A DNA stretch of 64,000 nt from the NCBI RefSeq assembly GCF_009363615.1, contig NZ_CP045385.1:620001-684000 (forward strand). The letters run 5' to 3'. Positions 1-64,000 of the stretch are shown here, one piece after another. Numbering within the stretch: the first letter of the stretch is position 1; every line of letters begins with the position of its first letter. A program made the position numbers and the translations under genes. Source of the DNA: Ruegeria sp. THAF33 (GTDB lineage Bacteria; Pseudomonadota; Alphaproteobacteria; Rhodobacterales; Rhodobacteraceae). The notes under the pieces are model-generated. The model worked only from the letters and a program-made list of their open reading frames with translations. It was not told where the DNA came from and did no database searches.

Positions 1-2
1 TG

Positions 3-1475
3 GCGATTTCCGCACCAATGGATCAGCTGTATTCGGCGATCTTCGCGGTGCAGACGGCGTGGCACATCTGTGCCGCCGAGTTGTTGGATGCAACTCTTGG
101 TGACTTTGATCAAATGGTGGCCGATGTCAAAACTGTTATGGCCAAAGAAGCCAATCCGCGCCTGATCGACCTGATCGCAGCCGCCGAGGCGCATGGCGTG
201 GATATTCTGTGCGACGACGATGAGGTTTCAATCGGGCACGGTACAGGTAGTCAGGTCTGGCCGGTTGATGCCCTGCCCGTCCCTGATGACGTGGACTGGT
301 CCAGCCTTCACAACATTCCAGTTGCGTTCATCACCGGCACCAATGGCAAGACCACGACGACCCGGTTGCTTGAGGCGATCGCGCGGACTTCGGGCAAAGT
401 TGCAGGGCTGACCTCGACCGAATTTGTGCGGGTCGGCAACGATATTCTTGACCGAGGTGATTACTCGGGCCCGGGTGGCGGCCGGATGCTGCTGCGCGAC
501 AAGCGCCTTGAGATCGCCTGCCTTGAAGTGGCCCGCGGGGGTATTCTGCGCCGTGGCCTGCCAACGCGTGCGGCCTCGGCGGCCGCGGTCACAAATGTTG
601 CGAATGACCATTTGGGACAGTACGGCGTCAATACCGTGCCGGAACTGGCACAGGCGAAATTCGCCGTGCATCGCACACTTACCGATGGTGGTGTGCTGGT
701 TCTGAACGCTGATGATGCGTATGTCCGTGCCGAGGCAAAAAACACGTCGGCAAATATCTGGTGGTTTTCCTTGGATGCACAAGCGGATCTGATCCGTGAG
801 GCGCGCGATTCCAACAAATGCTGCGCCTATGTGCAGCAGGAAAATATCGTGTTTTTCGATGGCACTTCCGAAAAGACGGTGATTGCCGTGTCAAACGTGC
901 CCGTGACCATGGGCGGGGCGGCGAAATACAACACCCTGAACGCCTTGGCCGCCATGTGCCTTGCTCTGGCGCTGGACCTACCCCTTCAGGCAGTGCGGGA
1001 TGGATTGGCCGGTTTCAAACCCGATGCAAAGGACAATCCGGGGCGCTGCAACGAGTTCAACTATCATGACGCCCGTGTTTTTGTAGATTTCGCACATAAC
1101 CCGCACTCGATCTCTGCCGTGTGCGAAGCGCTGTCAGGACTTCCGGCAAAACGTCGCTTTATCATGCTCAGCCATGCGGGCGACAGATCGGATCAGGACA
1201 TTCGGGACGTTACCGCGACGGCTTTGAAATTCCAACCTGACGTAATCGTTGCAGCCGAACTGGAAGGCTATCTGAGAGGCCGGGAGTTAGGAGAAATCCC
1301 GGACCTGATCGAAGGGACGGCCTTGAAGCACGGATACAACGCTGATCAGATCCAAAGGGCCCCATCCCCTTCTCAGGCCGCGGCCAGGATTCTTAAACAA
1401 CTTGAGCCGGGCGATCTTGCTTTGTTGCTTGTCCTGTCAGAACGCGACGCAGTTCTTGAGATGCTGAGCGCTTAG
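3..1475 (+). CDS. Mur ligase family protein (5' end outside window)
   Basis: ATP-dependent amide ligase of the Mur/cyanophycin-synthetase superfamily. Counting from the ATG at 18, the P-loop GTNGKT lies at residues 107-112, followed by a Mur-ligase central domain and a C-terminal domain containing FVDFAHNPHS, which matches the DYAHTP-type motif of these enzymes. The frame is open leftward from 18 to the window edge with no stop, and no Shine-Dalgarno precedes the ATG, so the gene probably starts upstream and this copy is 5'-partial. Which amino acid or peptide is joined cannot be read here. A cyanophycin-synthetase-like role is possible by family but is inference. The stop is followed by a weak inverted repeat (arms 1475-1480 and 1492-1497) without a T tract. 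Confidence 0.8.
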   Translation, partial: AISAPMDQLYSAIFAVQTAWHICAAELLDATLGDFDQMVADVKTVMAKEANPRLIDLIAAAEAHGVDILCDDDEVSIGHGTGSQVWPVDALPVPDDVDWSSLHNIPVAFITGTNGKTTTTRLLEAIARTSGKVAGLTSTEFVRVGNDILDRGDYSGPGGGRMLLRDKRLEIACLEVARGGILRRGLPTRAASAAAVTNVANDHLGQYGVNTVPELAQAKFAVHRTLTDGGVLVLNADDAYVRAEAKNTSANIWWFSLDAQADLIREARDSNKCCAYVQQENIVFFDGTSEKTVIAVSNVPVTMGGAAKYNTLNALAAMCLALALDLPLQAVRDGLAGFKPDAKDNPGRCNEFNYHDARVFVDFAHNPHSISAVCEALSGLPAKRRFIMLSHAGDRSDQDIRDVTATALKFQPDVIVAAELEGYLRGRELGEIPDLIEGTALKHGYNADQIQRAPSPSQAAARILKQLEPGDLALLLVLSERDAVLEMLSA

Positions 1476-1780
1476 GTACGACACCTATTTGCGTACCCCG
1501 GCGATCTATTGGAAAACAAACAAACCCCGCATTGGATTTGCGGCATCCAAGAAATCACGGCCACGAATGACTGTTGGCCTCATCATGGGTTTTCTATATT
1601 TGTGAGGACGTAATCCACCGTTCAATCTCGCCTGGGGAAACTGAGCGAAACCAATCGCCCGAGTTGTCAGGTCACGGTGGATCTCAGCGGGCATTCGGCG
1701 ATCACTAAGCTTCGGAACACAGTCCGGGCCTGACAACACAACCCTGATGTTGTTCGATTGCCGATTATCTGGTGCGCCAC
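1476..1780. other. Intergenic gap, no supported gene
   Basis: About 305 bases between the Mur ligase and the convergent IclR gene. A minus-strand ORF at 1506-1739 (77 residues) has no recognisable family, no good ribosome binding site and a basic, patternless composition, so I do not call it. The only structure seen is the 6-bp inverted repeat just after the Mur ligase stop, which could act as a weak terminator. Confidence 0.5.
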
Positions 1781-2560
1781 TTACTCGCCCAACAGCTGCG
1801 ACAGTTTTTCTGCACCCCGGCGCAAGGTGTCGAGAAATGACTTCAGACTGCCGACATCATGCCGTTGCGTCGGGGCATGAACTGAAAGCGTGGCAACCAG
1901 CCTGCCCTGCGCGTCCTGCACCGGTACGGCAATCGCCACCATGCCCGCCATGAATTCTTCGTCGTCGGTGGAAAATCCCCGCTCGGCGGTGATCTTGATT
2001 TCACTCAGCAGGGCCTTCGGCTCTGTCAAAGAACGGGCAGTCTGCTCTTTTAGCTTCCCGGCTAACAGAAACCCGTTCAGAGTTTTGGGGCGCAAGGTGG
2101 AAAGGTACATCTTGCCACTGGCCGTGCAATGGAACGGCACCTGGGTTCCGATCGGCAATTGAATCCGCAACGGCCATTTTGTTTCCACTCGGTCAAGATA
2201 GATCATGCCTTCGCGATCCGGGATGGCCAGATTGCATGTTTCGCCCACTTCGTCGGCTACGCCGCGCAGGATGGCGAGACGCGCGGTCCGCAGATGCTCG
2301 GCGGACATGGTATTCACGGACAACAGCCGCAATCGTCTGCCCGGACCATAGGACCGTCCGTCAAGATCGCGTTGCAGGAACCCTTCTGCCTCTGCCGTTT
2401 GCAGCAAACGATGGATGGTGGGTTTGGCCAATCCCAATGCATCGATCAGATCCGAGGGTTTGACCGCAACGCCGCGCCGTGCCACCTCTTCAAGGATCAG
2501 CAACAGGCGCAGGTTGGTGGGAATCTGAGTTTCTCTGTCTTTAGTATCAGTCTCGGCCAT
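1781..2560 (-). CDS. IclR family transcriptional regulator
   Basis: DNA-binding regulator of 259 residues. The N-terminal winged helix-turn-helix spans roughly residues 15-75 (LGLAKPTIHRLLQTAEAEGFL is the recognition region) and the C-terminal IclR effector-binding domain roughly 90-255 (VPFHCTASGKMYLS, GFSTDDEEFMAGMVAIAVPV are typical). It lies only 11 bases after the dctM stop, same strand, so it is probably the last gene of the TRAP operon and regulates it. A matching palindrome sits in the dctP/GMC intergenic region (5923-5941). The effector is unknown; it is presumably the transported acid or a breakdown product. Confidence 0.9.
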   Translation of the reverse strand: MAETDTKDRETQIPTNLRLLLILEEVARRGVAVKPSDLIDALGLAKPTIHRLLQTAEAEGFLQRDLDGRSYGPGRRLRLLSVNTMSAEHLRTARLAILRGVADEVGETCNLAIPDREGMIYLDRVETKWPLRIQLPIGTQVPFHCTASGKMYLSTLRPKTLNGFLLAGKLKEQTARSLTEPKALLSEIKITAERGFSTDDEEFMAGMVAIAVPVQDAQGRLVATLSVHAPTQRHDVGSLKSFLDTLRRGAEKLSQLLGE

Positions 2561-2571
2561 CCTTCAACATT

Positions 2572-3930
2572 CTAGTTATTTGGCAGAAGGATCAAGGCCA
2601 GTTCGGGCACCAGCGACACCAATATCCAGACGGATATCAGGGCCACCAAGTAAGGCACCGTATAGCGCAGCAACCGGAAATACGGCACACCGGTCACGCC
2701 GGAAGCGACGTAAAGGTTAAGCCCGTATGGTGGTGTGATAAACCCGATGGACGCCCCGACCAGGAAGATGACCGAGAAATGGATTGGATCAATTCCAACC
2801 GAGGCTGCGATTGGCGCAAGGATCGGGGCCAGGATGATGGTGACCGGAAGGCTTTCCAGCACCATGCCCGAAAAGAAGACGATCACCATCGATGTGAACA
2901 GAACCGCATGGTACCCCCCCATGGAGGTCACGAAGTTTCCGATTGTTTCCTGTGCGCCAAGCAGGGACAGGATCTGCTGCATCACCACCGAAATTGCGAT
3001 CAACGGGGCCAGGATACCCGTAATCTGGGCAGACCTGATGACGATTGAGGGGATCTCTGGGATCGTGAACCCTTCGACCACGAACATTTCAGCGAAGCTC
3101 TTTTCGGTTGGCGGTATATCGTTCCGGGCCCCCATGATGCGGTTGATCGGGTAGCTGACCAGCCCCGCGATGACACAAAAGCCCACGGTCACGCCGGCGG
3201 CCTCTGTCGGAGAGAACTTGCCGGTATAAATGCCCCAGAGCACAAGACCGATGGCGAAAAAGCCGAGCCAGGCACCAAAGGCGGTTTTCAGCACCCGGTT
3301 CAATTGCAGCGGGATCAGATAGCCCCACCCGTTCATGCGGCAGATGATCCAGCATGCCAGTTGCATCCCGATGACCATAAGCGCACCGGGCAGAATACCG
3401 GCCACGAACAATTCGGAAATCGGCAGGTTCATCAGAAAGCCATAGACGATGAAGATGATCGAAGGGGGGATGATGATACCGACAGTGCCGCCCGCAGCAG
3501 CGGTCGCGGCGCTGAACCGTTCGTCATAGCCGCCCTTTACCATCTCGGGATGCAGCATCGACCCGATGGTCGCCGTCGTGGCCGAGTTCGACCCGGAAAT
3601 CGCCGCGAACAGCCCACAGGCACCCAGCGACGCCATTGCCAGCCCGCCGCGTATCCAGCCCAAACAGGCATAGGCAAAATCACTGAGCCTTCGCGCGATA
3701 CCGGATTTGTTGATCAGATCTCCGGTCAGGATAAACAGCGGCATTGCCAACAGGGCGAAGCCCTTGTTGAAGACGTTCAGCAGTTCGGCCCCCATATTGT
3801 CCAGCGTCAAACCAAGGACAAAGGAACATCCAATGACCCAGTAACCGATGACCAGCAGCACCGGCACGCCCAGCATGAACAGAAAGGTGACCCCCAACGA
3901 GATCAGTGTAACAAGTGTTCCGTCTGTCAT
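2572..3930 (-). CDS. dctM: TRAP transporter large permease (DctM family)
   Basis: Large membrane subunit of a tripartite ATP-independent periplasmic transporter, 452 residues, the usual family length. It is hydrophobic throughout with about 12 predicted membrane segments. The segments FAAISGSNSATTATIGSMLHPEM and AAGGTVGIIIPPSIIFIVYG are characteristic of DctM permeases. It would use the sodium or proton gradient to import a substrate, typically an organic acid, delivered by the binding protein. Its ATG overlaps the dctQ stop (ATGA at 3928-3932), indicating translational coupling. iclR follows after 11 bases. Substrate cannot be deduced from the permease. Confidence 0.95.
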   Translation of the reverse strand: MTDGTLVTLISLGVTFLFMLGVPVLLVIGYWVIGCSFVLGLTLDNMGAELLNVFNKGFALLAMPLFILTGDLINKSGIARRLSDFAYACLGWIRGGLAMASLGACGLFAAISGSNSATTATIGSMLHPEMVKGGYDERFSAATAAAGGTVGIIIPPSIIFIVYGFLMNLPISELFVAGILPGALMVIGMQLACWIICRMNGWGYLIPLQLNRVLKTAFGAWLGFFAIGLVLWGIYTGKFSPTEAAGVTVGFCVIAGLVSYPINRIMGARNDIPPTEKSFAEMFVVEGFTIPEIPSIVIRSAQITGILAPLIAISVVMQQILSLLGAQETIGNFVTSMGGYHAVLFTSMVIVFFSGMVLESLPVTIILAPILAPIAASVGIDPIHFSVIFLVGASIGFITPPYGLNLYVASGVTGVPYFRLLRYTVPYLVALISVWILVSLVPELALILLPNN

Positions 3931-4595
3931 CAGTCTGCCCCGATCACGGCCTGCTTGATCAGCGGCTCGCCTGTTTTCCAGTTGTGCAAATCATCGGCGA
4001 GGTTCTGAAACACGCGACCGACCATCAAGAAGAATGACAATGGTGCAGCCAGCAGGAACCACCACTGCATGATATTGTCCGTGCCCAGAACGATCTGAAA
4101 GTTCGAGGCCGAAAGCGCCACCAGTCGCGAGGTGGTCACGATGACGATCACCGCAAAGATGAACCACAGTACCGCGTCAAGAAACAGGCAGGCCAATTGC
4201 CCGCCGCGGGGCATGGCGGTGCGGAATTCACTGAAACTCAGATGCGTGCGCAGGCGTACGTTGTAGGACGCTCCAAACCAGGCCATCACCATGAAAAGAA
4301 GCGGAGGAATGGTCGTGGACCAGGGTTCCTGATCATTGAAGACAAACCGGTCGATCACGCCCCAGAAAATGATCAGCGCGATGGCAAGATAAGAATACAC
4401 CATGACCGACCGTTCCAGATGACGTTCGATCAACGGCACCTTGCGATAGATCAGCATGACCAGCAAACCCCCGATCGCGGCAACGACCGCACCGACGATC
4501 CAAGCGGCGTCGGATTCCAGAGCAAGTTGAATCTCGAAAGAATCCTGGCTGAGAAAAGCGCTGAATATTGCGCCAATGTCTGCCCAAAGTGACAT
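3930..4595 (-). CDS. dctQ: TRAP transporter small permease (DctQ family)
   Basis: Small membrane subunit of the TRAP transporter, 221 residues with about four hydrophobic segments (for example WIVGAVVAAIGGLLVMLIY and AVLWFIFAVIVIVTTSRL). The pattern RTHLSFSEFRTAMPR resembles the R-x-H-x-x-x-D/E segment conserved in DctQ proteins. A GGGAGG ribosome binding site lies about 12 bases before the ATG. It sits between dctP and dctM, separated from dctP by 64 bases holding a strong hairpin and overlapping dctM by one base. Confidence 0.9.
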   Translation of the reverse strand: MSLWADIGAIFSAFLSQDSFEIQLALESDAAWIVGAVVAAIGGLLVMLIYRKVPLIERHLERSVMVYSYLAIALIIFWGVIDRFVFNDQEPWSTTIPPLLFMVMAWFGASYNVRLRTHLSFSEFRTAMPRGGQLACLFLDAVLWFIFAVIVIVTTSRLVALSASNFQIVLGTDNIMQWWFLLAAPLSFFLMVGRVFQNLADDLHNWKTGEPLIKQAVIGAD

Positions 4596-4624
4596 GAAGC
4601 CCGTCCTCCCAGTGGGTATTGATT

Positions 4625-4648
4625 GAACCGGCCCGTTCGGGCCGGTTC
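4625..4648. promoter_or_regulatory. Strong hairpin between dctP and dctQ
   Basis: Perfect inverted repeat with 10-bp arms (4625-4634 and 4639-4648, GC-rich GAACCGGCCC type) around a 4-base loop, placed directly after the dctP stop and before the dctQ ribosome binding site. No T tract follows on the minus strand, so it is better read as an mRNA-stabilising or partial-attenuation structure that would let the binding protein accumulate above the permeases than as a full terminator. Confidence 0.6.
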
Positions 4649-4659
4649 TGGCAGTCTAA

Positions 4660-5898
4660 TCAGGCCTCGCCCTTCCACCAGCGGCGCGGCTCGACATTTT
4701 CCGGCAGCGTGTCCGCGGGGATCTCTCGCGCGATGTCGTAAATCTCCTGGTATGTGTCGATGCCACCGGCCCATTTGTTCAGCCGCTCGCGCCACTGCGC
4801 CCACGGCTCGGGGTTGTAGTTCGGAGCACACATTTCTTCGGCCAGCTTGATCTGGTCCTCCGGCAGGAAGGCCGGGCGCACGCCGTTTTCCGCAAAAATG
4901 GTTTGCGGCAATTGCGGATCCGAGAATCCGACAGTGTTCAGCAGTGCCGCCTCGTTCGCGCCCTGAATCAGAGCCTGGGTGAAGTAGGACGACTCCATCA
5001 CGGCATCCTGCAATTCACCGCCCAGGCCATCGAATACTTTGGCAGACATCGAAGTGTGTTCGGTACCGCAGAAGAACTTCAGGTTCACCGATTGCGAGAC
5101 CACAGGCGCCATGTTCGCATATGCCACCGCCGAGGCCCAGGTTTCCGCACCATCGATCAGACCGGTCTTGAGCGCATCCAGCGTTTCTTCCCATGCCACC
5201 GGAACAGGGTTCAGGTTCAGCAGTTGCATGGCGATCCGACCCAGCTGCGTGCCCGTCACGCGGTTCTTGGTGCCGAACAACTCTTCCAGCTTGGTGACGG
5301 TCGGCTTGTCGGCAAAGGTCGAGCCCATTTGCAGTCCGCGCAGTTCACAATGGGTGAACAGGAATTTCAGCCCGTGACGCTTTTCAAGCGGGTCGCGCAG
5401 GATGCGTTGGCTGGCGGGGCTGTAGAAGAAATGATACTGCGCCGCCCGGCTGGGGAACATGTAGGCATAGTCCAGGACGTTCAGATAAGGCGCACCGCCG
5501 GCCGAATTCTGGGTCGAGGCTGCGTAGATATCGACGATTCCCTGCTGGGTTTTTTCAACACAGCTGAGTTGTCCGCAGATCTGGTTGTCGCCGATGAACT
5601 CGATCCGAATCTCGCCATCCGTGCGCTCTTCCAGATCGCGTGCAAACTCGATGGCGCCGGCGCGCTCGATCAGCAGGTTGCGGGTGTTGAAGCCCGACGC
5701 ACCAAATTTCAACGTGTGCTTCGGTTCTTTCGAAAAGCGTTTTTCATACGTGGATTCTGCCGCTTGCGCCAGATTAGCCAAGCTCATTGCCCCGCCAAAC
5801 CCTCCTGCTGCAAGCAGCGTCGAGCTCATACCATAGCGCCCTGCCACCCGGAAAAAATCCCGCCGCGAAATACCACTCAGTTTCCGACCAATCTCCAT
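4660..5898 (-). CDS. dctP: TRAP transporter substrate-binding protein (DctP family), Tat signal
   Basis: Periplasmic solute-binding protein, 412 residues. The N-terminus carries a twin-arginine motif (SRRDFF, about residues 11-16), a hydrophobic stretch and an ALA-type cleavage region near AQAAES, so export through Tat is likely. Family features include QQGIVDIYAASTQNSAGGAPYLNVLDYAYMFPS, RVTGTQLGRIAMQLLNLNPVPV and LDALKTGLIDGAETW, the last being the DctP signature region. A clear GGGAGG site precedes the ATG. It is the first gene of dctP-dctQ-dctM-iclR and is divergent from the GMC oxidoreductase. The protein is somewhat longer than many DctP proteins (about 330-360). Substrate is unknown; the neighbours suggest an organic acid or alcohol-derived compound. 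Confidence 0.92.
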   Translation of the reverse strand: MEIGRKLSGISRRDFFRVAGRYGMSSTLLAAGGFGGAMSLANLAQAAESTYEKRFSKEPKHTLKFGASGFNTRNLLIERAGAIEFARDLEERTDGEIRIEFIGDNQICGQLSCVEKTQQGIVDIYAASTQNSAGGAPYLNVLDYAYMFPSRAAQYHFFYSPASQRILRDPLEKRHGLKFLFTHCELRGLQMGSTFADKPTVTKLEELFGTKNRVTGTQLGRIAMQLLNLNPVPVAWEETLDALKTGLIDGAETWASAVAYANMAPVVSQSVNLKFFCGTEHTSMSAKVFDGLGGELQDAVMESSYFTQALIQGANEAALLNTVGFSDPQLPQTIFAENGVRPAFLPEDQIKLAEEMCAPNYNPEPWAQWRERLNKWAGGIDTYQEIYDIAREIPADTLPENVEPRRWWKGEA

Positions 5899-5922
5899 TG
5901 CTTACCTCCCTGTTCGCAATTA

Positions 5923-5941
5923 TTGAGACGTTTTGTATCAA
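5923..5941. promoter_or_regulatory. Candidate IclR operator in the dctP/GMC divergent promoter
   Basis: Imperfect palindrome with 7-bp arms TTGAGAC and GTATCAA (6 of 7 positions complementary) around the spacer GTTTT. It lies 25-43 bases upstream of the dctP ATG and 67-85 bases upstream of the GMC ATG, where a bound regulator could control both genes. IclR-family operators commonly have this short dyad form. Assignment to the iclR gene at the end of the operon is inference. Confidence 0.5.
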
Positions 5942-6007
5942 AAAAGGCTAGTATATTTCTTGCATCTTGCATAGAGTTTTTTTCAACGACGTTGGAAGGA
6001 GGCGGTC

Positions 6008-7603
6008 ATGGAAGTGGATTATGCGGTAGTTGGCGCGGGGTCTTCGGGCTGTGTCATCGCCAATCGGCTCAGCGCCGACCCCAACACGACCGTCGCGTTG
6101 TTGGAGGCTGGCGGCCGCGACACCAACCCCTGGATCCACATCCCGGTTGGCTATTTCAAAACCATGCACAACCCTTCGGTGGACTGGTGTTACAGGACCG
6201 AGCCCGATCCGGGCCTGAACGGGCGCTCGATCGACTGGCCACGCGGCAAGGTGCTGGGCGGCTCATCCTCTCTGAACGGTCTGCTCTATGTGCGCGGCCA
6301 AAAGGAAGATTATGACCGCTGGCGCCAGATGGGGAATGTCGGCTGGGGCTGGGAAGACGTGCTGCCTCTGTTCAAACGCAGCGAAGATCAAGAGCGTGGC
6401 GAAGACCCGTATCACGGTGTCGGTGGGCCGCTGTCGGTGTCGAACATGCGCATTCAACGACCGATCTGCGACGCATGGGTCGCGGCAGCGCAAGCCGCCG
6501 GATACCCGTTCAATCCGGATTACAACGGCGCAGATCAGGAAGGCGTAGGGTATTTTCAGCTGACTACGCGCAATGGGCGCAGGTGCAGCTCGGCCGTGGC
6601 GTATCTGAAACCCATTCGAAACCGGCAAAACCTGAACATCATCACCAACGCATTGGTGACACGCATAACGCTGGATGGGAAACAGGCGACCGGACTTGTC
6701 TATCGGGATCGCGCAGGCAATGAGAAAACCCTGAAGGTACGACGCGAAATCATCCTGTCCGGTGGTGCAATCAACTCTCCTCAGATTCTGATGCTGTCGG
6801 GTATCGGCGACCCGGACCACCTGAAGAAAAACGGCATCGATCCGGTCCATGCCTTGCCCAATGTCGGCAAAAGACTACAGGATCACTTGCAGGCCCGTCT
6901 CGTTTTCAAATGCAATGAGCCCACATTGAATGACGAGGTGCGCAGCCTGATCAACCAGGCCCGTATCGCGCTCAAATACGCTTTGTTCCGCGCCGGTCCG
7001 ATGACCATGGCGGCCAGCCTTGCGACCGGATTCATGAAAACGCGCCCGGACGTGGAAACACCCGACATTCAATTCCATGTACAGCCTTGGTCCGCCGACA
7101 GCCCCGGCGAAGGCGTGCACCCGTTTTCCGCCTTTACCATGTCCGTGTGCCAGCTGCGGCCGGAAAGCAGGGGTGAACTGCATCTGAACGGCCCGGACCC
7201 ATCACAGCATGTAAAGATCATTCCGAACTATCTGTCGACGGAAACGGATTGCCGAACCATCGTTGACGGCGTGAACATCGCCCGCAGAATCGCACAGCAC
7301 AATCCGCTGGCATCGAAGATTTCCGAAGAGTTCCGCCCGACGTCACAACTTTCGACCGACGATTACGAGGGCACGCTGGACTGGGTCAGGTCGAATTCCG
7401 TTTCGATTTATCACCCAACAGGGACCTGCGCGATGGGTACGAATGAAACCGCAGTCGTTGACCCCGCGCTAAAGGTGCGCGGCATCGGAAACCTGCGGGT
7501 CGCGGATTGTTCGATCATGCCGGAAATCGTCAGCGGCAACACAAACGCCCCCGCGATTATGATCGGAGAAAAGGCAAGTGACTTGCTTGCCGCAGGAACA
7601 TAG
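6008..7603 (+). CDS. GMC family FAD-dependent oxidoreductase (choline-dehydrogenase-like)
   Basis: Flavin-dependent alcohol dehydrogenase of 531 residues. The N-terminal FAD-binding fold carries GAGSSG (residues 9-14), followed by PRGKVLGGSSSLNGLLYVRG, the GMC signature 1, and GAINSPQILMLSGIG, signature 2. The predicted catalytic base is His469 in YHPTGTCAMG, with the partner Asn in GNTNAP (about residues 511-513). An AAGGAGG site ends 4 bases before the ATG. It is divergent from the TRAP operon and shares the candidate IclR operator, so it probably oxidises the imported substrate or a derivative. Close resemblance to BetA does not establish choline as substrate; no betaine aldehyde dehydrogenase or BetI is present. 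Confidence 0.92.
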   Translation: MEVDYAVVGAGSSGCVIANRLSADPNTTVALLEAGGRDTNPWIHIPVGYFKTMHNPSVDWCYRTEPDPGLNGRSIDWPRGKVLGGSSSLNGLLYVRGQKEDYDRWRQMGNVGWGWEDVLPLFKRSEDQERGEDPYHGVGGPLSVSNMRIQRPICDAWVAAAQAAGYPFNPDYNGADQEGVGYFQLTTRNGRRCSSAVAYLKPIRNRQNLNIITNALVTRITLDGKQATGLVYRDRAGNEKTLKVRREIILSGGAINSPQILMLSGIGDPDHLKKNGIDPVHALPNVGKRLQDHLQARLVFKCNEPTLNDEVRSLINQARIALKYALFRAGPMTMAASLATGFMKTRPDVETPDIQFHVQPWSADSPGEGVHPFSAFTMSVCQLRPESRGELHLNGPDPSQHVKIIPNYLSTETDCRTIVDGVNIARRIAQHNPLASKISEEFRPTSQLSTDDYEGTLDWVRSNSVSIYHPTGTCAMGTNETAVVDPALKVRGIGNLRVADCSIMPEIVSGNTNAPAIMIGEKASDLLAAGT

Positions 7604-7695
7604 CGCGGCAGGCCGCGTATCCGGATCCCAGGAAAACTGGGCAACTCGGCTTGCAGATCTCAGGGAAAGTCCGGTGATGCCATCCCTGCCCTGAC

Positions 7696-8937
7696 CTAGC
7701 GCAGAGGCGGTGTCAGCCACTGCGCCGACATCCCATAATTGGAATTCTTCAACTCCTGTTTGGCGATAGCCTGAAGATGGACCTCATCCGGTCCATCCGC
7801 ATAGCGCAACGCCCGGGCCCAAGTGTAACTGTCGGCCAATGGCGTGTCGGGTGTCATGCCCATTGCGCCAAAAACCTGCATTGCACGATCCGTAACCTTT
7901 GCATGTACCTGGGGCGCCACGACCTTGATCAGGGATATTTCACGGAAGGCCTTTTTCGCCCCCACCTGATCTATTTTCCAGGCCGCCTTCAGGGTCAACA
8001 GCCGCGCCTGTTCAATTTCCAACCGGGATTTGGCGATCCATTCACGGATCACGCCTTGTTCCGAGAGTTGCTTGCCAAAGGTCTTCCGTTCCTGAGCACG
8101 TTCCACCATCAGGTTCAGTGCCATTTCCGCCGCCCCGATCGAGCGCATGCAATGATGAATTCGCCCGGGCCCAAGCCGCGCCTGAGCCAGCGCAAAACCG
8201 CTGCCTTCTTCGCCCAGCAGATTGCCGACCGGGACGCGCACGTCCTTGAACACCAGTTCAGCATGGCCTTCGGGATCGTGCATGTTCAGGATCGTCGGAT
8301 TGCGCACGATCTCCAAACCGGGCGTATTCTTTGGAACGATGATCATGCTTTGCTGTTTATGGCGATCGGCGTTCGGGTCGGTTTTACCCATGACGATGAA
8401 CAGTCTGGTATTGGGGTGGCACGCATTGGTGATGAACCACTTGCGGCCATTGACGACGTATTCGTCACCCTCGCGCCGGATGGATGTCGTTATGTTGGTC
8501 GCGTCTGAACTGGCCACGTCGGGTTCGGTCATGGCAAAAGCCGAGCGGATCTTGCCGTTCAACAGCGGCACCAACCAGTCTTCGCGCTGTTCGGGCGTGG
8601 CGAACATGTGCAGCAATTCCATGTTCCCGGTATCCGGCGCGTTGCAGTTGAAGACTTCCGAAGACCAGCTCACCTGACCCATCAGCTCGGCCAGGGGCGC
8701 GTAATCAAGATTGCTGAGCCGCGTTCCGGGCTCATCATCCCGCAAGGAGGGCAGGAACATGTTCCAAAGCCCTTCGGCGCGGGCCAGCGACTTGAGGTCT
8801 TCCATGAACGAAACGGGGAAATTGCCGGCTTCTATTTCCTCTTTGTGGTCGCGAATGCGCGGATAGATATGCGCCTGCATGAAGGCTTTCAGCCGGTCGT
8901 GCATTTCCGTGGCGCGTGGCGATGGAGCAAAATCCAT
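7696..8937 (-). CDS. Acyl-CoA dehydrogenase (ACAD10/11-like)
   Basis: FAD-dependent acyl-CoA dehydrogenase, 413 residues. Typical segments are FAMTEPDVASSDATNITTS (FAD-contacting strand), RKWFITNACHP, and the C-terminal helical domain with ERKTFGKQLSEQGVIREWIA. The C-terminal ADGPDEVH segment has Asp where classical short and medium-chain enzymes have the catalytic Glu, a pattern I associate with ACAD10/11-type proteins. It lies 11 bases downstream of a kinase-fold phosphotransferase gene; in ACAD10/11 and the bacterial LvaA/LvaC pair these two activities isomerise 4-hydroxyacyl-CoA through a phosphorylated intermediate. That role here is inference. It converges with the GMC gene; a small GC hairpin (7604-7617) sits between. 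Confidence 0.9.
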   Translation of the reverse strand: MDFAPSPRATEMHDRLKAFMQAHIYPRIRDHKEEIEAGNFPVSFMEDLKSLARAEGLWNMFLPSLRDDEPGTRLSNLDYAPLAELMGQVSWSSEVFNCNAPDTGNMELLHMFATPEQREDWLVPLLNGKIRSAFAMTEPDVASSDATNITTSIRREGDEYVVNGRKWFITNACHPNTRLFIVMGKTDPNADRHKQQSMIIVPKNTPGLEIVRNPTILNMHDPEGHAELVFKDVRVPVGNLLGEEGSGFALAQARLGPGRIHHCMRSIGAAEMALNLMVERAQERKTFGKQLSEQGVIREWIAKSRLEIEQARLLTLKAAWKIDQVGAKKAFREISLIKVVAPQVHAKVTDRAMQVFGAMGMTPDTPLADSYTWARALRYADGPDEVHLQAIAKQELKNSNYGMSAQWLTPPLR

Positions 8938-8948
8938 TGTGATCCTCT

Positions 8949-9983
8949 TCAGTGAGTTGCAGCAGCGATTTCGTCGAGCGCCATTTGCGCCAGAGGGGCC
9001 ACCAGCCCCTTGAACGCCATTGCGTTCTCGTTCGATGCGTTTCCCGCCAGCGCACGGCTGTAAACACCCTGTGCAATCGCAGCCATCCGGAAAAAGGAAA
9101 ACGCCAGATAGAAAGTCCAGTTTTCAATATCCGGCAGGTCACGCAGCGAACAATACCGCTCGATCATCTCAGCTTCGGAAGGGATGTTCAAAGCAGCGCG
9201 ATCCAGCCCTTGTAGCCCCCGGATCAGACCGGTGGGCGGCAATCTGAGACACACACAGAAATAGCCCAGATCAGCCATCGGGTGGCCCAGCGTCGACAGT
9301 TCCCAATCCAGAACCGCGGTGATCTGCGGGGCATCCGAAGCGAAGATAAAATTGTCTATGCGAAAGTCACCGTGGATCAGACTGACCGAACCGTCACCAT
9401 CGGGCAGGTTGCGGGACAGCCAGCCCATTAGCTGTTCCATCTCGGGAAGATTACTTGTTTCTGCGGCGCGATACTGTTTGGTCCAGCGGCTGTACTGGCG
9501 TTGGAAATAGTTTCCCGGCTTGCCGAAGTCCGACAGGCCGACGGCGCCTGTGTCAACCGAATGCAGCGCGGCCAGAACCCGGATCATTTCGTCGAACACC
9601 GGATGATGGTCGGCCACGTCCAACTCGGGCAGCGCCGGGTTCCAGAAGATACGGCCCTCCTGGAAGCTCATGACATAGAACATGGAACCGATGACTTCCG
9701 TGTCCTCACACAGCACGTAAGGTTTGGCGACCGGAACCGCAGTGCCATGAAGTGCCTTCAGAACACGATATTCCCGATCCACCGCATGGGCCGAAGGTAA
9801 CAGGTCACCTGGCGGTTTGCGGCGCAGCACGTATTTCGAACCACCGGCCTTCAGCAGATAGGTTGGGTTCGACTGCCCGCCCGAAAACTTTTGATAGGAC
9901 AATGGGCCGGCGAAGCCTTCGATATGGCGCCCCAAATATGTCGAAAGCCGCTCGGTATCGAGTTCGAGGCCGGATGAGGTCAT
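8949..9983 (-). CDS. Phosphotransferase family protein (APH-like, ACAD10/11 partner)
   Basis: Aminoglycoside-phosphotransferase-fold kinase of 344 residues. Key motifs are the ATP-binding lysine region SKYVLRRKPPGDLLPSAHAVDREYRVL, the catalytic loop LIHGDFRIDNFIF and the metal-binding LDWELSTLGHPMADLGY. The chosen ATG (9981-9983, protein MTSSGLELD) has a CGGAG site about 8 bases upstream; the frame continues further but that extension does not resemble the family. Likely phosphorylates the hydroxyl of a hydroxyacyl-CoA for the adjacent acyl-CoA dehydrogenase rather than an antibiotic. Divergent from a LysR gene that may control the pair. Confidence 0.88.
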   Translation of the reverse strand: MTSSGLELDTERLSTYLGRHIEGFAGPLSYQKFSGGQSNPTYLLKAGGSKYVLRRKPPGDLLPSAHAVDREYRVLKALHGTAVPVAKPYVLCEDTEVIGSMFYVMSFQEGRIFWNPALPELDVADHHPVFDEMIRVLAALHSVDTGAVGLSDFGKPGNYFQRQYSRWTKQYRAAETSNLPEMEQLMGWLSRNLPDGDGSVSLIHGDFRIDNFIFASDAPQITAVLDWELSTLGHPMADLGYFCVCLRLPPTGLIRGLQGLDRAALNIPSEAEMIERYCSLRDLPDIENWTFYLAFSFFRMAAIAQGVYSRALAGNASNENAMAFKGLVAPLAQMALDEIAAATH

Positions 9984-9994
9984 GCATGAAACTC

Positions 9995-10013
9995 CGTATT
10001 CCGCCAGGATACG
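9995..10013. promoter_or_regulatory. Short dyad in the LysR/phosphotransferase divergent region
   Basis: Arms CGTAT (9995-9999) and ATACG (10009-10013) with a 9-base spacer, immediately upstream of the phosphotransferase start and about 75-90 bases upstream of the LysR start. Divergent LysR genes usually bind such a site, but this one does not match the T-N11-A rule exactly, so it is only a candidate. Confidence 0.3.
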
Positions 10014-10086
10014 ATTCAGCTTACCGCCCCCAATGACATTTGTGAAATTTACTTGCATGATCGCCGGTATAAATCTGGTGAATGAC

Positions 10087-11022
10087 ATGACGACCAAGCT
10101 CAACAAGATAGACCTGAACCTTTTTGTTATTTTTGACGCCATCTACACCGAACGAAATCTGACCCGCGTTGCCGAACGCCTGTCGATCACGCAACCGGCC
10201 GTCAGCAACGCCCTGACCCGGTTGCGCAAGACACTGAACGACCCGCTTTTCGTGAAGACCAGCACGGGGATGCAGCCCACGGCCCTGGCAGAGAGCATTT
10301 CGGACAGGATCTCAGCCGCTCTTCACCAGTTGCAAGCCGCATCGGCGCAGGGTGAACGGTTCGACCCGTTCACCAGCAAACGGCTGTTCCGGGTCAGTTT
10401 GGTCGATCTTCACAGCCTCATCATCCTGCCCGGGCTTTTGTCCGGGTTTCAGCGCACGGCACCCCAGGTCGAACTCAGCCTCGTGCGCATTCCCCGCCGG
10501 GATACGCGCAAGGCGTTACAGCAGGGCACGATCGATATCGCGTCGGACATTCCGATGCCGGACAGTTCGGATCTGATCAGCCGGACCATCATGAAGGACC
10601 GCTATGTCTGTGCCATGCGACCCGACCACCCGCTGGGTTCGGGCCCATTGACGCTGGAGCGCTATCTTCAGCTGACACATCTGCATGTTTCCTCACGGCC
10701 TCAGGGGGCGAGTCCGGTCGACATCGTCCTGCGCAAACTGGGCGCACGGCGCAAACTCGGGCTTCAGATGCAAAGTTATCTGAACATCCGGGATATTCTG
10801 CACAAGACAGATATGGTTGCCACGCTGACCGAATGCAGCGCGCGTGAAATGGGGCTGCGCATGTTGAGGCTGCCGGTTGAAGTGCCTCCGATCGAACTTC
10901 GCCTTTATCGGCATATCCGGTCCGACGGCGACGAAGCCGTACAATGGATGTTCGACCAAATCGCAGGTCGCACCGTCAGCGCGAACGATACGGAACAGCA
11001 TCATAGGGTCGATCAGAATTGA
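10087..11022 (+). CDS. LysR family transcriptional regulator
   Basis: LysR-type regulator, 311 residues from the chosen ATG (MTTKLNKIDLNLFVIF). The N-terminal helix-turn-helix is at about residues 8-65 (LTRVAERLSITQPAVSNALTRLRK, DPLFVKTSTGMQPT); the rest is a periplasmic-binding-protein-like effector domain. The open frame extends upstream to 9982, but that part would overlap the divergent phosphotransferase start and does not fit the family, so I start at the ATG just before the conserved DLNLFV segment; no strong Shine-Dalgarno is visible, so the start is uncertain. By position it is the likely regulator of the phosphotransferase/acyl-CoA dehydrogenase pair. The effector domain resembles NodD/PcpR-like members with unknown ligands. 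Confidence 0.88.
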   Translation: MTTKLNKIDLNLFVIFDAIYTERNLTRVAERLSITQPAVSNALTRLRKTLNDPLFVKTSTGMQPTALAESISDRISAALHQLQAASAQGERFDPFTSKRLFRVSLVDLHSLIILPGLLSGFQRTAPQVELSLVRIPRRDTRKALQQGTIDIASDIPMPDSSDLISRTIMKDRYVCAMRPDHPLGSGPLTLERYLQLTHLHVSSRPQGASPVDIVLRKLGARRKLGLQMQSYLNIRDILHKTDMVATLTECSAREMGLRMLRLPVEVPPIELRLYRHIRSDGDEAVQWMFDQIAGRTVSANDTEQHHRVDQN

Positions 11023-11103
11023 TACGGAACCCCGGGCAACATGTGTCGTCAGGATATCGGAGGCGCCAACCGTCAGGTCCGCGAAACCTCAAGGTCGAAA
11101 ACA

Positions 11104-12399
11104 TCACGTATTGATCTGACTTTCAGACTTCTTGGGTAACGCGTCATAGGTCGCCTGAAGATAGGCAAAGCCATATCTTCGGTCAGGCTCCAGATGCGTC
11201 CCCTCTGCCCACTCGTTCCACGCGTTTATGAAAACGATTTTTTCGTCGGCACTGTATTTTTCCTGCGCAAGAACCTGGCGGCACAAATGTTCCGTCCAGC
11301 GCTTGTAGGCATCAATCGTGAACCGCCCCATAATCCGGGGGGCATCCTGATTGCGCGCGGTATTGTCCCACGAGAGCGTAGAGGACCGAAACAGCTTGTA
11401 CCGGGGTTCCGGCTTTTGAAGCTCTGCCTCGACCACGGCCTGGTAATCCAGAACGGCTCCTGTGAACTCTGGATTGTAGATCCCCATCTCATCCGTGATG
11501 TCGGTGCGCTTTACCTGATGCGGCGGGAACTCCATAGCAGCGTCAAAACCCAGTTTCTCGGGGTCGCCGATATCGAAAGTCTGGGCAGCTATGAGATACA
11601 GGTCCGGCTCGCCCCAGCTTTCTGCCTCTTTTCGCCAAGCTGCGGTTGTTTCCTCGATATTCGGTATGATGTTCGCTCGGTACACGATGAAAACCGGTTT
11701 CCCATCTATCCGAATATAACGCGGATCATCAAAATATTTGCGTACGTGACGCAGAAGGTTCAGGGAATCCTCGATCGAATGGTTCTGCGCGATAAGAACG
11801 TCGTGCGCCCGCCCGTCCCAGCGGCGCGTCCAGTTTTCGTTTGCCCATGTCAGGCAAAACGGCATGTCGACTTCCGGATTGCCTAACATTTGTTCGAGCG
11901 GGTGCTCCATCAGGGTCTTTCCGCCGAACCAGTAGTAGTAATAGGAGAACCCTCCTATCCCGTAAGACTTCGCGATCCGCGCCTGTTCGACCATGATTTC
12001 TGGCAACCGCAAGTCGTAGTAACCCAGATGAATCGGACAATGAGGTTGGTAATGGCCCGGATAATTCGGGACGGCCTTTCCGACATTGGACCATTCGGTA
12101 AAGCCTTTGCCCCACCATTCATCATTCTCTTTGAAGGGATGAAATTGCGGCAGGTAATGCGCAATCGCCCGCACTGCGGGTTCAGCTTTAGCAGGCGGGT
12201 CGAAGGGTTTGAATTCGTCGGCCCGACCGATGGCTTCAAAACCCTGCCTGTTGGATTGCCCCGGTTTGTCCCAACCCCTTTTGGGGTCTCTTTTCTTGGC
12301 TGAATTTCTGAACCGCCTTGCCGTACGTGGCGACAAAGGTGGGCTGAGTTTCGACGCTGCGGTCAGCAAATAGTAAAGCAGGGTATCTTTGATGGACAT
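11104..12399 (-). CDS. WbsX-like protein, GH99-like domain (copy 1)
   Basis: Protein of 431 residues from the ATG at 12397-12399, in the family of WbsX-like proteins encoded in O-antigen and capsule clusters, with a glycoside-hydrolase-99-like barrel. Conserved segments are HYLPQFHP, NDEWWGKGFTEW, FSYYYYWFGGK, CLTWANENWTRRWDG and FINAWNEWAEGTHLEPD. A basic N-terminal extension of about 95 residues precedes the domain; copy 2 lacks it. The family is often annotated as glycosyltransferase, but the reaction is not established. It is the last gene of the methyltransferase-WbsX2-WbsX1 run and probably acts on surface polysaccharide. The frame extends upstream to 12483; the extra residues do not look like family sequence. 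Confidence 0.85.
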   Translation of the reverse strand: MSIKDTLLYYLLTAASKLSPPLSPRTARRFRNSAKKRDPKRGWDKPGQSNRQGFEAIGRADEFKPFDPPAKAEPAVRAIAHYLPQFHPFKENDEWWGKGFTEWSNVGKAVPNYPGHYQPHCPIHLGYYDLRLPEIMVEQARIAKSYGIGGFSYYYYWFGGKTLMEHPLEQMLGNPEVDMPFCLTWANENWTRRWDGRAHDVLIAQNHSIEDSLNLLRHVRKYFDDPRYIRIDGKPVFIVYRANIIPNIEETTAAWRKEAESWGEPDLYLIAAQTFDIGDPEKLGFDAAMEFPPHQVKRTDITDEMGIYNPEFTGAVLDYQAVVEAELQKPEPRYKLFRSSTLSWDNTARNQDAPRIMGRFTIDAYKRWTEHLCRQVLAQEKYSADEKIVFINAWNEWAEGTHLEPDRRYGFAYLQATYDALPKKSESQINT

Positions 12400-12528
12400 G
12401 CAGTTTCTCGTACTAAGGCGCGTCGTGCCGACTATGACAAAGAGAACCTGTTTCTCTACGCAATTCACGAGACAGAGTTGCATGAAAAGTACTTGGGACT
12501 TTCATGCAACCCAATCCAACGTGGTTTT

Positions 12529-13794
12529 CTATTTTGTACGGGCCGCGGACAGCCATTGCTTCAGCAAGCGACCGCTGACCGTATCACGCACAAGGCGGAA
12601 AGCTCGTTTGGTCAACGGCTTATTGGCACCATATGGGACAGGATGCGCATTGCCTTCCGTAGTTTCGCCACGGCGCGAAATTTCGGGGACACCCACATGC
12701 GTCCAGTCGGTCAGCTTTGAACCTTGGAGAGCGGCCTTGGTCGCATGCAAAAACGCATGCCCGTACTCGCGATCCGGTTCCAGATGGCATCCTTCAGCCC
12801 ATTCATTCCATGCATTCACAAAAACGAAACGTTCTTGATCAGGGAAGTCCTGGGCGGTTTTGCGCAAGGTACGCGAAAGCCAATATTCATAGTTTTCCGG
12901 CGTTCCGTTCAAAACGATCATAGCATTTTCCTTCCGCCGGGCAGTGTTGTCCCAGGACGGAAAAACCGACCGATGAACGTTGTTCTCAGGCCCATAGCTG
13001 TGACCCAGATACTGTTCTGCGATGTCGGAAAAATCGACGCAGTGGCCTTGGAAATCGTCGAACAAGTCCACTTCTGGCGAGAGGTTGGGCACGTTGATGC
13101 TGTGGGGCGGGAACTCAACACCGGAATCAAACCCGTATGACGCGTAATCCCAGTTTCGGTGCGTCAGCGCACAGGCCAGATGTATTTTCGGAATTCCAAC
13201 AGACGCGCAATAGTCACGCCAAACCTGCACGGTTTTGCGCGAGTTCTTCAGATGCTGCGGCCGATAAACAATTAGGAACGGAGCGCCATCTACCGTTATG
13301 TAGCGGGGATCCCGGAAAAACGGCTCGATCGACTTAATGAACTCCAGATCATCTTCTGGCTTGTATTTCTGTTCAATGAGAATCTCGTGCTCGGCCGCAT
13401 CCCAGCGGCGTGTCCAGTTCTCATTCGCCCAGCAAAGGCAGAACGGCATATCGCTTTCGGGATCCGCAAGCATTTCGTCGACGGGCCGCTCAAGAAGTCT
13501 TTTCCCGGAAAACCAGTAATAGTGATAGCAGAATCCATCAATTCCGCTGGCTTTGGCCATCTCAATCTGCTCAAGCCGCGTTTCGCGGACCCGCAGGTCA
13601 TAAAACCCCAAATCCGTAGGAAGATGAGGTTGATAATGCCCGGTGAAAAGCGGCTTTGCTTTTGCAACATTTGTCCACTCGGTGAACCCTTTGCCCCACC
13701 ATTCATCGTTCTCCGGGATCGGGTGGAACTGAGGAAGGTAGAAGGCAATTGTCCTGATTTTGCCGAATTCGCGATCCGCGGTGTTTGAGGACAT
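12529..13794 (-). CDS. WbsX-like protein, GH99-like domain (copy 2)
   Basis: Paralogue of the downstream gene, 421 residues, with the domain starting almost at the N-terminus: FYLPQFHPIPENDEWWGKGF, FCYHYYWFSGKRLLERP, LCWANENWTRRWDAAEHE and FVNAWNEWAEGCHLEPDREYGHAFL. The two copies share motif order and many residues, so they arose by duplication, but differ enough to have different acceptors. About 70 C-terminal residues beyond the domain are unique and basic. Its ATG overlaps the methyltransferase stop by one base (TAATG at 13792-13796), so the two are translationally coupled. Presumed role is in building or trimming surface glycan; the reaction is unproven. Confidence 0.85.
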   Translation of the reverse strand: MSSNTADREFGKIRTIAFYLPQFHPIPENDEWWGKGFTEWTNVAKAKPLFTGHYQPHLPTDLGFYDLRVRETRLEQIEMAKASGIDGFCYHYYWFSGKRLLERPVDEMLADPESDMPFCLCWANENWTRRWDAAEHEILIEQKYKPEDDLEFIKSIEPFFRDPRYITVDGAPFLIVYRPQHLKNSRKTVQVWRDYCASVGIPKIHLACALTHRNWDYASYGFDSGVEFPPHSINVPNLSPEVDLFDDFQGHCVDFSDIAEQYLGHSYGPENNVHRSVFPSWDNTARRKENAMIVLNGTPENYEYWLSRTLRKTAQDFPDQERFVFVNAWNEWAEGCHLEPDREYGHAFLHATKAALQGSKLTDWTHVGVPEISRRGETTEGNAHPVPYGANKPLTKRAFRLVRDTVSGRLLKQWLSAARTK

Positions 13795-14708
13795 TACTTC
13801 TTCAACCCCAACAGCCGCGCCAGCGATTTTTTTTTCTTCTTGGCCAGTGGTCCGGGCTCGACTCGGGAAGCGGTGCTCGTGTCCACCGGCCCGATAGTCG
13901 ATTGCAGATCAATCTCTTCGGACAGGGGCAGACCTGCCATCATGTTGGTCCAATGCTGCCGGGTCTCTTCATCGGGTTGTTCGACGGGCAAGCCCATCAG
14001 GTAGATGTCATTCTCAGCGCGTTCCTTGGGGACCGATCTGCTTACGACCTGGAAAACATGGGAATAGCGATTGCGCTGCAATGCGGCCTGAACATCCTGT
14101 GGCAAACGGCTCCAGCGTTGACAAAACTCCGTCATCTCTGGCGTACGAACCACGAACTCAGCTTGTTCAATGCTCATACCCTGCGAATTAAGCAGATGCT
14201 GTACGTTTTTGATGCCGAAAAACCGGACATGGGTCCGATCCAGCAGGCCCCAGTCACGGTATTCGAAATCTTCATCGACAAGACAACCGGCAATGGCTGC
14301 ATGGCCAACATGCGGCAACGAAAGAATCACCGATCCCGTGTCGTTCAACAGCGATTTCATGCCTGAAAGAACGCTCCACGGGTCGTAAACGTGTTCCAGA
14401 ACGTCCGCTGCGATCACGTAGTCGAATACCCCGTCTTTCTCGCGAACGATGTCACTCCATGAAGCATCGTTGAGATCCATCGGGTACACAGAACGTGCAA
14501 ACGGCTTTAGCTTTTCGATCGCCGAAGGGTCGATCTCAAGCGCCACAACATCACATTCCAATGTGCCGGAAAGATGGCGTGTGATCGAACCTGGCCCGGC
14601 CCCAATCTCAAGCACCTTGGACCCGGGCTTTACCATGCGCAGCACGCGTGCGGGTGCTACATCACTGTTCATATCAATGTCGTATTCGTAAGTGTGTCTA
14701 TCGCTCAC
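13794..14708 (-). CDS. Class I SAM-dependent methyltransferase
   Basis: Methyltransferase of 304 residues with motif I VLEIGAGPGSITRHL, an acidic motif II end (VVALEIDPSA) and motif IV-like FDYVIAADVLEHV. I start it at a GTG (14706-14708, protein starting MSDRHTYEYDIDMNSD) because a GGAAG site lies upstream and the N-terminus then matches the pattern of related proteins; the frame is open further to 14873. The C-terminus has a poly-lysine stretch (KKKKK) followed by SLARLLGLKK, unusual for a soluble enzyme and possibly a membrane-surface contact. Located at the head of the WbsX pair, it probably methylates a sugar or glycan terminus. Confidence 0.82.
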   Translation of the reverse strand: MSDRHTYEYDIDMNSDVAPARVLRMVKPGSKVLEIGAGPGSITRHLSGTLECDVVALEIDPSAIEKLKPFARSVYPMDLNDASWSDIVREKDGVFDYVIAADVLEHVYDPWSVLSGMKSLLNDTGSVILSLPHVGHAAIAGCLVDEDFEYRDWGLLDRTHVRFFGIKNVQHLLNSQGMSIEQAEFVVRTPEMTEFCQRWSRLPQDVQAALQRNRYSHVFQVVSRSVPKERAENDIYLMGLPVEQPDEETRQHWTNMMAGLPLSEEIDLQSTIGPVDTSTASRVEPGPLAKKKKKSLARLLGLKK

Positions 14709-15585
14709 TGCAATTCTTCCGTGATGCTTATTTCGTGCTTCAATTCGGCTGCTATATAGTTTGGTCTGGTTCTGCAATCCCCAATACCAAACCGATACGT
14801 AAGGCTTTGGATGTTGTACCCTAATTATGCTCAGTTCAGCAGTCACTGTTGCACAAAACTCCTTTAGCAGCAATGACCCCTCGCCCGGGGGTTATTCACA
14901 CCAATTACGCTGTGCAACCAACGTCTAAGAAACCTATTTTGACTGAGTTCTGTTTTGTAGCCTTTTCAGCAATAGTACCGGTGCACGCATGAGCGTCGAA
15001 TGGAGCCTCGTGGTTTCCTGCCGAATTTCAGTGGAGGTATGCTTAATACATTTTTTCAATAACTTACCGATATCTCGAGAAACCACGGTTTGAGCACTTT
15101 ATGGCTTGCAATTGCGCGCTGGATGCTGAGCGGAAAGGCTTGCGTCTGCAACAATTTGCTGAGCCTACAGATCACCGCCAACGCATTCACCCTGGCAAAT
15201 AGATTACGCCAGAATTCCGATATCGCCTTAAGGGCATGTAACGACTTACTGGTTTCAACCCGGCGACAAGCAACAATCTGCTCATTCACCACGGCCGCCG
15301 GAAATCGAAAAAATCCAAGGAGGAAATCCTGCCGCTCCGATCAAAAAAGGCTTTGCATCCCCTAACGCGGCTTTGCCATTCTGCCATGCTTGATGATCGG
15401 TTTTCTGCCTTCGTCTCACCGGGGAAAAACCATTTCAATCATTTCTCAGATTGCCGCCGCTGAACGCACAGGATCACAGACCGTATTCAGCAGCCCGGAT
15501 CCGTCGTACTGGAACCGGGGTTGACCCTAACTGTGTTTGCGAGGAAGTAACGATCAGGCCCATTCCACAGATACGGCAGGCAGGA
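14709..15585. other. Long intergenic region, no supported gene
   Basis: About 880 bases between the methyltransferase and the divergent glycosyltransferase. It is less GC-rich than its surroundings in places and is crossed by short ORFs on both strands (for example 15090-15365 plus, 15056-15292 minus) that have no recognisable motif or ribosome binding site. It must hold the promoter of the methyltransferase/WbsX operon and that of the GT2 gene. A segment near 14850 (TGTTGCACAAAACTCC) looks vaguely like an insertion-sequence end, but no partner end or transposase remnant was found. Confidence 0.5.
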
Positions 15586-16440
15586 TTGTCACAGATTACG
15601 ATCATAAGCGTTTGTTACAACAGCAGTGGTGTACTGCCGGAGATGCTGAATTCCATCCCAGAGGGCGTGCCAACAATTTTGGTCGACAATGGCTCGGATG
15701 ATATAGAAGCGGTTCGGCAAATGGCCGAGGCACATGGCGCAACTCTGATCGAAAGCCCCGACAACATCGGGTTTGGCCGCGCATGCAACCTTGGTGCCGC
15801 CAAGGCGACAACGGACCTGCTTTTATTTCTGAACCCGGATTCCCACTTGCTGCCCGGAGCATTGGACGCGTTGCAAGAGGGGGCCGACAATCATCCCGAT
15901 GCGTCAGCCTTCAACCCTGCAATTCTGGACCGGAAGGGGGCACCTCGTTTCAGGCGATACAGTGTGATCATTCCCCGAAATGAAACCCTGCCCAGGAAAA
16001 CAGCCGATTCCGACTTTGAATTGCCGGTCCTCGTCGGCGCCGCCTTCCTGGTCCGCCGCGAAGCGTTCGAAGCGGTCGGCGGGTTTGATCCCGAAATCTT
16101 TCTGTATCATGAAGACGATGATCTGAGCCTGCGGCTCAAAGCCGTTTGCGGGCCACTTTACTACGTTCACAACGCTCAGATGCGCCACGCCAGAGGCAAA
16201 TCCTCGCCGGGAAGCCCAGCCATCGCTGGCCTGAAGGGCTGGTATATGGGGCAATCGCGCGTTTACGTCGCCCGCAAGCATGAAGTCCCGATGGCCTTCG
16301 GTCGGGCCCTGGCATCGGCGCTACTGCAAGTGCTGTCTCCGGCTGTTTTGTTTTCAGCGAGAAAACGCGCCAAACAATGGGCCTTCTTGCGCGGCGTTTG
16401 GCATGGACGGAATGCCCGACCAGCCCCGTTCAGACCTTGA
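15586..16440 (+). CDS. Glycosyltransferase family 2 protein
   Basis: GT2 (GT-A fold) transferase resembling bacterial rhamnosyltransferases. The segments ITIISVCYNSSGVLPEML, ILVDNGSDD, SPDNIGFGRACNLGA, LLFLNPDSHLLPGAL (DXD-like Asp) and GAAFLVRREAFEAVGGFDPEIFLYHEDDDLSLRL are diagnostic. No ATG lies upstream of the domain. I prefer the TTG at 15586, which gives the N-terminus MSQITIISVCYN expected for the family (284 residues); the frame is also open from a TTG at 15451. It converges with the rml operon, which makes dTDP-rhamnose as a plausible donor. The start is uncertain. Confidence 0.83.
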   Translation: MSQITIISVCYNSSGVLPEMLNSIPEGVPTILVDNGSDDIEAVRQMAEAHGATLIESPDNIGFGRACNLGAAKATTDLLLFLNPDSHLLPGALDALQEGADNHPDASAFNPAILDRKGAPRFRRYSVIIPRNETLPRKTADSDFELPVLVGAAFLVRREAFEAVGGFDPEIFLYHEDDDLSLRLKAVCGPLYYVHNAQMRHARGKSSPGSPAIAGLKGWYMGQSRVYVARKHEVPMAFGRALASALLQVLSPAVLFSARKRAKQWAFLRGVWHGRNARPAPFRP

Positions 16441-16513
16441 TCACAAAGCGTGAAGCAGTTTGCAGCCCACGCAAATTCCAGCCTGAACACGTAACCATGA
16501 GACAGGTCGCGGC

Positions 16514-17380
16514 CTAGCTCAGAAGCCCTTTCAGATAGGTGCCGTAAGTGGACTTGGCGAACAGGCGCGCGCGAGCCTCAAGAGCCTCGTCGTCGATCCA
16601 GCCATTTGCCCATGCGATTTCATCCAGGCTACCGGTCTGCATACCCTGACGTTCCGTGATCGTGCGCACGAAATTTCCCGCATCCAGCAAAGACCCGTGC
16701 GTGCCGGTATCCAGCCAGGCAAAACCGCGCCCCATGGTCTGCACATCCAGCAAACCTTCGTCCAGATACATTTCCAGCAGCGACGTGATTTCCAGCTCGC
16801 CGCGATCTGACGGTTTGACCTCATGTGCGCGGGCCGGAGCGTCGCCATCCAGAAAATAAAGACCCGTCACCGCGTAATTCGACGGAGGCACCTTGGGTTT
16901 TTCGACGATCGCGCGGGCTTTGTTCCCTTCGAAATCCACAACGCCGTAGCGTTCTGGATCAGCGACCCGATACGCAAAAACCGTACCGCCGCGCTTCAGT
17001 TGATCCGCCTCGAGCAGCAGGTCCGGAAGGCCATGTCCGAAGAAGATGTTGTCACCCAGAATCAACGCAGACGGGGCACCGTCCAGAAAATCCTCGGCCA
17101 GAGTATAAGCCTGCGCCAGACCGTCAGGAGACGGTTGTACGATCCATGTCAAGGACAAACCGTATTGACTGCCATCTCCCAACAGGCGCTGAAACTGATC
17201 CTGATCCTGGGGGGTGGTGATGATCGCGATTTCGCGGATCTGCGACAGCATCAAAACACTCAGCGGGTAAAAGATCATCGGCTTGTCGTAGATCGGCAGC
17301 AATTGCTTCGATATCGCCATGGTGATCGGGTAAAGCCGGGTTCCGGACCCACCGGCAAGAATAATGCCTTTGCGCTGCAT
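16514..17380 (-). CDS. rmlA: Glucose-1-phosphate thymidylyltransferase
   Basis: Converts glucose-1-phosphate and dTTP to dTDP-glucose, the first step of dTDP-L-rhamnose synthesis. 288 residues. Motifs: GIILAGGSGTRLYPIT (nucleotide-binding), SKQLLPIYDKPMIFYPLS, LGDNIFFGHGL and RGFAWLDTGTHGSLLDA. The ATG at 17378-17380 has an AAAGGA site; a longer frame starts with TTG and was not used. It is last in the operon rmlC-B-D-A, 18 bases after rmlD. Full length for the family; the product acts in the cytoplasm. Confidence 0.95.
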   Translation of the reverse strand: MQRKGIILAGGSGTRLYPITMAISKQLLPIYDKPMIFYPLSVLMLSQIREIAIITTPQDQDQFQRLLGDGSQYGLSLTWIVQPSPDGLAQAYTLAEDFLDGAPSALILGDNIFFGHGLPDLLLEADQLKRGGTVFAYRVADPERYGVVDFEGNKARAIVEKPKVPPSNYAVTGLYFLDGDAPARAHEVKPSDRGELEITSLLEMYLDEGLLDVQTMGRGFAWLDTGTHGSLLDAGNFVRTITERQGMQTGSLDEIAWANGWIDDEALEARARLFAKSTYGTYLKGLLS

Positions 17381-17398
17381 AATCTGTCCTTTCAAGGT

Positions 17399-18262
17399 TC
17401 AGCTGGTCGCTGACTTCAACTCGCTCAATATCTCGGCCAGTCCGGCTTTCCAGTCGGGTCTCTGGATTCCGAACACATTTTCCAGCCGCGAACAGTCCAT
17501 ACGTGAGTTCAGCGGCCTGGGTGCCGGCGTTGGGTAAGCCTCAGTTGGAATATCCTCGATTTCGACCGACAAGCCGGATTGAGAAACAACTTCACGGGCG
17601 AAATCCGCCCAGCTGGCATCAGGTGCACCGGAATAGTGAAACACCCCCCCTTTGGCTTCGAGGCCAGCCTTGGCCATTTTCAGCAAGGTTTCGGCGATGT
17701 CTGCAGCAGGTGTTGGCCCGCCGATCTGATCTGCGACGATGGTCAGCTTGTCACGGGTTTCTGCCAGTCGGCGAATGGTCTTTGCAAAGTTCTTTCCGTG
17801 GGCCGAAAACACCCAGCTTGTGCGCAAAATGGCATAGTGACCGCCAGCCTCTGCGATCTGGTGTTCGCCGTCCAGCTTTGTTCGACCATAGGCCCCCAAG
17901 GGCCCGGTGGGGTCATCGGTGTTCCAGAGGGTCGTACCAGAGCCGTCAAAAACGTAATCCGTGGAAATATGCAGAAAAGGCAGGTCGCGGGCCGCGGCGG
18001 CGCGCGCCATTGCACCGGGTGAATCTCCGTTGATCCGTTGCGCCAGGTCGCTTTCCTCTTCGGCCTGGTCCACCGCCGTATAGGCGGCCGCATTGATGAT
18101 CACGTCCGCATCCGTATGCCGGATGGCGTCTGCACATTGCGACGGGTCAGACAGGTCCGCCGCGGCGCGATCCAGAGCTTCAACCAGGACACCATGCGCC
18201 TGTCCGCGACGTCGCAACTCGGTCGCCACCTGCCCCCCGTGGCCGAACACCAGCGCCTTCAT
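17399..18262 (-). CDS. rmlD: dTDP-4-dehydrorhamnose reductase
   Basis: NAD(P)H-dependent short-chain reductase that completes dTDP-L-rhamnose. 287 residues. The N-terminal [11 protein letters not shown] replaces the usual G-x-x-G-x-x-G nucleotide loop in the RmlD way; [31 protein letters not shown] and the catalytic YGRTK are all present, with LRTSWVFS following. The ATG overlaps the rmlB stop by ATGA (18259-18262), so it is coupled to rmlB. Confidence 0.95.
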
Positions 18263-19299
18263 TTGGCAACACCCAGCCGCTCACCCACGCCACTGCGGGC
18301 CCGCAAGGCGTTCAACCATGCGCTGTTGTCCAGATACCACTGAACCGTCTGTTCCAGCCCGGTTTCAGGCGTGTAGGAAGGACGCCAGTTCAGTTCGGTG
18401 CGAATCCGGGTCGGATCGATGGCATAACGCTGATCGTGACCGGGGCGGTCAGCGACGAACGTGATCAAATCCGCATAGGGCGTTTCACCCGGCTTGAGGC
18501 GATCCAGGATCGAACACAGCATTCTGACAAGATCAAGATTGGTCATCTCATTCTCGCCACCGATATTGTAGCTGCGGCCCAGTTCACCCTTTTCGAGCAC
18601 CAGCAACAGGGCTTCGGCATGGTCATCGACATGCAGCCAGTCGCGAATGTTGTCGCCTTTCCCGTAAATCGGGATCGGTTTGCCCGCCAGCGCGCTGAGG
18701 ATGACAACGGGGATCAGCTTTTCCGGAAACTGGTAAGGGCCGTAGTTGTTGGAGCAATTGGTAAGAACCACTGGCAGGCCGTATGTTTCACGCCACGCCC
18801 GCACGAGATGATCCGATCCCGCTTTCGAGGCCGAATAGGGTGAGTTCGGCTGGTATGGGCTGTCTTCGGTGAAAAACCCGGTTTCTCCCAAGGACCCAAA
18901 GACCTCGTCGGTTGATATGTGATGAAACCGGAAATGCTCGGGCCGGCCGGCACCCAGCCAATAGGCGCGTGCTGCTTCCAGCAATACATAGGTCCCGGTC
19001 AGGTTCGTGTCGATGAACGCGGCCGGGCCATCGATCGAGCGGTCAACATGGCTTTCAGCGGCCAGATGCATGATCGCGTCTGGCTGGTGCCTGTCCAGTA
19101 TCGCCGACATGGCGGCGGCATCCCGGATATCCGCATGTTCAAAAACGTATCCCGGCGCATCCGCGACAGAGGCAACATTGTCCAGACAGGCCGCGTAGGT
19201 CAGGGCATCGACATTGACGACCGAATGCCCATCGGCAATCGCGCGACGGATAACGGCAGAGCCGATAAAGCCCGCCCCGCCCGTAACCAGAATTTTCAT
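18259..19299 (-). CDS. rmlB: dTDP-glucose 4,6-dehydratase
   Basis: NAD-dependent extended short-chain dehydrogenase, 346 residues, converting dTDP-glucose to dTDP-4-keto-6-deoxyglucose. The Rossmann motif GGAGFIGS starts at about residue 7; [27 protein letters not shown] and the catalytic YSASKAGSD are present, with [14 protein letters not shown] downstream. Overlaps rmlC upstream and rmlD downstream by 4-base ATGA junctions, so the operon is tightly coupled. Confidence 0.96.
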
Positions 19300-19865
19300 T
19301 GTGTGTCCTCGAATACGAAAGGAGATTCAATTTCGCGCAGAAGTGGTGCGATCCGATCTTTCTCGGACAGCTGGGGTTCTGAATTGCTCTGTGGCCATTC
19401 AATGCCGATATCGGGATCGTCCCAACGAACCGCGCCTTCGGTTTCCGGCGCGTAGGTATCAGAACACTTGTAGACGATCTCGGTCTCCGGCTCCAACGTC
19501 ACGAACCCATGCGCGAACCCCGCAGGAACCAACAGCATCCGCCCGTTTTCGAAACTCAGTTCTTCACCGACCCAGTGACCATAGGTGGGCGAGCCTTTGC
19601 GGATATCGACCGCGACATCAAACAGCCGCCCACGACCGCAGCGTACTAGCTTGGCCTGCGCCCTTGGCGGAGCCTGAAAATGCAATCCGCGTACCGTGTT
19701 CACCGTGCTCGAAAGGGAATGATTGTCCTGAACGAATTGCGTATGAATCCCTTGTGCCGCAAAACTGTCGGCATTGTAGGTTTCCTCAAAGAACCCGCGA
19801 TGATCGCCGAAACGCTTCGGCGTGATCAGTTTCACTTCCGGAATGGAAAGCGCCAATATTTCCAT
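19296..19865 (-). CDS. rmlC: dTDP-4-dehydrorhamnose 3,5-epimerase
   Basis: Cupin-fold epimerase of 189 residues, third enzyme of dTDP-L-rhamnose synthesis. Conserved segments: [41 protein letters not shown] (catalytic His) and [46 protein letters not shown]. First gene of rmlC-B-D-A. The region just upstream (AAAATTAGTAACA before the ATG) has no good Shine-Dalgarno, so initiation may be weak. Confidence 0.95.
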
Positions 19866-20242
19866 TGTTACTAATTTTCATCTCTGTGTTGATGTCTCGG
19901 CCTGCTATGTCACATTTGCTCCACCGACGCCAAGACCTATGTTGTCCGATCAGCAATTTGAGCGGCTTATCGGTTCTGAAGGTCAGGCGATTATCGCAGG
20001 CAAGTTGCGATTCTGGTAGAATTCATTGAAATTATTGGACCATCTCCGCATGAAAACTCAGGGATGGAACAGATAGTGAAGCCGCAGACGCGCCAACGCT
20101 TGGGTCGAAACCAAAAGCACCGCGACATGGGGCGGTATTCGAGCGCTGAGGCTGGGACGTGTCAATTTGGCCGCAAAAGCCGATCCACACCTTACTGCTT
20201 AAAAAGGTACAAGCCTGCTTTGGCCGAGATATCTTTCGGCGC
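19866..20242. other. Intergenic region between rmlC and the dockerin gene
   Basis: About 377 bases that must contain the rml promoter and the 3' end signals of the upstream dockerin-bearing gene, both on the minus strand. A short inverted repeat (GCCGA at 20223-20227, TCGGC at 20236-20240) follows the dockerin gene stop with a T-rich tract some 20 bases later on the minus strand; a weak terminator at best. Short ORFs here have no recognisable content. Confidence 0.45.
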
Positions 20243-22291
20243 TCAGGCCGCTTCGAGATTTCCCAACAGGATGGAGGTCATGTCCACGTTGATGACCCCA
20301 TCCACCGCCACGACGTCGACACCTGTCTGATAGGTTACATTGTCTCTGGTAATCCCTGAAAGGTCCGCGTTCTCATCCAGAAATACCCATTCAGGGTCAT
20401 GGGCCGTGGACTGCCCAACGGCGACTTGCAAAATTGCAAGCGCATCCAGGGCGTTCACAGTGCCATCCCTGTTGACGTCTGCGGCTATCAGGTTTTCCGC
20501 GGTCGCGGGACCCCATGTCGGATCAAGACCAACCGAGATGCGCAACACTTGCAAAGCGTCCAGCGCGTCAATCTTTCCGCTTGCCGTGGAATAGTGTTTG
20601 GTGATGTCCAGCACTCCGGGAAAGGTGCCATCGGGCAATTCCAGATCAAACCGCCCCTGATCATCTGCGGTGGCGGATACCGTGCCCCCGCCGTCCGGCG
20701 TGAACCGGATTTCCGCATCCGTCAGCCCCGGATTCGCAGCCTCGCTGTCCACCGTAATCTGCCCGACCAATCCATCGGAGCTGCCCGGTGTCTGCCCGCC
20801 CAGGTCCCCGAAATCTACCGGGATGTGATCCGGTCCGGTGAAGCCTGCGCCAAAGATATCCGTGCTTGTCAAAGCGCCGCCCGAGGCGGATTGGACCTGC
20901 ACGACCTCGCCACGATATTCGATCCGAGCCCCGTTTGCCGTGCTGGTAAAGGTCAGTTGCTGAGGCGACCGCAACAGCAGGTAGTCGAACATATCCAGAC
21001 GATCCACGCCCGCCTGAAAATCGGTTATTGTGGTCAGACCACTACCGGACTGCATCACGAAAATGTCGGCCCCTGCACCACCCGACATCGTCGTCGCACC
21101 CTTCCCCGCGATGAGAATGTCGTCTCCGGCGCCTCCCAGAAGGGTCGTGTCCAGAATACCGCCGCTGAGGATATCGTCCGACGCGCTTCCGTTCACGGTA
21201 CCGAATCCCTTGCGCACAACACCCAGATCATCGACCGGGACCGTCAGGACGTTCACCCCGGCATCCTGTTGTGATGTCACGAGAATTTGCAGCTCGTCGC
21301 CTACATGTGCAACCGCCAGCGATTCGACATTCTGCAATCCACTGGCCAGCGTATCCGCGAAACTGTCCATATGAACAAGTTGACCTTCCGGTGTCAGAGT
21401 GAACAGAGACAGGCCATCATCGCCGCCGCCTGCAACCACAAAGACCCGGCCGTTCACATCTATGACCGCCAGATCCTGAACCGATTCAAACCGCGTGTGA
21501 AGCGTATCAAGCACATGGTCCGTCGCCTTCAAACTTCCATCGCTGTTCAATTGAAGAACACTGAGAGAGTTGCTGCCGGACCCCGCCACCACGACCCAGG
21601 ATTTACCGTATGCCTCTACGGTCTGGACATCCGTTGGAGTAGAAACACCTAGGGTTCCGAGCGCCGAATCATTGTTGATCTCGGTTAACGTGCCGGTGCC
21701 GGAATCGATGCGATATGTCGAAACAGCGTTCGTTGCCGCGTCACTTGAGATCAGAAAAGTTTCCGAACCCGACCGCAACGTCTGCATGGCATCCGCCGTG
21801 CCGGCAATCAAACCCGCAAGACTGAGCGTCCCGTTCGCGTTCACATGGTAGGTTCCGATATTGCCGGTATCCTCATGCGCCATCGCAAGGACATCCGAAG
21901 AGCCAAGTGAAAACTGTACGATGGCCGAGATATCTCCGCCTCCGTTGAGCACACCCGTTTCCTTCAGGTTACCGATCGTTCCGTCCGCGTTCACGTCATA
22001 CCCGACCAGGCCCGTGGCAGTATTGATGTCGAGCGCGATCTGCTCGGTTCCCCCCAGCGTTATCGGCGTGGCACTGCGCCCCACCTGAAAGGTGATCGAA
22101 CCGCTGTAATACTCGGTATCAACCAGCTGCGGCAGGGCACCGTCGACCAGCCGCCAGACCGCGACGCCGCCACCCGGGCCGGTCACCGTGTAGAGATACG
22201 TATTCCCGTTAAGCGTTTTTAAAGCCGTATCGCCGATACCTGAATCGAGCGCCGTGCTCCCCGTTGCCACTACACTTTCGAACTGAAGCAT
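20243..22291 (-). CDS. Secreted beta-propeller/RTX protein with C-terminal dockerin module
   Basis: Predicted surface or secreted protein, 682 residues from the ATG at 22289-22291 (GGAGGTGA upstream; a GTG further up is less likely). Residues about 15-350 consist of repeated blades resembling a beta-propeller. Residues about 360-410 are RTX calcium-binding repeats (LLGGAGDDILIAG, MSGGAGADIFVMQSG) followed by ITDFQAGVDRLDMFDY, typical of type I secretion substrates. A carboxypeptidase-regulatory-like beta-sandwich follows, then about residues 569-629 form a type I dockerin: a first degenerate repeat (GKIDALDALQVLRISVG) and a second with a complete calcium loop DVNRDGTVNALD. There is no Sec signal peptide. 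It is divergent from the cohesin-bearing adhesin, its likely partner. Catalytic activity is not apparent. Confidence 0.82.
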   Translation of the reverse strand: MLQFESVVATGSTALDSGIGDTALKTLNGNTYLYTVTGPGGGVAVWRLVDGALPQLVDTEYYSGSITFQVGRSATPITLGGTEQIALDINTATGLVGYDVNADGTIGNLKETGVLNGGGDISAIVQFSLGSSDVLAMAHEDTGNIGTYHVNANGTLSLAGLIAGTADAMQTLRSGSETFLISSDAATNAVSTYRIDSGTGTLTEINNDSALGTLGVSTPTDVQTVEAYGKSWVVVAGSGSNSLSVLQLNSDGSLKATDHVLDTLHTRFESVQDLAVIDVNGRVFVVAGGGDDGLSLFTLTPEGQLVHMDSFADTLASGLQNVESLAVAHVGDELQILVTSQQDAGVNVLTVPVDDLGVVRKGFGTVNGSASDDILSGGILDTTLLGGAGDDILIAGKGATTMSGGAGADIFVMQSGSGLTTITDFQAGVDRLDMFDYLLLRSPQQLTFTSTANGARIEYRGEVVQVQSASGGALTSTDIFGAGFTGPDHIPVDFGDLGGQTPGSSDGLVGQITVDSEAANPGLTDAEIRFTPDGGGTVSATADDQGRFDLELPDGTFPGVLDITKHYSTASGKIDALDALQVLRISVGLDPTWGPATAENLIAADVNRDGTVNALDALAILQVAVGQSTAHDPEWVFLDENADLSGITRDNVTYQTGVDVVAVDGVINVDMTSILLGNLEAA

Positions 22292-22353
22292 CACAGCCAT
22301 CACCTCCCGCGCCACCCCTGGCAGTTACGGCAAGATGACCAGATGAGCAGACC

Positions 22354-22396
22354 GAAACCGAAGCAGAATTGTGGTGAAAACGAGAAGTTCGGTTTC
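22354..22396. promoter_or_regulatory. Inverted repeat in the dockerin/cohesin divergent promoter
   Basis: Perfect 9-bp arms GAAACCGAA (22354-22362) and TTCGGTTTC (22388-22396), 25 bases apart, in the 160-base region between the dockerin gene and the adhesin gene. The left arm is part of a direct repeat ACCGAA-ACCGAA. It could be a shared operator that coordinates the two genes; no regulator is identified. Confidence 0.45.
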
Positions 22397-22451
22397 AGTT
22401 TAACTCAATTTTTTCAGGTCCGATCGCTACGGCAACAAATGGGAAAGACAG

Positions 22452-25400
22452 ATGAGCAAAACGCCAAACAGCACATCCTTTCCTGTTGCGATGATCGCGG
22501 ACACCACATGCGAGGGCAAGATGACCAAAGCACCTGAGGCCAACAATCGTCCGGCGGCTGACTCGACGGACGGAGATCGCAAATCTCAAGTTCAACAATG
22601 GATCAATGGTAAACTTGGTCGTTGGGCGGGTCGAGGCGCGGCTGGCAGCCTCATGTCCACGTTGATGGCCTTGCCTGCCTTGTCACAAGCAACCATCGAA
22701 GAGCTTTACGCCTTCCAGTTCGCAGAGACAATTCCGGGTGTACGCTCCGCCAAGTTGCTGAAAAACGGCGATGTTCTTCTGAAAATGGCGGACGGTCGGA
22801 CGATGATCGTGGCGGCGGAAAACGTGCAGGTTCTGGACAGCGGCGCAATCATGATCGCGGAAGCGGCGGTTGCTGAAATCGCCCAGTTCAGCGCAGCTGA
22901 AGCCGGTGCAGCAGCTGGCGGAATCAGCGGCGCCGGGGCTGCATTGGGCGGCCTCGGGCTGGCCGGCGCAGCTGCCGCTGCGGGCGGAGGCGGTGGCGGC
23001 GGCGGCGATTCCCCGGAACCTGTCGCGCCAGCGCCTAAACCCCAACCCCAACCGGAACCGAGCTATACCAGCCTGAACCTGGCCGAACTTCAGGCAACGG
23101 CATTGAACAGTGCCATTACCAATGCCGCCGCACCCGAAGGAACATCGATAGTCGAGGTCACGATAGGTTCGCTGGTCAAAACCGTAACACCCAACGATGA
23201 CGGCAGTTGGAGCATTTCTCTCACTGCGGCCGAAGCAAATGCGCTTCCGCAAGGCGTCTCTACGGTGACAGTCAGACATCTGGACGATTCAGGCACGGAA
23301 CTGTCCAGCGAATCCGTCAAGTTCGATATTGATACAATTCCTCCAACCCTGTCGATCACCGGGTTTTCCGATGGCGCTGTTTTGAATTCGATCGAACAGG
23401 CAACGGATCTGACGGTCACCGGAACAACCGATGCAGAAGACGGGCAGACCGTTACCGTCTCAATGAACGGGCAAAACTATTCGGGAACGGTATCCAATGG
23501 ACAATGGAGCGTCACCGTTCCGGCGGCAGACCTCTCAGCCCTTCCTGATGGCGCGACGATTGCCGTTACGGCGGATGTTGCCGACGCGGCGGGAAATTCA
23601 GCACCACAGGCGAGCGGGAGCTTCGATACTGATTTCACTGCACCAACTGTTTATCTGGATCCCGTGGCTGGCGGCTCGATAGAACTGATCGACGTAGCCG
23701 GCGACCTGGCCTTGACCGGTTCCACCACGGCAGAGGATGGTCAGACCATCATCGTCACGTTCAACGGACAAGTGCATACAGGCACCGCTTCTGGCGGAAG
23801 CTGGAGTGTAACGATCCCCAATTCCGATCTGAGCAGTCTTTCCACCGGAGTACCTGCATCTGTTCTGGTAGCCGTCGAGGACGTGTCGGGCAATCCGGCA
23901 GTGCCGCTTCTAGTATCGGTTCCCGTAGACCTGACCGGTCCTTCCATTTCGATAACACCGCTTCCTGTTGGTTCCGTACTGAACGCAACCGAAGCCGGAT
24001 CCGACTTGACCATCAGCGGGCTGACGTCAAATGTTGAGGATGGCCAGCAAGTTACCGTAACCCTCGATGGTCAAACATATTCCGGAACAGTATCCGGCGG
24101 GGCTTGGAACGTGACTGTGCCAGCTGGGGATCTGGCGTCCTTGTCGGATGGAGGCAACTTCTCTGTTACCGCAGATGTCGACGACGCCAGTGGCGTGACG
24201 GCACCGCAGGCCGCAGTGACACTTTCCAAGGATGTGACCGCGCCGACGCTCAGCATCGACAGTTTCTCGGACGGAGCTGTCATGAATGCAGCCGAGCGGG
24301 CCACGGATCTTTCCATCTCGGGCAGTACGACAGCTGAAGACGGACAAATCGTAACCGTCAGTCTGAACGGGCAGTCCCATAGCGCAACGGTTTCTGGCGG
24401 CAATTGGAGCGTAACTGTACCTGCTACGGATCTGACAGGTCTATCTGACGCGTCGACGGTCACCGTAACTGCGGATGTCTCGGACGCTGCCGGGAATCCG
24501 GCTCTGCAAGCGAACAACAGCTTTACCACCGATTTCACGCCACCGACGATCGGAATTTCAACCGTATCCGACGGGGCCGTCATGAACGCCGTTGAACAAG
24601 GAACCGACCTGACGGTGTCAGGAACTTCCGATGCGCCGGACGGAACAGTTGTTACCGTCGAAATCACGCGCGCTGACGGCACTACGGACGTCACCGGAAC
24701 GGCAACGGTAACCGGGGGCACTTGGACCTATACGGCAACCGTGACAGATTTGTCTGCCCTGCAAGACAACGAGACTTACAATATCAATGCGTCGATCTCG
24801 GACGCGGCGGGAAACAACAATCAAACCACGACAAGCTTTGCCACTGACTTCACAGCACCTTCGATAACCATAAACAGTCTGCCTGTGGGTGCCGTGTTGG
24901 ACGTGACCGAGAGGGGCGTGGATCTTGCAATCTCAGGCACGACCACGGCTGAAGATGGCCAGACCGTTTCGGTCACATTCGGCGGGCAAACCTATACAGG
25001 CGTTGCATCAAATGGTTCGTGGGCAGTTACCGTTCCAGCAAGTGATCTTGGAATGCTCTCTGACGGAACGAGCTATACCATTTCCGCCACTGTTGACGAT
25101 CTGGCCGGAAACAGCTCGGCCGCGGCGAACAGCTCACTTTCCACAGATTTTCGCCCCCTGTTGACGTTGAACGATGTCGGGGTCAACAATTCGATTGGTC
25201 TTGCCGATGCCAAAGCTTCCGGAATTACTCTCGGCGGGTCATCGACCGGATTGTCAATCGGCCAGTCGGTGGATGTCACGTTAAACGGCAGTTCGGTCGG
25301 ATCTGCAACGGTGGCCGCAGACGGATCCTGGTCGCTGGCTGTCGCGGCGTCCGACTTTTCGGCAGTGGAGGCAGGTGATGACCTTGTCTTTTCCGCGCAG

Positions 25401-26363
25401 GCGACCGTCGCGGGTGGACCAGATCCGCTGCCGGTTTCCGAGCAGGCCGTTGCGCATGAACCCGCCGCCTATGTGATCTCTGAAGTTGGGCGCTCGGGAT
25501 CTACGGTGACATTCGCAATCCATGCCGAAGCCGACCGCGATATCTCTGACGGTCTGGCTTTGACGGCAGAGCTCGGATTTGACCCTTCGGTTGTCACATT
25601 CAACACGGCGTCGGTTTCGGAAAACAACGCCTTCGATTTGTTCTTGGCCAGCCCGGGCGCCGGGGGCGCGATGAATTTTGCTGGCGCGGCGACAACCTTT
25701 ACAGATCTTTCTCAGCCGCTTGTCACTTTCACGATGACGATCCAGGACTCCAGCCAGCCTATTGAGCTGACAATCAAAACGTCTGATGGCGGGCCAACGA
25801 CAGTGCAGTTTGGCACCATTGGCGATGACACGCTCACCGCTGCGAATACGGACACCATCACGCGCGGCGGTGACGGCGACGATACCATTGATGTTTCTGC
25901 GGCAGGGCGAGACATCGTCGTCTTCGAGGCCGACCCGGCCAGCAATGGTACAGACACTGTGACTGGCTTTACGATTGGCCCGGCTGCGGATGTAACCGAC
26001 GCATTGATGTTCCATGGGCTGGACACCAATACGCTTCGCGGTGATGGCACCGGATTCGAATTGCTTTCCACCGGAGACACGTTGGGCACGAACACCGGAT
26101 TTGTCGGCCTCAGCACGGTACTCACCGACCTCAACCTCAGCACAATCGAAGCCGCTGTCGAGAGTCTTGCCGGAGCCATGGCGGGCGATGAGCTTTACGT
26201 GATGGCAACCGACGGAACAGACAGTGTTCTGGTCAAGGTAGATTTCCAGGCGGCGAACGATGCCAGCGTTGAAACCGTGGCCACGTTCCAAGACCTGAGC
26301 GATCTGAGCGGCCTGACCGCAGATAACATCCTGCACACCGACCCGACCGGGGCAACGGCCTGA
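22452..26363 (+). CDS. Large Ig-repeat surface adhesin with cohesin-like module, type I secretion substrate
   Basis: Protein of 1303 residues. Residues 1-180 resemble the N-terminal prefix of BapA/LapA adhesins: a small beta segment (LLKNGDVLLKMADGRTMIVA) then an Ala/Gly-rich stretch with AAAGG-type sites and a Gly run, followed by a Pro/Gln linker. About residues 200-900 hold tandem Ig-like domains, six of about 97-100 residues sharing DLTVTGTT-AEDGQ-VTV and SWSVTVPA-DL patterns. About residues 1005-1115 form a cohesin-like beta-sandwich (LTAELGFDPSVVTFNTASV; FAGAATTFTDLSQPLVTFTMTI). The end has one RTX-like motif (RGGDGDDTIDV) and an acidic C-terminal secretion region. No Sec signal. Followed by sapC and a type I exporter. 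A GGGAAAG site precedes the ATG. Confidence 0.85.
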   Translation: MSKTPNSTSFPVAMIADTTCEGKMTKAPEANNRPAADSTDGDRKSQVQQWINGKLGRWAGRGAAGSLMSTLMALPALSQATIEELYAFQFAETIPGVRSAKLLKNGDVLLKMADGRTMIVAAENVQVLDSGAIMIAEAAVAEIAQFSAAEAGAAAGGISGAGAALGGLGLAGAAAAAGGGGGGGGDSPEPVAPAPKPQPQPEPSYTSLNLAELQATALNSAITNAAAPEGTSIVEVTIGSLVKTVTPNDDGSWSISLTAAEANALPQGVSTVTVRHLDDSGTELSSESVKFDIDTIPPTLSITGFSDGAVLNSIEQATDLTVTGTTDAEDGQTVTVSMNGQNYSGTVSNGQWSVTVPAADLSALPDGATIAVTADVADAAGNSAPQASGSFDTDFTAPTVYLDPVAGGSIELIDVAGDLALTGSTTAEDGQTIIVTFNGQVHTGTASGGSWSVTIPNSDLSSLSTGVPASVLVAVEDVSGNPAVPLLVSVPVDLTGPSISITPLPVGSVLNATEAGSDLTISGLTSNVEDGQQVTVTLDGQTYSGTVSGGAWNVTVPAGDLASLSDGGNFSVTADVDDASGVTAPQAAVTLSKDVTAPTLSIDSFSDGAVMNAAERATDLSISGSTTAEDGQIVTVSLNGQSHSATVSGGNWSVTVPATDLTGLSDASTVTVTADVSDAAGNPALQANNSFTTDFTPPTIGISTVSDGAVMNAVEQGTDLTVSGTSDAPDGTVVTVEITRADGTTDVTGTATVTGGTWTYTATVTDLSALQDNETYNINASISDAAGNNNQTTTSFATDFTAPSITINSLPVGAVLDVTERGVDLAISGTTTAEDGQTVSVTFGGQTYTGVASNGSWAVTVPASDLGMLSDGTSYTISATVDDLAGNSSAAANSSLSTDFRPLLTLNDVGVNNSIGLADAKASGITLGGSSTGLSIGQSVDVTLNGSSVGSATVAADGSWSLAVAASDFSAVEAGDDLVFSAQATVAGGPDPLPVSEQAVAHEPAAYVISEVGRSGSTVTFAIHAEADRDISDGLALTAELGFDPSVVTFNTASVSENNAFDLFLASPGAGGAMNFAGAATTFTDLSQPLVTFTMTIQDSSQPIELTIKTSDGGPTTVQFGTIGDDTLTAANTDTITRGGDGDDTIDVSAAGRDIVVFEADPASNGTDTVTGFTIGPAADVTDALMFHGLDTNTLRGDGTGFELLSTGDTLGTNTGFVGLSTVLTDLNLSTIEAAVESLAGAMAGDELYVMATDGTDSVLVKVDFQAANDASVETVATFQDLSDLSGLTADNILHTDPTGATA
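23341..25150 (+). repeat. Six tandem Ig-like domain repeats of about 300 bases
   Basis: Repeats inside the adhesin gene beginning near 23341, 23650, 23936, 24240, 24540 and 24855. Each encodes a start like TLSI-FSDGAVMNA-E-ATDLTVSGTT and an end like DVSDAAGN-A-SF-TDFTAP. Nucleotide identity is only moderate, so they are old duplications rather than recent expansions. A diverged domain lies on each side. Confidence 0.8.
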
Positions 26364-26410
26364 TCCAGACCGGCGCACATACAGACGTAATTCAACATCA
26401 TGAGGCGGTT

Positions 26411-27244
26411 ATGGCACAGAATGGATTAACTCCGGTCAGTCTTGGACGACATGGTCATCGGTTCTGGAGGCGGTTCACCTCGTTCGATTTCGCACGGACT
26501 ATGGCAGATTGCCCTGTGGTCGAACTAGAAATTCTTCAGGCCGCCGCCACATTTCCAATCACTTTTCGGAAATCTGAACACGGGTTTTATCCAGTGGTTG
26601 TATTGTCCGTGCAACCGGACCAGCCTACGCCATTTGTGTCAGCACATGGCAAATGGCTCGCGACTTATGTGCCATGCGTCTTGCGCTGTGCTCCGTTCCG
26701 GCCACGACTGACTGAACCGGATGGTAACGGCCGTGACGAATTGCTTGTCGACGAAACGGCGGGGCTTATCACTGACAATCCGGAAGACGAGGTATTCTTC
26801 GACAAATCAGGTCAACTTGCGCCGGAACTGAAAAAAGTCGCAGCTTTCTTTCGCGCCCTGAAAGAGTCGATGAAACACACAACGCATCTGTGTCGTGTTC
26901 TTGCTGACATGGGATTGTTTGGTTCACTGACCACTTTTCAGGGAGTTGAGTTTCCGAGCGGGCATTTTGGCGTCACGCAGAACGCCCTGGAGAAAATTCC
27001 CCGCGCGCACTTGTCACTGCTTACTTCGAATGGGGGGTTGCGACTGATTCACGCTCATCAGATTTCGCTGACCCACAGTATCTGGCTGACACACGCACAT
27101 GCCCGCGCGCATCGGGAAGCTGATACTTCTCTGACACAACAGACCACCGGTGTTTCAGGGTTCTTGGACGCGTTGGTTGCGGCGCAACAGAAAGAAGAAG
27201 CCATGGACCATTGCAGGCAGGAGGGTCATCATGCGTTCCTGTAA
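26411..27244 (+). CDS. sapC: SapC family protein
   Basis: Protein of 277 residues matching the SapC family: an N-terminal VSLGRHGHRFWRRFTSFDFARTMADCPVV segment, EFPITFRK-like (ATFPITFRKSEHGFYPVVVLS), then HGKWLATYVPCVLRCAPFRP, and EVFFDKSGQLAPELKKVAAFFRAL. In Campylobacter fetus sapC lies with the sapDEF type I secretion genes for the S-layer protein; its biochemical role is not defined. Here it lies between the adhesin and the tolC-like gene on the same strand, a comparable arrangement. No signal peptide or membrane segment is evident, so cytoplasmic. The C-terminal 14 bases overlap the next gene. Confidence 0.85.
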   Translation: MAQNGLTPVSLGRHGHRFWRRFTSFDFARTMADCPVVELEILQAAATFPITFRKSEHGFYPVVVLSVQPDQPTPFVSAHGKWLATYVPCVLRCAPFRPRLTEPDGNGRDELLVDETAGLITDNPEDEVFFDKSGQLAPELKKVAAFFRALKESMKHTTHLCRVLADMGLFGSLTTFQGVEFPSGHFGVTQNALEKIPRAHLSLLTSNGGLRLIHAHQISLTHSIWLTHAHARAHREADTSLTQQTTGVSGFLDALVAAQQKEEAMDHCRQEGHHAFL

Positions 27245-28574
27245 AGCAGTTTTGTCCTGGGTTGCGTTCGCTCTGCTCGCAATACCGTTGTCCGCCTGCA
27301 CGCCCCCTCCTGATTTGACTCTAGTGGCAGTGTCTTTTGCACCCGGGACCACCGGTGCCGGGGCAGTAAAGCCATCGTTAAAGCTCAGCAGTAGTGCATT
27401 CGGGCAACGCGTGCGCCAGGCGGTAGAGACAAGCCCGACATTGGCGCAAAGCAATACAAGGATGGATATCGCATCAGCCAATCAAGATGCAGCGGAAGGC
27501 GCCTTTCTTCCGCAGATTTCGTTGGGAATAAATGCACGGTCCGAACGGGTCGAATCGGACATTGCAGATGTTTCACCCTATCTGAGAATTTCACAATTGG
27601 TTTATGACGGTGGGGCTGCCTCGGGGGATCTGACGGCAGCCCGGGCACGTGTTCTGGAAACACGGGGCGATCAAATTCAGACGGCATCAGCCACGGCGCT
27701 GGCCGCCATCGAGACCTATGTGCTTGTCATTGATCAAAGAAAGTTACTCCGCATCGCGGCTGACAATGTCTCGGTTCATGAAGAACTGGTGCGTCAGATT
27801 TCGGACCGCACAGCGGGCGGCGCCGGTTCAAATGCAGATGTTCTGACCGCGCAGTCCAGAATGGCAGATGCACGCACAAGACTGGCTGACGCACGATCAC
27901 GAACTGATCGGGCCGAAGCGCGGTTTCGAGAAGTGTTCGGGACTTTTCCCGGCTCATTGCCCCCTCCTGTACCAGCTCCACCGCTGAATAGAAGTGATGC
28001 CCAGATCGTAATGAACAGCCCTCAGATCCGCAGGGCGGATGCCCGCTTGCTGGCAGCCAAAGCCGAATGGTCGGCCGCGCAGGCACGGCGCAAACCGAAC
28101 GTTCGGGTCGCCGCATTTGCCAACCAGGATGACACTCGGGACGCAAATTTTGGCGTGGATCTTTCTTTCAACTACGAGCTTGACAGCACCGGCCAACGCC
28201 GCGCCGCCATCGCAGCAGCAGAAGCCAAAGTGAAAGAAGCGGAGTTCGCGAGAGAGCAATTGGTTCGCGAAATCATGCGGGAGCTGGGCTTTATTCGATC
28301 CGATCAAAAAGCAGGCGCAGAACGGCTGCGCGCGGCCCGTATTGCGGCAGCTGCCAATGCCGACAGTGTTACTGCATCCCGCGCACAGTTCTCGATTGGG
28401 CGTCGCAGCCTGATCGAAATTCTGGACGCTCAACGCGATTACGTAAATGCGCAAGAACGCCTGATTCTGGCCGAACAGAGTTATTTTCTGACCAACTACG
28501 CGGCACTGAGCCTTACCGGAGACATTCTGGACCTGCTCGGACTTTCGCTTGGCAATTGGAACGAGGTGAAATGA
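27231..28574 (+). CDS. TolC-family outer membrane lipoprotein of type I secretion
   Basis: Outer membrane efflux channel subunit, 447 residues from the ATG at 27231, chosen because AGGAGG lies 7 bases upstream and a lipoprotein signal then follows: hydrophobic segment with lipobox LSAC, Cys23. The remainder is long-helical with typical TolC segments (ANQDAAEGAFLPQISLGINA, LRISQLVYDGGAASGDL, ARAQFSIGRRSLIEILDAQRDYVNAQERLILAEQSYFLTNY). It should trimerise and connect to the membrane fusion protein. It overlaps sapC by 14 bases and the exporter ATPase gene by 4 (ATGA), so all are one operon. Confidence 0.9.
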   Translation: MRSCKAVLSWVAFALLAIPLSACTPPPDLTLVAVSFAPGTTGAGAVKPSLKLSSSAFGQRVRQAVETSPTLAQSNTRMDIASANQDAAEGAFLPQISLGINARSERVESDIADVSPYLRISQLVYDGGAASGDLTAARARVLETRGDQIQTASATALAAIETYVLVIDQRKLLRIAADNVSVHEELVRQISDRTAGGAGSNADVLTAQSRMADARTRLADARSRTDRAEARFREVFGTFPGSLPPPVPAPPLNRSDAQIVMNSPQIRRADARLLAAKAEWSAAQARRKPNVRVAAFANQDDTRDANFGVDLSFNYELDSTGQRRAAIAAAEAKVKEAEFAREQLVREIMRELGFIRSDQKAGAERLRAARIAAAANADSVTASRAQFSIGRRSLIEILDAQRDYVNAQERLILAEQSYFLTNYAALSLTGDILDLLGLSLGNWNEVK

Positions 28575-30718
28575 GCACGTTGAAATCAATGCCGGATCGC
28601 GCCCGTTTGACATGCTACGAAGCCTGCATTCTGAATATCGCCGCGACGCTTGAACGCCCTCTGACCCTTGCAACGATCCAGGCGTCGCAGACCGGTTCGG
28701 ACGGGGATCTGACTGTTCGTGACATCCTCTCGGTGGCGGAAAACACAGGTCTACAGGCGGGCTATGGCGCGCGGCGCATCGCGAGTTTTGACGAAGCATT
28801 GGCTCCGGCCTTGTTGCTGATGACCGAAAACAAGGCGGTTGTGTACCATGGCCGCGCAAAAAACGGTGCCTTGCTGGTCTATGACCCGGAACTTGGCGAA
28901 GGAATCGGCGAAGCTTCAGAAGAACAGCTGGCCAAGTCCTACACCGGTTTCGCTGTCTTGTTTCGGCGAAATCATACAGATGAATTGGACACCGGTCACA
29001 CGGCTTACCGAGGTCATTGGTTTCGCGCGGCGCTGTCCGCCAATCGATGGACTTACATACAAGTTGCTCTCGCTGCGGCACTGGCAAACCTTCTTGGCTT
29101 GTCGACCTCAGTTTTTATCATGGTTGTCTATGATCGCGTGTTGCCCAATGAGGCAACCGAATCGCTCATTGCCTTGACGGCGGGCGTGGCCTTGGCGCTG
29201 CTATTTGACTTCGCGCTAAAATTGCTGCGAGCAGCGTTCATCGACAAGGCCGGGCAAAAAGCCGACTTGCTCATGGGGCGGCGAATTTTCGACCACGTTC
29301 TGAATATCCAGATGAAGTCACGCGCGGGTTCCACCGGCGCTATGACCAGTACCATCCGTGAGTTCGAGACCCTGCGTGAGTTCTTCACGTCCGCAACGCT
29401 TGTTGCCGTCGTGGATCTGCCGTTCATCTGGTTGTTCGTGTTTGTGATTTACCTGGTCGGCGGACAACTGGCATTGGTCCCGGCTCTGGCCGTGCCTGTG
29501 GTTCTGCTGACAGGTTTGGCCGTACAGCCGCTTCTGTCCCGCATGGCAGAAAAGAGCCTGTCTGACGGGCAATCCAAACAATCGGTCCTCGTAGAAGCTG
29601 TCTCGGGCCTTGAAACTATAAAGACAACGGCCGCGGGCCGGCAAATGCGTTCCCGATGGGAGCAGGCGATAGAACGGCAATCCTCGCACGGTGCTCAGAG
29701 CCGGGCCGTTACACAATTTGCTCTTAACCTCACCGGTTTTACGCAACAAGCGGCACAGGTGTTGATCGTATTTTATGGTGTTTTTCTGATCACAGACGGT
29801 CAGACCAGCATGGGCGCTTTGGTTGCCTCGGTGATGCTGACAGGGCGGGCACTGGCACCTTTGGGGCAGTTGGCGCAAACGTTGACAAGGCTTAACCAAG
29901 CCCGAAGCGCATACCGAAACCTCAACGCGCTGATGATGGCGGAAAGCGAACGCCCACAAGGCCGAACATGGGTGAACCGGCCCCATTTCAAAGGGGCGAT
30001 CGCCTTCAACAACGTGTATTTTTCCTACCCTGATCAGGGGGAAGATACCCTGCAAGGCGTTTCATTCACGATCAAACCGGGTGAAAAGGTGGCGATCCTG
30101 GGTCAGATTGGCTGCGGGAAAAGCACCATCGCACGTCTTTTGCTTGGATTGTACGCGCCGCGTGTAGGATCTGTCACATTCGAAGGCCTTGATATCCGCC
30201 AGATCGATCCTGGTGATCTGCGACGCAATATCGGATCCGTCCTGCAGGATATATGGCTCTTTTCCGGATCAGTCCGGGACAATATCGCAAGCGGCACAAT
30301 CCGGCCAAAAGATCACGAACTGATCGAAGCAGGCCGCGCCGCCGGGGTTGAGGATTTCGTGGCCAACCATCCCGGGGGTTACGATCTTCAACTCGCGGAA
30401 CGCGGCGAAGGCCTCTCTGGCGGACAGCGGCAAGCCATTGCCCTGGCAAGGGCACTCATAGGCCGTCCGCCGGTTCTCCTGCTGGATGAACCAACAAGCG
30501 CGATGGATGTCAAAACCGAAGCCCAGGTTATCCAACGTCTGAAAGAATGCACGGCAGAGTCCACCATGGTTGTCATTACACACAGAACCAGCCTGTTGGA
30601 GCTTGTTGACAGGGTCATCATCCTTGAACACGGGAAAATCGCGGCGGATGGCCCCAAAAGCATGCTGACGCAACATGTTCGTCGGACAGGGAGGCACCTG
30701 AATGTCGCAGCATCCTGA
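28571..30718 (+). CDS. Type I secretion ABC transporter (LapB/HlyB-like) with C39-like domain
   Basis: Fused exporter of 715 residues. Residues about 1-135 are a C39-peptidase-like domain that lacks the catalytic Cys/His arrangement and so probably binds the substrate rather than cutting it. About residues 150-440 hold six membrane segments; the ATPase follows with Walker A GQIGCGKST (511-519), the ABC signature LSGGQ (615-619), and Walker B VLLLDEPTSAMD, then the H-loop ITHRT. Starts at the ATG that overlaps the tolC-like stop (GAGGTGA upstream). With the following membrane fusion protein and the outer membrane channel it forms a complete type I secretion system for RTX/Bap-type proteins. 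Confidence 0.93.
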   Translation: MSTLKSMPDRARLTCYEACILNIAATLERPLTLATIQASQTGSDGDLTVRDILSVAENTGLQAGYGARRIASFDEALAPALLLMTENKAVVYHGRAKNGALLVYDPELGEGIGEASEEQLAKSYTGFAVLFRRNHTDELDTGHTAYRGHWFRAALSANRWTYIQVALAAALANLLGLSTSVFIMVVYDRVLPNEATESLIALTAGVALALLFDFALKLLRAAFIDKAGQKADLLMGRRIFDHVLNIQMKSRAGSTGAMTSTIREFETLREFFTSATLVAVVDLPFIWLFVFVIYLVGGQLALVPALAVPVVLLTGLAVQPLLSRMAEKSLSDGQSKQSVLVEAVSGLETIKTTAAGRQMRSRWEQAIERQSSHGAQSRAVTQFALNLTGFTQQAAQVLIVFYGVFLITDGQTSMGALVASVMLTGRALAPLGQLAQTLTRLNQARSAYRNLNALMMAESERPQGRTWVNRPHFKGAIAFNNVYFSYPDQGEDTLQGVSFTIKPGEKVAILGQIGCGKSTIARLLLGLYAPRVGSVTFEGLDIRQIDPGDLRRNIGSVLQDIWLFSGSVRDNIASGTIRPKDHELIEAGRAAGVEDFVANHPGGYDLQLAERGEGLSGGQRQAIALARALIGRPPVLLLDEPTSAMDVKTEAQVIQRLKECTAESTMVVITHRTSLLELVDRVIILEHGKIAADGPKSMLTQHVRRTGRHLNVAAS

Positions 30719-32012
30719 TCTGGCCACCCTGGCGCGCGAGATGCAGGGACGCTCTCCTGTTCGGAGTTCCTTGCTGCTTTTGGTGATTCTGCTCTGCCTG
30801 ATCGCCGCGCTATTGTGGGCGCATCTGACCGAACTGGACGATGTCACGCGCGTGGACGGCCGGATCGTGCCTTCCGGAGACATCCAGCTGATCGAAGCCA
30901 CCGAGCCCGGCGTATTGCAGTCGTTGCATGCGCGCGAAGGCCAACTGGTCGAAAAAGGTTCACTGCTGATGGAACTGGAAACAACCCAAATTGACAGTCA
31001 GCTCAGTCAGGAACAGCAACGCGCGTTCGGGCTGATGGCGCGCATCCAACGTCTTCGGTCCGAAATTGATGGGACACAACTGGATTTCGATGTTCAACTG
31101 ATCAACGGCGCGCCTACCGTCGTGCAATCCGAAACTGCACTGTACCAAGGCCGGCAGGCTGAGTTGGAGGCAGAAATAGCCATCCTGGAGCGTCAGCGTC
31201 AGCAAAAACAGCGAGAGTTTGAGGAAGGCCTGGTCGATCAAGTGACGGCAGAAGAAACCCTGGTGGTCCTGGCCGAAGAGAGGGCCATCATGGCGCCGCT
31301 GGTCGAGCGTCAAATGGAGCCTGCAACAACATTGCTTGCGTTGCGGCGGAGTGAAGCCGAATGGCGCGGTCGCAAGGTGCGGGCAGAAGCTGTGACCAAC
31401 AGGTTGCAAACGGGCTTGGACGAAATCGATGATCGGATTCAAGCGGTGCGAAGCCGGTTTCGCAGCGCCGCGCTGACGGATCTGGCGCTTGCTACTGCCG
31501 AGCTGGCTGCCTTGCAACCCGCCCTGCCCGCTTTGCGCGACCGGGCGTCAAGGGCACAGGTTCGGTCTCCGGTACGCGGCATTGTAAACCGGATTCATCG
31601 CTCCACCATCGGCGGTCTCGCCCGCAGTGGAGAGGACCTTGTTGAAATCGTGCCGCTGGACGACACATTGCTGGTTGAAGCCTATGTAAAGCCTGAGGAT
31701 ATCGCGTTTTTGCACGCTGGTCAGCCTGTGAAGGTCAAAATCACGGCTTATGACTTCGCACGATACGGGGCGCTGGATGGTGAAATCATCCGCATCGGTG
31801 CAGACACGGTCACACGATCAGAGCGGAATGACGAAGAGGTCTTTGTGATCGAGATCCGAACCAAAAGCACCATGCTTGATGGGAATGGCGTAGCGGTCGA
31901 AATCATACCTGGAATGATCGCCGAAGTGGACATTCTGTCTGGCCGCAAAACAGTGCTGGACTATATTCTGCAACCGGTTGTGAAGATAAAGGATCAGGCA
32001 TTGCGCGAATGA
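30702..32012 (+). CDS. HlyD-family membrane fusion protein of type I secretion (LapC-like)
   Basis: Periplasmic adaptor of 436 residues, overlapping the exporter gene by 17 bases. One membrane anchor at about residues 22-44 (SLLLLVILLCLIAALLWAHL), a lipoyl-like half domain (DGRIVPSGDIQLIEATEPGVLQSLHAREGQLVEKGSLLMELE), a long coiled coil (about 95-275) and the beta-barrel end with the HlyD signature region GEIIRIGADTVTRSERNDEEVFVIEIRTK and GMIAEVDILSGRKTVLDYILQPV. It bridges the exporter to the TolC-like channel. Last gene of the operon; converges with the response regulator gene, with a small hairpin at 32044-32056. Confidence 0.92.
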   Translation: MSQHPDLATLAREMQGRSPVRSSLLLLVILLCLIAALLWAHLTELDDVTRVDGRIVPSGDIQLIEATEPGVLQSLHAREGQLVEKGSLLMELETTQIDSQLSQEQQRAFGLMARIQRLRSEIDGTQLDFDVQLINGAPTVVQSETALYQGRQAELEAEIAILERQRQQKQREFEEGLVDQVTAEETLVVLAEERAIMAPLVERQMEPATTLLALRRSEAEWRGRKVRAEAVTNRLQTGLDEIDDRIQAVRSRFRSAALTDLALATAELAALQPALPALRDRASRAQVRSPVRGIVNRIHRSTIGGLARSGEDLVEIVPLDDTLLVEAYVKPEDIAFLHAGQPVKVKITAYDFARYGALDGEIIRIGADTVTRSERNDEEVFVIEIRTKSTMLDGNGVAVEIIPGMIAEVDILSGRKTVLDYILQPVVKIKDQALRE

Positions 32013-32154
32013 GCGATGGGGCAATTGGGGACAGATGTGTCACTTCCGATACGGAAATCACGGTGTCAGCAGCTTCAGCACGGAAGGCTCGAAAGGGTCA
32101 ATCAGACATGGAAAACAACTCATCTGACCAAGTTTCTGCCGGTTGGATCTGCGA

Positions 32155-32856
32155 CTACTTCCAACCGACATCACCCAAGAATATATAACCCGCCCCATAG
32201 ATCGTCTTGATCAACCGCGGGTTCTTGGGATCCTCTCCCAGCTTGGTACGCAACCTGGAAATCCGAACATCCATCGCCCTGTCAAAACTGTCTCCGGCTG
32301 CGCCGCCCAGGGACTCCTGCATTTGTCCCCTGCTGATCAGCCGCTTGGGGCTTTCCAGAAACAGCCGCAGGACTTCCCCCTCTGCATGGCTGAACGGCGT
32401 TTCGTCACCTGATTCACTTTCAAGGACGTATCGGTCAAAATGTGCGGTCCAGCCGTTGAATTCCGCCGTGTCCGAATGAGAGGTCTGAGTGCGGGGTGTT
32501 CTTAACCTTGCCCTGATCCGCGCCACGACTTCCGCAGGGTCAAACGGTTTTGTAATATAATCGTCTGCCCCAAGTTCCAGCCCCGTAACACGGTCCTGCA
32601 CCTGCGCGCGCCCCGAAATGATGATCACGGCCGCGCCTTGTTCCAACGCCAGACGATGAACCAACGCCAGCCCATCCGTATCCGGCAATGACAGGTCGAC
32701 CAGACAGACATCGGGCGTCACACGGTTGAGCGCAGCCTCGAATTCTCGCGCGCGGGAAAAACTCTGCGTACGGAAACCGGCATCCTCCAAAGCGTCCGTC
32801 AGGATGCGTCGGATTTCGGGTTCGTCGTCGAGGATGGTAACCAGCGGTTGCGTCAT
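32155..32856 (-). CDS. OmpR-family response regulator
   Basis: Two-domain transcription factor of 233 residues. Receiver domain at about 1-120 with the acidic pocket LDDEPE, phospho-acceptor Asp54 (VCLVDLSLPD) and the conserved Lys in ITKPFDP. The C-terminal winged-helix domain of the OmpR/PhoB type ends with DVRISRLRTKLGEDPKNPRLIKTIYGAGYIF. Its ATG overlaps the preceding kinase stop by one base. Converges with the type I secretion operon, so it may or may not control it; the target is unknown. Confidence 0.93.
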   Translation of the reverse strand: MTQPLVTILDDEPEIRRILTDALEDAGFRTQSFSRAREFEAALNRVTPDVCLVDLSLPDTDGLALVHRLALEQGAAVIIISGRAQVQDRVTGLELGADDYITKPFDPAEVVARIRARLRTPRTQTSHSDTAEFNGWTAHFDRYVLESESGDETPFSHAEGEVLRLFLESPKRLISRGQMQESLGGAAGDSFDRAMDVRISRLRTKLGEDPKNPRLIKTIYGAGYIFLGDVGWK

Positions 32857-34766
32857 CAGGCGGCCTCGGTTTGGATCAGGGCTGACAATTGAGCCTGCGA
32901 AAACGGTTTACGCAACACCGGGGCCAACGCAAGGGCGCGCTGGTACAACGGGTCCGAACTGGGCAGCGATGTCATAAGGATACATGGCAATCCCGGCTTC
33001 ACCTGCCGCAAAATATCCAGACCTGTACCACTTCCTTCGAGACGGATATCGGACAGGACAAGAGAAATGTCTTCAACGCTGTCTATCAACGCCAGCGCCT
33101 CATCTACCGAATTGGCCTCGATGACGGCGAAGCCCAGCTCTACCAGCATATCCCGAAACTGCCCCCGCAAATCTTCGCTGTCTTCGACCAGAAGCACCAA
33201 ACCGCCTTGCACGGGCGGAGCTGGCCGATAGGGCAACCGCAAAACGACGGATGCGCCCGATGGCGTGTTCTTGAGGTTCAGATCGCCCCCGGCTAGCTTG
33301 ACAGTGTCATACACCATGGGCAGTCCAAGCCCCGACCCGTCGCTTCCCTTGGTGGTAAAGAACGGGTTCAGCGCCTTTTCCAGCGCCTCAGGTGTAAAGC
33401 CCGGGCCGGTGTCCGATACAGTGATTTCAACCCAGATTTCTCCGATGGTATGCGCGCTGATTGTAATCTGGCCCGAACTGCCGCAGGCATCCCGCGCATT
33501 CAGCACCAGGTTCAGCAACGCATCCTGCACCATTCCCGGGTCCAGCATCAAAGCCCGGTCGGGCAAAGTGTTGACCACCGACAAACCGACGCCGCGCGGC
33601 AAGGAAGGCGAGGCCAATATTCTCAGGTCTTCCAGCAGCGCCTTCATGTCCGTGGCCTGAGGATGTGGCGTTCGGTTCCCGGTCATGTCCGCAATCCGGT
33701 TCAGCAATTGCCCACCCCGACGCGCCGTTTGCTGTGTCGCGGCAACCAGCTCATGTGCTTCATCCGACAGGTCCATTTTGTTCAGTTTGGACTGCATCCC
33801 AAGGATGATCGTCAGCAAGTTGGAGAAGTCATGAGCCAATCCACTGGTCATCTGGGCGGCCATAGCTCGGCGGCGCGTTTGCTGCAAAACGACGCGCGCC
33901 TGCGTTTCTTCGGTGATATCAACCGACATTACATAGACGCCACCGGCGTCATCCGGCGTGAATGAAACGCGGATGCGGCGGGAATCCTGATCCTCGTTGA
34001 ACTCGAATACGGAGGTTTCTCCGTCATAGGCTTTTGCCAGATGCGTTTTGACCCGCCGATACGCGGCGGCACCAAGCGCTTCGGATATGTGAAGCCCAAG
34101 AATCTCCGACGGACGTCCGGGCAGGACCGCGCTCAAACGGCGGTTGGAGTAGTCATATCGACCAGTGCGATCCAAATGCGCGATATGAGCCGGCATCATT
34201 TCGGTCATCATGCGTGTGCGGGCTTCGATTTCGGTCAGCTCGCGTTTGGCCTCTTCCAATGCCTTGATCGTGGCCGCAAGCTTTCGGTTGGTTGCAGACA
34301 GTTCTTCGGCGTGGCCGAGCAATTGTTCCGACAATTCTTCTGATCGCGCCCGCAGCAGGTTTTCTGCACGCCGGGTGCCGGTAATGTCAGTGTAGACCGC
34401 AACCCATCCGCCCTGTGGCAACGGCGCGCCTTCTATCGAGATAACCTGCCCGTTGGGCCTTACGCGCTCCATGTAATGAGGCTCGAAAGCCAAAGCCTGC
34501 TCGACACGCAGGTTCACCATTTCTTCCACACTTTCTTCGTCACCGTATTCGCCACGGCTGGCGAGAAAATGGATGGTATCCCGAAACAAAGCTCCGCGTT
34601 CGACCAGCTCGTCCGGCAGGTCGAACATTTCCTTGAACCGACGATTGCTCAGCACCAGTTTCAGGTTGCTGTCATAGATCGAAAGCGCCTGACCGATGAG
34701 ATTCAGTCCGGCGGTCGTCATCGCCTTTATGCGCTGTTCGGTGATGTCCAGGTTCGTCTTCTCCAC
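32856..34766 (-). CDS. PAS-domain hybrid sensor histidine kinase
   Basis: Cytoplasmic hybrid kinase, 636 residues, with no membrane segment visible. Order: PAS-like domain (about 20-130), a coiled region (about 135-185), second PAS domain (about 188-290), HisKA dimerisation with phospho-His312 (GLAHDFSNLLTIILG), HATPase with N-box NLVLNARDAC, DTGPGFTPEAL and GSGLGLPMVYD, and a C-terminal receiver with Asp573 (LVLSDIRLEG). The listed start is a GTG with a weak ribosome site; an ATG 15 codons downstream is an alternative. The C-terminal receiver plus separate OmpR regulator suggests a branched phosphorelay. The signal is unknown. Confidence 0.9.
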   Translation of the reverse strand: MEKTNLDITEQRIKAMTTAGLNLIGQALSIYDSNLKLVLSNRRFKEMFDLPDELVERGALFRDTIHFLASRGEYGDEESVEEMVNLRVEQALAFEPHYMERVRPNGQVISIEGAPLPQGGWVAVYTDITGTRRAENLLRARSEELSEQLLGHAEELSATNRKLAATIKALEEAKRELTEIEARTRMMTEMMPAHIAHLDRTGRYDYSNRRLSAVLPGRPSEILGLHISEALGAAAYRRVKTHLAKAYDGETSVFEFNEDQDSRRIRVSFTPDDAGGVYVMSVDITEETQARVVLQQTRRRAMAAQMTSGLAHDFSNLLTIILGMQSKLNKMDLSDEAHELVAATQQTARRGGQLLNRIADMTGNRTPHPQATDMKALLEDLRILASPSLPRGVGLSVVNTLPDRALMLDPGMVQDALLNLVLNARDACGSSGQITISAHTIGEIWVEITVSDTGPGFTPEALEKALNPFFTTKGSDGSGLGLPMVYDTVKLAGGDLNLKNTPSGASVVLRLPYRPAPPVQGGLVLLVEDSEDLRGQFRDMLVELGFAVIEANSVDEALALIDSVEDISLVLSDIRLEGSGTGLDILRQVKPGLPCILMTSLPSSDPLYQRALALAPVLRKPFSQAQLSALIQTEAA

Positions 34767-34879
34767 GCCCCATGGGTACCATCAGAATTGATGCGCCGGT
34801 AGTGGAATTGATGAACGACAAAACGTCTCATGCAACTTGCCTGATCCGACTGAAAAGAGCGCGAAAACGTGCCGTGATC

Positions 34880-36412
34880 CTAATATCTGGAACGGGACTT
34901 CGCGCCTTCGGCAGTGATGGAGTGCAACGACAAGGTATGATCCATGTTTCGCATCCGATGGCGCAGCATCTGTCTGCTCAACCGGGCAAGATCGGCCGCA
35001 AACGCGGGGTTTTCCCCAAGGTTTTCGAATTCTCCCTGTCCCTGGTGATCAAACAGGATCGGCGGCAGGTCGGCTGCAAACTCGATCAACGTGAACCGTT
35101 CGTCCCGCAATATTCCCAGACAGGAATCACTGTTGCCCGTTCCCAACCTCCGTTGCCAGAGGGTCGGTTCTTCGGGTTCCGAGAAATCCAGCTCGCTGAA
35201 GGAATAGCTGCGCCAGTCATCGGGAACGTCGCCGTGCAACAAGGGCAGCAAAGACCTGCCATCCATGGCGTTTGGAACAGTCTGCCCAATCCAATCAAGG
35301 ATGGTCGGCGTGACATCAATCGACTCGGTAGGAACGGTCACTTTCGCGCCGGCCATGGCCTCGTTCCCCGGAAGGCGTATCATCAACGGTGTGTGATAGG
35401 CCGCGTCGTACACAGTCATTTTGCCCCAGCTGTACCTGTCGCCCAGCATTTCGCCATGATCAGCCGTTATGACCAGCATGGTATCGTCGTATTGCCCGCT
35501 GTCCTTGAGATACTGAACGACGCGCCCGATATGGTGATCGACCTCGGTCGCCAATCCCAGATAAACGGCACGCAAAGTGCGGATGTTTTCATCGGTTGGC
35601 TCAACGTCAGCAAAGCCATGAACGAACTTTTCTGCCGTATAGGCGTCCAGTTTTGGTCCGAAAAATGGATGCAGCGCCTTTTCAGCGGCTTCGCTCGGCA
35701 GGCGTTTCGGCAGAGGGATTTCCACCGGATCGTACATGTCGTTATACGGGGCGGGCGCAACCAAAGGTGGATGAGGACGGATGTAAGTCAGATGAGCAAA
35801 CCATCCCTCGCCTTGATGAGGTGCAATCCCGTCCAGAAACGCATCGGTCAGGAAGGTTGTGTCGCTGTGTTCTGCCCGATACAAGGCCGGGTCGTTCAGC
35901 TTGGGCGTTTGACCATCCGGTGAGACAGGCTTGTAGACATCCCAATATGTATCGAACGTATAGCCATTTTTCATCAAATATGATCGCCAGGGGTAAGACT
36001 CTTCCAGGCGCATTTCGACAACTTCAAGGAACCCGTTCATCGATTGCTCGTAAGATTTGAGCACGGGGTCGTTGGGATCATGGACTCGGGGATCGGCAGA
36101 CGTATCGGTGTACCCGAACAGCATCGGCATATAACCCGCCTTTCGCATTTCCGTGGCGATGTTCGGCGTATCATGACGCAGCGGAGTACCATTTCGCGCG
36201 GAACGGTGGTTCATCGCGTATTGGCCGGTTAAAATCGATGCGCGGGATGGCCCACAGGGATTGGTAACAGAGAAGTGGCGCGTAAAACTTACCGCTTCGT
36301 CCATGAAAGCCCGAAGGTTCGGTAGCTGCACGTGCTCGGCCAGAGCGCCGTTCAGGCAATCTGCCCTCAATTGATCGATGATGATGAACAGAACGTTCTT
36401 GGCGTGATGCAT
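34880..36412 (-). CDS. Sulfatase/phosphonate monoester hydrolase-like enzyme
   Basis: Alkaline phosphatase superfamily hydrolase, 510 residues from the ATG at 36410-36412 (GGAGAAG upstream; a longer frame was not used). Metal ligands are expected in IIIDQLRAD (Asp13 and Asp18 region) and ITADHGEMLGD. The CGPSRAS motif with Cys53 is the C-x-P-S-R formylglycine signature. The sequence NPCGPSRASILTGQYAMNHRSARNGTPL resembles phosphonate monoester hydrolases and related promiscuous sulfatases. No signal peptide, so cytoplasmic. A formylglycine-generating enzyme or anaerobic maturase gene is not in the window. The substrate (phosphonate, phosphate or sulfate ester) is not determined. Confidence 0.85.
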   Translation of the reverse strand: MHHAKNVLFIIIDQLRADCLNGALAEHVQLPNLRAFMDEAVSFTRHFSVTNPCGPSRASILTGQYAMNHRSARNGTPLRHDTPNIATEMRKAGYMPMLFGYTDTSADPRVHDPNDPVLKSYEQSMNGFLEVVEMRLEESYPWRSYLMKNGYTFDTYWDVYKPVSPDGQTPKLNDPALYRAEHSDTTFLTDAFLDGIAPHQGEGWFAHLTYIRPHPPLVAPAPYNDMYDPVEIPLPKRLPSEAAEKALHPFFGPKLDAYTAEKFVHGFADVEPTDENIRTLRAVYLGLATEVDHHIGRVVQYLKDSGQYDDTMLVITADHGEMLGDRYSWGKMTVYDAAYHTPLMIRLPGNEAMAGAKVTVPTESIDVTPTILDWIGQTVPNAMDGRSLLPLLHGDVPDDWRSYSFSELDFSEPEEPTLWQRRLGTGNSDSCLGILRDERFTLIEFAADLPPILFDHQGQGEFENLGENPAFAADLARLSRQMLRHRMRNMDHTLSLHSITAEGAKSRSRY

Positions 36413-36673
36413 ACCGACTTCTCCGAATTCCGCACCCAGGGTTCCGCAGCGGAATGTGTCCCGCTTCCGTTTTTCGCGCAACCGATTAGTCGAACAGCCC
36501 TGCGTTTTCTTTTCCGGACTGACTTGAGCCGCGAAAAGTAACGCCCAGGTCTCCAGTTATGCTTGCTCCTGCTCATGGTCCGGCGTGACGCCAAGGCCAT
36601 CCTTTGCGGCAAAAACCGGGTCAAAGGGCACAAAGTCATTGCAGGCATTGAAGGTTTTACTTCACATGGCACC

Positions 36674-37798
36674 ATGACGCAGCCAACGATCACATCAGAG
36701 CGCGACGCCAGCGGCAATCAAGTGCGCATTTCTGGTGAGTTGCTCACACAATCCCTGCAAACCGTAGAGCGTGATTTTGCTGCGGTCCAACCTTGCGGGG
36801 GCAAGGTCGTTTTTGACCTGTCCGGTATAGAAGCACTGGATACGGGCGGAGCCTGGCTGGTTGCGGACCTAGGCCGGAGGTTCACGTCAATCGGTGCCAC
36901 GCTGGAGTTTCAAGGCGTGAAACCCGCACATGCGACACTGATAGACACGGTGACACGCAGCATCCCGGACAAACCCGGCAAGCTTGAGGAACCTCGCGGT
37001 TTTCTGGACTGGGTCGCTCATGTGGGTCAAGGCACATTCGGGGCCTGGAAGGATACCCTGTCGATCCTCGAATTTCTGGGCCTTACCCTGCACCGCTTGT
37101 TTCGGACCCTGGTCATGCCGTGGCGCCTGCGCAAAGCGGCCCTTGTCACTCATATGGAGGAAACCGGGGCCAAAGCCCTTCCCATCGTGGCCCTGATGGG
37201 TTTTCTGATCGGTGTCGTGCTGGCCTTTCAGGGTGCGACACAATTGAAACAGTTCGGGGCCGAGATCTTTGTGGTCGAACTGATTTCGATCTCGATTCTG
37301 CGAGAGCTGGGAATTTTGCTGACCGCGATTATTGTTGCCGGCCGCTCGGGTTCGGCATTCACGGCCTCGATCGGTTCGATGAAAGTTCAGGAAGAGATCG
37401 ACGCCATGCGGACGCTGGGCCTTGACCCGATCGAGGTTCTTGTCATTCCACGTGTTTTGGCGTTGCTGATCATGCTGCCCATTCTTGGGTTTGTCGCAGA
37501 TATGGCCGGCCTGTTCGGCGGCGCACTGATGAGCTGGATCGATCTGGGCGTAAGCCCGGGCATGTTTGTCACTCGTCTGAAAGAAAACACCGATGTCTGG
37601 CAACTTGCAGTTGGTTTGATCAAGGCACCGTTCTTTGCATTGGTCATCGGGGTCATAGCCTGCTGGCAGGCCATGCAGGTCAAAGGATCTGCCCAGAGTG
37701 TCGGGCAGCGTACAACCGCCTCGGTCGTGCAATCCATTTTCATGGTGATTGCAATCGACGCATTGTTTTCGATTTTCTTTTCCGAAATCGGAATCTGA
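36674..37798 (+). CDS. mlaE: MlaE-family lipid ABC permease with N-terminal STAS domain
   Basis: 374 residues from the ATG at 36674. About residues 1-105 form a STAS-like domain (VVFDLSGIEALDTGGAWLVADLGRRF), the part that in other bacteria is a separate protein MlaB; the rest is the permease with five or six hydrophobic segments and the MlaE motif GRSGSAFTASIGSMKVQEEIDAMRTLGLDPIEVLVIPR. Retrograde or bidirectional phospholipid transport across the periplasm is the family role. Start of the operon mlaE-mlaF-mlaD-lipoprotein, with mlaF starting 2 bases after its stop. The Shine-Dalgarno is weak; the frame is open upstream to 36563. Confidence 0.9.
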   Translation: MTQPTITSERDASGNQVRISGELLTQSLQTVERDFAAVQPCGGKVVFDLSGIEALDTGGAWLVADLGRRFTSIGATLEFQGVKPAHATLIDTVTRSIPDKPGKLEEPRGFLDWVAHVGQGTFGAWKDTLSILEFLGLTLHRLFRTLVMPWRLRKAALVTHMEETGAKALPIVALMGFLIGVVLAFQGATQLKQFGAEIFVVELISISILRELGILLTAIIVAGRSGSAFTASIGSMKVQEEIDAMRTLGLDPIEVLVIPRVLALLIMLPILGFVADMAGLFGGALMSWIDLGVSPGMFVTRLKENTDVWQLAVGLIKAPFFALVIGVIACWQAMQVKGSAQSVGQRTTASVVQSIFMVIAIDALFSIFFSEIGI

Positions 37799-37799
37799 C

Positions 37800-38615
37800 A
37801 TGAACGATAGCACGCAACACGAAACGGAACAGAACGCATCGCAGCGTGACGCCGTGATCCGCGTTCGCGGTCTCAGGAACCAATTCGGAACGCAGGTGGT
37901 TCATGACGATCTGAACCTTGATGTCTGGCGCGGTGAGGTTCTGGGCATTGTTGGCGGGTCCGGAACCGGAAAATCCGTCTTGCTTCGTACAATTGTGGGC
38001 CTGAACAAACCTGCTGCTGGCAGTATAGAAGTGCTGGGAGTGGATGTCCTGAACGGCCCCGAAGAGGAACGCCGCAGGATCGAACGCCGCTGGGGCGTGG
38101 CCTTTCAGGACGGTGCGCTGTTTTCATCGCTGACCGTATTGCAAAACGTGATGGCCCCACTGCGAGAACATACGGGCATCAGTGAAAAACTGATGGAATC
38201 GCTGGGTGCGTTGAAGATCAGCCTTGTGGGTCTGCCCCAGCTGAGTTGCGGCAAGTTTCCATCGGAACTGTCGGGCGGCATGCGAAAGCGCGCCGCCCTG
38301 GCACGGGCGCTGGCGCTTGATCCCGAAATCGTTTTTCTGGATGAACCGACCGCCGGATTGGACCCGATTGGCGCGGCTGCATATGATGAACTGATCGGCG
38401 AATTGCAGCAGGCACTCGGGCTGACGGTTTTCATGGTCACCCATGATCTGGACAGCCTTTACGCCATCTGTAACCGAATTGCAGTGCTTGCAGAAAAACG
38501 CGTGCTGGTTGAAGGTCCGATTGAGGATATGACCAAAGTGGATCATCCTTGGGTGCAGGAATATTTCACAGGCCCCCGCGCCCGCGCGGCGCAACAGAAG
38601 GGTCAGGACAGGTAA
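37800..38615 (+). CDS. mlaF: MlaF-family ABC transporter ATP-binding protein
   Basis: ATPase of 271 residues paired with MlaE. Walker A GGSGTGKS, Q-loop AFQDGALFSSLTV, ABC signature LSGGM (ELSGGMRKRAALARAL), Walker B EIVFLDEPTAGLDP and H-loop MVTHDLD. The chosen ATG lies 1 base after the mlaE stop (TGACATG); an upstream in-frame ATG inside mlaE was rejected. It powers the lipid transporter from the cytoplasmic side. Confidence 0.94.
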   Translation: MNDSTQHETEQNASQRDAVIRVRGLRNQFGTQVVHDDLNLDVWRGEVLGIVGGSGTGKSVLLRTIVGLNKPAAGSIEVLGVDVLNGPEEERRRIERRWGVAFQDGALFSSLTVLQNVMAPLREHTGISEKLMESLGALKISLVGLPQLSCGKFPSELSGGMRKRAALARALALDPEIVFLDEPTAGLDPIGAAAYDELIGELQQALGLTVFMVTHDLDSLYAICNRIAVLAEKRVLVEGPIEDMTKVDHPWVQEYFTGPRARAAQQKGQDR

Positions 38616-38620
38616 AGGCG

Positions 38621-39937
38621 ATGGAAACCAGAGCAAATTACATCCTGATCGGCGCGTTCACCCTTGCGGGGCTGTTGGGCGTATTCGGCTTTTTCCTGTG
38701 GTTGGCGAAATTCGAAGTGACCCGCCAATACGCTTATTACGATGTATTGTTCGATAACGTCTCGGGGCTTTCGGCGGCGGGCGGGGTGAATTTCAACGGC
38801 CTTCCTGTTGGGCAGGTGATCTCTCTGAACCTGGACGAGGACGATCCCTCCAAGGTTCGCGTGCGAATAGAAGTGGATGCAGATATTCCGATCACCGAAG
38901 AAACGATCGCCCAGCTTCAATCGCTGGGTGTTACCGGCGTCGGTTACGTTGAACTTACCGGCGGGTCACCGACTGCCAAAAGGCTGCCGCAAGACAGCGT
39001 GATCAAAAGCAAGCGCAGCACCATCCAGTCATTGTTTGAAGGCGCACCAAAAGTGCTGGACGAGGCCGTTACACTTCTGGAAAGCCTGAACAAGGTCGTC
39101 GACGACAAGAACCGGCAAGCCGTGAGCAGCATTCTGGACAACCTTGCCTCTGCGACCGGTCGGCTGGACAAAACATTGACAAGCTTTGAATCCGTGGCCA
39201 GCGACATTGGCAGTGCAGCCAAGGATATCGGTGAATTTTCAAAACGTCTGGACCCTTTAATCGAAACGGCGGATACGACCCTCAAGACCGGCACGGAGAC
39301 GCTCAATTCGGTCAAGTCCGCGTCCGAGTCAGCCAGGGCCGCGCTGGACGAAGCGAAAACGACGATCGAAACGGCAGACCGCATCTTGCAGCAAGACGTT
39401 CGACCTTTCATCGAACGCGGGTCCCAACTGGCCGAACGGTTGACCCTCTTGTCGGATGAAGGCAGCGTCACGCTGGGGATCGTGAACGAGACCGTGTTGA
39501 ACGCCAACACGACACTTGGTTCGATCACATCTGCAATGGACACGGCCAAAGGTGCGCTGTCTTCGGCGGAAACGGCCTTTGAATCAGCCAACCGCGTCAT
39601 GGAAGAAGACGTGGCGCCCGTTGCGGAAGATATCCGGAAGGCGGCCAACCAGGTCACCGAAACAGTCTCGAACATCACCGGTAAGATCGATCAGATTTCA
39701 GACGATGTCCTGAGCGCGTCGAACTCTGCCTCAGAGCTGCTGGGGACAATTGACGGCATCGTGCAGACCAACCGCCGGCAGGTGTCAGACTTCCTGCGCG
39801 TGGGTCTGCCGCAATTTATCCGCTTCGTCGAAGAATCCCAACGCCTGGTAATCAGCCTCGACCGTCTGGTGGACAAGGTCGAACGTGATCCTGCGCGGTT
39901 TCTGCTGGGCACCCAAGCATCGGAGTTCCGTCAATGA
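38621..39937 (+). CDS. mlaD: MlaD-family MCE protein
   Basis: 438 residues from the ATG at 38621, AAAGGCG before it. One N-terminal membrane anchor (YILIGAFTLAGLLGVFGFFLWLA), an MCE domain at about residues 38-115 (DNVSGLSAAGGVNFNGLPVGQVISL; GVTGVGYVELTGG) and a long Ser/Ala/Thr-rich coiled region to the end. The tail of more than 300 residues is much longer than the short E. coli MlaD and may form a periplasm-spanning bundle as in longer MCE proteins. Overlaps the lipoprotein gene by ATGA. Confidence 0.92.
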   Translation: METRANYILIGAFTLAGLLGVFGFFLWLAKFEVTRQYAYYDVLFDNVSGLSAAGGVNFNGLPVGQVISLNLDEDDPSKVRVRIEVDADIPITEETIAQLQSLGVTGVGYVELTGGSPTAKRLPQDSVIKSKRSTIQSLFEGAPKVLDEAVTLLESLNKVVDDKNRQAVSSILDNLASATGRLDKTLTSFESVASDIGSAAKDIGEFSKRLDPLIETADTTLKTGTETLNSVKSASESARAALDEAKTTIETADRILQQDVRPFIERGSQLAERLTLLSDEGSVTLGIVNETVLNANTTLGSITSAMDTAKGALSSAETAFESANRVMEEDVAPVAEDIRKAANQVTETVSNITGKIDQISDDVLSASNSASELLGTIDGIVQTNRRQVSDFLRVGLPQFIRFVEESQRLVISLDRLVDKVERDPARFLLGTQASEFRQ

Positions 39938-40590
39938 TCAAGCCTGCAATTGCAATTCTGACGTTTGCATTGGTCGGTGGATGTGCCGGGTTGGGCACTT
40001 TGAAACAAGCCGCGAAACCCAACGATCTGTATCTGTTGACACCCAAAAGCACGTTTTCGTCAGCGCTGCCGCGAATACAGAAACAGATCGTTGTTGAAGA
40101 ACCAACGGCAACCGCCGCGGTGAACACGGATCAGATCGCCATTCAGCCCACCCCGTTTCAGGTTCAGTATTTGCCACGGGCGCGATGGGTGGATCGCGCA
40201 CCCCTGATCGTTCAGACGCTGTTGATCGAAAGCTTTGAGAACTCTGGCAAAGTCGCTGCCGTCGGCCGTTCAACGGTTGGTCTGCGCGCTGATTACGTGA
40301 TCGCACCGGACCTGCGCGAGTTTCAGGGCATCGTTGTCGCGGATCCCGAGAACGGAGACAAAATCCGTATCGAAGTGCGCATGAACATCAAGGTCATCGA
40401 TGAATACGACGACAAGATTATCGCTTCGAATTCGTTTCAGGAAAATGTCGTTGCCGCAAGCGACCAGACATCAGATCTGATCAAAGCGTTTGATTTGGCC
40501 TTGGGGCGCGCAATGCGGGATTCTGTTGAATGGAGCATTCGCAGGATCAACACGCATGTGGCCAACAATCCCAGATCGAACCCCAGTTGA
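39934..40590 (+). CDS. ABC-type transport auxiliary lipoprotein (PqiC-like)
   Basis: Lipoprotein of 218 residues with lipobox VGGC (Cys17). The mature part resembles the PqiC/auxiliary lipoprotein family found with MCE operons (QVQYLPRARWVDRAPLIVQTLLIESFENSGKVAAVGR; VRMNIKVIDEYDDKIIASNSFQ). It should sit in the outer membrane and receive or hand off lipid from the MlaD tube. It takes the place of MlaC and MlaA, neither of which is present in this operon. Overlaps mlaD by 4 bases. Confidence 0.85.
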   Translation: MIKPAIAILTFALVGGCAGLGTLKQAAKPNDLYLLTPKSTFSSALPRIQKQIVVEEPTATAAVNTDQIAIQPTPFQVQYLPRARWVDRAPLIVQTLLIESFENSGKVAAVGRSTVGLRADYVIAPDLREFQGIVVADPENGDKIRIEVRMNIKVIDEYDDKIIASNSFQENVVAASDQTSDLIKAFDLALGRAMRDSVEWSIRRINTHVANNPRSNPS

Positions 40591-40673
40591 GTTAAGCCAA
40601 GTGTCAAAACGGTGAGCGCAGGCGCAGTTCGCCCACGCCTGTTCTGGGTGAACGGCTGTTAACGGATCGGGTC

Positions 40674-42254
40674 TCAGAAACGAGATGCCGAAGCGCGCTC
40701 CCAATCCGCCGCGAATTCCTCGGGAACCACATCTGCCAGCAGCGCACCATCCTCCAGATAGGTGTAAAGCTCGCCATAGGTGCGCTCATGCTCGTCCGCC
40801 GTGCGCCGCAAAATGTCGCGTGGATGCAGCTCGGAAACTTTTTCCTTTCCCATCGCACCCAAGAGTTCGCGGAAACTTTCCAGTGTTGCGTCGTGATACC
40901 GGTGAACGCGCCGCCGCTTTTGCGGGATGTTCACCGCGCGCCCGCGAACTGGATCCTGGGTGGCGACCCCGGACGGGCAACGGTTAGTGTTGCAATGCAA
41001 GGCCTGAATGCAGCCCACCGCAAACATCATCGCCCGTGCCGCATTGCACATATCCGCACCAAGCGCGAATTTCTCGACCATGTCGTATCCGGTCGCCACT
41101 TTGCCCGCACAAATGATCCGGATCTTGTCGCGCAGCCCTACGCCACGCAGGCAATTGTTTACAAAAATAAGCGCCTCGTTCAGGGGCATGCCCAGACGGT
41201 TGGTGAACTCGACCGGGGCCGCGCCTGTACCCCCTTCTGATCCATCGATGGTGATGAAGTCCGGCAAAATCCCTGTCTCGAGCATGGCCTTGCAGATCGA
41301 CATGAACTCGGACGGGTTGCCAATACACAATTTGAAGCCGACAGGTTTGCCGCCGGACATTTCGCGCAGATGCTGAACAAAATGCATCAACCCCGAAGGC
41401 CCTTCAAAGGCACTGTGAGTTGGGGGGGAAATCACATCCTGATGCTCGGGCACCCCGCGGATTTCGGCAATTTCGGCATCGACCTTGGCAGCGGGAAGAA
41501 CGCCCCCATGCGCAGGTTTGGCACCTTGGGACAATTTGATTTCGATTGCCTTGACCACATCCTTTGTGGCCCTTTCGGCAAACTTGTCCTTGTCAAACCC
41601 GCCTTCCGGCGTTCGACATCCAAAATAGCCCGTCCCAATCTGCCAGATGATGTCGCCGCCTTCGACCAGATGGTGAGGAGACAACCCGCCTTCACCGGTA
41701 TTATGGGCAAAGCCTCCGTCCTTTGCCCCGCCGTTCAGCGCGCGGATGGCGTTGGCGCTCAGCGCGCCGAAGCTCATGGCAGAAACATTGAGACGCGAGG
41801 CGCTGTACGGCTGCGTGCATTGTGGCCCACCCAACATGACGCGATCTTCGCTTTTGTCCACATGTTTGGGCGCAAGCGAATGATTTGCGCGGTGATATCC
41901 AACCTCGTTTATGTCGTATTGCGTTCCGAAGGCCTGCGTATCCATCTGGCCCTTGGCGCGGGAATAGACCAGCCCGCGTACGATCCGGTTGTAAGGTCGG
42001 CCGCTTTCGTTGGTTTCAACGAAATACTGTCGAATTTCCGGGCTGACGAATTCAAGCATGTACCGGAAATGCCCCAGAACCGGATAGTTGTTCAGAACAT
42101 TGTGCTTGGTAGTCAAAACATCATAAAGGCCGATGACCGCGTAGGGCACCAGGATGACCAAAAGCCAATGTACGGGCGGCCAGAAGAACCCCAACAGCAA
42201 CACGAGCGGCAGGCAGACATAGCTCAGAAAATAGTAGATCCTGCGTACAATCAT
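40674..42254 (-). CDS. Membrane-anchored FMN-binding glutamate-synthase-like protein
   Basis: 526 residues from the ATG at 42252-42254 (GAGGAG upstream; a TTG further up was rejected). Residues 1-50 contain two hydrophobic segments. The rest is the glutamate synthase central/FMN domain: NVSAMSFGALSANAIRALNGGAK, NTGEGGLSPHHLVEGGDIIWQIGTGYFGCR, IKLSQGAKPAHGGVLPAAKV, ISPPTHSAFEGPSGLMHFVQHLR, TIDGSEGGTGAAPVEF, and the iron-sulfur cysteine cluster CIQALHCNTNRCPSGVAT. The glutaminase domain of GltB is absent and there is no gltD nearby, so a standalone role in ammonia-dependent or other redox chemistry is possible. Function is uncertain; the family is common in proteobacteria. Confidence 0.85.
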   Translation of the reverse strand: MIVRRIYYFLSYVCLPLVLLLGFFWPPVHWLLVILVPYAVIGLYDVLTTKHNVLNNYPVLGHFRYMLEFVSPEIRQYFVETNESGRPYNRIVRGLVYSRAKGQMDTQAFGTQYDINEVGYHRANHSLAPKHVDKSEDRVMLGGPQCTQPYSASRLNVSAMSFGALSANAIRALNGGAKDGGFAHNTGEGGLSPHHLVEGGDIIWQIGTGYFGCRTPEGGFDKDKFAERATKDVVKAIEIKLSQGAKPAHGGVLPAAKVDAEIAEIRGVPEHQDVISPPTHSAFEGPSGLMHFVQHLREMSGGKPVGFKLCIGNPSEFMSICKAMLETGILPDFITIDGSEGGTGAAPVEFTNRLGMPLNEALIFVNNCLRGVGLRDKIRIICAGKVATGYDMVEKFALGADMCNAARAMMFAVGCIQALHCNTNRCPSGVATQDPVRGRAVNIPQKRRRVHRYHDATLESFRELLGAMGKEKVSELHPRDILRRTADEHERTYGELYTYLEDGALLADVVPEEFAADWERASASRF

Positions 42255-42503
42255 GTTCCTGTCTCCTCGTGGTTCCGACCGGCAGTTGCGCGTTCCAACA
42301 GCACTCAACGTGAAACAGATTGATTTTTAATTGCAAGCTTTCGAGGGAATTTATCCGCCCAAAGACGAAAACGTGAAAACGCGTTACGGTGGCTCAACAG
42401 TTGAACAGGGTGTCGCCAGTAGATATGCCACGCATACCAGAAGACGACAGGCATTCACTTGACAAAGACGCATTCCCAACACCGGCGCGACCGAAAGAGC
42501 CTT

Positions 42504-42872
42504 ATGTTTCTCGCCGTCTTTGCCGGAGGGGCGCTGGGATCGTTGTTGCGCGAAGTTTTCGCGCTGGAAATCCCCGGCCTCAGTTTCCTCACGTCGACCT
42601 TCGGCATCAACGTGGCGGCCTGTTTCGTCTTGGGGTGGCTGTATTCAATACGCCACAAGGTGCACGCGCATGTGCTGCATCTGGGCGCGGTCGGATTTTG
42701 TGGTGGGTTGTCCACCTTTTCGTCTTTTGTAGCTGATCTGGAACGTATTGCCGAAAGTGATCTTTGGGCCGTGCCGCTTGCTGTCGGGTTGGAAATCGCT
42801 TTCGGCATTGGCGCTGCGCTGGTCGGAGAGAAGCTGGGCAACCATTTTCATTCCGAGAGGTCACCGTCATGA
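42504..42872 (+). CDS. crcB: Fluoride channel Fluc, first of two
   Basis: Four-helix membrane protein of 122 residues. Conserved fluoride-channel segments are GGALGSLLRE, TFGINVAACFVLGWL and GFCGGLSTFSSFVADL (the N-x-x-G and G-x-T-T-F/S-T-F type pore motifs). The ATG at 42504 is preceded by AAAGAG; a TTG further up is not credible. It overlaps the next gene by ATGA, consistent with a pair that assembles as an antiparallel heterodimer, as in bacteria with two short CrcB genes. No fluoride riboswitch was seen upstream (42255-42503). Confidence 0.9.
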   Translation: MFLAVFAGGALGSLLREVFALEIPGLSFLTSTFGINVAACFVLGWLYSIRHKVHAHVLHLGAVGFCGGLSTFSSFVADLERIAESDLWAVPLAVGLEIAFGIGAALVGEKLGNHFHSERSPS

Positions 42873-43231
42873 ATGACCTCTATCTGCATGCGATGTTCGG
42901 ACTGGGCGGAGGCCTCGGGGCGGTCCTGCGTCATTGGCTGGCTTTGAAAGTGCGGCACGATTTGCCCTTTTCAACGTTGATCGTAAATGTACTGGGCAGC
43001 CTGCTGCTGGGGATCTGGATCGGCTATCTGGGCGGCCCTGTCGACATCCCCGAGGATCAAAGACGGCTGGTCTTTGGATTCTGCGGCGGGTTCACCACGT
43101 TTTCCAGCTTTGCCTATCAGTCTCTTGAACTTCGGCGCGAGCGGACTCTGGTTCTGGCAGCTGGCAATATCCTGATCAGCCTGGCGCTGTGCTGGTTCGC
43201 CCTGTGGCTTGGGCTGACCTTGACGCGCTAA
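42869..43231 (+). CDS. crcB: Fluoride channel Fluc, second of two
   Basis: Four-helix membrane protein of 120 residues, a paralogue of the previous gene: GGGLGAVLRHW, TLIVNVLGSLLLGIWIG and GFCGGFTTFSSFAYQSLEL. Begins at the ATG overlapping the first gene. The loop charges differ between the two copies (for example RRERT in this one near the third loop), compatible with opposite topology in the membrane. Its stop codon overlaps the stop of the convergent MFS gene (43228-43231). Confidence 0.9.
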   Translation: MNDLYLHAMFGLGGGLGAVLRHWLALKVRHDLPFSTLIVNVLGSLLLGIWIGYLGGPVDIPEDQRRLVFGFCGGFTTFSSFAYQSLELRRERTLVLAAGNILISLALCWFALWLGLTLTR

Positions 43232-44751
43232 TGCACATGAGCGGCAACATGTGACCCGGGCTTCGGAGCGCGACAAAAGAAAAGCAATGGAATAGTGGCC
43301 AAGGCAAGCAGACCCAGATTGTTGAACACGGTCAAATAGGAAATCATCTCGGCCTGCTTCATGATTTCTTGGCCCAGAATGACAGCACCTTCAGCGCTGT
43401 CCGGCGCGAGGCCAAGCGGGCTCAGATACGCCTGGGCTGCGGGGTTGTACGGCGTCACATTCTGGCTGAGCACCGCCGTATTGGTCTGCAACCCGCGTAC
43501 AACCCAGGTGCCGACCAGCGAGATGCCAACCGACGATCCCAATTGCCTTGTCACGTTGAACAGACCGGAGGCTTCGTCCTGCCGGCCTTTACTGATGCTC
43601 TCGAAAGCCAGTATCGACATGGGCACGAACACAAGACCCATCCCGAGGCCGCTGATGGCCCCCGGCCACGCGAGCTCCCAAAAACCGGCATTGAGGTTGA
43701 TGGCACCCATCATGAAATTCCCGATCGCCGTCAGCAACAGACCGATGCCCGCCAGCAGGCGCGGATCAAAGCGGTTCACCAGCACGGCGCCGGTCAGAAC
43801 CATGGACAGCCCTGCGGTCAGGCCACGCGGAATGAACAGATGGCCCGACGCGATGACAGGGAAATCCAGCAGGCTTTGAACAAGCGTCGGCAAAATCGCG
43901 ATGCCCCCAAACAGAGACACGGCAAAACCCGCGATGATCAGATTGCACAGGGCAAAGTTTCGGTCTGCGAACAGACGCAGGTCCACAACCGAATTGCGAG
44001 AGGTTAACGCGTGAAAAATGAATCCAAACGCCCCGATAACTGCTGCGATCACGGCCACCTGGATGACGCGGGACGACATCCAGTCCAGTGTCTCGCCTTG
44101 ATCCAGAACGAATTGAAGGCACCCGATTCCAAGAGCCAGCAGAGCAAGGCCTTTCCAATCGATCTGAACGTCCTCGGTTTTGTCCTCCGGCAATTCTCCG
44201 GCCAACAGAAGCAGCGCAAGGGCCGCCACGGGAACGTTGACAAAGAAGACCATCCGCCAGGAAAAATACTCGGTCAGGATTGCACCGACCGTTGGCCCCA
44301 GAACCGGCGCTACCACGACGCCCAGACCGAAGATGGCCATTGCCTGTCCGCGCTTTTCCCGCGGGAAGGCATCGAACAGAATGGACTGGGACAAAGGGAT
44401 CAGGAAAGCGCCAAACATACCCTGAGCCAGCCGAAAGGCAACGATGACCTCAAGGCTCCAGGACATGCCGCACATCATCGACATGACGGCAAAACCAGTC
44501 ACCGCCGTCAGGATCAACCGTCGTCGGCCCACGCGTCGGGCGACGAACCCTGTCAACGGCATGATGACCACCGCGGAAACGATATAGCTGGTCAGAATCC
44601 ATGTCGCCTGATCGGTCGTCGCCCCGAATGCGGCCTGGATATGCGGCAACGCCACATTGACAATCGTACTGTCCAAGACTTCCAGAATGGCGCTGAGAAC
44701 AACGGCGATCACGATCACCATATTCACATGGCCGGACGCCGCAGGGGTCAT
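43228..44751 (-). CDS. MFS drug efflux transporter, DHA2 family (EmrB-like)
   Basis: 507 residues with about 14 hydrophobic segments. Motif C-type AVLGPTVGAILTEYFSWRMVFFVNVPV and the N-terminal LDSTIVNVALPHIQAAFGA with TWILTSYIVSAVVIMPLTGFVARRVGRR are diagnostic of DHA2 efflux pumps. It works with the adjacent HlyD-type adaptor to export drugs or other amphipathic compounds using proton motive force. The ATG overlaps the adaptor stop by ATGA. It is the last gene in the cyo-emr run. Substrate unknown. The C-terminus ends HVAAHVH. Confidence 0.92.
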   Translation of the reverse strand: MTPAASGHVNMVIVIAVVLSAILEVLDSTIVNVALPHIQAAFGATTDQATWILTSYIVSAVVIMPLTGFVARRVGRRRLILTAVTGFAVMSMMCGMSWSLEVIVAFRLAQGMFGAFLIPLSQSILFDAFPREKRGQAMAIFGLGVVVAPVLGPTVGAILTEYFSWRMVFFVNVPVAALALLLLAGELPEDKTEDVQIDWKGLALLALGIGCLQFVLDQGETLDWMSSRVIQVAVIAAVIGAFGFIFHALTSRNSVVDLRLFADRNFALCNLIIAGFAVSLFGGIAILPTLVQSLLDFPVIASGHLFIPRGLTAGLSMVLTGAVLVNRFDPRLLAGIGLLLTAIGNFMMGAINLNAGFWELAWPGAISGLGMGLVFVPMSILAFESISKGRQDEASGLFNVTRQLGSSVGISLVGTWVVRGLQTNTAVLSQNVTPYNPAAQAYLSPLGLAPDSAEGAVILGQEIMKQAEMISYLTVFNNLGLLALATIPLLFFCRAPKPGSHVAAHVH

Positions 44752-45731
44752 TTGCCGTCCACCGGACCTGTTGTATCTACGACAACTTTGCTGCTGCCTC
44801 CGACACGCAAGGGCGCATCGGTCGGGTCAAGCTCGATCCGAACCGGAAATCGCCGGGTGACCTTAACCCAATTCCCGCTCGCGTTTTCCGAGGGCAACAA
44901 AGAAAACGTGTCCCCGGACCCTCGCCCGATTGACGCCACCTTACCTGTAAGCGTCGTCCCAGGGAGCATATCGACACGTATCGTGACTGGCTGCCCCGGA
45001 CGAATGCGCGTCAATGCGGTTTCTTTGAAGTTCGCGTCCACCCACCAATCGGACGATTCGACAATCGAAAATTGCGGGGCATTGGCGGACACCGAGGATC
45101 CGGGGCGAAGGGTCAGATTGGCGATCCATCCGTCGGCCGCGGCATGGATATTGGTCCAAGCAAGGTTGGTTTCCGCTATTTCAAGCTGTGCCCGCGCAGA
45201 CAGGATATCATCCTGTTTCGCCTGCAACCCACTTTTCAGTGCCAAAAGGCTGGACTGGCTCGTCGTCAACCTAGCAGAGGCTTGGGCGAAATCCGAGGCC
45301 GTCTGATCCAGCGATGCCTGTGCGACATCGCCTGATGCGAACAGGGCTTTCGCACGTTCAAAACTCTTCAATGCAGTATCGTAGGCCGATTGGGCGCTGT
45401 CCACCGAAGCCTCAGCCGCCGCAATCTGTGTGGAATAGGATTTGGCCTGTTGTATCGCACTGTCCAGATTGGCTTTGGCTGCATCCACCGAAGCCTTGAA
45501 TTGAGTGTCGTCGATCGTGAAAAGCAGATCGCCGTTTTTCACGGGCTGGTTTTCTATCACATGTACATCGGCCACCTGCCCTGTCACCTGCGCAGCGACA
45601 TAAATGATGTTCGCGCCCAGATATGCATCCTGAGTGGACGGGTAGCGCTCTTCGTGCCTCCAGAACAGAACAAGACCGACTGCAATTGCTGCAAGTATCA
45701 AAGCCACGGCTGCGATTTTGAGTGGCTTCAT
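44748..45731 (-). CDS. HlyD-family efflux adaptor (EmrA-like)
   Basis: Membrane fusion protein of 327 residues. N-terminal anchor (KIAAVALILAAIAVGLVLFW), lipoyl part with DAYLGANIIYVAAQVTGQVADVHVIENQPVKNGDLLFTIDDTQF, an alanine-rich coiled coil (about 75-185), and a beta-barrel end (SDWWVDANFKETALTRIRPGQPVTIRVDMLPG). Follows cyoD by 34 bases with an AGGGA site, so it is probably transcribed with the cytochrome oxidase. It precedes its MFS partner with a 4-base overlap. Confidence 0.9.
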   Translation of the reverse strand: MKPLKIAAVALILAAIAVGLVLFWRHEERYPSTQDAYLGANIIYVAAQVTGQVADVHVIENQPVKNGDLLFTIDDTQFKASVDAAKANLDSAIQQAKSYSTQIAAAEASVDSAQSAYDTALKSFERAKALFASGDVAQASLDQTASDFAQASARLTTSQSSLLALKSGLQAKQDDILSARAQLEIAETNLAWTNIHAAADGWIANLTLRPGSSVSANAPQFSIVESSDWWVDANFKETALTRIRPGQPVTIRVDMLPGTTLTGKVASIGRGSGDTFSLLPSENASGNWVKVTRRFPVRIELDPTDAPLRVGGSSKVVVDTTGPVDGK

Positions 45732-45765
45732 TTTCGTATCCCTTTCTGCGCACGACCCATGAGCA

Positions 45766-46092
45766 TCACATCACATGCATGTGCATTCGTATTGCCAGAT
45801 TGCCCAGCACCCAGACCGTTCCAAAAATCATGATCAACAGAACCATCGTGGAAAACAGAACCAGATGCAGGTCTTCGCGGCTGCTGCGCCGGCGATCGAT
45901 GTGCAGGAAATATACAAGTTGCAGAACAAGTTGGGCCAGACCCAGCAATCCAATTGTCAGGTAAACACCGGGGGTTTCGATCCCAAACAGATGGGCCACG
46001 CCGAAGGTCGCAAAAGTCAACAGCAGCGAACCACCGTATCCGATCAAATAGCGCCGACGCTCGCGACGGTGCATTTCAGAGCGTTTATCCAT
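45766..46092 (-). CDS. cyoD: Cytochrome o ubiquinol oxidase subunit IV
   Basis: Small membrane subunit of 108 residues with three hydrophobic segments. The segment YLTIGLLGLAQLVLQLVYFLHI and the C-terminal DLHLVLFSTMVLLIMIFGTVWVLGNLAIRMH match the CyoD family. It overlaps cyoC by 8 bases. The N-terminus is rich in basic residues (RRERRR). Last of the four structural genes of the oxidase. Confidence 0.9.
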   Translation of the reverse strand: MDKRSEMHRRERRRYLIGYGGSLLLTFATFGVAHLFGIETPGVYLTIGLLGLAQLVLQLVYFLHIDRRRSSREDLHLVLFSTMVLLIMIFGTVWVLGNLAIRMHMHVM

Positions 46093-46717
46093 AGGTCAGA
46101 CCTCCGAAATAAACGATGGTGATGATCCCGATCCAGATCAGGTCCAGAAAATGCCAGAACAGTGCCAACCGCACCACACGCGAGATAATGACGTCCGTCA
46201 TCCCTTTCACGCGCAGCTGAATACCCAGAACGATCAGCCACAGGCACCCTGCGGCGACGTGCAGACCATGCAGCGGAACAAGTCCGAAGAAGGCCGACAA
46301 GAAACCGCTGCGCTGCGGAATGCCACCTTGTTCCGCCATGGCCATGAAATCACGCACCTCAAGCACAAGGAAACTGATCCCCAGTAAAAGCGTGACGCCA
46401 AACCACAAGACAATCCGAGCGCGCGGCAGATTGTATTTCAGCGCCAGCATGGCAAGGCCAACCGTCAGGCTGCTTGTCAACAGGATAAGCGTCTGCGCAA
46501 AGATGCTTTTGAGATCAAACAGCTCGTGCGGGCCGGGACCACCGGCCTGCGCATCGATCATCGTGATGTAGATCGCAAACATCAGGCCGAAATAGACCAG
46601 GTCACTCATCAAAAAGACCCAGAACCCGAAGGTGACGACCTCGGTCGCCTTATGAGCACTCGCGTGGCGTTCCCCCAGATTAATACCTGGATAGCTGTGG
46701 GTGGGCGCGCGCTTCAT
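46085..46717 (-). CDS. cyoC: Cytochrome o ubiquinol oxidase subunit III
   Basis: 210 residues, five membrane segments, of the heme-copper oxidase subunit III family: VVTFGFWVFLMSDLVYFGLMFA, TLILLTSSLTVGLAMLAL and GLVPLHGLHVAAGCLWLIV. The short form with five helices is typical of quinol oxidases. Overlaps cyoB by ATGA. Confidence 0.92.
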   Translation of the reverse strand: MKRAPTHSYPGINLGERHASAHKATEVVTFGFWVFLMSDLVYFGLMFAIYITMIDAQAGGPGPHELFDLKSIFAQTLILLTSSLTVGLAMLALKYNLPRARIVLWFGVTLLLGISFLVLEVRDFMAMAEQGGIPQRSGFLSAFFGLVPLHGLHVAAGCLWLIVLGIQLRVKGMTDVIISRVVRLALFWHFLDLIWIGIITIVYFGGLTYG

Positions 46718-48804
46718 GTCACCGCCTCCAGATCGGGGCGGGCGAGGCCGCGATTTTCCGGAGACGTTTCAAAATCGCGATCCACCGCCTTTTCGCCGTG
46801 CACCCGTGCAAGCCAGGCTTCGTGATCCTTGCGCACTTCTTCCGCTGGTATGGTCAGCTCGGTGCTGTCATCGAACGTCCAGACGATCACCGCCAGGATC
46901 ATCAGAACCGTCATCAATGCAGCCAACCACCAGATCCACCAGACCAGCGCAAACATCCAGATACCGCTCAGAACACACAGGACAAAGCCAATGCCTGTAT
47001 TGCGCGGCAATTCGATGTCTTCATAGGCGTCAGGCGTTGGGTAGGCTGCACCCTTGTCCTTTGCTGCCGCAAAATCATCCCGATCCGTAACGGTTGGGAT
47101 GATCGCAAAGTTGTATGGCGGCGGCGGCGACGGGATTGACCATTCCAACGTCCGCCCATCCCATGGATCCCCAACGGGAACGCGGGTCTTTTCGCGGTCG
47201 CGGATGCTGACCCAAAGCTGGATCAGAACCGAGAACAACGCGCAGGTAATCACCAGCGCCCCAACGATCGCCACCATCATGAAAGGATGGAAGGATGGGT
47301 CATCGTAACTGAAAGAACGACGCGGCATCCCCATCAGCCCAACGAAATAGAGCGGCATGAAGGTCAGCAAAAAACCTATGGTCCAGAGGGCAACCGTGAC
47401 GCGGCCCCAGACCTCGTTCAGGCGAAAGCCGAACGCCTTGGGGAACCAGTAGTTATAGGCGGCCAAAAGACCAAACAGCACCCCCGGCAACAATACGTTA
47501 TGGAAGTGGGCCACCAGGAACAGCGTATTGTGTACCTGATAGTCCACGGTCGGATTGGCCAGGATCACCCCGCTCAGGCCACCAATCACGAACAACATCA
47601 AAAACGCCAAGCCATACAACATCGGCACCGAGAACCGGATGCGACCCCGCCACAGAGTCGCCATCCAGTCATAGACTTTTACACCGGTGGGAATGGCGAT
47701 CAGCATCGTTGCGATACCAAATACAGCGTTGATCAGGGCGCTCTGCCCCATGGTGAAGAAATGGTGCAGCCATACCGTAAACGACAGAACCGCGATGGAC
47801 ATCGTGGCGATGACAAGCGAGTTGTAGCCGTAGAGCCGCTTGGCCGAAAAGGTCGCAAAAACCTCGGAGTAGATGCCGTAGGCAGGTAGAACCAGCAGGT
47901 AAACCTCGGGGTGGCCGAACAGCCAGAAAAGATTGGCATAGTTCATCATGTTGCCGCCGAGGTCATTGGTGAAAAAGTGGAAGTCCAAATAGCGGTCCGC
48001 CGCCAGCAACAGCGCCGCGACGCCCAACGGCGGCATGGCAAAGACGATCAGGATCGAACTGCATATGATGGTCCAGCAATACATCGGCAGCCGCATGAAG
48101 GTCATGCCCGGCGCGCGCATCTTGTAGATCGTGACGGCGAAATTGATCCCGGTGAGCGTTGTGCCGACACCCGAAACAACGATCGCCCAGATCCAGTAGT
48201 CAGGCCCAACGCCCGGATTGAAGGCGGCCCCGGTATACGGCGGGTAGGCCGTCCAGCCACCGGTCGAGAACCGCCCCACCACCAGCGAAACCATAAGCAT
48301 CATGCCGGAGGACACCGTCAGGCCCAGACTGATCTGGTTCAACCGAGGAAACGCCACATCCCGCGCCCCGATCATCAGCGGAACGACATAGTTCGCGATA
48401 CCAAAGACAAAGGGCACCGCGACAAAGAAAATCATGATCGTGCCATGGGTGCTGAACAACTCGGCGAAATGTTCGGCTTCCAGGAACCCGTCGCCCGGGC
48501 CCGCGGCCTGCTGCGCACGCATGACGACGCCTTCCAACACGCCGCGCGCCAGCATGACGATGGCAAAGACGACATACATGATCCCTATCTTCTTGTGATC
48601 AACACTGGTCAGCCAATCGCGCCAAAGGGGCGTCCACAACCGAAACCAGCTGAGCAGGCCGACCACGACGAAAACGCCAACCAAGACGATTGCGGCGGCG
48701 GCGTTGGCAACGATCTCATTCGCGTTCGGGTTCTGGATCAATCCTGTGATCGGAAGCGCATCCCAGTCGAGGCGGCCGAGGAAGCCTGAATAGGACGGCG
48801 TCAT
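46714..48804 (-). CDS. cyoB: Cytochrome o ubiquinol oxidase subunit I
   Basis: Catalytic heme-copper oxidase subunit, 696 residues. The His-Tyr crosslink motif is present at H298-P-E-V-Y302 (GHPEVYLLVLPAYG), and the heme ligands at His433 and His435 in AHFHNV; HHFFTMG supplies the CuB histidines. The equivalent E. coli residues are His284/Tyr288 and His419/His421, a constant offset of 14. A C-terminal extension beyond the oxidase core (about residues 570-696) includes two more membrane segments as in CyoB. It oxidises ubiquinol and reduces oxygen to water while pumping protons. Overlaps cyoA and cyoC by ATGA. Confidence 0.96.
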   Translation of the reverse strand: MTPSYSGFLGRLDWDALPITGLIQNPNANEIVANAAAAIVLVGVFVVVGLLSWFRLWTPLWRDWLTSVDHKKIGIMYVVFAIVMLARGVLEGVVMRAQQAAGPGDGFLEAEHFAELFSTHGTIMIFFVAVPFVFGIANYVVPLMIGARDVAFPRLNQISLGLTVSSGMMLMVSLVVGRFSTGGWTAYPPYTGAAFNPGVGPDYWIWAIVVSGVGTTLTGINFAVTIYKMRAPGMTFMRLPMYCWTIICSSILIVFAMPPLGVAALLLAADRYLDFHFFTNDLGGNMMNYANLFWLFGHPEVYLLVLPAYGIYSEVFATFSAKRLYGYNSLVIATMSIAVLSFTVWLHHFFTMGQSALINAVFGIATMLIAIPTGVKVYDWMATLWRGRIRFSVPMLYGLAFLMLFVIGGLSGVILANPTVDYQVHNTLFLVAHFHNVLLPGVLFGLLAAYNYWFPKAFGFRLNEVWGRVTVALWTIGFLLTFMPLYFVGLMGMPRRSFSYDDPSFHPFMMVAIVGALVITCALFSVLIQLWVSIRDREKTRVPVGDPWDGRTLEWSIPSPPPPYNFAIIPTVTDRDDFAAAKDKGAAYPTPDAYEDIELPRNTGIGFVLCVLSGIWMFALVWWIWWLAALMTVLMILAVIVWTFDDSTELTIPAEEVRKDHEAWLARVHGEKAVDRDFETSPENRGLARPDLEAVT

Positions 48805-49760
48805 TGCTGCACCTCCTGCCCGAAGGATGCCGTTCCCGGCTGTTGATCCACCGGCAGCGCTTTGCCGCTGTGATAGCGGTGCAGGATCGTTTGAAACAAA
48901 TCTTGTTCCATCGTGAAGTACAGCGCGTCCTTTGGCATCTTGTCGGTGCCCAGCGCCGCCTGCACCTCATCCCTGTCTGTCCGCATCGCAAGCATCTGAT
49001 ACGTTTCCGGGTCCAGTCGGATACCAATTTCGCGCACTTCCCGGGCCCAGCTTTCAAATTCATCACTGTGCATGGCAACGGTACGAAATTTCTGTTTGGT
49101 AAAACCCCGCCCGTTGTACTGCGTGTTCTCGCCTTGCATGACTTCGGGGACGTCCGCGACCAGATGCAGTTGCGTGGTCATTCCTGGCATCGCGTAAATC
49201 TGGCCTGCCAGCGCAGGGATCATGAAGGATTGCATGACGGTATCGGTGGTCAGAGTCATGGCCACTTGCCTTTTGGTGGGAATGCCGAACTCGCCCACAC
49301 TGGCGATACCAAGATCGGGATAGATGAACAGCCACTTCCAATCCAGCCCGACAACCTGCACGCGCAAGGCCGGATCTTCACCAAACGCCGACGCGTACGG
49401 ATCAAGCCGATGGGAGGCCTTCCAAAGGTAGAACGACAGGAGCGCCACAATCACAACGGGCACACCCCACATGAGGAATTCCAGTTTCGCGGAAAAATCC
49501 CAATCCGGTCGGTAAGCTGCGTGGCTGTTCCTTCGGCGGCGATAACGAAACGCGATCAACGGCACCAGTATCAGGACAGGGATAACAGCCACCATGATCA
49601 AAGCGGTCGCCCGCAGCAGATGCGTTTTCTGGATGGCGGCAATGGGTCCTTGCGGATCCATGAAACTGTCGCTGGCGGAAACCATGTGCGGCATCGACAC
49701 AAACAGGATCACCGCCATCGCAAGCAAAGGGATTGGATTGGGCGTTTTTACATGTGCCAT
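48801..49760 (-). CDS. cyoA: Cytochrome o ubiquinol oxidase subunit II
   Basis: 319 residues from the ATG at 49758-49760 (a longer TTG frame was rejected; AAAGGG lies upstream). A signal-like N-terminal hydrophobic segment and two membrane segments are followed by the cupredoxin domain (PALRVQVVGLDWKWLFIYPDLGIASVGEF; FMIPALAGQIYAMPGMTTQLHLVA; GENTQYNGRGFTKQKF). The CuA cysteine motif of cytochrome c oxidases is absent, and in fact the protein has no cysteine, so electrons come from quinol and the usual lipoprotein Cys of E. coli CyoA is also missing. First gene of cyoABCD. Confidence 0.94.
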   Translation of the reverse strand: MAHVKTPNPIPLLAMAVILFVSMPHMVSASDSFMDPQGPIAAIQKTHLLRATALIMVAVIPVLILVPLIAFRYRRRRNSHAAYRPDWDFSAKLEFLMWGVPVVIVALLSFYLWKASHRLDPYASAFGEDPALRVQVVGLDWKWLFIYPDLGIASVGEFGIPTKRQVAMTLTTDTVMQSFMIPALAGQIYAMPGMTTQLHLVADVPEVMQGENTQYNGRGFTKQKFRTVAMHSDEFESWAREVREIGIRLDPETYQMLAMRTDRDEVQAALGTDKMPKDALYFTMEQDLFQTILHRYHSGKALPVDQQPGTASFGQEVQQ

Positions 49761-49795
49761 GACTGACTGCCCTTTCCTCAAACAAATTTTATTCG

Positions 49796-49824
49796 ACTAT
49801 CGACAAGTGCGTGAATTTTCTCAA
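49796..49824 (-). promoter_or_regulatory. Candidate sigma70-type promoter for cyoA
   Basis: On the minus strand TTGAGA (plus 49819-49824) and GATAGT (plus 49796-49801) are separated by exactly 17 bases, with the cyoA ATG about 36 bases downstream of the second element. The match to consensus is moderate. Confidence 0.35.
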
Positions 49825-49938
49825 GAGTTTTTCAAACCACAAATTGCCCAAGTCTAACCCAATTCAACTTCGGGTATATAGAACCAAGGATGCGCGGTAT
49901 CTTCCCGTTGACTTGCAATCCCAACCGGGACAGACAAA

Positions 49939-51180
49939 ATGAAGATGCGTATTCTGGTATTCTCTTTCGGGTTGATCCTGCTCTTTCAGCCCTCGTTGGC
50001 GCAGGATCGTGCGGCGATCGAACGCCAGTTTCAGTCGTGGTTGCAGGAAACCGTTTGGCCCCGGGCAAAGGCCAAAGGTGTGACACGAGAGACGATGCAA
50101 CAAGCCCTCTCTGACGTGACCCTTGACTGGAAATTGCCGGATCTGGTGCCACCGGGAAGCACGCGCATAACTCCCAAGGTCCAGAAACAGGCCGAGTTTG
50201 GCTCACCCGGTCGCTATTTCAATCCGGGGTCGGTGCAAGGCGCAACATCAGCAGGACGTAAAATGGCACGGCGCCATGCCGCAACTCTGGCGGCGGTCGA
50301 AGCCGAAACCGGCGTTCCTGCCCGCATTATTCTGGCGATCTGGGGAAGAGAGAGCGGATACGGACAGGTTCCGATCCGGCATGATGCTTTCAGGGTACTG
50401 TCGACCAAGGCCTTCATGAGCACCCGTGCAGACTATTTCTCAACCGAACTTGTTGCCGCCCTGCAAATCGCAGAGGCAGGGCACCAGCCCGCCCGGCAAA
50501 TGAAAAGCAGTTGGGCTGGCGCTTTGGGTCAGCCTCAATTCATGCCGTCCAACTACTTGTCTTATGCTGTCGACGGCAACGGCGACGGGGCGGCTGATAT
50601 TTGGGGGTCACCCGAAGATACGATTGCTTCAATCGGAAACTACCTCATGAAGCACGGCTGGGTTCCTGCACGGGACTGGGGATTCGAAGTTTTCGTACCC
50701 CAAAATGTCTCTTGCGCTTTGGAAGGCCCTGATCAGGGGCGACCTATTCAGGACTGGGTTGAGATGGGGGTACGTCGCGTCTCGGGCAAACCCTTTCCGG
50801 CCCATGAGCTGCGTGGTGACGGGTATTTGATGATGCCCGCAGGACGACATGGTCCGGCTTTTCTGGTTACGCCAAACTTCTACGTTTTAAAGGAATACAA
50901 CAAAAGCGACCTGTATGCCTTGTTTGTCGGCCATGTTGGCGACCGTATTCAATACGGAATCGGCGATTTCAATGGCGCTTGGGCAAGGGTCGGCGGGCTG
51001 TACAGATCCGATATTGCCAAGATGCAGCAGGCGCTGGAACAAAAAGGACATGATGTCGGAGGAGTCGATGGACTGCCGGGGTTCAAAACGCGTCGTTCGA
51101 TAGGTCGATGGCAAGAGACCGTGGGCATCGAACAGACCTGCTTTCCGGATGCGCTGATGAAAACAAGCCTGGCCCCGTGA
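49939..51180 (+). CDS. Lytic murein transglycosylase (MltB-like) with peptidoglycan-binding domain
   Basis: 413 residues with a signal peptide (MKMRILVFSFGLILLFQPSLAQ). The SLT_2-type catalytic domain has the catalytic Glu138 in WGRESGYG, and GALGQPQFMPSNYLSYAVDGNGDG is typical of the MltB family. A PG_binding_1-like domain is at the C-terminus (IAKMQQALEQKGHDVGGVDGLPGFKTRRSIGRWQ). It cleaves glycan strands in the periplasm with formation of anhydromuramic ends. Divergent from cyoA; the 178-base intergenic region has a TATATAG element at about 49876. Confidence 0.92.
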   Translation: MKMRILVFSFGLILLFQPSLAQDRAAIERQFQSWLQETVWPRAKAKGVTRETMQQALSDVTLDWKLPDLVPPGSTRITPKVQKQAEFGSPGRYFNPGSVQGATSAGRKMARRHAATLAAVEAETGVPARIILAIWGRESGYGQVPIRHDAFRVLSTKAFMSTRADYFSTELVAALQIAEAGHQPARQMKSSWAGALGQPQFMPSNYLSYAVDGNGDGAADIWGSPEDTIASIGNYLMKHGWVPARDWGFEVFVPQNVSCALEGPDQGRPIQDWVEMGVRRVSGKPFPAHELRGDGYLMMPAGRHGPAFLVTPNFYVLKEYNKSDLYALFVGHVGDRIQYGIGDFNGAWARVGGLYRSDIAKMQQALEQKGHDVGGVDGLPGFKTRRSIGRWQETVGIEQTCFPDALMKTSLAP

Positions 51181-51842
51181 GGCAAACCAAGATGTTCAGC
51201 CGACTCTGACACTCGGCCGGCTCATCGATCCAATGTGCAACAATCAGGCGTTCCCAGAACCTATCTATGGAACCTCGTAACAATTGTTGCCAATTCGAAA
51301 ACAGAATTTGAAAGGGCAAATCAAAAACTCGGATGCGTTGAACAAGGCGGTCAGCCGCCCTTTTGCCAAGGAAGATACTCTGTCCGGCTACACCCTTTGA
51401 CACGGTATGTCCTTTGGGCCCCTTGCTTCCGAAAATGAGGGTTGTGGGCTGCATTGGGCGGGTTGCGGTTTTCCGGGTGGGAAAACCACGCAAAAATAAT
51501 GTGATACGCGGCGCGGCAACCCGGTCGGGTCGGTTCAGGGAACTCCATGAGCTGCAAGACAAGCCGCGAAGAACAAGCCTACGAATTTTTTCGAGATGGA
51601 CCGGTGGTGATGTGTCCCACTCTACACTGTGCAGTCAGCCAATGATCCAAGCGCGTCGTACATAAAGATTGTATTGATACCGCATCAGACCGGGCTTTTG
51701 ACTCCTCCTTGGCAAGGTGGCACGATTTGACTGATAGCAGCCTGATACATCAGGCATCATTGATTGACAGGGTATTGCAGCCTATGAGGACATTCCGGAC
51801 ATTTTCTGCTCTGCTGGCAAAACTTGATAATTGAGAGGCACC
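51181..51842. other. Intergenic region upstream of galU
   Basis: About 660 bases with only short, unrecognised ORFs on both strands. Near its right end a perfect palindrome (51740-51755) and a TTGACA element (51764-51769) suggest a regulated galU promoter, though the spacing to any -10 is poor. The rest shows no repeat, RNA gene or transposase remnant I can support. Confidence 0.5.
51740..51755. promoter_or_regulatory. Palindrome upstream of galU
   Basis: Perfect 7-bp arms GCCTGAT (51740-51746) and ATCAGGC (51749-51755) around two bases, about 90-100 bases before the galU ATG. Could be an operator; the cognate regulator is unknown. Confidence 0.4.
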
Positions 51843-52736
51843 ATGACACGCAAAGTTACCAAAGCGGTTTTTCCAGTAGCGGGCATGGGAACGCGTTTTT
51901 TGCCAGCAACCAAATCCGTTCCGAAAGAGATCATGACTCTGGTGGATCGTCCATTGGTGCAATACGCAATTGACGAGGCCCGTGCCGCCGGGATCAAGGA
52001 GTTTATTTTTGTAACGTCACGCGGCAAATCCGCGCTGGAAGATTATTTTGACCACAACTTGGTGCTGGAGCAGGAGCTGAAAGCCAAAGGCAAAAACAAA
52101 CTTCTGGATGTGCTGAACAAAACGAATATGGAAAGCGGCGCGATAGCTTATATCCGCCAGCACAAAGCTTTGGGGCTGGGACACGCGGTCTGGTGCGCTC
52201 GACGGCTGATCGGCGATGAACCATTTGCCGTCATGCTGCCTGACGACGTCATCGCCGCCGACAAACCCTGTCTGCAACAGATGATCGAGGCCTACGAAGA
52301 CACCGGTGGCAACATGGTCGCGGCGATGGAAGTTCCAAAAGAAAAGACAAGTTCCTACGGCGTGCTCGATGTTGGCGACAATATCGGGTCTGTCGTCCCT
52401 ACCCGAGGAATGGTTGAAAAGCCTGACCCATCGGAAGCACCATCCAATCTGGCGGTCATCGGTCGGTATGTGCTTCGGCCGTCCGTTTTGAACAACCTCA
52501 ACGCAAAAAAAGCCGGAAGCGGCGGCGAAATCCAGCTGACCGACGCCATCGCCCAGGACATTGCCGCGGGAGTGCCGGCCTACGGCTATAAATTCGACGG
52601 TCAGCGTTTTGATTGCGGTTCAAAATCAGGCTTTCTGCAAGCCACCGTTGCTTTTGCTCTTGCCCGCGAAGACCTGCGCGATGATCTGAGCCAATATCTG
52701 AATGACATTGTCGCCACGGGGAAAGCTGCTCAGTAG
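51843..52736 (+). CDS. galU: UTP-glucose-1-phosphate uridylyltransferase
   Basis: 297 residues. Makes UDP-glucose for surface polysaccharides. Motifs: VFPVAGMGTRFLPATKSVPKEIMTLVDRPLVQYAIDEA (nucleotide-binding and Lys-containing loop), LGLGHAVWCARRLIGDEPFAVMLPDDVI, MVEKPDPSEAPSNLAVIGRYVLRP and GGEIQLTDAI. The ATG at 51843 follows AGAGGCACC; the preceding TTG is not needed. A 69-base gap leads to manC. Confidence 0.95.
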   Translation: MTRKVTKAVFPVAGMGTRFLPATKSVPKEIMTLVDRPLVQYAIDEARAAGIKEFIFVTSRGKSALEDYFDHNLVLEQELKAKGKNKLLDVLNKTNMESGAIAYIRQHKALGLGHAVWCARRLIGDEPFAVMLPDDVIAADKPCLQQMIEAYEDTGGNMVAAMEVPKEKTSSYGVLDVGDNIGSVVPTRGMVEKPDPSEAPSNLAVIGRYVLRPSVLNNLNAKKAGSGGEIQLTDAIAQDIAAGVPAYGYKFDGQRFDCGSKSGFLQATVAFALAREDLRDDLSQYLNDIVATGKAAQ

Positions 52737-52805
52737 CCACAGATTGTTTTACTTGACTAAAAACATGGCAATACTGTCAGTCACCCGCAATTCGAAGGCA
52801 CGTGC

Positions 52806-54245
52806 ATGACCAATACAGTCTACCCCGTCATTCTTTGCGGAGGTTCGGGAACACGTTTGTGGCCCCTGTCACGCAAAAGCTATCCCAAGCAATTCGTTCC
52901 TCTGGTCGGCGAAACAAGCCTGTTGCAGAATTGCGCGGAACGGATGCTCGGCCCTTCGCAGGCCCCGTATGCAAAGCCACTTGTTCTGACCAACGAGGCT
53001 TTTCGCTTTATTGTCCCGGAACAATTGATGGCCGTCGGAATTGACCCCGGGCCAATTCTGATCGAGCCCGAAGGTCGAAACACCGCCCCCGCTGTTCTTG
53101 CCGCAGCCTTGTATCTGGCGGCGCGAGATCCCGATGGCATCATGCTGGTGGCGCCGTCTGATCACGTGGTTCCGGACATGGACGCCTTTCATCAAGCCGT
53201 TGCCGAAGGCGTACGGGCAATAAGTGAACGGCGCGATCTGGTAACTTTCGGCATCACTCCGACGCACCCGGAAACCGGATACGGCTATCTCAAACTCCGC
53301 CATCCGCCGGATACGACCCATGAGGCTGTCCCATTGGATCGTTTTGTGGAAAAACCTGACCGCAAAACGGCCGAGGCGATGCTGTCGGATGGCAGCTATC
53401 TTTGGAACTCGGGGATCTTCCTGTTTGCAGTTCGCGATATCCTGGCAGCTTTTGAACAGCACGCGAGCGAACTGATCCCGCTGGTTCAAAAGGCCGTTGC
53501 CGAGGCAAAAACGGATTTGGGATTTCTTCGACTGGACCCGGCGGCATGGGCGGGTGTGGAAGACATTTCAATAGACTACGCAGTGATGGAAAAAGCCCTG
53601 AACCTGAGCGTGGTGCCTTATTCCGCTGGCTGGTCCGATGTCGGAAGCTGGACCGCGGTTCAAGAGCTGTCGAACCCCGATGAAGACGGTGTGGCGACCA
53701 ACGGAGAAGTAACAGCAATCGACTGCCGCAATGCGCTGATACGGTCCGAGTCGCCGGCGCAGGAAGTCGTGGCAATGGGTCTTGAAAACGTAATCGCCAT
53801 TGCGATGCCCGATGCGGTTCTGGTCGCGAGCATGGACAAGGCCCAGGACGTGAAACAGGCCGTTGCAGCGCTAAAGGCCAAGGGGGCGAAGCAGGCAGAA
53901 TCCCTGCCGGTGGATCATCGTCCGTGGGGCTGGTTCGAAAGCCTTGTGATCGGAGACAGGTTTCAGGTCAAACGCATCCATGTGCATCCTGGCGCGTCGC
54001 TCAGCCTGCAATCTCACCATCATCGTTCCGAGCATTGGATCGTGGTTGAAGGCACGGCCAAGGTCACCATCGATGATCAGGAACGTTTGGTAACCGAAAA
54101 CCAATCCGTCTATATCCCACTGGGAGCGACACACCGAATGGAAAACCCCGGGAAAGTTCCCATGGTATTGATCGAAGTTCAGACTGGCACCTATCTGGGT
54201 GAAGACGACATAATCCGATACGACGACATCTACGCCCGAGATTGA
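52806..54245 (+). CDS. manC: Mannose-1-phosphate guanylyltransferase/mannose-6-phosphate isomerase
   Basis: Bifunctional enzyme of 479 residues making GDP-mannose. The N-terminal transferase has VILCGGSGTRLWPLSRKSYPKQF, NTAPAVLAAAL and FVEKPD; the C-terminal cupin isomerase part has PWGWFESLVIGDRFQVKRIHVHPGASLSLQSHHHRSEHWIVVEGTAKV with the metal-binding histidines. It lies downstream of galU, so both probably feed exopolysaccharide. Followed by a hairpin at 54266-54291. Confidence 0.94.
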   Translation: MTNTVYPVILCGGSGTRLWPLSRKSYPKQFVPLVGETSLLQNCAERMLGPSQAPYAKPLVLTNEAFRFIVPEQLMAVGIDPGPILIEPEGRNTAPAVLAAALYLAARDPDGIMLVAPSDHVVPDMDAFHQAVAEGVRAISERRDLVTFGITPTHPETGYGYLKLRHPPDTTHEAVPLDRFVEKPDRKTAEAMLSDGSYLWNSGIFLFAVRDILAAFEQHASELIPLVQKAVAEAKTDLGFLRLDPAAWAGVEDISIDYAVMEKALNLSVVPYSAGWSDVGSWTAVQELSNPDEDGVATNGEVTAIDCRNALIRSESPAQEVVAMGLENVIAIAMPDAVLVASMDKAQDVKQAVAALKAKGAKQAESLPVDHRPWGWFESLVIGDRFQVKRIHVHPGASLSLQSHHHRSEHWIVVEGTAKVTIDDQERLVTENQSVYIPLGATHRMENPGKVPMVLIEVQTGTYLGEDDIIRYDDIYARD

Positions 54246-54265
54246 TTCTCGGGCATCGTTCTGCA

Positions 54266-54291
54266 CGGGAACACCCATCGGCGGGTTCCCG
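54266..54291 (+). terminator. Hairpin after manC (weak terminator)
   Basis: Arms CGGGAAC (54266-54272) and GTTCCCG (54285-54291) around a 12-base loop that can itself pair in part (ACCC with GGGT). About 20 bases after the manC stop. No T tract follows, so termination efficiency is doubtful. Confidence 0.4.
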
Positions 54292-54414
54292 CAGACATCA
54301 GAATATTACCAAAATCTTCCCTGAGCGGTCGGCCCGGTCAGACAGGATTGACGCGCTTTGCGGCAGGGTAGCGCGCAACCGAAGCTTCGGACCGACGCCA
54401 CAGGAGGACCCCCC

Positions 54415-55485
54415 GTGTCACAAACATCCCCCCGATTGAAACTGCCCTTGCTGCAACCGGCACAAGCGCAAAAACACGTTACCCACAACGAAGCCCTGAG
54501 ACAGCTCGATCTGGTCGTGCAACTCTCGGTACGGTCAACAGATTCCGGGACACCTCCTGTTGTCCCCGAGCAAGGCGAAGTTCATGCCCTTGGAGCCAAC
54601 CCGACCGGGGACTGGACAGGACATGCCGGTGAACTTGCCGCCTGGCTGGACAACGCCTGGCATTTCGTGACCCCCGACATTGGCTGGCGCGCCTGGGATG
54701 AAGCGGCCGGAGATCTGAAATACTGGACAGGAACAGCCTGGGCCCCCCTGCCTGTCAGCACTCAGAACCTCGACGGAGTCGGGGTTGCGACCAATTCAGA
54801 CAGTACGAACCGTTTGTCCGTTCGCAGCCCGGCGACCTTGCTGAGCCACGAAGGCGGCGGGCATCAGCTGAAGATCAACAAAGCCAGCGGAGATGATGCC
54901 GCGTCGCTGTTGTTCCAATCGAACTGGACAGGTCACGCGGAAATGGGACTGTCTGGCTCAACCGAATTTTCCATCAAAGTGTCTCCTGACGGCGGCAACT
55001 GGACTGAAGCGATGACCTTTGATCCCGTAGCCGGAACCGTGTCGGGCGCAGCTGTTCAGGCCGATGCCAGCGATACGACTTCGGGCCGACTGATGCGCGC
55101 CGACTATGGATACGGCCCTGGAAACCTTCTTGGAACAGTGACCGAAAACTCAGGTGTTCCGACCGGCGCTGTCATTGAGCGCGGCAGCAACGCCAACGGA
55201 GATTATGTGCGGTTGGCCGACGGCACTCAGATCTGTACGGCCATGCTTGCGCCCGTGGCCTGCACGACTGCTGAGGGTGCTCTTTTCAAAAGCGGCCCAA
55301 TAACCTGGGATTTTCCGGCTGTTTTTTCGACCCCCCCGAACCTGAACGGCACTGGAGGCGTTGCAACCCGATTTACCGGGTTTGATACACCTTCGTCGTC
55401 CCAATCGACATTCATTGTCTTCTCGGTGATCTCGGATGCGGCAGCCTTGGCGCCATCCGTCACAGCCATTGGTCGCTGGTTCTGA
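54415..55485 (+). CDS. DUF2793 domain protein
   Basis: 356 residues from a GTG at 54415 with AGGAGG upstream; the frame continues to 54358 but without a better site. The N-terminal 120 residues match DUF2793, a tail-fibre or cell-surface-like domain frequent in Rhodobacteraceae and their phages (LPLLQPAQAQKHVTHNEALRQLD; WAPLPVSTQ). The central part (ATNSDSTNRLSVRSPATLLSHEGGGHQLKI) and end (DGTQICTAMLAPVACTTAEGALFKSGPITWDFPAVFSTPPN) look like beta-rich phage-tail or lectin-like modules. No signal peptide. Function is unknown; it may be a prophage-derived or gene-transfer-agent-like structural remnant or a surface protein. Confidence 0.75.
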   Translation: MSQTSPRLKLPLLQPAQAQKHVTHNEALRQLDLVVQLSVRSTDSGTPPVVPEQGEVHALGANPTGDWTGHAGELAAWLDNAWHFVTPDIGWRAWDEAAGDLKYWTGTAWAPLPVSTQNLDGVGVATNSDSTNRLSVRSPATLLSHEGGGHQLKINKASGDDAASLLFQSNWTGHAEMGLSGSTEFSIKVSPDGGNWTEAMTFDPVAGTVSGAAVQADASDTTSGRLMRADYGYGPGNLLGTVTENSGVPTGAVIERGSNANGDYVRLADGTQICTAMLAPVACTTAEGALFKSGPITWDFPAVFSTPPNLNGTGGVATRFTGFDTPSSSQSTFIVFSVISDAAALAPSVTAIGRWF

Positions 55486-55492
55486 CAGGCAG

Positions 55493-55520
55493 GGCCGCCT
55501 GGATACCGGATCAGGCGGCC
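55493..55520 (+). terminator. Hairpin after the DUF2793 gene
   Basis: Perfect 9-bp arms GGCCGCCTG (55493-55501) and CAGGCGGCC (55512-55520), loop 10 bases, starting 8 bases after the stop. There is no T run behind it. It probably marks the transcript end of this gene. Confidence 0.5.
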
Positions 55521-55743
55521 AATCCGGCAGCAGATCGGTTGCGACCCGTTCCGCTTTTACCCGCGCCACAAGATTTGCAGCCCTTCATCACGCCGAAAAG
55601 CAGAATGGTTGCTGGAACTCCTGCTCGCGGAACGCAGCAAACAACTTGAAAAAAGGAGGTTTGCACCGACCAAACATACGCGATCTGCCCGTCCGACTTC
55701 TCGTGCCAAGTCGAAGCCGAAGACAATATTCGTTTACAATCAA

Positions 55744-56490
55744 TCAGAATCGGTAGGTCGCCCCGATCACCGGCCCGGACTGATGGAACTCGAAATCATT
55801 GCCGCCGATCTCATGGTCGAAGGCGATATAGCGATATCCGCCACGGATCACCCATCTGTCATTGATGGAATAATCCGCCGTCAAAAGAACCTGCCACGTT
55901 TCGCTGTCACTTCGGAAGCCGCCATAATCAACGAACCCGGTTCCCGTCCATTTGTCGGAAAAAACGTAACGTATTCTTGCGCCAATGACCGGGTCTACCC
56001 AATCGTCGTCAACAACGGTCGTGCGCCCAGGTGCCGAAGCGGACGTTAGTGTGAAATTGGTTTCGGTGCTGAACCATCTGAAACCACCGGCAATGTCCAG
56101 TTGAACGGAAGGATCTTCATAGACCCGATAGGCCACGTACCCACTGAGGAACTGGGTGGTGAATGATGTATCGAGAGTGGATCCAGACGGACCGGCACCA
56201 CTGTTGCTGAAGGATAAATTTGTATAATTGTAGTCAGCCAGCAGGCTCCAACGCCCATTGGATGCCGCAAACGCGCCCATAAAGGCGAAATCCAGGTTGC
56301 TCAGAGCGTCAGAAAAACTCAACGTGCCGTCCAATGTCCCTGACGGGGTTTCGATAGACGTTTCCGTTTCAGGCATGAAAAGGTAAATCGTCGCTTCATA
56401 GGACCAATCGCTTTGCTGCGCGGAAGCGGTTGTGCCAAACGCCGCAACCAAAGCCAAACCCGCGCCTCTTATTGCCAATTCTGTTTTCAT
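55744..56490 (-). CDS. Outer membrane beta-barrel protein
   Basis: 248 residues with a signal peptide (ALVAAFGTTASAQ) and alternating beta-strand pattern ending in the C-terminal aromatic residue signature (GATYRF, final Phe), the hallmark of proteins assembled by the BAM complex. Internal strands such as WSLLADYNYTNLSF and WVIRGGYRYIAFDHEI are evident. It resembles small opacity/OmpW-type porins but I cannot place it in a named family. It lies 17 bases downstream of the HlyD-type gene, same strand, so it may be its outer-membrane partner or an independent porin. Confidence 0.8.
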   Translation of the reverse strand: MKTELAIRGAGLALVAAFGTTASAQQSDWSYEATIYLFMPETETSIETPSGTLDGTLSFSDALSNLDFAFMGAFAASNGRWSLLADYNYTNLSFSNSGAGPSGSTLDTSFTTQFLSGYVAYRVYEDPSVQLDIAGGFRWFSTETNFTLTSASAPGRTTVVDDDWVDPVIGARIRYVFSDKWTGTGFVDYGGFRSDSETWQVLLTADYSINDRWVIRGGYRYIAFDHEIGGNDFEFHQSGPVIGATYRF

Positions 56491-56507
56491 CTCGTCCCTC
56501 CAATATT

Positions 56508-57617
56508 TCAGATGTAATTCAGCTTTTTGGTGATCCAGAACAGGATTTCCGCCAACACACTGATTGCGCCCGCCTTGTCCGTAATTACCAGCGCCGTGCC
56601 GGAAGTCCCGAATGGAAAATCTTCGATATTGATCTGGTCCGGAACTTCGATCAGCACCGGATAACTGGACACGCCAGCCAGATCGCGCAGTGAAGGAAGG
56701 CCCGTGCGCGAGTCAACAACGCCCTCTGCCGTTCCTACGGGCAACGATATGACGGTCCCATGTATTTCACCGCCCGGCTCGATTCGCAGCGCAAGGCGGA
56801 TCTGGTCGCCGACGGAAACGTTCATGCGACTTGATTGGGGCAAACTTGCGATCAGATGGCGGTCATCGGGGACAACAAAAGAGATCGCCCCCTGTGCGAT
56901 AGATACACGATTTCCGGGACGCAGAGAAACGGCGGTGACAAAGCCGTCTTCCGGCGCGCGCACGACTGTTTGTTCCAGATTCCAAAGCGCCTGCGCCAAA
57001 GCCTGCTCAGCCTCGACCACACCGGCATCAATGCCGTCGATCTTGGCGGCAATCCGCCGCTCCAGACCGGCTTTGCGCGCCTCGGCCGCGCGCAGGCTTG
57101 CGGACAATTGATCGATGGCAGACACAGCTTCCTGCAACTGGAAGGTCGTCGATGCCCCCCGCTTTTCAAGATCGACAATGTCGTCACGGCGCTGGACGCC
57201 AAAGGTCAATTGCGCGGTGAGGGATTCAATGTCGGCTTCCGCCGCTGCCAGGTCGGACTGTAACTGATCTGCCGCAGAACGCGCGGTTTCAAGACTGGCT
57301 GTCAGCCGGGCGACTTCGATCCGAAAGGGTGTATCGTCAATCCGGAACAGCGGATCCCCTTTCGCGACCCGTTCGTTGGGGCGGACCGAAACGTCAACGA
57401 CAGTACCTGACACATTGGGGGCAATGTTGGTGGCAACGCCCTGCACCGAAACAGGCCCTGTCGGTGTGGTGTGGTTGAGGGCACCGATTACAACCAGAGC
57501 AATGATTGCAGCACCCCCATAGACGACAGATTTCCAGAACCGGTTCCATGGAAGCAGCCCCAGCTTGGAAAACACCACCCAGATCACTCCGAAATAGAGA
57601 CCTAAGACAATAAGCAT
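56508..57617 (-). CDS. HlyD-family secretion protein (YibH/YiaV-like)
   Basis: 369 residues from the ATG at 57615-57617 with TGGAG upstream. The N-terminus has two hydrophobic segments (LIVLGLYFGVIWVVFSKLGLLPW and VVYGGAAIIALVVIGAL) in the arrangement of YibH-type proteins, then a lipoyl half (NIAPNVSGTVVDVSVRPNERVAKGDPLFRIDD), an alpha-hairpin (about 95-205) and a beta-barrel end. No ABC or MFS transporter partner is adjacent. It follows the arylsulfatase by 143 bases and precedes the barrel protein. Its role may be in exporting a small molecule or in envelope stress. Confidence 0.82.
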   Translation of the reverse strand: MLIVLGLYFGVIWVVFSKLGLLPWNRFWKSVVYGGAAIIALVVIGALNHTTPTGPVSVQGVATNIAPNVSGTVVDVSVRPNERVAKGDPLFRIDDTPFRIEVARLTASLETARSAADQLQSDLAAAEADIESLTAQLTFGVQRRDDIVDLEKRGASTTFQLQEAVSAIDQLSASLRAAEARKAGLERRIAAKIDGIDAGVVEAEQALAQALWNLEQTVVRAPEDGFVTAVSLRPGNRVSIAQGAISFVVPDDRHLIASLPQSSRMNVSVGDQIRLALRIEPGGEIHGTVISLPVGTAEGVVDSRTGLPSLRDLAGVSSYPVLIEVPDQINIEDFPFGTSGTALVITDKAGAISVLAEILFWITKKLNYI

Positions 57618-57760
57618 ATGTTTACTCCATTGCGCAGAGCTGCTGATACCAGCGGGGCGCAATATTTGTTTCGGATGCGGCCAAGAAGTACGCCAACGCT
57701 TGCCCTATTTGCGTGTCGATTTCGCGGCCGCGCATTTCTGTTGACGCGCGCGGCCTTGTT

Positions 57761-59425
57761 TCATTGTTGCGCCGCAGATCTTTTGACCATGAAAGCCTCG
57801 ACTGCCTGTTGCGTTTCCGGCCGCAGGTTTTCAATTCCTTCATACGGCATTCCTGTGGCCGGGCCAGTGTCAGGGAAAAGCTCTTTTCTCGCCATGTGGC
57901 GTCCCAGTATGCGGACGAACTCCTGCCCGCCCCAAGCACCAACTTCGGTCGAAACCGGGTATTTTTCGTGGGTGTCGCGCATCACATCAAAGAAATCTGC
58001 AATGATCGCGTTTTGACCCGGCCCGGGAAGGTTGAGCTTCAGCTTGTCCTTGACGACCGCCTTTGGGGTACTCACCGAATAGATGATCACGTGATCACGC
58101 CGACCTTTGCTTTCATCTTGAAACAGGATCGAGGCGGATTGATCCACGCCATCAATCAACCGGTCTCGGGGAATATGCTGAACCGCGCCGCCGAATCTAG
58201 CCAGCGTCGTATAAAGATCAGACACATGAATAATGTTGTTGATCATGCTGTCTGGTTCAATCAGACCCGGCCACCTTATGAAAGCGTCCACGCGAACCCC
58301 GCCTTCGGTCGTATCGCCTTTGCCTCCGCGAAAGACCATTGGCGTAAAACCGGATGCCGGTGAATACTTGGTGAAATGGCCGTTGTCGCCCATCAACACG
58401 ACAATCGTATTATCCGCCACGCCAAGCTCGTCCATGCGCGTGAAGATTTCGCCCAAATACGTGTCCAGCTCTTGCAGTTTGTCGGCGTACAGACCTCCAT
58501 TGACGCTTTCCGGCCCGTCACGCCCGGCCCGCGTGTTGTCCAGCGGGATCATCGGCCAATACTGTAGGAAGAAAGGCTCAGTACCGCCGGCCAAGCGGTC
58601 CAGTTCACTCAGGGTTTTGTCCTGAAAAGCTTGGTTCATCTCATCATATTTGGCTGCGTTCCAACGCTCACCCGGCTCCATTCGGATCTCACGAACAGGT
58701 CCGCCGGCATTTCCTTCGATCACCGTGGCCATGGCCGATGCATCGGGGCGGAACCAGTCGTCGATCGTGTAATCGTCGACAAAATCTGCGATACCAACCG
58801 AAACCTGCTCGCGGATTGCATCGTCATTGAAAATCGTCAGCTGACCTTGTTGATGAACGGCGTGCTGCGCATAGTCGAACCCCTGGTTCATTGCCCAGCT
58901 CTCGGCAATGTCACCCATGTGCCACTTGCCGACATGCGAGGTTGCATATCCTTCGGCCTTCAGAACCTCGGCAAGCGTCACTTCCTCTCCGGGCAGACCG
59001 AAACCGGCGATGTCGACGGTCGTATCACCCATTCCGATCCGAACCGGCAGACGACCGGTCGTCTGGGCCACACGTGTCGGGGTGCAGGATGGCTCTGTAT
59101 ACATGCGCACCATGCGCATCGCTTCGTCGGAAAAATCGTTGATGTTCGGGGTGCTGATGCCGCGTACTGCGTTCAGTTCCGGGATACCCATATCCCCAAA
59201 ACCGATGTCATCGACCAGAATACTGATGATGTTCGGGGGGTTGCCACCGTTCTCGTCTCGAAATGCCGCGAGAGCCTGATCAACGGCGGTATCGTCCTGT
59301 TCCCAGGCATCCTTGTTCTGGGCCTGAAGGATATAAAACTCGGAATCATGCGCAATGGTTGCATCCTGCGCGTAGGCAGGTGCGCTGATCGCCAGAGAAC
59401 CCAGCAAAAACAACTTGAGATCCAT
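57761..59425 (-). CDS. Arylsulfatase
   Basis: Sulfatase of 554 residues from the ATG at 59423-59425, with a Sec signal peptide (LKLFLLGSLAISAPAYAQ), so periplasmic. The metal-binding VDDIGFGDMG (Asp72-Asp73) and the sulfatase signature C114-T-P-T-R118 (to be converted to formylglycine) are present, with LAEVLKAEGYATSHVGKWHMG and VVLMGDNGHF. It hydrolyses sulfate esters of aromatic or other substrates. Thr in place of Ser in the signature is tolerated in many bacterial arylsulfatases. It starts 4 bases after the RHH gene stop, indicating one transcript. A formylglycine-generating enzyme gene is not in the window. Confidence 0.9.
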   Translation of the reverse strand: MDLKLFLLGSLAISAPAYAQDATIAHDSEFYILQAQNKDAWEQDDTAVDQALAAFRDENGGNPPNIISILVDDIGFGDMGIPELNAVRGISTPNINDFSDEAMRMVRMYTEPSCTPTRVAQTTGRLPVRIGMGDTTVDIAGFGLPGEEVTLAEVLKAEGYATSHVGKWHMGDIAESWAMNQGFDYAQHAVHQQGQLTIFNDDAIREQVSVGIADFVDDYTIDDWFRPDASAMATVIEGNAGGPVREIRMEPGERWNAAKYDEMNQAFQDKTLSELDRLAGGTEPFFLQYWPMIPLDNTRAGRDGPESVNGGLYADKLQELDTYLGEIFTRMDELGVADNTIVVLMGDNGHFTKYSPASGFTPMVFRGGKGDTTEGGVRVDAFIRWPGLIEPDSMINNIIHVSDLYTTLARFGGAVQHIPRDRLIDGVDQSASILFQDESKGRRDHVIIYSVSTPKAVVKDKLKLNLPGPGQNAIIADFFDVMRDTHEKYPVSTEVGAWGGQEFVRILGRHMARKELFPDTGPATGMPYEGIENLRPETQQAVEAFMVKRSAAQQ

Positions 59426-59429
59426 TTCT

Positions 59430-59651
59430 TTAGGTTTCCTTCTTCCTTGGGTTTTCTTCTCGCTCCAGACCCTGTGCGATAAGATCGTGGGCGACACTGG
59501 AAAGCGTCTGACCGGTTAAATCCGCAAGACGCGTAAGCCTGTGACGCTGTGAGGGTGTAAGGAGGGTCACGATCCGTTCCGACCGCACTTCTGCTTTCGG
59601 AAGCGGAGGGCGACCACGTTTGGGCGCGGCAAGCGGATCGGGCAATTTCAT
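59430..59651 (-). CDS. Small ribbon-helix-helix-like regulator
   Basis: 73 residues. The sequence RSERIVTLLTPSQRHRLTRLADLTGQTLSSVAHDLIAQGLER has the beta-strand then two-helix pattern of ribbon-helix-helix DNA-binding proteins, with a basic proline-rich N-terminal arm (KRGRPPLPK). It ends 4 bases before the arylsulfatase start and begins within the divergent promoter beside the palindrome 59655-59670, so it is probably an autoregulator of the arylsulfatase operon. TAGGAAT near its start serves as a weak ribosome site. Short but supported by pattern and position. Confidence 0.65.
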   Translation of the reverse strand: MKLPDPLAAPKRGRPPLPKAEVRSERIVTLLTPSQRHRLTRLADLTGQTLSSVAHDLIAQGLEREENPRKKET

Positions 59652-59654
59652 TTG

Positions 59655-59670
59655 AACATATTCCTATGTT
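59655..59670. promoter_or_regulatory. Palindrome at the RHH/AraC divergent promoter
   Basis: Perfect 6-bp arms AACATA (59655-59660) and TATGTT (59665-59670) around TTCC. It overlaps the translation start region of the RHH gene and lies about 40 bases before the AraC gene, fitting autoregulation by the RHH protein. The binding protein is not shown. Confidence 0.5.
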
Positions 59671-59708
59671 TCGACTAAGCTTTTCATGCAAACTACAGGG
59701 GAGATGTT

Positions 59709-60656
59709 TTGCACCGCATCAAAAAATCGACAAAACTAGACTTGGCCCCGCCCGAAGCGCCCCGGTTTTTTGCGGCCACTTTCCGTGATCCGAACCAAAT
59801 CGCCGCAATATCCAAATGGGATATGGATTTCCGTCAGATCGAAGACGGCGAAATGCAGGCTGATTTCAAGGTCAGATCCGGCCCGCTGATTTCCGTTATG
59901 AAGTTTGGTTTCTCGCGGCGTGTGCACCAGATCGGCGCGTCTCCGAAGGGGCACATCACATTTGGCATCCCTACCCATTCAAGACTGACGGACTGGAACG
60001 GTACCAGCATCGAAACGCCACCGTTTCTGTCCTTCGGCAGCGGCGATGAGTTCGACTGTATCAGCGACAGCGGGTTCGGCGGATATACGATGACCGTTGA
60101 AACTGAGAATGCGATGAAAATAGGCGAGAAGCTGGGGATCGCAGTCTCTGATACAGAATTCGGGGCATTTTTGTTGCCTGCAACGCCACCTGATCGCTCG
60201 ACTGCGCTTTTGAACAACATTCAGACTTTGTTGGCGAACCCAAATTCGTCAGAACAGGGCGAAACCCATTTGATCGAAGAGATACTGCGGATCGCTTTGG
60301 GGGGCGGGGCGGATCGCAGGGAACCGCGGATAAACCGAAAAGCTCTGGCACTTGCTGCGGCCATTGATCGGATGACGGCGACCCCGGACGAAAACGTCCC
60401 CATCAGCGAGATCTGCGGGGATATCAGTGTGTCATTGCGCACATTGGAACGCGCGTTCAACGAAAAATTCGGTATCGGCCCAAAGGCCTATTACACAAGG
60501 CTCCGCCTCAACAGGGTTCGCAGCCTGCTTGCAGAGCAAGGCAAAGATCTGTCAATTTCTGACGCCGCAAACCGATATGGCTTTTGGCATATCGGGCAGT
60601 TCTCACAAGATTACAAAAAGTGTTTCGGCGAATTGCCATCGGCCACTGTCGATTGA
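59709..60656 (+). CDS. AraC family transcriptional regulator
   Basis: 315 residues from a TTG at 59709 with GGGGAG 5 bases upstream; no ATG with a better site is seen. The C-terminal AraC/XylS double helix-turn-helix is clear (ISEICGDISVSLRTLERAFNEKFGIGPKAYYTRLRLNRVRSLLAEQ; ISDAANRYGFWHIGQFSQDYKKCFGELPSATV). The N-terminal part (about 1-210) resembles the ligand-binding or dimerisation part of members such as the EutR/OruR-like group, without recognised ligand. Divergent from the RHH/arylsulfatase operon, which it probably activates; converges with the HupE-like gene. Confidence 0.87.
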   Translation: MHRIKKSTKLDLAPPEAPRFFAATFRDPNQIAAISKWDMDFRQIEDGEMQADFKVRSGPLISVMKFGFSRRVHQIGASPKGHITFGIPTHSRLTDWNGTSIETPPFLSFGSGDEFDCISDSGFGGYTMTVETENAMKIGEKLGIAVSDTEFGAFLLPATPPDRSTALLNNIQTLLANPNSSEQGETHLIEEILRIALGGGADRREPRINRKALALAAAIDRMTATPDENVPISEICGDISVSLRTLERAFNEKFGIGPKAYYTRLRLNRVRSLLAEQGKDLSISDAANRYGFWHIGQFSQDYKKCFGELPSATVD

Positions 60657-60818
60657 AAACACATGGCTTTGTTCTATTTGTGACCATGACCTTTCATGGA
60701 AGCAAATCCGACACGGCGTAAAAGCTCAGCAGGTCAGGCTCGGGCCGCATTCCATTTCAGGCACATGCGCCGTCATGATCCACAAAATCTTGCTCAACTC
60801 TCGCGACTTCGCTGCGGT

Positions 60819-61808
60819 TCAAAATCCACTTACGCGTTCTATCAGCCAGTACATTGACACTGACCCGATGCCATACGCGGTCAAGACCGTGGCATGTTTG
60901 CCAACCGGAAGCGCGATCAGCCGCCAGGTCGCCATCAGAAGAGCCAAGGCAGCAATAAAACTCAGCTGCCCGGCTTCGACACCGAGGTTGAAGGCCAGCA
61001 ATGCCGCGGGAATATCGTCAGGAGGCAACCCGATATCAGCCAATGCTCCTGCAAAACCTAGGCCGTGCAAAAGCCCGAACCCGAAGCAAACGATCCAGGG
61101 TTTCTGTTTTGAAAGCCGGAACCGTCCTTCGCCGCCTTTGACGATCTCCATCGCCAGAAAAACGATGGACAACGCGATAACGGCCTCGACCGGTGGTCCG
61201 GGAACATTCAAAACGCCCATCGTTGCCAGCGCCAAGGTTATTGAATGCGCAAGTGTGAACGCTGTTACGGCTCCGACAAGTTTCCATGGATCGCGTACCA
61301 GAACAAACAGCGCGAAGACAAACAGAAGGTGATCCCAACCCTCCAATATGTGTTCAAACCCCAACTGGGAATATGCGGCAAACACTGACCATGTCGACTG
61401 TTCAGAAGGTATGATTTGGACATTGATATCCGGTGTAAAACGAAGCGTAGTAGGTTGCGCATCCTGGGGATGTACACGCGCCAGCACGTCGTTTCTCTGA
61501 GTCTCAAGGCCCTCAATGGCAATGGGTTGGCCCGCGATACCCGCCTGGCATTCGACGACCCACGACGAAACCCACCCTCGACCGTCGGAAACGGGATCCG
61601 GGCCACGCGCCGGTGTGCAGCCATCTGGCAAAACTGCGTCAATCGCCATCGGTTGGCCATTCACGTCGGGCTTTCGCCAATGAACGCTCCAGCTGTCAGA
61701 GGCAATTTGACGAATTTCCAGATATCCCGGATCAAGCGCGTGCGCAGCAGCGAAATTTGCAGGCCACACAAAAAGCAGCGCAAACAGGAAGCAGATCAAG
61801 GTTCTCAT
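60819..61808 (-). CDS. HupE/UreJ-2 family membrane protein
   Basis: 329 residues with a signal peptide (LICFLFALLFVWPANFAAAHA), a periplasmic beta domain (about 25-130) and a C-terminal HupE/UreJ-type membrane region with about six segments, starting at GFEHILEGWDHLLFVFALFVL and including AFTLAHSITLALA, FGFGLLHGLGFAGAL and FNLGVEAGQLSFI. The His-rich membrane motifs (HILEGWDH, AHSITL, HGLGF) are the conserved metal-binding candidates, so metal transport has been suggested for the family, but the function in this fused form is not established. It overlaps the parvulin gene by ATGA and is third in a cluster DUF3604-parvulin-HupE. Confidence 0.83.
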   Translation of the reverse strand: MRTLICFLFALLFVWPANFAAAHALDPGYLEIRQIASDSWSVHWRKPDVNGQPMAIDAVLPDGCTPARGPDPVSDGRGWVSSWVVECQAGIAGQPIAIEGLETQRNDVLARVHPQDAQPTTLRFTPDINVQIIPSEQSTWSVFAAYSQLGFEHILEGWDHLLFVFALFVLVRDPWKLVGAVTAFTLAHSITLALATMGVLNVPGPPVEAVIALSIVFLAMEIVKGGEGRFRLSKQKPWIVCFGFGLLHGLGFAGALADIGLPPDDIPAALLAFNLGVEAGQLSFIAALALLMATWRLIALPVGKHATVLTAYGIGSVSMYWLIERVSGF

Positions 61809-62635
61809 TTGGCCGGGCCTGAAAGATCGGGGGCCACAATCTCGTATTTTTCGGCCAGAGACTGATATTGCGCTTGCGCCAGATCTTCACTCATCGCGCG
61901 GCGCCAGTCCCGCAGCACCGTATTGTGAATTTCAGCAAGTGGCGGTGTTCGGCTGGGCTCGACAGCAACGACCTCGACAAAGTGGATACCGTAACCTGAC
62001 CGGATCGGACCCGTCCACTGACCTGTTTCGACCTCTGTGATGCTTTTCGAAAACCCTCCTCCAAAGACCGACTCGACAACCCGCGTCGCGGACAAAGGCA
62101 TTGACGCCGGCAGCAAGGTCGAACCGCCCAGATCGGAAATGTCCTGCTTGGCGCGCAGGCTGGCGAGGGCTTTCTCGATTTCGGCCTCTCCGGGCTCCTC
62201 TCCAAGAAAGACCTGATTAAAGGCCACCATGACAGGCGTTGCATAGCGTTCCGCGTTTTCCTGAAGAAAAACCTCCAGATCTTCGTCATTCGGAACGATG
62301 GAAGTGGCAATGGCTTCGGTCAGATAATCCATTTTTTGGCTCAGCCGGGTCCTTATCAAGGGATCTCCGCGATCCAGACCAAGTTGTCTTGCCTCTCTGA
62401 CCAGAACCTCTTCGCGAATGGATGCGTCGACCAAAGCCTTCAGTTCCGCATTGCTTGGAGGGCGTTTCCACTGCGCTTCGAAACGAGCAGACAAAAGCGC
62501 AACGTCATTCTCGTCGAGTGTTATTTTCTCAAAATCTTCAACGCTCTCGCTTTCCGGTGCTGCAATATGGAACCAAACAAAAATTGCCGCCCCAATCAAA
62601 AAAAAATGGAGCAAAGGTTCTTTCAGTACTCGCAT
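61805..62635 (-). CDS. Parvulin-type peptidylprolyl isomerase
   Basis: 276 residues from the ATG at 62633-62635 (AGGAGG upstream; a TTG one codon earlier was rejected). An N-terminal membrane anchor (LLHFFLIGAAIFVWFHIAA) is followed by a SurA/PpiD-like helical chaperone domain (about 40-125) and a parvulin-like region (about 125-235), whose active-site residues are degenerate. It should be anchored in the inner membrane facing the periplasm and assist folding of exported proteins. Overlaps the HupE-like gene; 157 bases downstream of the DUF3604 gene. Confidence 0.85.
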   Translation of the reverse strand: MRVLKEPLLHFFLIGAAIFVWFHIAAPESESVEDFEKITLDENDVALLSARFEAQWKRPPSNAELKALVDASIREEVLVREARQLGLDRGDPLIRTRLSQKMDYLTEAIATSIVPNDEDLEVFLQENAERYATPVMVAFNQVFLGEEPGEAEIEKALASLRAKQDISDLGGSTLLPASMPLSATRVVESVFGGGFSKSITEVETGQWTGPIRSGYGIHFVEVVAVEPSRTPPLAEIHNTVLRDWRRAMSEDLAQAQYQSLAEKYEIVAPDLSGPAK

Positions 62636-62792
62636 CAAGCCTCCTGCGTGAAACGTGGCCAGATTGTTTGTTCAAATGTTGGCGTCATCGGGTCGGGTTT
62701 TGCATGATGATGCCCTCCGCGTGTTACAGTAACGCGAAGGACGCACCGAGGTAAGGTCATTGACTCGGCTTGTGTTCCAATCGCAGAACGGA

Positions 62793-64000
62793 TCACTCTG
62801 CCGGGGTGTACCAGATCGGGGACGAATAGGCGCGTTCCTGATGCGTAAGCACTGCATCTTCGGGCAATTCGATACCGTATCTCAACTTGTCGTACAGGAT
62901 CCAACGCGGCGTTGGAATTTCGATGGCGCGGACGTAGTAAAACGCGCGTGCATTCGGATCGAAATCCGGGTCTGACCATACGGTGACAAGTTCGGCCGTT
63001 CCGATTGTGTTGGTCCAGCTGGCAGTCTCCACGTCCACAGTGTTTCCAACCGCAGGGACTTTGCCGTTTTGATCGACCTCGCGGTTATCCGACCATGCGA
63101 CGTCGTAGACCTTTTCCTGCAAGGCACCTTCAGAATCGAGCCATCCCTTTATCACTTGAACACGGTCCAGATTGGCACCAACCGGGTCGCGCAGAGCGGC
63201 GATCAGGAAGCTTGGCGCAGCCTCACCCTCGCGCGGGCGCAGGTCCGAACCCATTGGCACCCCTTTGGTATAACCAACATTGGCTAGGAAACGGGTTTCA
63301 ACATCTGCTTCACTGAAATCCCATCCGCCAAAGAACCGCAGGCCGATCCTTGGCCCGGTCGTTGCATAGGTTTCGCGGCGCTTGAACGCGTCAAAGATCG
63401 CCGAGCGTGTATTCTCGGTAGCCCATACGGCCGTGTATCCGGAGGCGACAAGCAGGTCGCCGGGAATTTCACCAAGGTCATTGGCTATAAACGGATGCTT
63501 GATACGCGAGGCTGAGGGTTCGACGCTGACGGATTTTCCAAAGAAGTTGTCTTCTTCGGCCGTGGCCAGAGAGGTATGGCTGTCCGTCGCACCCCCCATG
63601 CCGAATTTATAGGGGTTCACGCCAAACTTTTCTTCCAGCATCAATCCGCGTTTCAATGCCTCTCGGGCGTATTCTCCTGCCAGCATGTCATCGGTTTTTA
63701 ACTCGGTTATGTCCAGATTGCCGACGTCCCAGTTCTCGTAATCGGCAAATTCGTCATCCGGGCTCAGGAAAGGATGCGCTTCTCCGTCGCCCTTTATCTG
63801 GGTGACTTCGTAATGGGGCTCCCATTTTGCGCGGTCCGCGACATAATCCTCGTCAACCTTGCCGCCGTGATACGTGTCTTCGGTCGGGAACATCCACCCA
63901 TTCGACAGGTTCCCGTTATGGGCAAAGGCAACTGCACGCCCCCCCGTTTTTTCCTGATACTCTTCAAGCCAGGCATAAAGCGCCTTTGGATCCGTATCAC
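62793..64000 (-). CDS. DUF3604 protein (5' end outside window)
   Basis: The frame is open from the stop at 62793 to the right edge (64000), with internal segments [82 protein letters not shown] and [10 protein letters not shown] matching DUF3604. About 402 residues are visible; the protein starts beyond the window. The family is thought to be a metal-dependent hydrolase-like group because of conserved His/Asp/Asn residues, but the activity is not established. It heads a cluster with the parvulin and HupE-like genes, which recurs in marine proteobacteria as far as I recall. Confidence 0.85.

Follow-up and report, generated by a model that had tools for sequence, protein, structure and literature searches.

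The window, a 64,000-nt stretch of DNA from Ruegeria sp. THAF33, probably encodes a cohesin-dockerin display system that is non-cellulosomal and tied to the type I pathway, in which a single-socket adhesin scaffold would hold dockerin-bearing heads. Cohesin-dockerin pairs are best known from cellulose degraders; here, the adhesin socket and the dockerin plug encoded beside it suggest a cellulosome-like snap-on display that does not serve cellulose digestion. The initial annotation had proposed such a pair, and the predicted fold, profile comparison, co-retention, co-occurrence in other genera and domain-specific co-variation argue for it, whereas the Pfam cohesin family (PF00963) does not recognise the adhesin module.

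Gene content of the locus

The genes were found at the window positions first assigned to them (Table 1), and the dockerin-bearing RTX/propeller protein (DOC) does end in a dockerin, with residues 579-628 matching Dockerin_1 (PF00404) at E 5.3e-9 and 36.6 bits against a cut-off of 22.9. Besides the dockerin, the domain scan found a Lactonase-type propeller and a single RTX stretch. With the calcium-ligand positions 1, 3, 5, 9 and 12 as listed in PMC6780208, the second calcium loop, DVNRDGTVNALD, is complete, as had been claimed, while loop 1, YSTASGKIDALD, has no Asp/Asn at positions 1, 3 and 5. The conserved tail that follows the dockerin is presumed to contribute to the type I export signal. 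The DOC C-terminus was predicted poorly (pLDDT 51.6), and its model was left out of the readings. Six DOC relatives are interrupted by a stop at one of codons 1-3 and nowhere else, which places the start downstream of the annotated ORF start, probably at the ATG of codon 9 (window position 22291) and possibly at codon 6.

The complete type I secretion system recognised at the outset is confirmed by matches over the cut-off to PF02321, TIGR03375 and TIGR01843. Its ABC, adaptor and outer-membrane genes are clustered, as in LssB-type type I systems, and their order is the same in relatives; the TolC-type gene has its probable ATG inside the 27150 ORF. The SapC-family gene between the adhesin and the TolC-type gene was absent from the initial annotation. 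DOC and the adhesin are both of type I-type architecture, and we infer that they share ABC/HlyD/TolC export and a cell-surface location. In the adhesin, NF033510 covers eight stretches, which identifies it as a Ca2+-stabilised-repeat adhesin, and we take its N-terminal prefix to be a retention module. The LapG-type periplasmic protease family PF06035 has two copies elsewhere in the genome of G000 and is missing from G138, G173 and G415, which leaves LapG-dependent retention unsupported as a general rule.

Table 1 Features of the locus, with all coordinates given as positions within the 64,000-nt window
Feature	Coordinates	Strand	Basis
DOC, dockerin-bearing RTX/propeller protein	20243..22291	-	From probable ATG, codon 9 of ORF 20243-22315
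DOC beta-propeller part (lactonase-like)	21221..22291	-	PF10282 match, residues 149-318; outer limits inferred
DOC RTX/serralysin-C-like stretch	20975..21196	-	Residues 374-447, partial NF035945/NF033943 matches; PDB matches
DOC Ig-like (CarboxypepD_reg-like) module immediately ahead of dockerin	20591..20773	-	Weak PF13620 match, E 0.021, below cut-off, sub-region scan
DOC type I dockerin	20432..20581	-	PF00404 E 5.3e-9; loop 1 degenerate, loop 2 canonical
DOC conserved C-terminal tail after dockerin (...MTSILLGNLE)	20246..20407	-	Alignments
Adhesin (scaffold): N-terminal prefix, Gly-rich linker, Ig-like Ca2+ repeats, cohesin-like domain, RTX-type tail	22452..26363	+	
Adhesin N-terminal prefix	22659..22886	+	By-eye resemblance to adhesin prefixes in sister cassettes L188, L193
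Adhesin tandem Ig-like Ca2+-stabilised repeats (Ca_tandemer / Big_13)	23307..25421	+	NF033510, PF19077; MpAFP tetra-tandemer PDB match; outer limits approximate
Adhesin cohesin-like domain, residues 1000-1122	25449..25817	+	AlphaFold2 pLDDT 88.9; cohesin matches
Adhesin C-terminal RTX-type tail	25854..26360	+	Sequence; related tails in sister adhesins L193, L185
SapC-family protein	26411..27244	+	PF07277 E 1.5e-36; between adhesin and TolC-type gene
TolC-type outer-membrane factor	27231..28574	+	PF02321 over cut-off; TIGR01844 below cut-off
LssB-type type I secretion ABC permease/ATPase	28571..30718	+	TIGR03375 831.6 bits, cut-off 693.1; start inferred
HlyD-type periplasmic adaptor	30702..32012	+	TIGR01843 345.8 bits, cut-off 208.65

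The cohesin-like domain of the adhesin

The modelled structure and a profile comparison point to a divergent cohesin fold at about residues 1000-1122 of the adhesin. AlphaFold2 models this domain with a cohesin fold (pLDDT 88.9), the best Foldseek match of the model is the cohesin-like structure 2jh2, and cohesins hold all of VIA ranks 1-7, with other adhesin folds close behind. The best solved-structure match of the diversified profile A5 is the cohesin 4uyp_A (E 0.0015), the next match (0.065) being unrelated. The cohesin-like domain claimed earlier is thus upheld by predicted fold and profile, but not by PF00963, the check then proposed: this family gave no match at E<=10 in the window adhesin, in its 313-aa C-terminus, in any of the 16 members of A5 or in any of nine dockerin- or domain-positive genomes. 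Direct comparison of the domain with a Pfam-positive cohesin (L201) by hhalign gave E 0.0018, but with a probability of 15 over 25 columns, and tblastn of plasmids with L201 gave no match. The Ruegeria-only profile A2 had no matches among PDB sequences at E<=10, which says little because a phmmer search with L201, too, misses every PDB cohesin at E<=0.01.

Pfam-recognised cohesins were found in one of the 349 Pseudomonadota genomes sampled, so a divergent, type I-linked cohesin class would escape standard annotation.

Co-retention and co-variation with the dockerin

Full-length dockerin genes are present in 39 of the 40 genus genomes with a complete adhesin C-terminus, against one of the 14 without it (loci inspected for 10 of these 14). 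At family level, the cohesin-like domain was detected in four of 345 genomes, all four among the 11 with a DOC-type dockerin; the loci of 14 of the 44 SapC-positive, domain-negative family genomes were inspected. Against strict pairing, seven of the 11 dockerin-positive family genomes have no detected domain. The contig of one dockerin-positive, domain-negative genome, G333, ends just past TolC, and its adhesin, if any, is therefore not on that contig. Another, G336, encodes a full-length DOC relative (29%) and an 811-aa adhesin relative on the same contig. The stretch between the last repeat and the RTX tail of this adhesin resembles a cohesin by eye; it was not counted as one, with A5 scoring only 1.8 bits, an hhalign probability of 0.1, no Pfam match at E<=10 and no phmmer match in the PDB.

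The cohesin-like domain co-varies with the dockerin with a partial r of 0.52 in 39 genomes, G046 being left out as its DOC is in two frames. This co-variation exceeds that of the domain with other parts of DOC, and for the dockerin in turn the propeller, the Ig-like module and the adhesin repeats all co-vary with it less than the domain does. Across the Ruegeria cassette the best partial co-variation of the dockerin is again with the cohesin-like domain; this comparison used the window and 28 of 31 named loci (L070, L084 and L086 were left out for a contig end or no TolC match), with the SapC, TolC, LssB and HlyD segments numbered from the stop-to-stop frame. Across the genus, the domain and the dockerin seem to change in step. 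A second full-length DOC paralogue goes with a diverged cohesin-like domain in G011, G024 and G032, a weak, post hoc association (p 0.006; 0.02 when G049 is added), and G047, G005, G048, G022 and G035 fall in the same diverged-domain group without such a paralogue.

The two dockerin repeats were compared in 35 of 63 dockerins, after removal of 27 copies from Ruegeria and of one fragment (L115, a fragment, had not belonged to the set). Both repeats hold the same residue at position 10 in 30 of the 35 (null 18.6), at position 11 in 17 (null 4.7) and at position 18 in 29 (null 20.8). Position 17 is invariant and position 22 shows no excess of repeat-to-repeat identity, and neither do positions 2, 4, 7 and 8. 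The two repeats have matching recognition residues, the pattern expected of a dual binding mode. Separately, Ala at position 10 of both loops tracks the presence of the cohesin-like domain, except in G427 and in single loops of the G049 paralogue and of a G415 dockerin.

The domain could instead be merely the last Ig-type stalk or ligand-binding domain, resembling CnaA, CLIPPER or collagen-binder domains, with the dockerin as a calcium-folding export aid and co-inheritance following from adjacency. We regard this as unlikely: cohesins fill the top VIA ranks and give the best sequence match, and the domain was not found in three sister adhesins from dockerin-negative genomes. A CLIPPER/CnaA-like isopeptide domain, as PMC12617251 describes for fibrillar adhesins, was rejected since the aligned domain has no conserved lysine for the isopeptide bond. 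Linkage also leaves unexplained why the dockerin co-varies more strongly with the domain than with its neighbours, nor does it account for G138, whose 14 dockerin proteins are encoded on contigs other than that of the adhesin.

Two further readings were weighed. Released dockerin proteins might bind cohesin-like sockets on kin or on the producer and so cross-link a matrix or aggregate; no membrane anchor is recognisable by eye in DOC, and PMC10553843 reports a proposal that cohesin/dockerin proteins function in the consortia that ANME archaea form with sulfate reducers. We hold this to be very unlikely, as molecules with one socket and one plug cannot cross-link cells without a further adhesive site. 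It is highly improbable that the dockerin binds some other, unrecognised partner, with DOC and the adhesin sharing nothing but the secretion machine. Dockerin-positive genomes without a detected domain (G142, G324, G333, G336, G381, G427) would fit such a partner, but all four domain-positive family genomes carry a dockerin and the cassette-wide co-variation singles out the cohesin-like domain.

The proposed display system and its relation to known ones

In the proposed display, for which we infer binding, export route, anchoring and a role in attachment, the adhesin would exit the cell via the adjacent LssB/HlyD/TolC machine and stay attached by its N-terminal part. Its one cohesin-like socket lies near the C-terminus, the end expected to point outward. 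The divergent gene would supply the propeller/RTX protein with its C-terminal dockerin, probably also by type I export, and in seawater calcium the dockerin would plug into the socket, making DOC the head of the adhesin.

Relatives place the same kind of dockerin-plus-tail on other cargos, namely von Willebrand D, M10 and M23 peptidases, RCC1 repeats and cadherin-like domains, which makes the adhesin look like a scaffold whose single socket accepts interchangeable heads; cargo domains were sought in nine of the 14 G138 dockerins. Tested against PF00404, eight of 17 relatives' dockerin proteins score over the cut-off, one just under and eight are unreported at E<=0.001, those short of the cut-off resting on the A3 profile. 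The system had been called small, which fits the window but not the relative with 14 dockerin proteins. We give about even chances to a fuller picture in which the tip of an RTX adhesin can be exchanged: dockerin proteins secreted on their own (propellers, von Willebrand D, peptidases, RCC1 repeats; as many as 14 in one genome) would compete for the outward cohesin-like socket, the cell would swap the load of an unchanged adhesin, and socket and plug would co-evolve within one genus.

The system resembles the clostridial cellulosome in that secreted proteins bear a type I dockerin and a large, scaffold-like protein has a cohesin fold; the dockerin repeats are alike at positions 10, 11 and 18, and recognition positions 10/11 hold Ala/Leu, as PMC5748583 describes for mesophilic clostridia. 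In contrast, the host is Gram-negative, secretion would be of type I, each adhesin has one socket, adhesin repeats replace the CBM scaffold, the cohesin is divergent and outside PF00963, and dockerin loop 1 is degenerate. No glycoside hydrolase family was found in DOC or in the 17 relatives' dockerin proteins (Pfam, E<=0.001). A cellulosome proper was rejected on this ground, on the single cohesin-like domain and on the absence of a CBM from the adhesin Pfam scan.

The hypothetical 'Planctosome' of freshwater Planctomycetes, as outlined in PMC6461901, also joins an anchoring protein and peptidase cargos in a non-cellulosomal cohesin/dockerin architecture. It relies, however, on N-terminal signal peptides, a lamin-tail anchor and an adaptor, where the system proposed here has an RTX adhesin and a type I cassette, with docking in one step. 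Cohesin and dockerin proteins with a proposed role in adhesion, likewise outside cellulose degradation, are described in PMC10553843 from ANME archaea and syntrophic sulfate reducers; these are other lineages, and a type I RTX scaffold is not among the features described there. With MpAFP-type RTX adhesins (NF033510) the window adhesin shares tandem Ca2+ repeats, which match the MpAFP tetra-tandemer 4p99 in a PDB search, a C-terminal RTX-type tail and a type I cassette. It differs from them in its distal cohesin-like socket, and its binding heads would be supplied in trans by dockerin proteins. No matching system appeared among the matches listed in the open-licence literature.

If the pair binds, it would constitute a modular surface display system for marine bacteria and a natural way of docking proteins on Gram-negative cells, and it would give a testable answer to the role of isolated dockerins in RTX proteins.

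Co-variation of the cohesin-like domain with the dockerin

We correlated pairwise distances between segments of the adhesin and of DOC, the divergently encoded propeller/RTX protein, across 39 Ruegeria genomes, and partial values were obtained by removing the effects of the propeller and the adhesin tail. The cohesin-like domain correlated more strongly with the dockerin (raw 0.56) than with every other segment tested, with a partial r of 0.52 and p = 0.0005, the lowest value that 2000 permutations can give. In the same genomes the domain correlates with the Ig-like module adjoining the dockerin at −0.14, with the propeller, given the adhesin tail, at −0.03, with the RTX part of DOC at 0.25 (p = 0.015) and with the post-dockerin tail at 0.34 (p = 0.0005), and the adhesin tail correlates with the dockerin at 0.09. 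When DOC was scanned in 21 windows of 60 residues, values above 0.17 appeared only at 579-638 (0.55) and 609-668 (0.50). A reverse scan covered 80 windows over the adhesin, SapC, TolC, LssB and HlyD in 29 genomes. The three highest partial values of the dockerin fall at adhesin residues 1041-1100 (0.43), 1001-1060 (0.36) and 961-1020 (0.32), windows that take in the cohesin-like domain together with its N-terminal boundary. Next come TolC 241-300 (0.32) and adhesin 1081-1140 (0.30), and by raw correlation TolC 241-300 (0.52) and adhesin 961-1020 (0.51) are about equal.

Within the dockerin, the signal lies mostly in the helix of the second repeat (positions 18, 19, 21 and 22, some of these columns varying in just one or two genomes), and position 16 of the first repeat gives 0.43 from a column with equally few variants. 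The correlation stays between 0.44 and 0.58 when single genomes are omitted in turn, and removing the three or the eight most divergent cohesin-like domains lowers it to 0.43 or 0.29, respectively. A shared recombination tract is an unlikely source of this co-variation, since about 5 kb, including the propeller and the Ig-like repeats, separate the two modules.

The dockerin positions described for recognition are 10, 11, 17, 18 and 22, and those for calcium 1, 3, 5, 9 and 12 (PMC6780208, PMC5748583). Among 35 dockerins, which are related, so that the p-values for symmetry are not strictly probabilities, the two repeats are identical at position 10 in 30 (18.6 in shuffles), at position 11 in 17 (4.7) and at position 18 in 29 (20.8). 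Identity also exceeds shuffles at positions 15, 20, 21 and 23, position 17 is invariant, and positions 22, 2, 4, 7 and 8 show no excess. This symmetry is of the kind expected of a dockerin that could bind in two orientations.

Conservation and loss of the locus

The locus lies in a genome of 4.63 Mb (G000), and by profile matches the adhesin is followed by SapC, TolC-type, LssB-type ABC and HlyD genes.

Features of the locus and its surroundings in the window
Feature	Position	Strand	Description
rmlA, D, B, C	16514-19865		dTDP-rhamnose genes (Pfam), directly behind DOC
DOC	20243-22315	−	propeller/RTX protein, C-terminal type I dockerin (36.6 bits)
Adhesin	22452-26363	+	eight Ca2+-stabilised repeat stretches (NF033510), cohesin-like domain (residues ~1000-1122), RTX-type tail
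SapC-family gene	26411-27244		between adhesin and TolC
Response regulator, PAS histidine kinase/receiver	32155-34766		3' of the cassette
AT-skewed stretch	46001-48000		AT skew 0.240, strong versus the remainder of the window

Among 54 genomes of the genus, the adhesin C-terminus is complete in 40, and 39 of these have a full-length DOC; in the fortieth, Ruegeria sp. HKCCA6707 (G046), the DOC sequence is broken across frames. Among the 14 genomes without a complete adhesin C-terminus only G045 has an intact DOC, located beside an adhesin fragment, with transport genes absent. Loci were fetched for ten of the 14 (L094-L103), and in nine the DOC remnant starts at a point from residue 219 to residue 547. 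Seven of these nine also retain parts of HlyD, LssB or TolC, with differing breakpoints; G052 keeps an adhesin fragment with its cut DOC, and G012 has neither adhesin nor transport-gene remnant. Together these observations point to several losses of the cassette in Ruegeria, but physical linkage could also give rise to them. The response regulator and PAS kinase/receiver are retained in all ten fetched genomes.

In each of the 31 named loci (27 Ruegeria, one Tropicibacter, Rhodobacteraceae bacterium KLH11 and two alphaproteobacterial MAGs) the SapC-family gene separates adhesin and TolC, some matches being partial, and it also occurs in sister cassettes that lack the cohesin-like domain. In Ruegeria conchae TW15 (L084) and in HKCCA6707 (L086), no TolC match separates SapC from LssB. 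Three Ruegeria genomes (L111-L113) encode a dockerin-bearing DOC paralogue (43-44%) adjoining an RTX protein of 797-834 residues, and the stretch fetched there shows no match to the adhesin or the transport genes. Homologues of rmlC, B and D also occur at the remnant locus of G030 and, past HlyD, next to the cassette of G138 (L163). Elsewhere in G000, a 259-residue frame (C3:129961-130086, L002) contains another dockerin-like match, which is weak (17.7 bits) and below cut-off.

Distribution in the family and dockerin cargo

In a family sample of 345 genomes from 344 genera, a cohesin-like profile built from Ruegeria only detects three genomes (G000, G173, G415), all included in the 11 positive for the dockerin-plus-tail profile. 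A diversified profile, built with sequences of these three and G138, detects four, all dockerin-positive. The divergent DOC/adhesin/SapC/TolC/LssB/HlyD layout is kept in G173 and G415. In G415 two more dockerin proteins occur, one with a von Willebrand D domain immediately beyond HlyD and one with an M10-type match on a separate contig. G138 has the adhesin-to-HlyD cassette without an adjoining DOC. Its 14 dockerin-plus-tail proteins are spread over eight other contigs, and six form a tandem array (L148 4365-18229).

Profile searches did not detect the domain in seven of the 11 dockerin-positive genomes (G045, G142, G324, G333, G336, G381, G427), which is evidence against strict pairing. The adhesin of G045 is cut and the cassette of G333 runs off its contig. 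G336 encodes an 811-residue adhesin relative (L159 10095-12530, minus strand) on the same contig as a full-length DOC relative; by eye, the segment that joins its repeats to the RTX tail resembles a cohesin, but no profile confirms this. For the other four, limits of profile and assembly may account for the absence, the sole explanation offered.

As controls, 14 SapC loci were fetched from other family members. SapC, TolC, LssB and HlyD occur together in four (G213, G156, G395, G240), and in three of these the fetched stretch includes an adhesin, that of G213 lacking its start and lying beyond HlyD on the opposite strand. Read by eye, the G395, G240 and G213 adhesins carry other repeats, not a cohesin-like domain, before the RTX tail. 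No cohesin-like or dockerin match in the 14 loci is better than E 0.36, and none of their genomes is positive for the dockerin-plus-tail profile.

A Pfam scan of 17 dockerin proteins of relatives, nine of them from G138, detected no glycoside hydrolase; the parts identified are VWD, M23, M10, RCC1, cadherin-like and RTX. PF00404 is above cut-off in eight, just below in one and unreported in eight, so that the latter nine count as dockerins by the dockerin-plus-tail profile only.

A possible adhesin with exchangeable heads

Binding of the dockerin to the cohesin-like domain, as the initial annotation proposed, would be the simplest account. Both proteins would be exported by the type I route, judging from their architecture. 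The N-terminal prefix of the adhesin we take to be a retention module, by analogy with LapA/BapA-type adhesins; LapG-type peptidases are present in G000, and a genome search did not find them in G138, G173 and G415. An adhesin retained in this way would expose its C-terminal side, placing the socket near the tip, with DOC as its head.

Non-cellulosomal cohesin-dockerin systems were proposed in the published accounts of Planctomycetes (PMC6461901) and of ANME/sulfate-reducer consortia (PMC10553843). Among the literature matches listed, there is no cohesin-dockerin pair of this type in Ruegeria or Roseobacter relatives and no RTX adhesin bearing cohesins. Within this known kind of system, what would set the present one apart is a type I adhesin that carries a divergent cohesin and receives its dockerin heads in trans.
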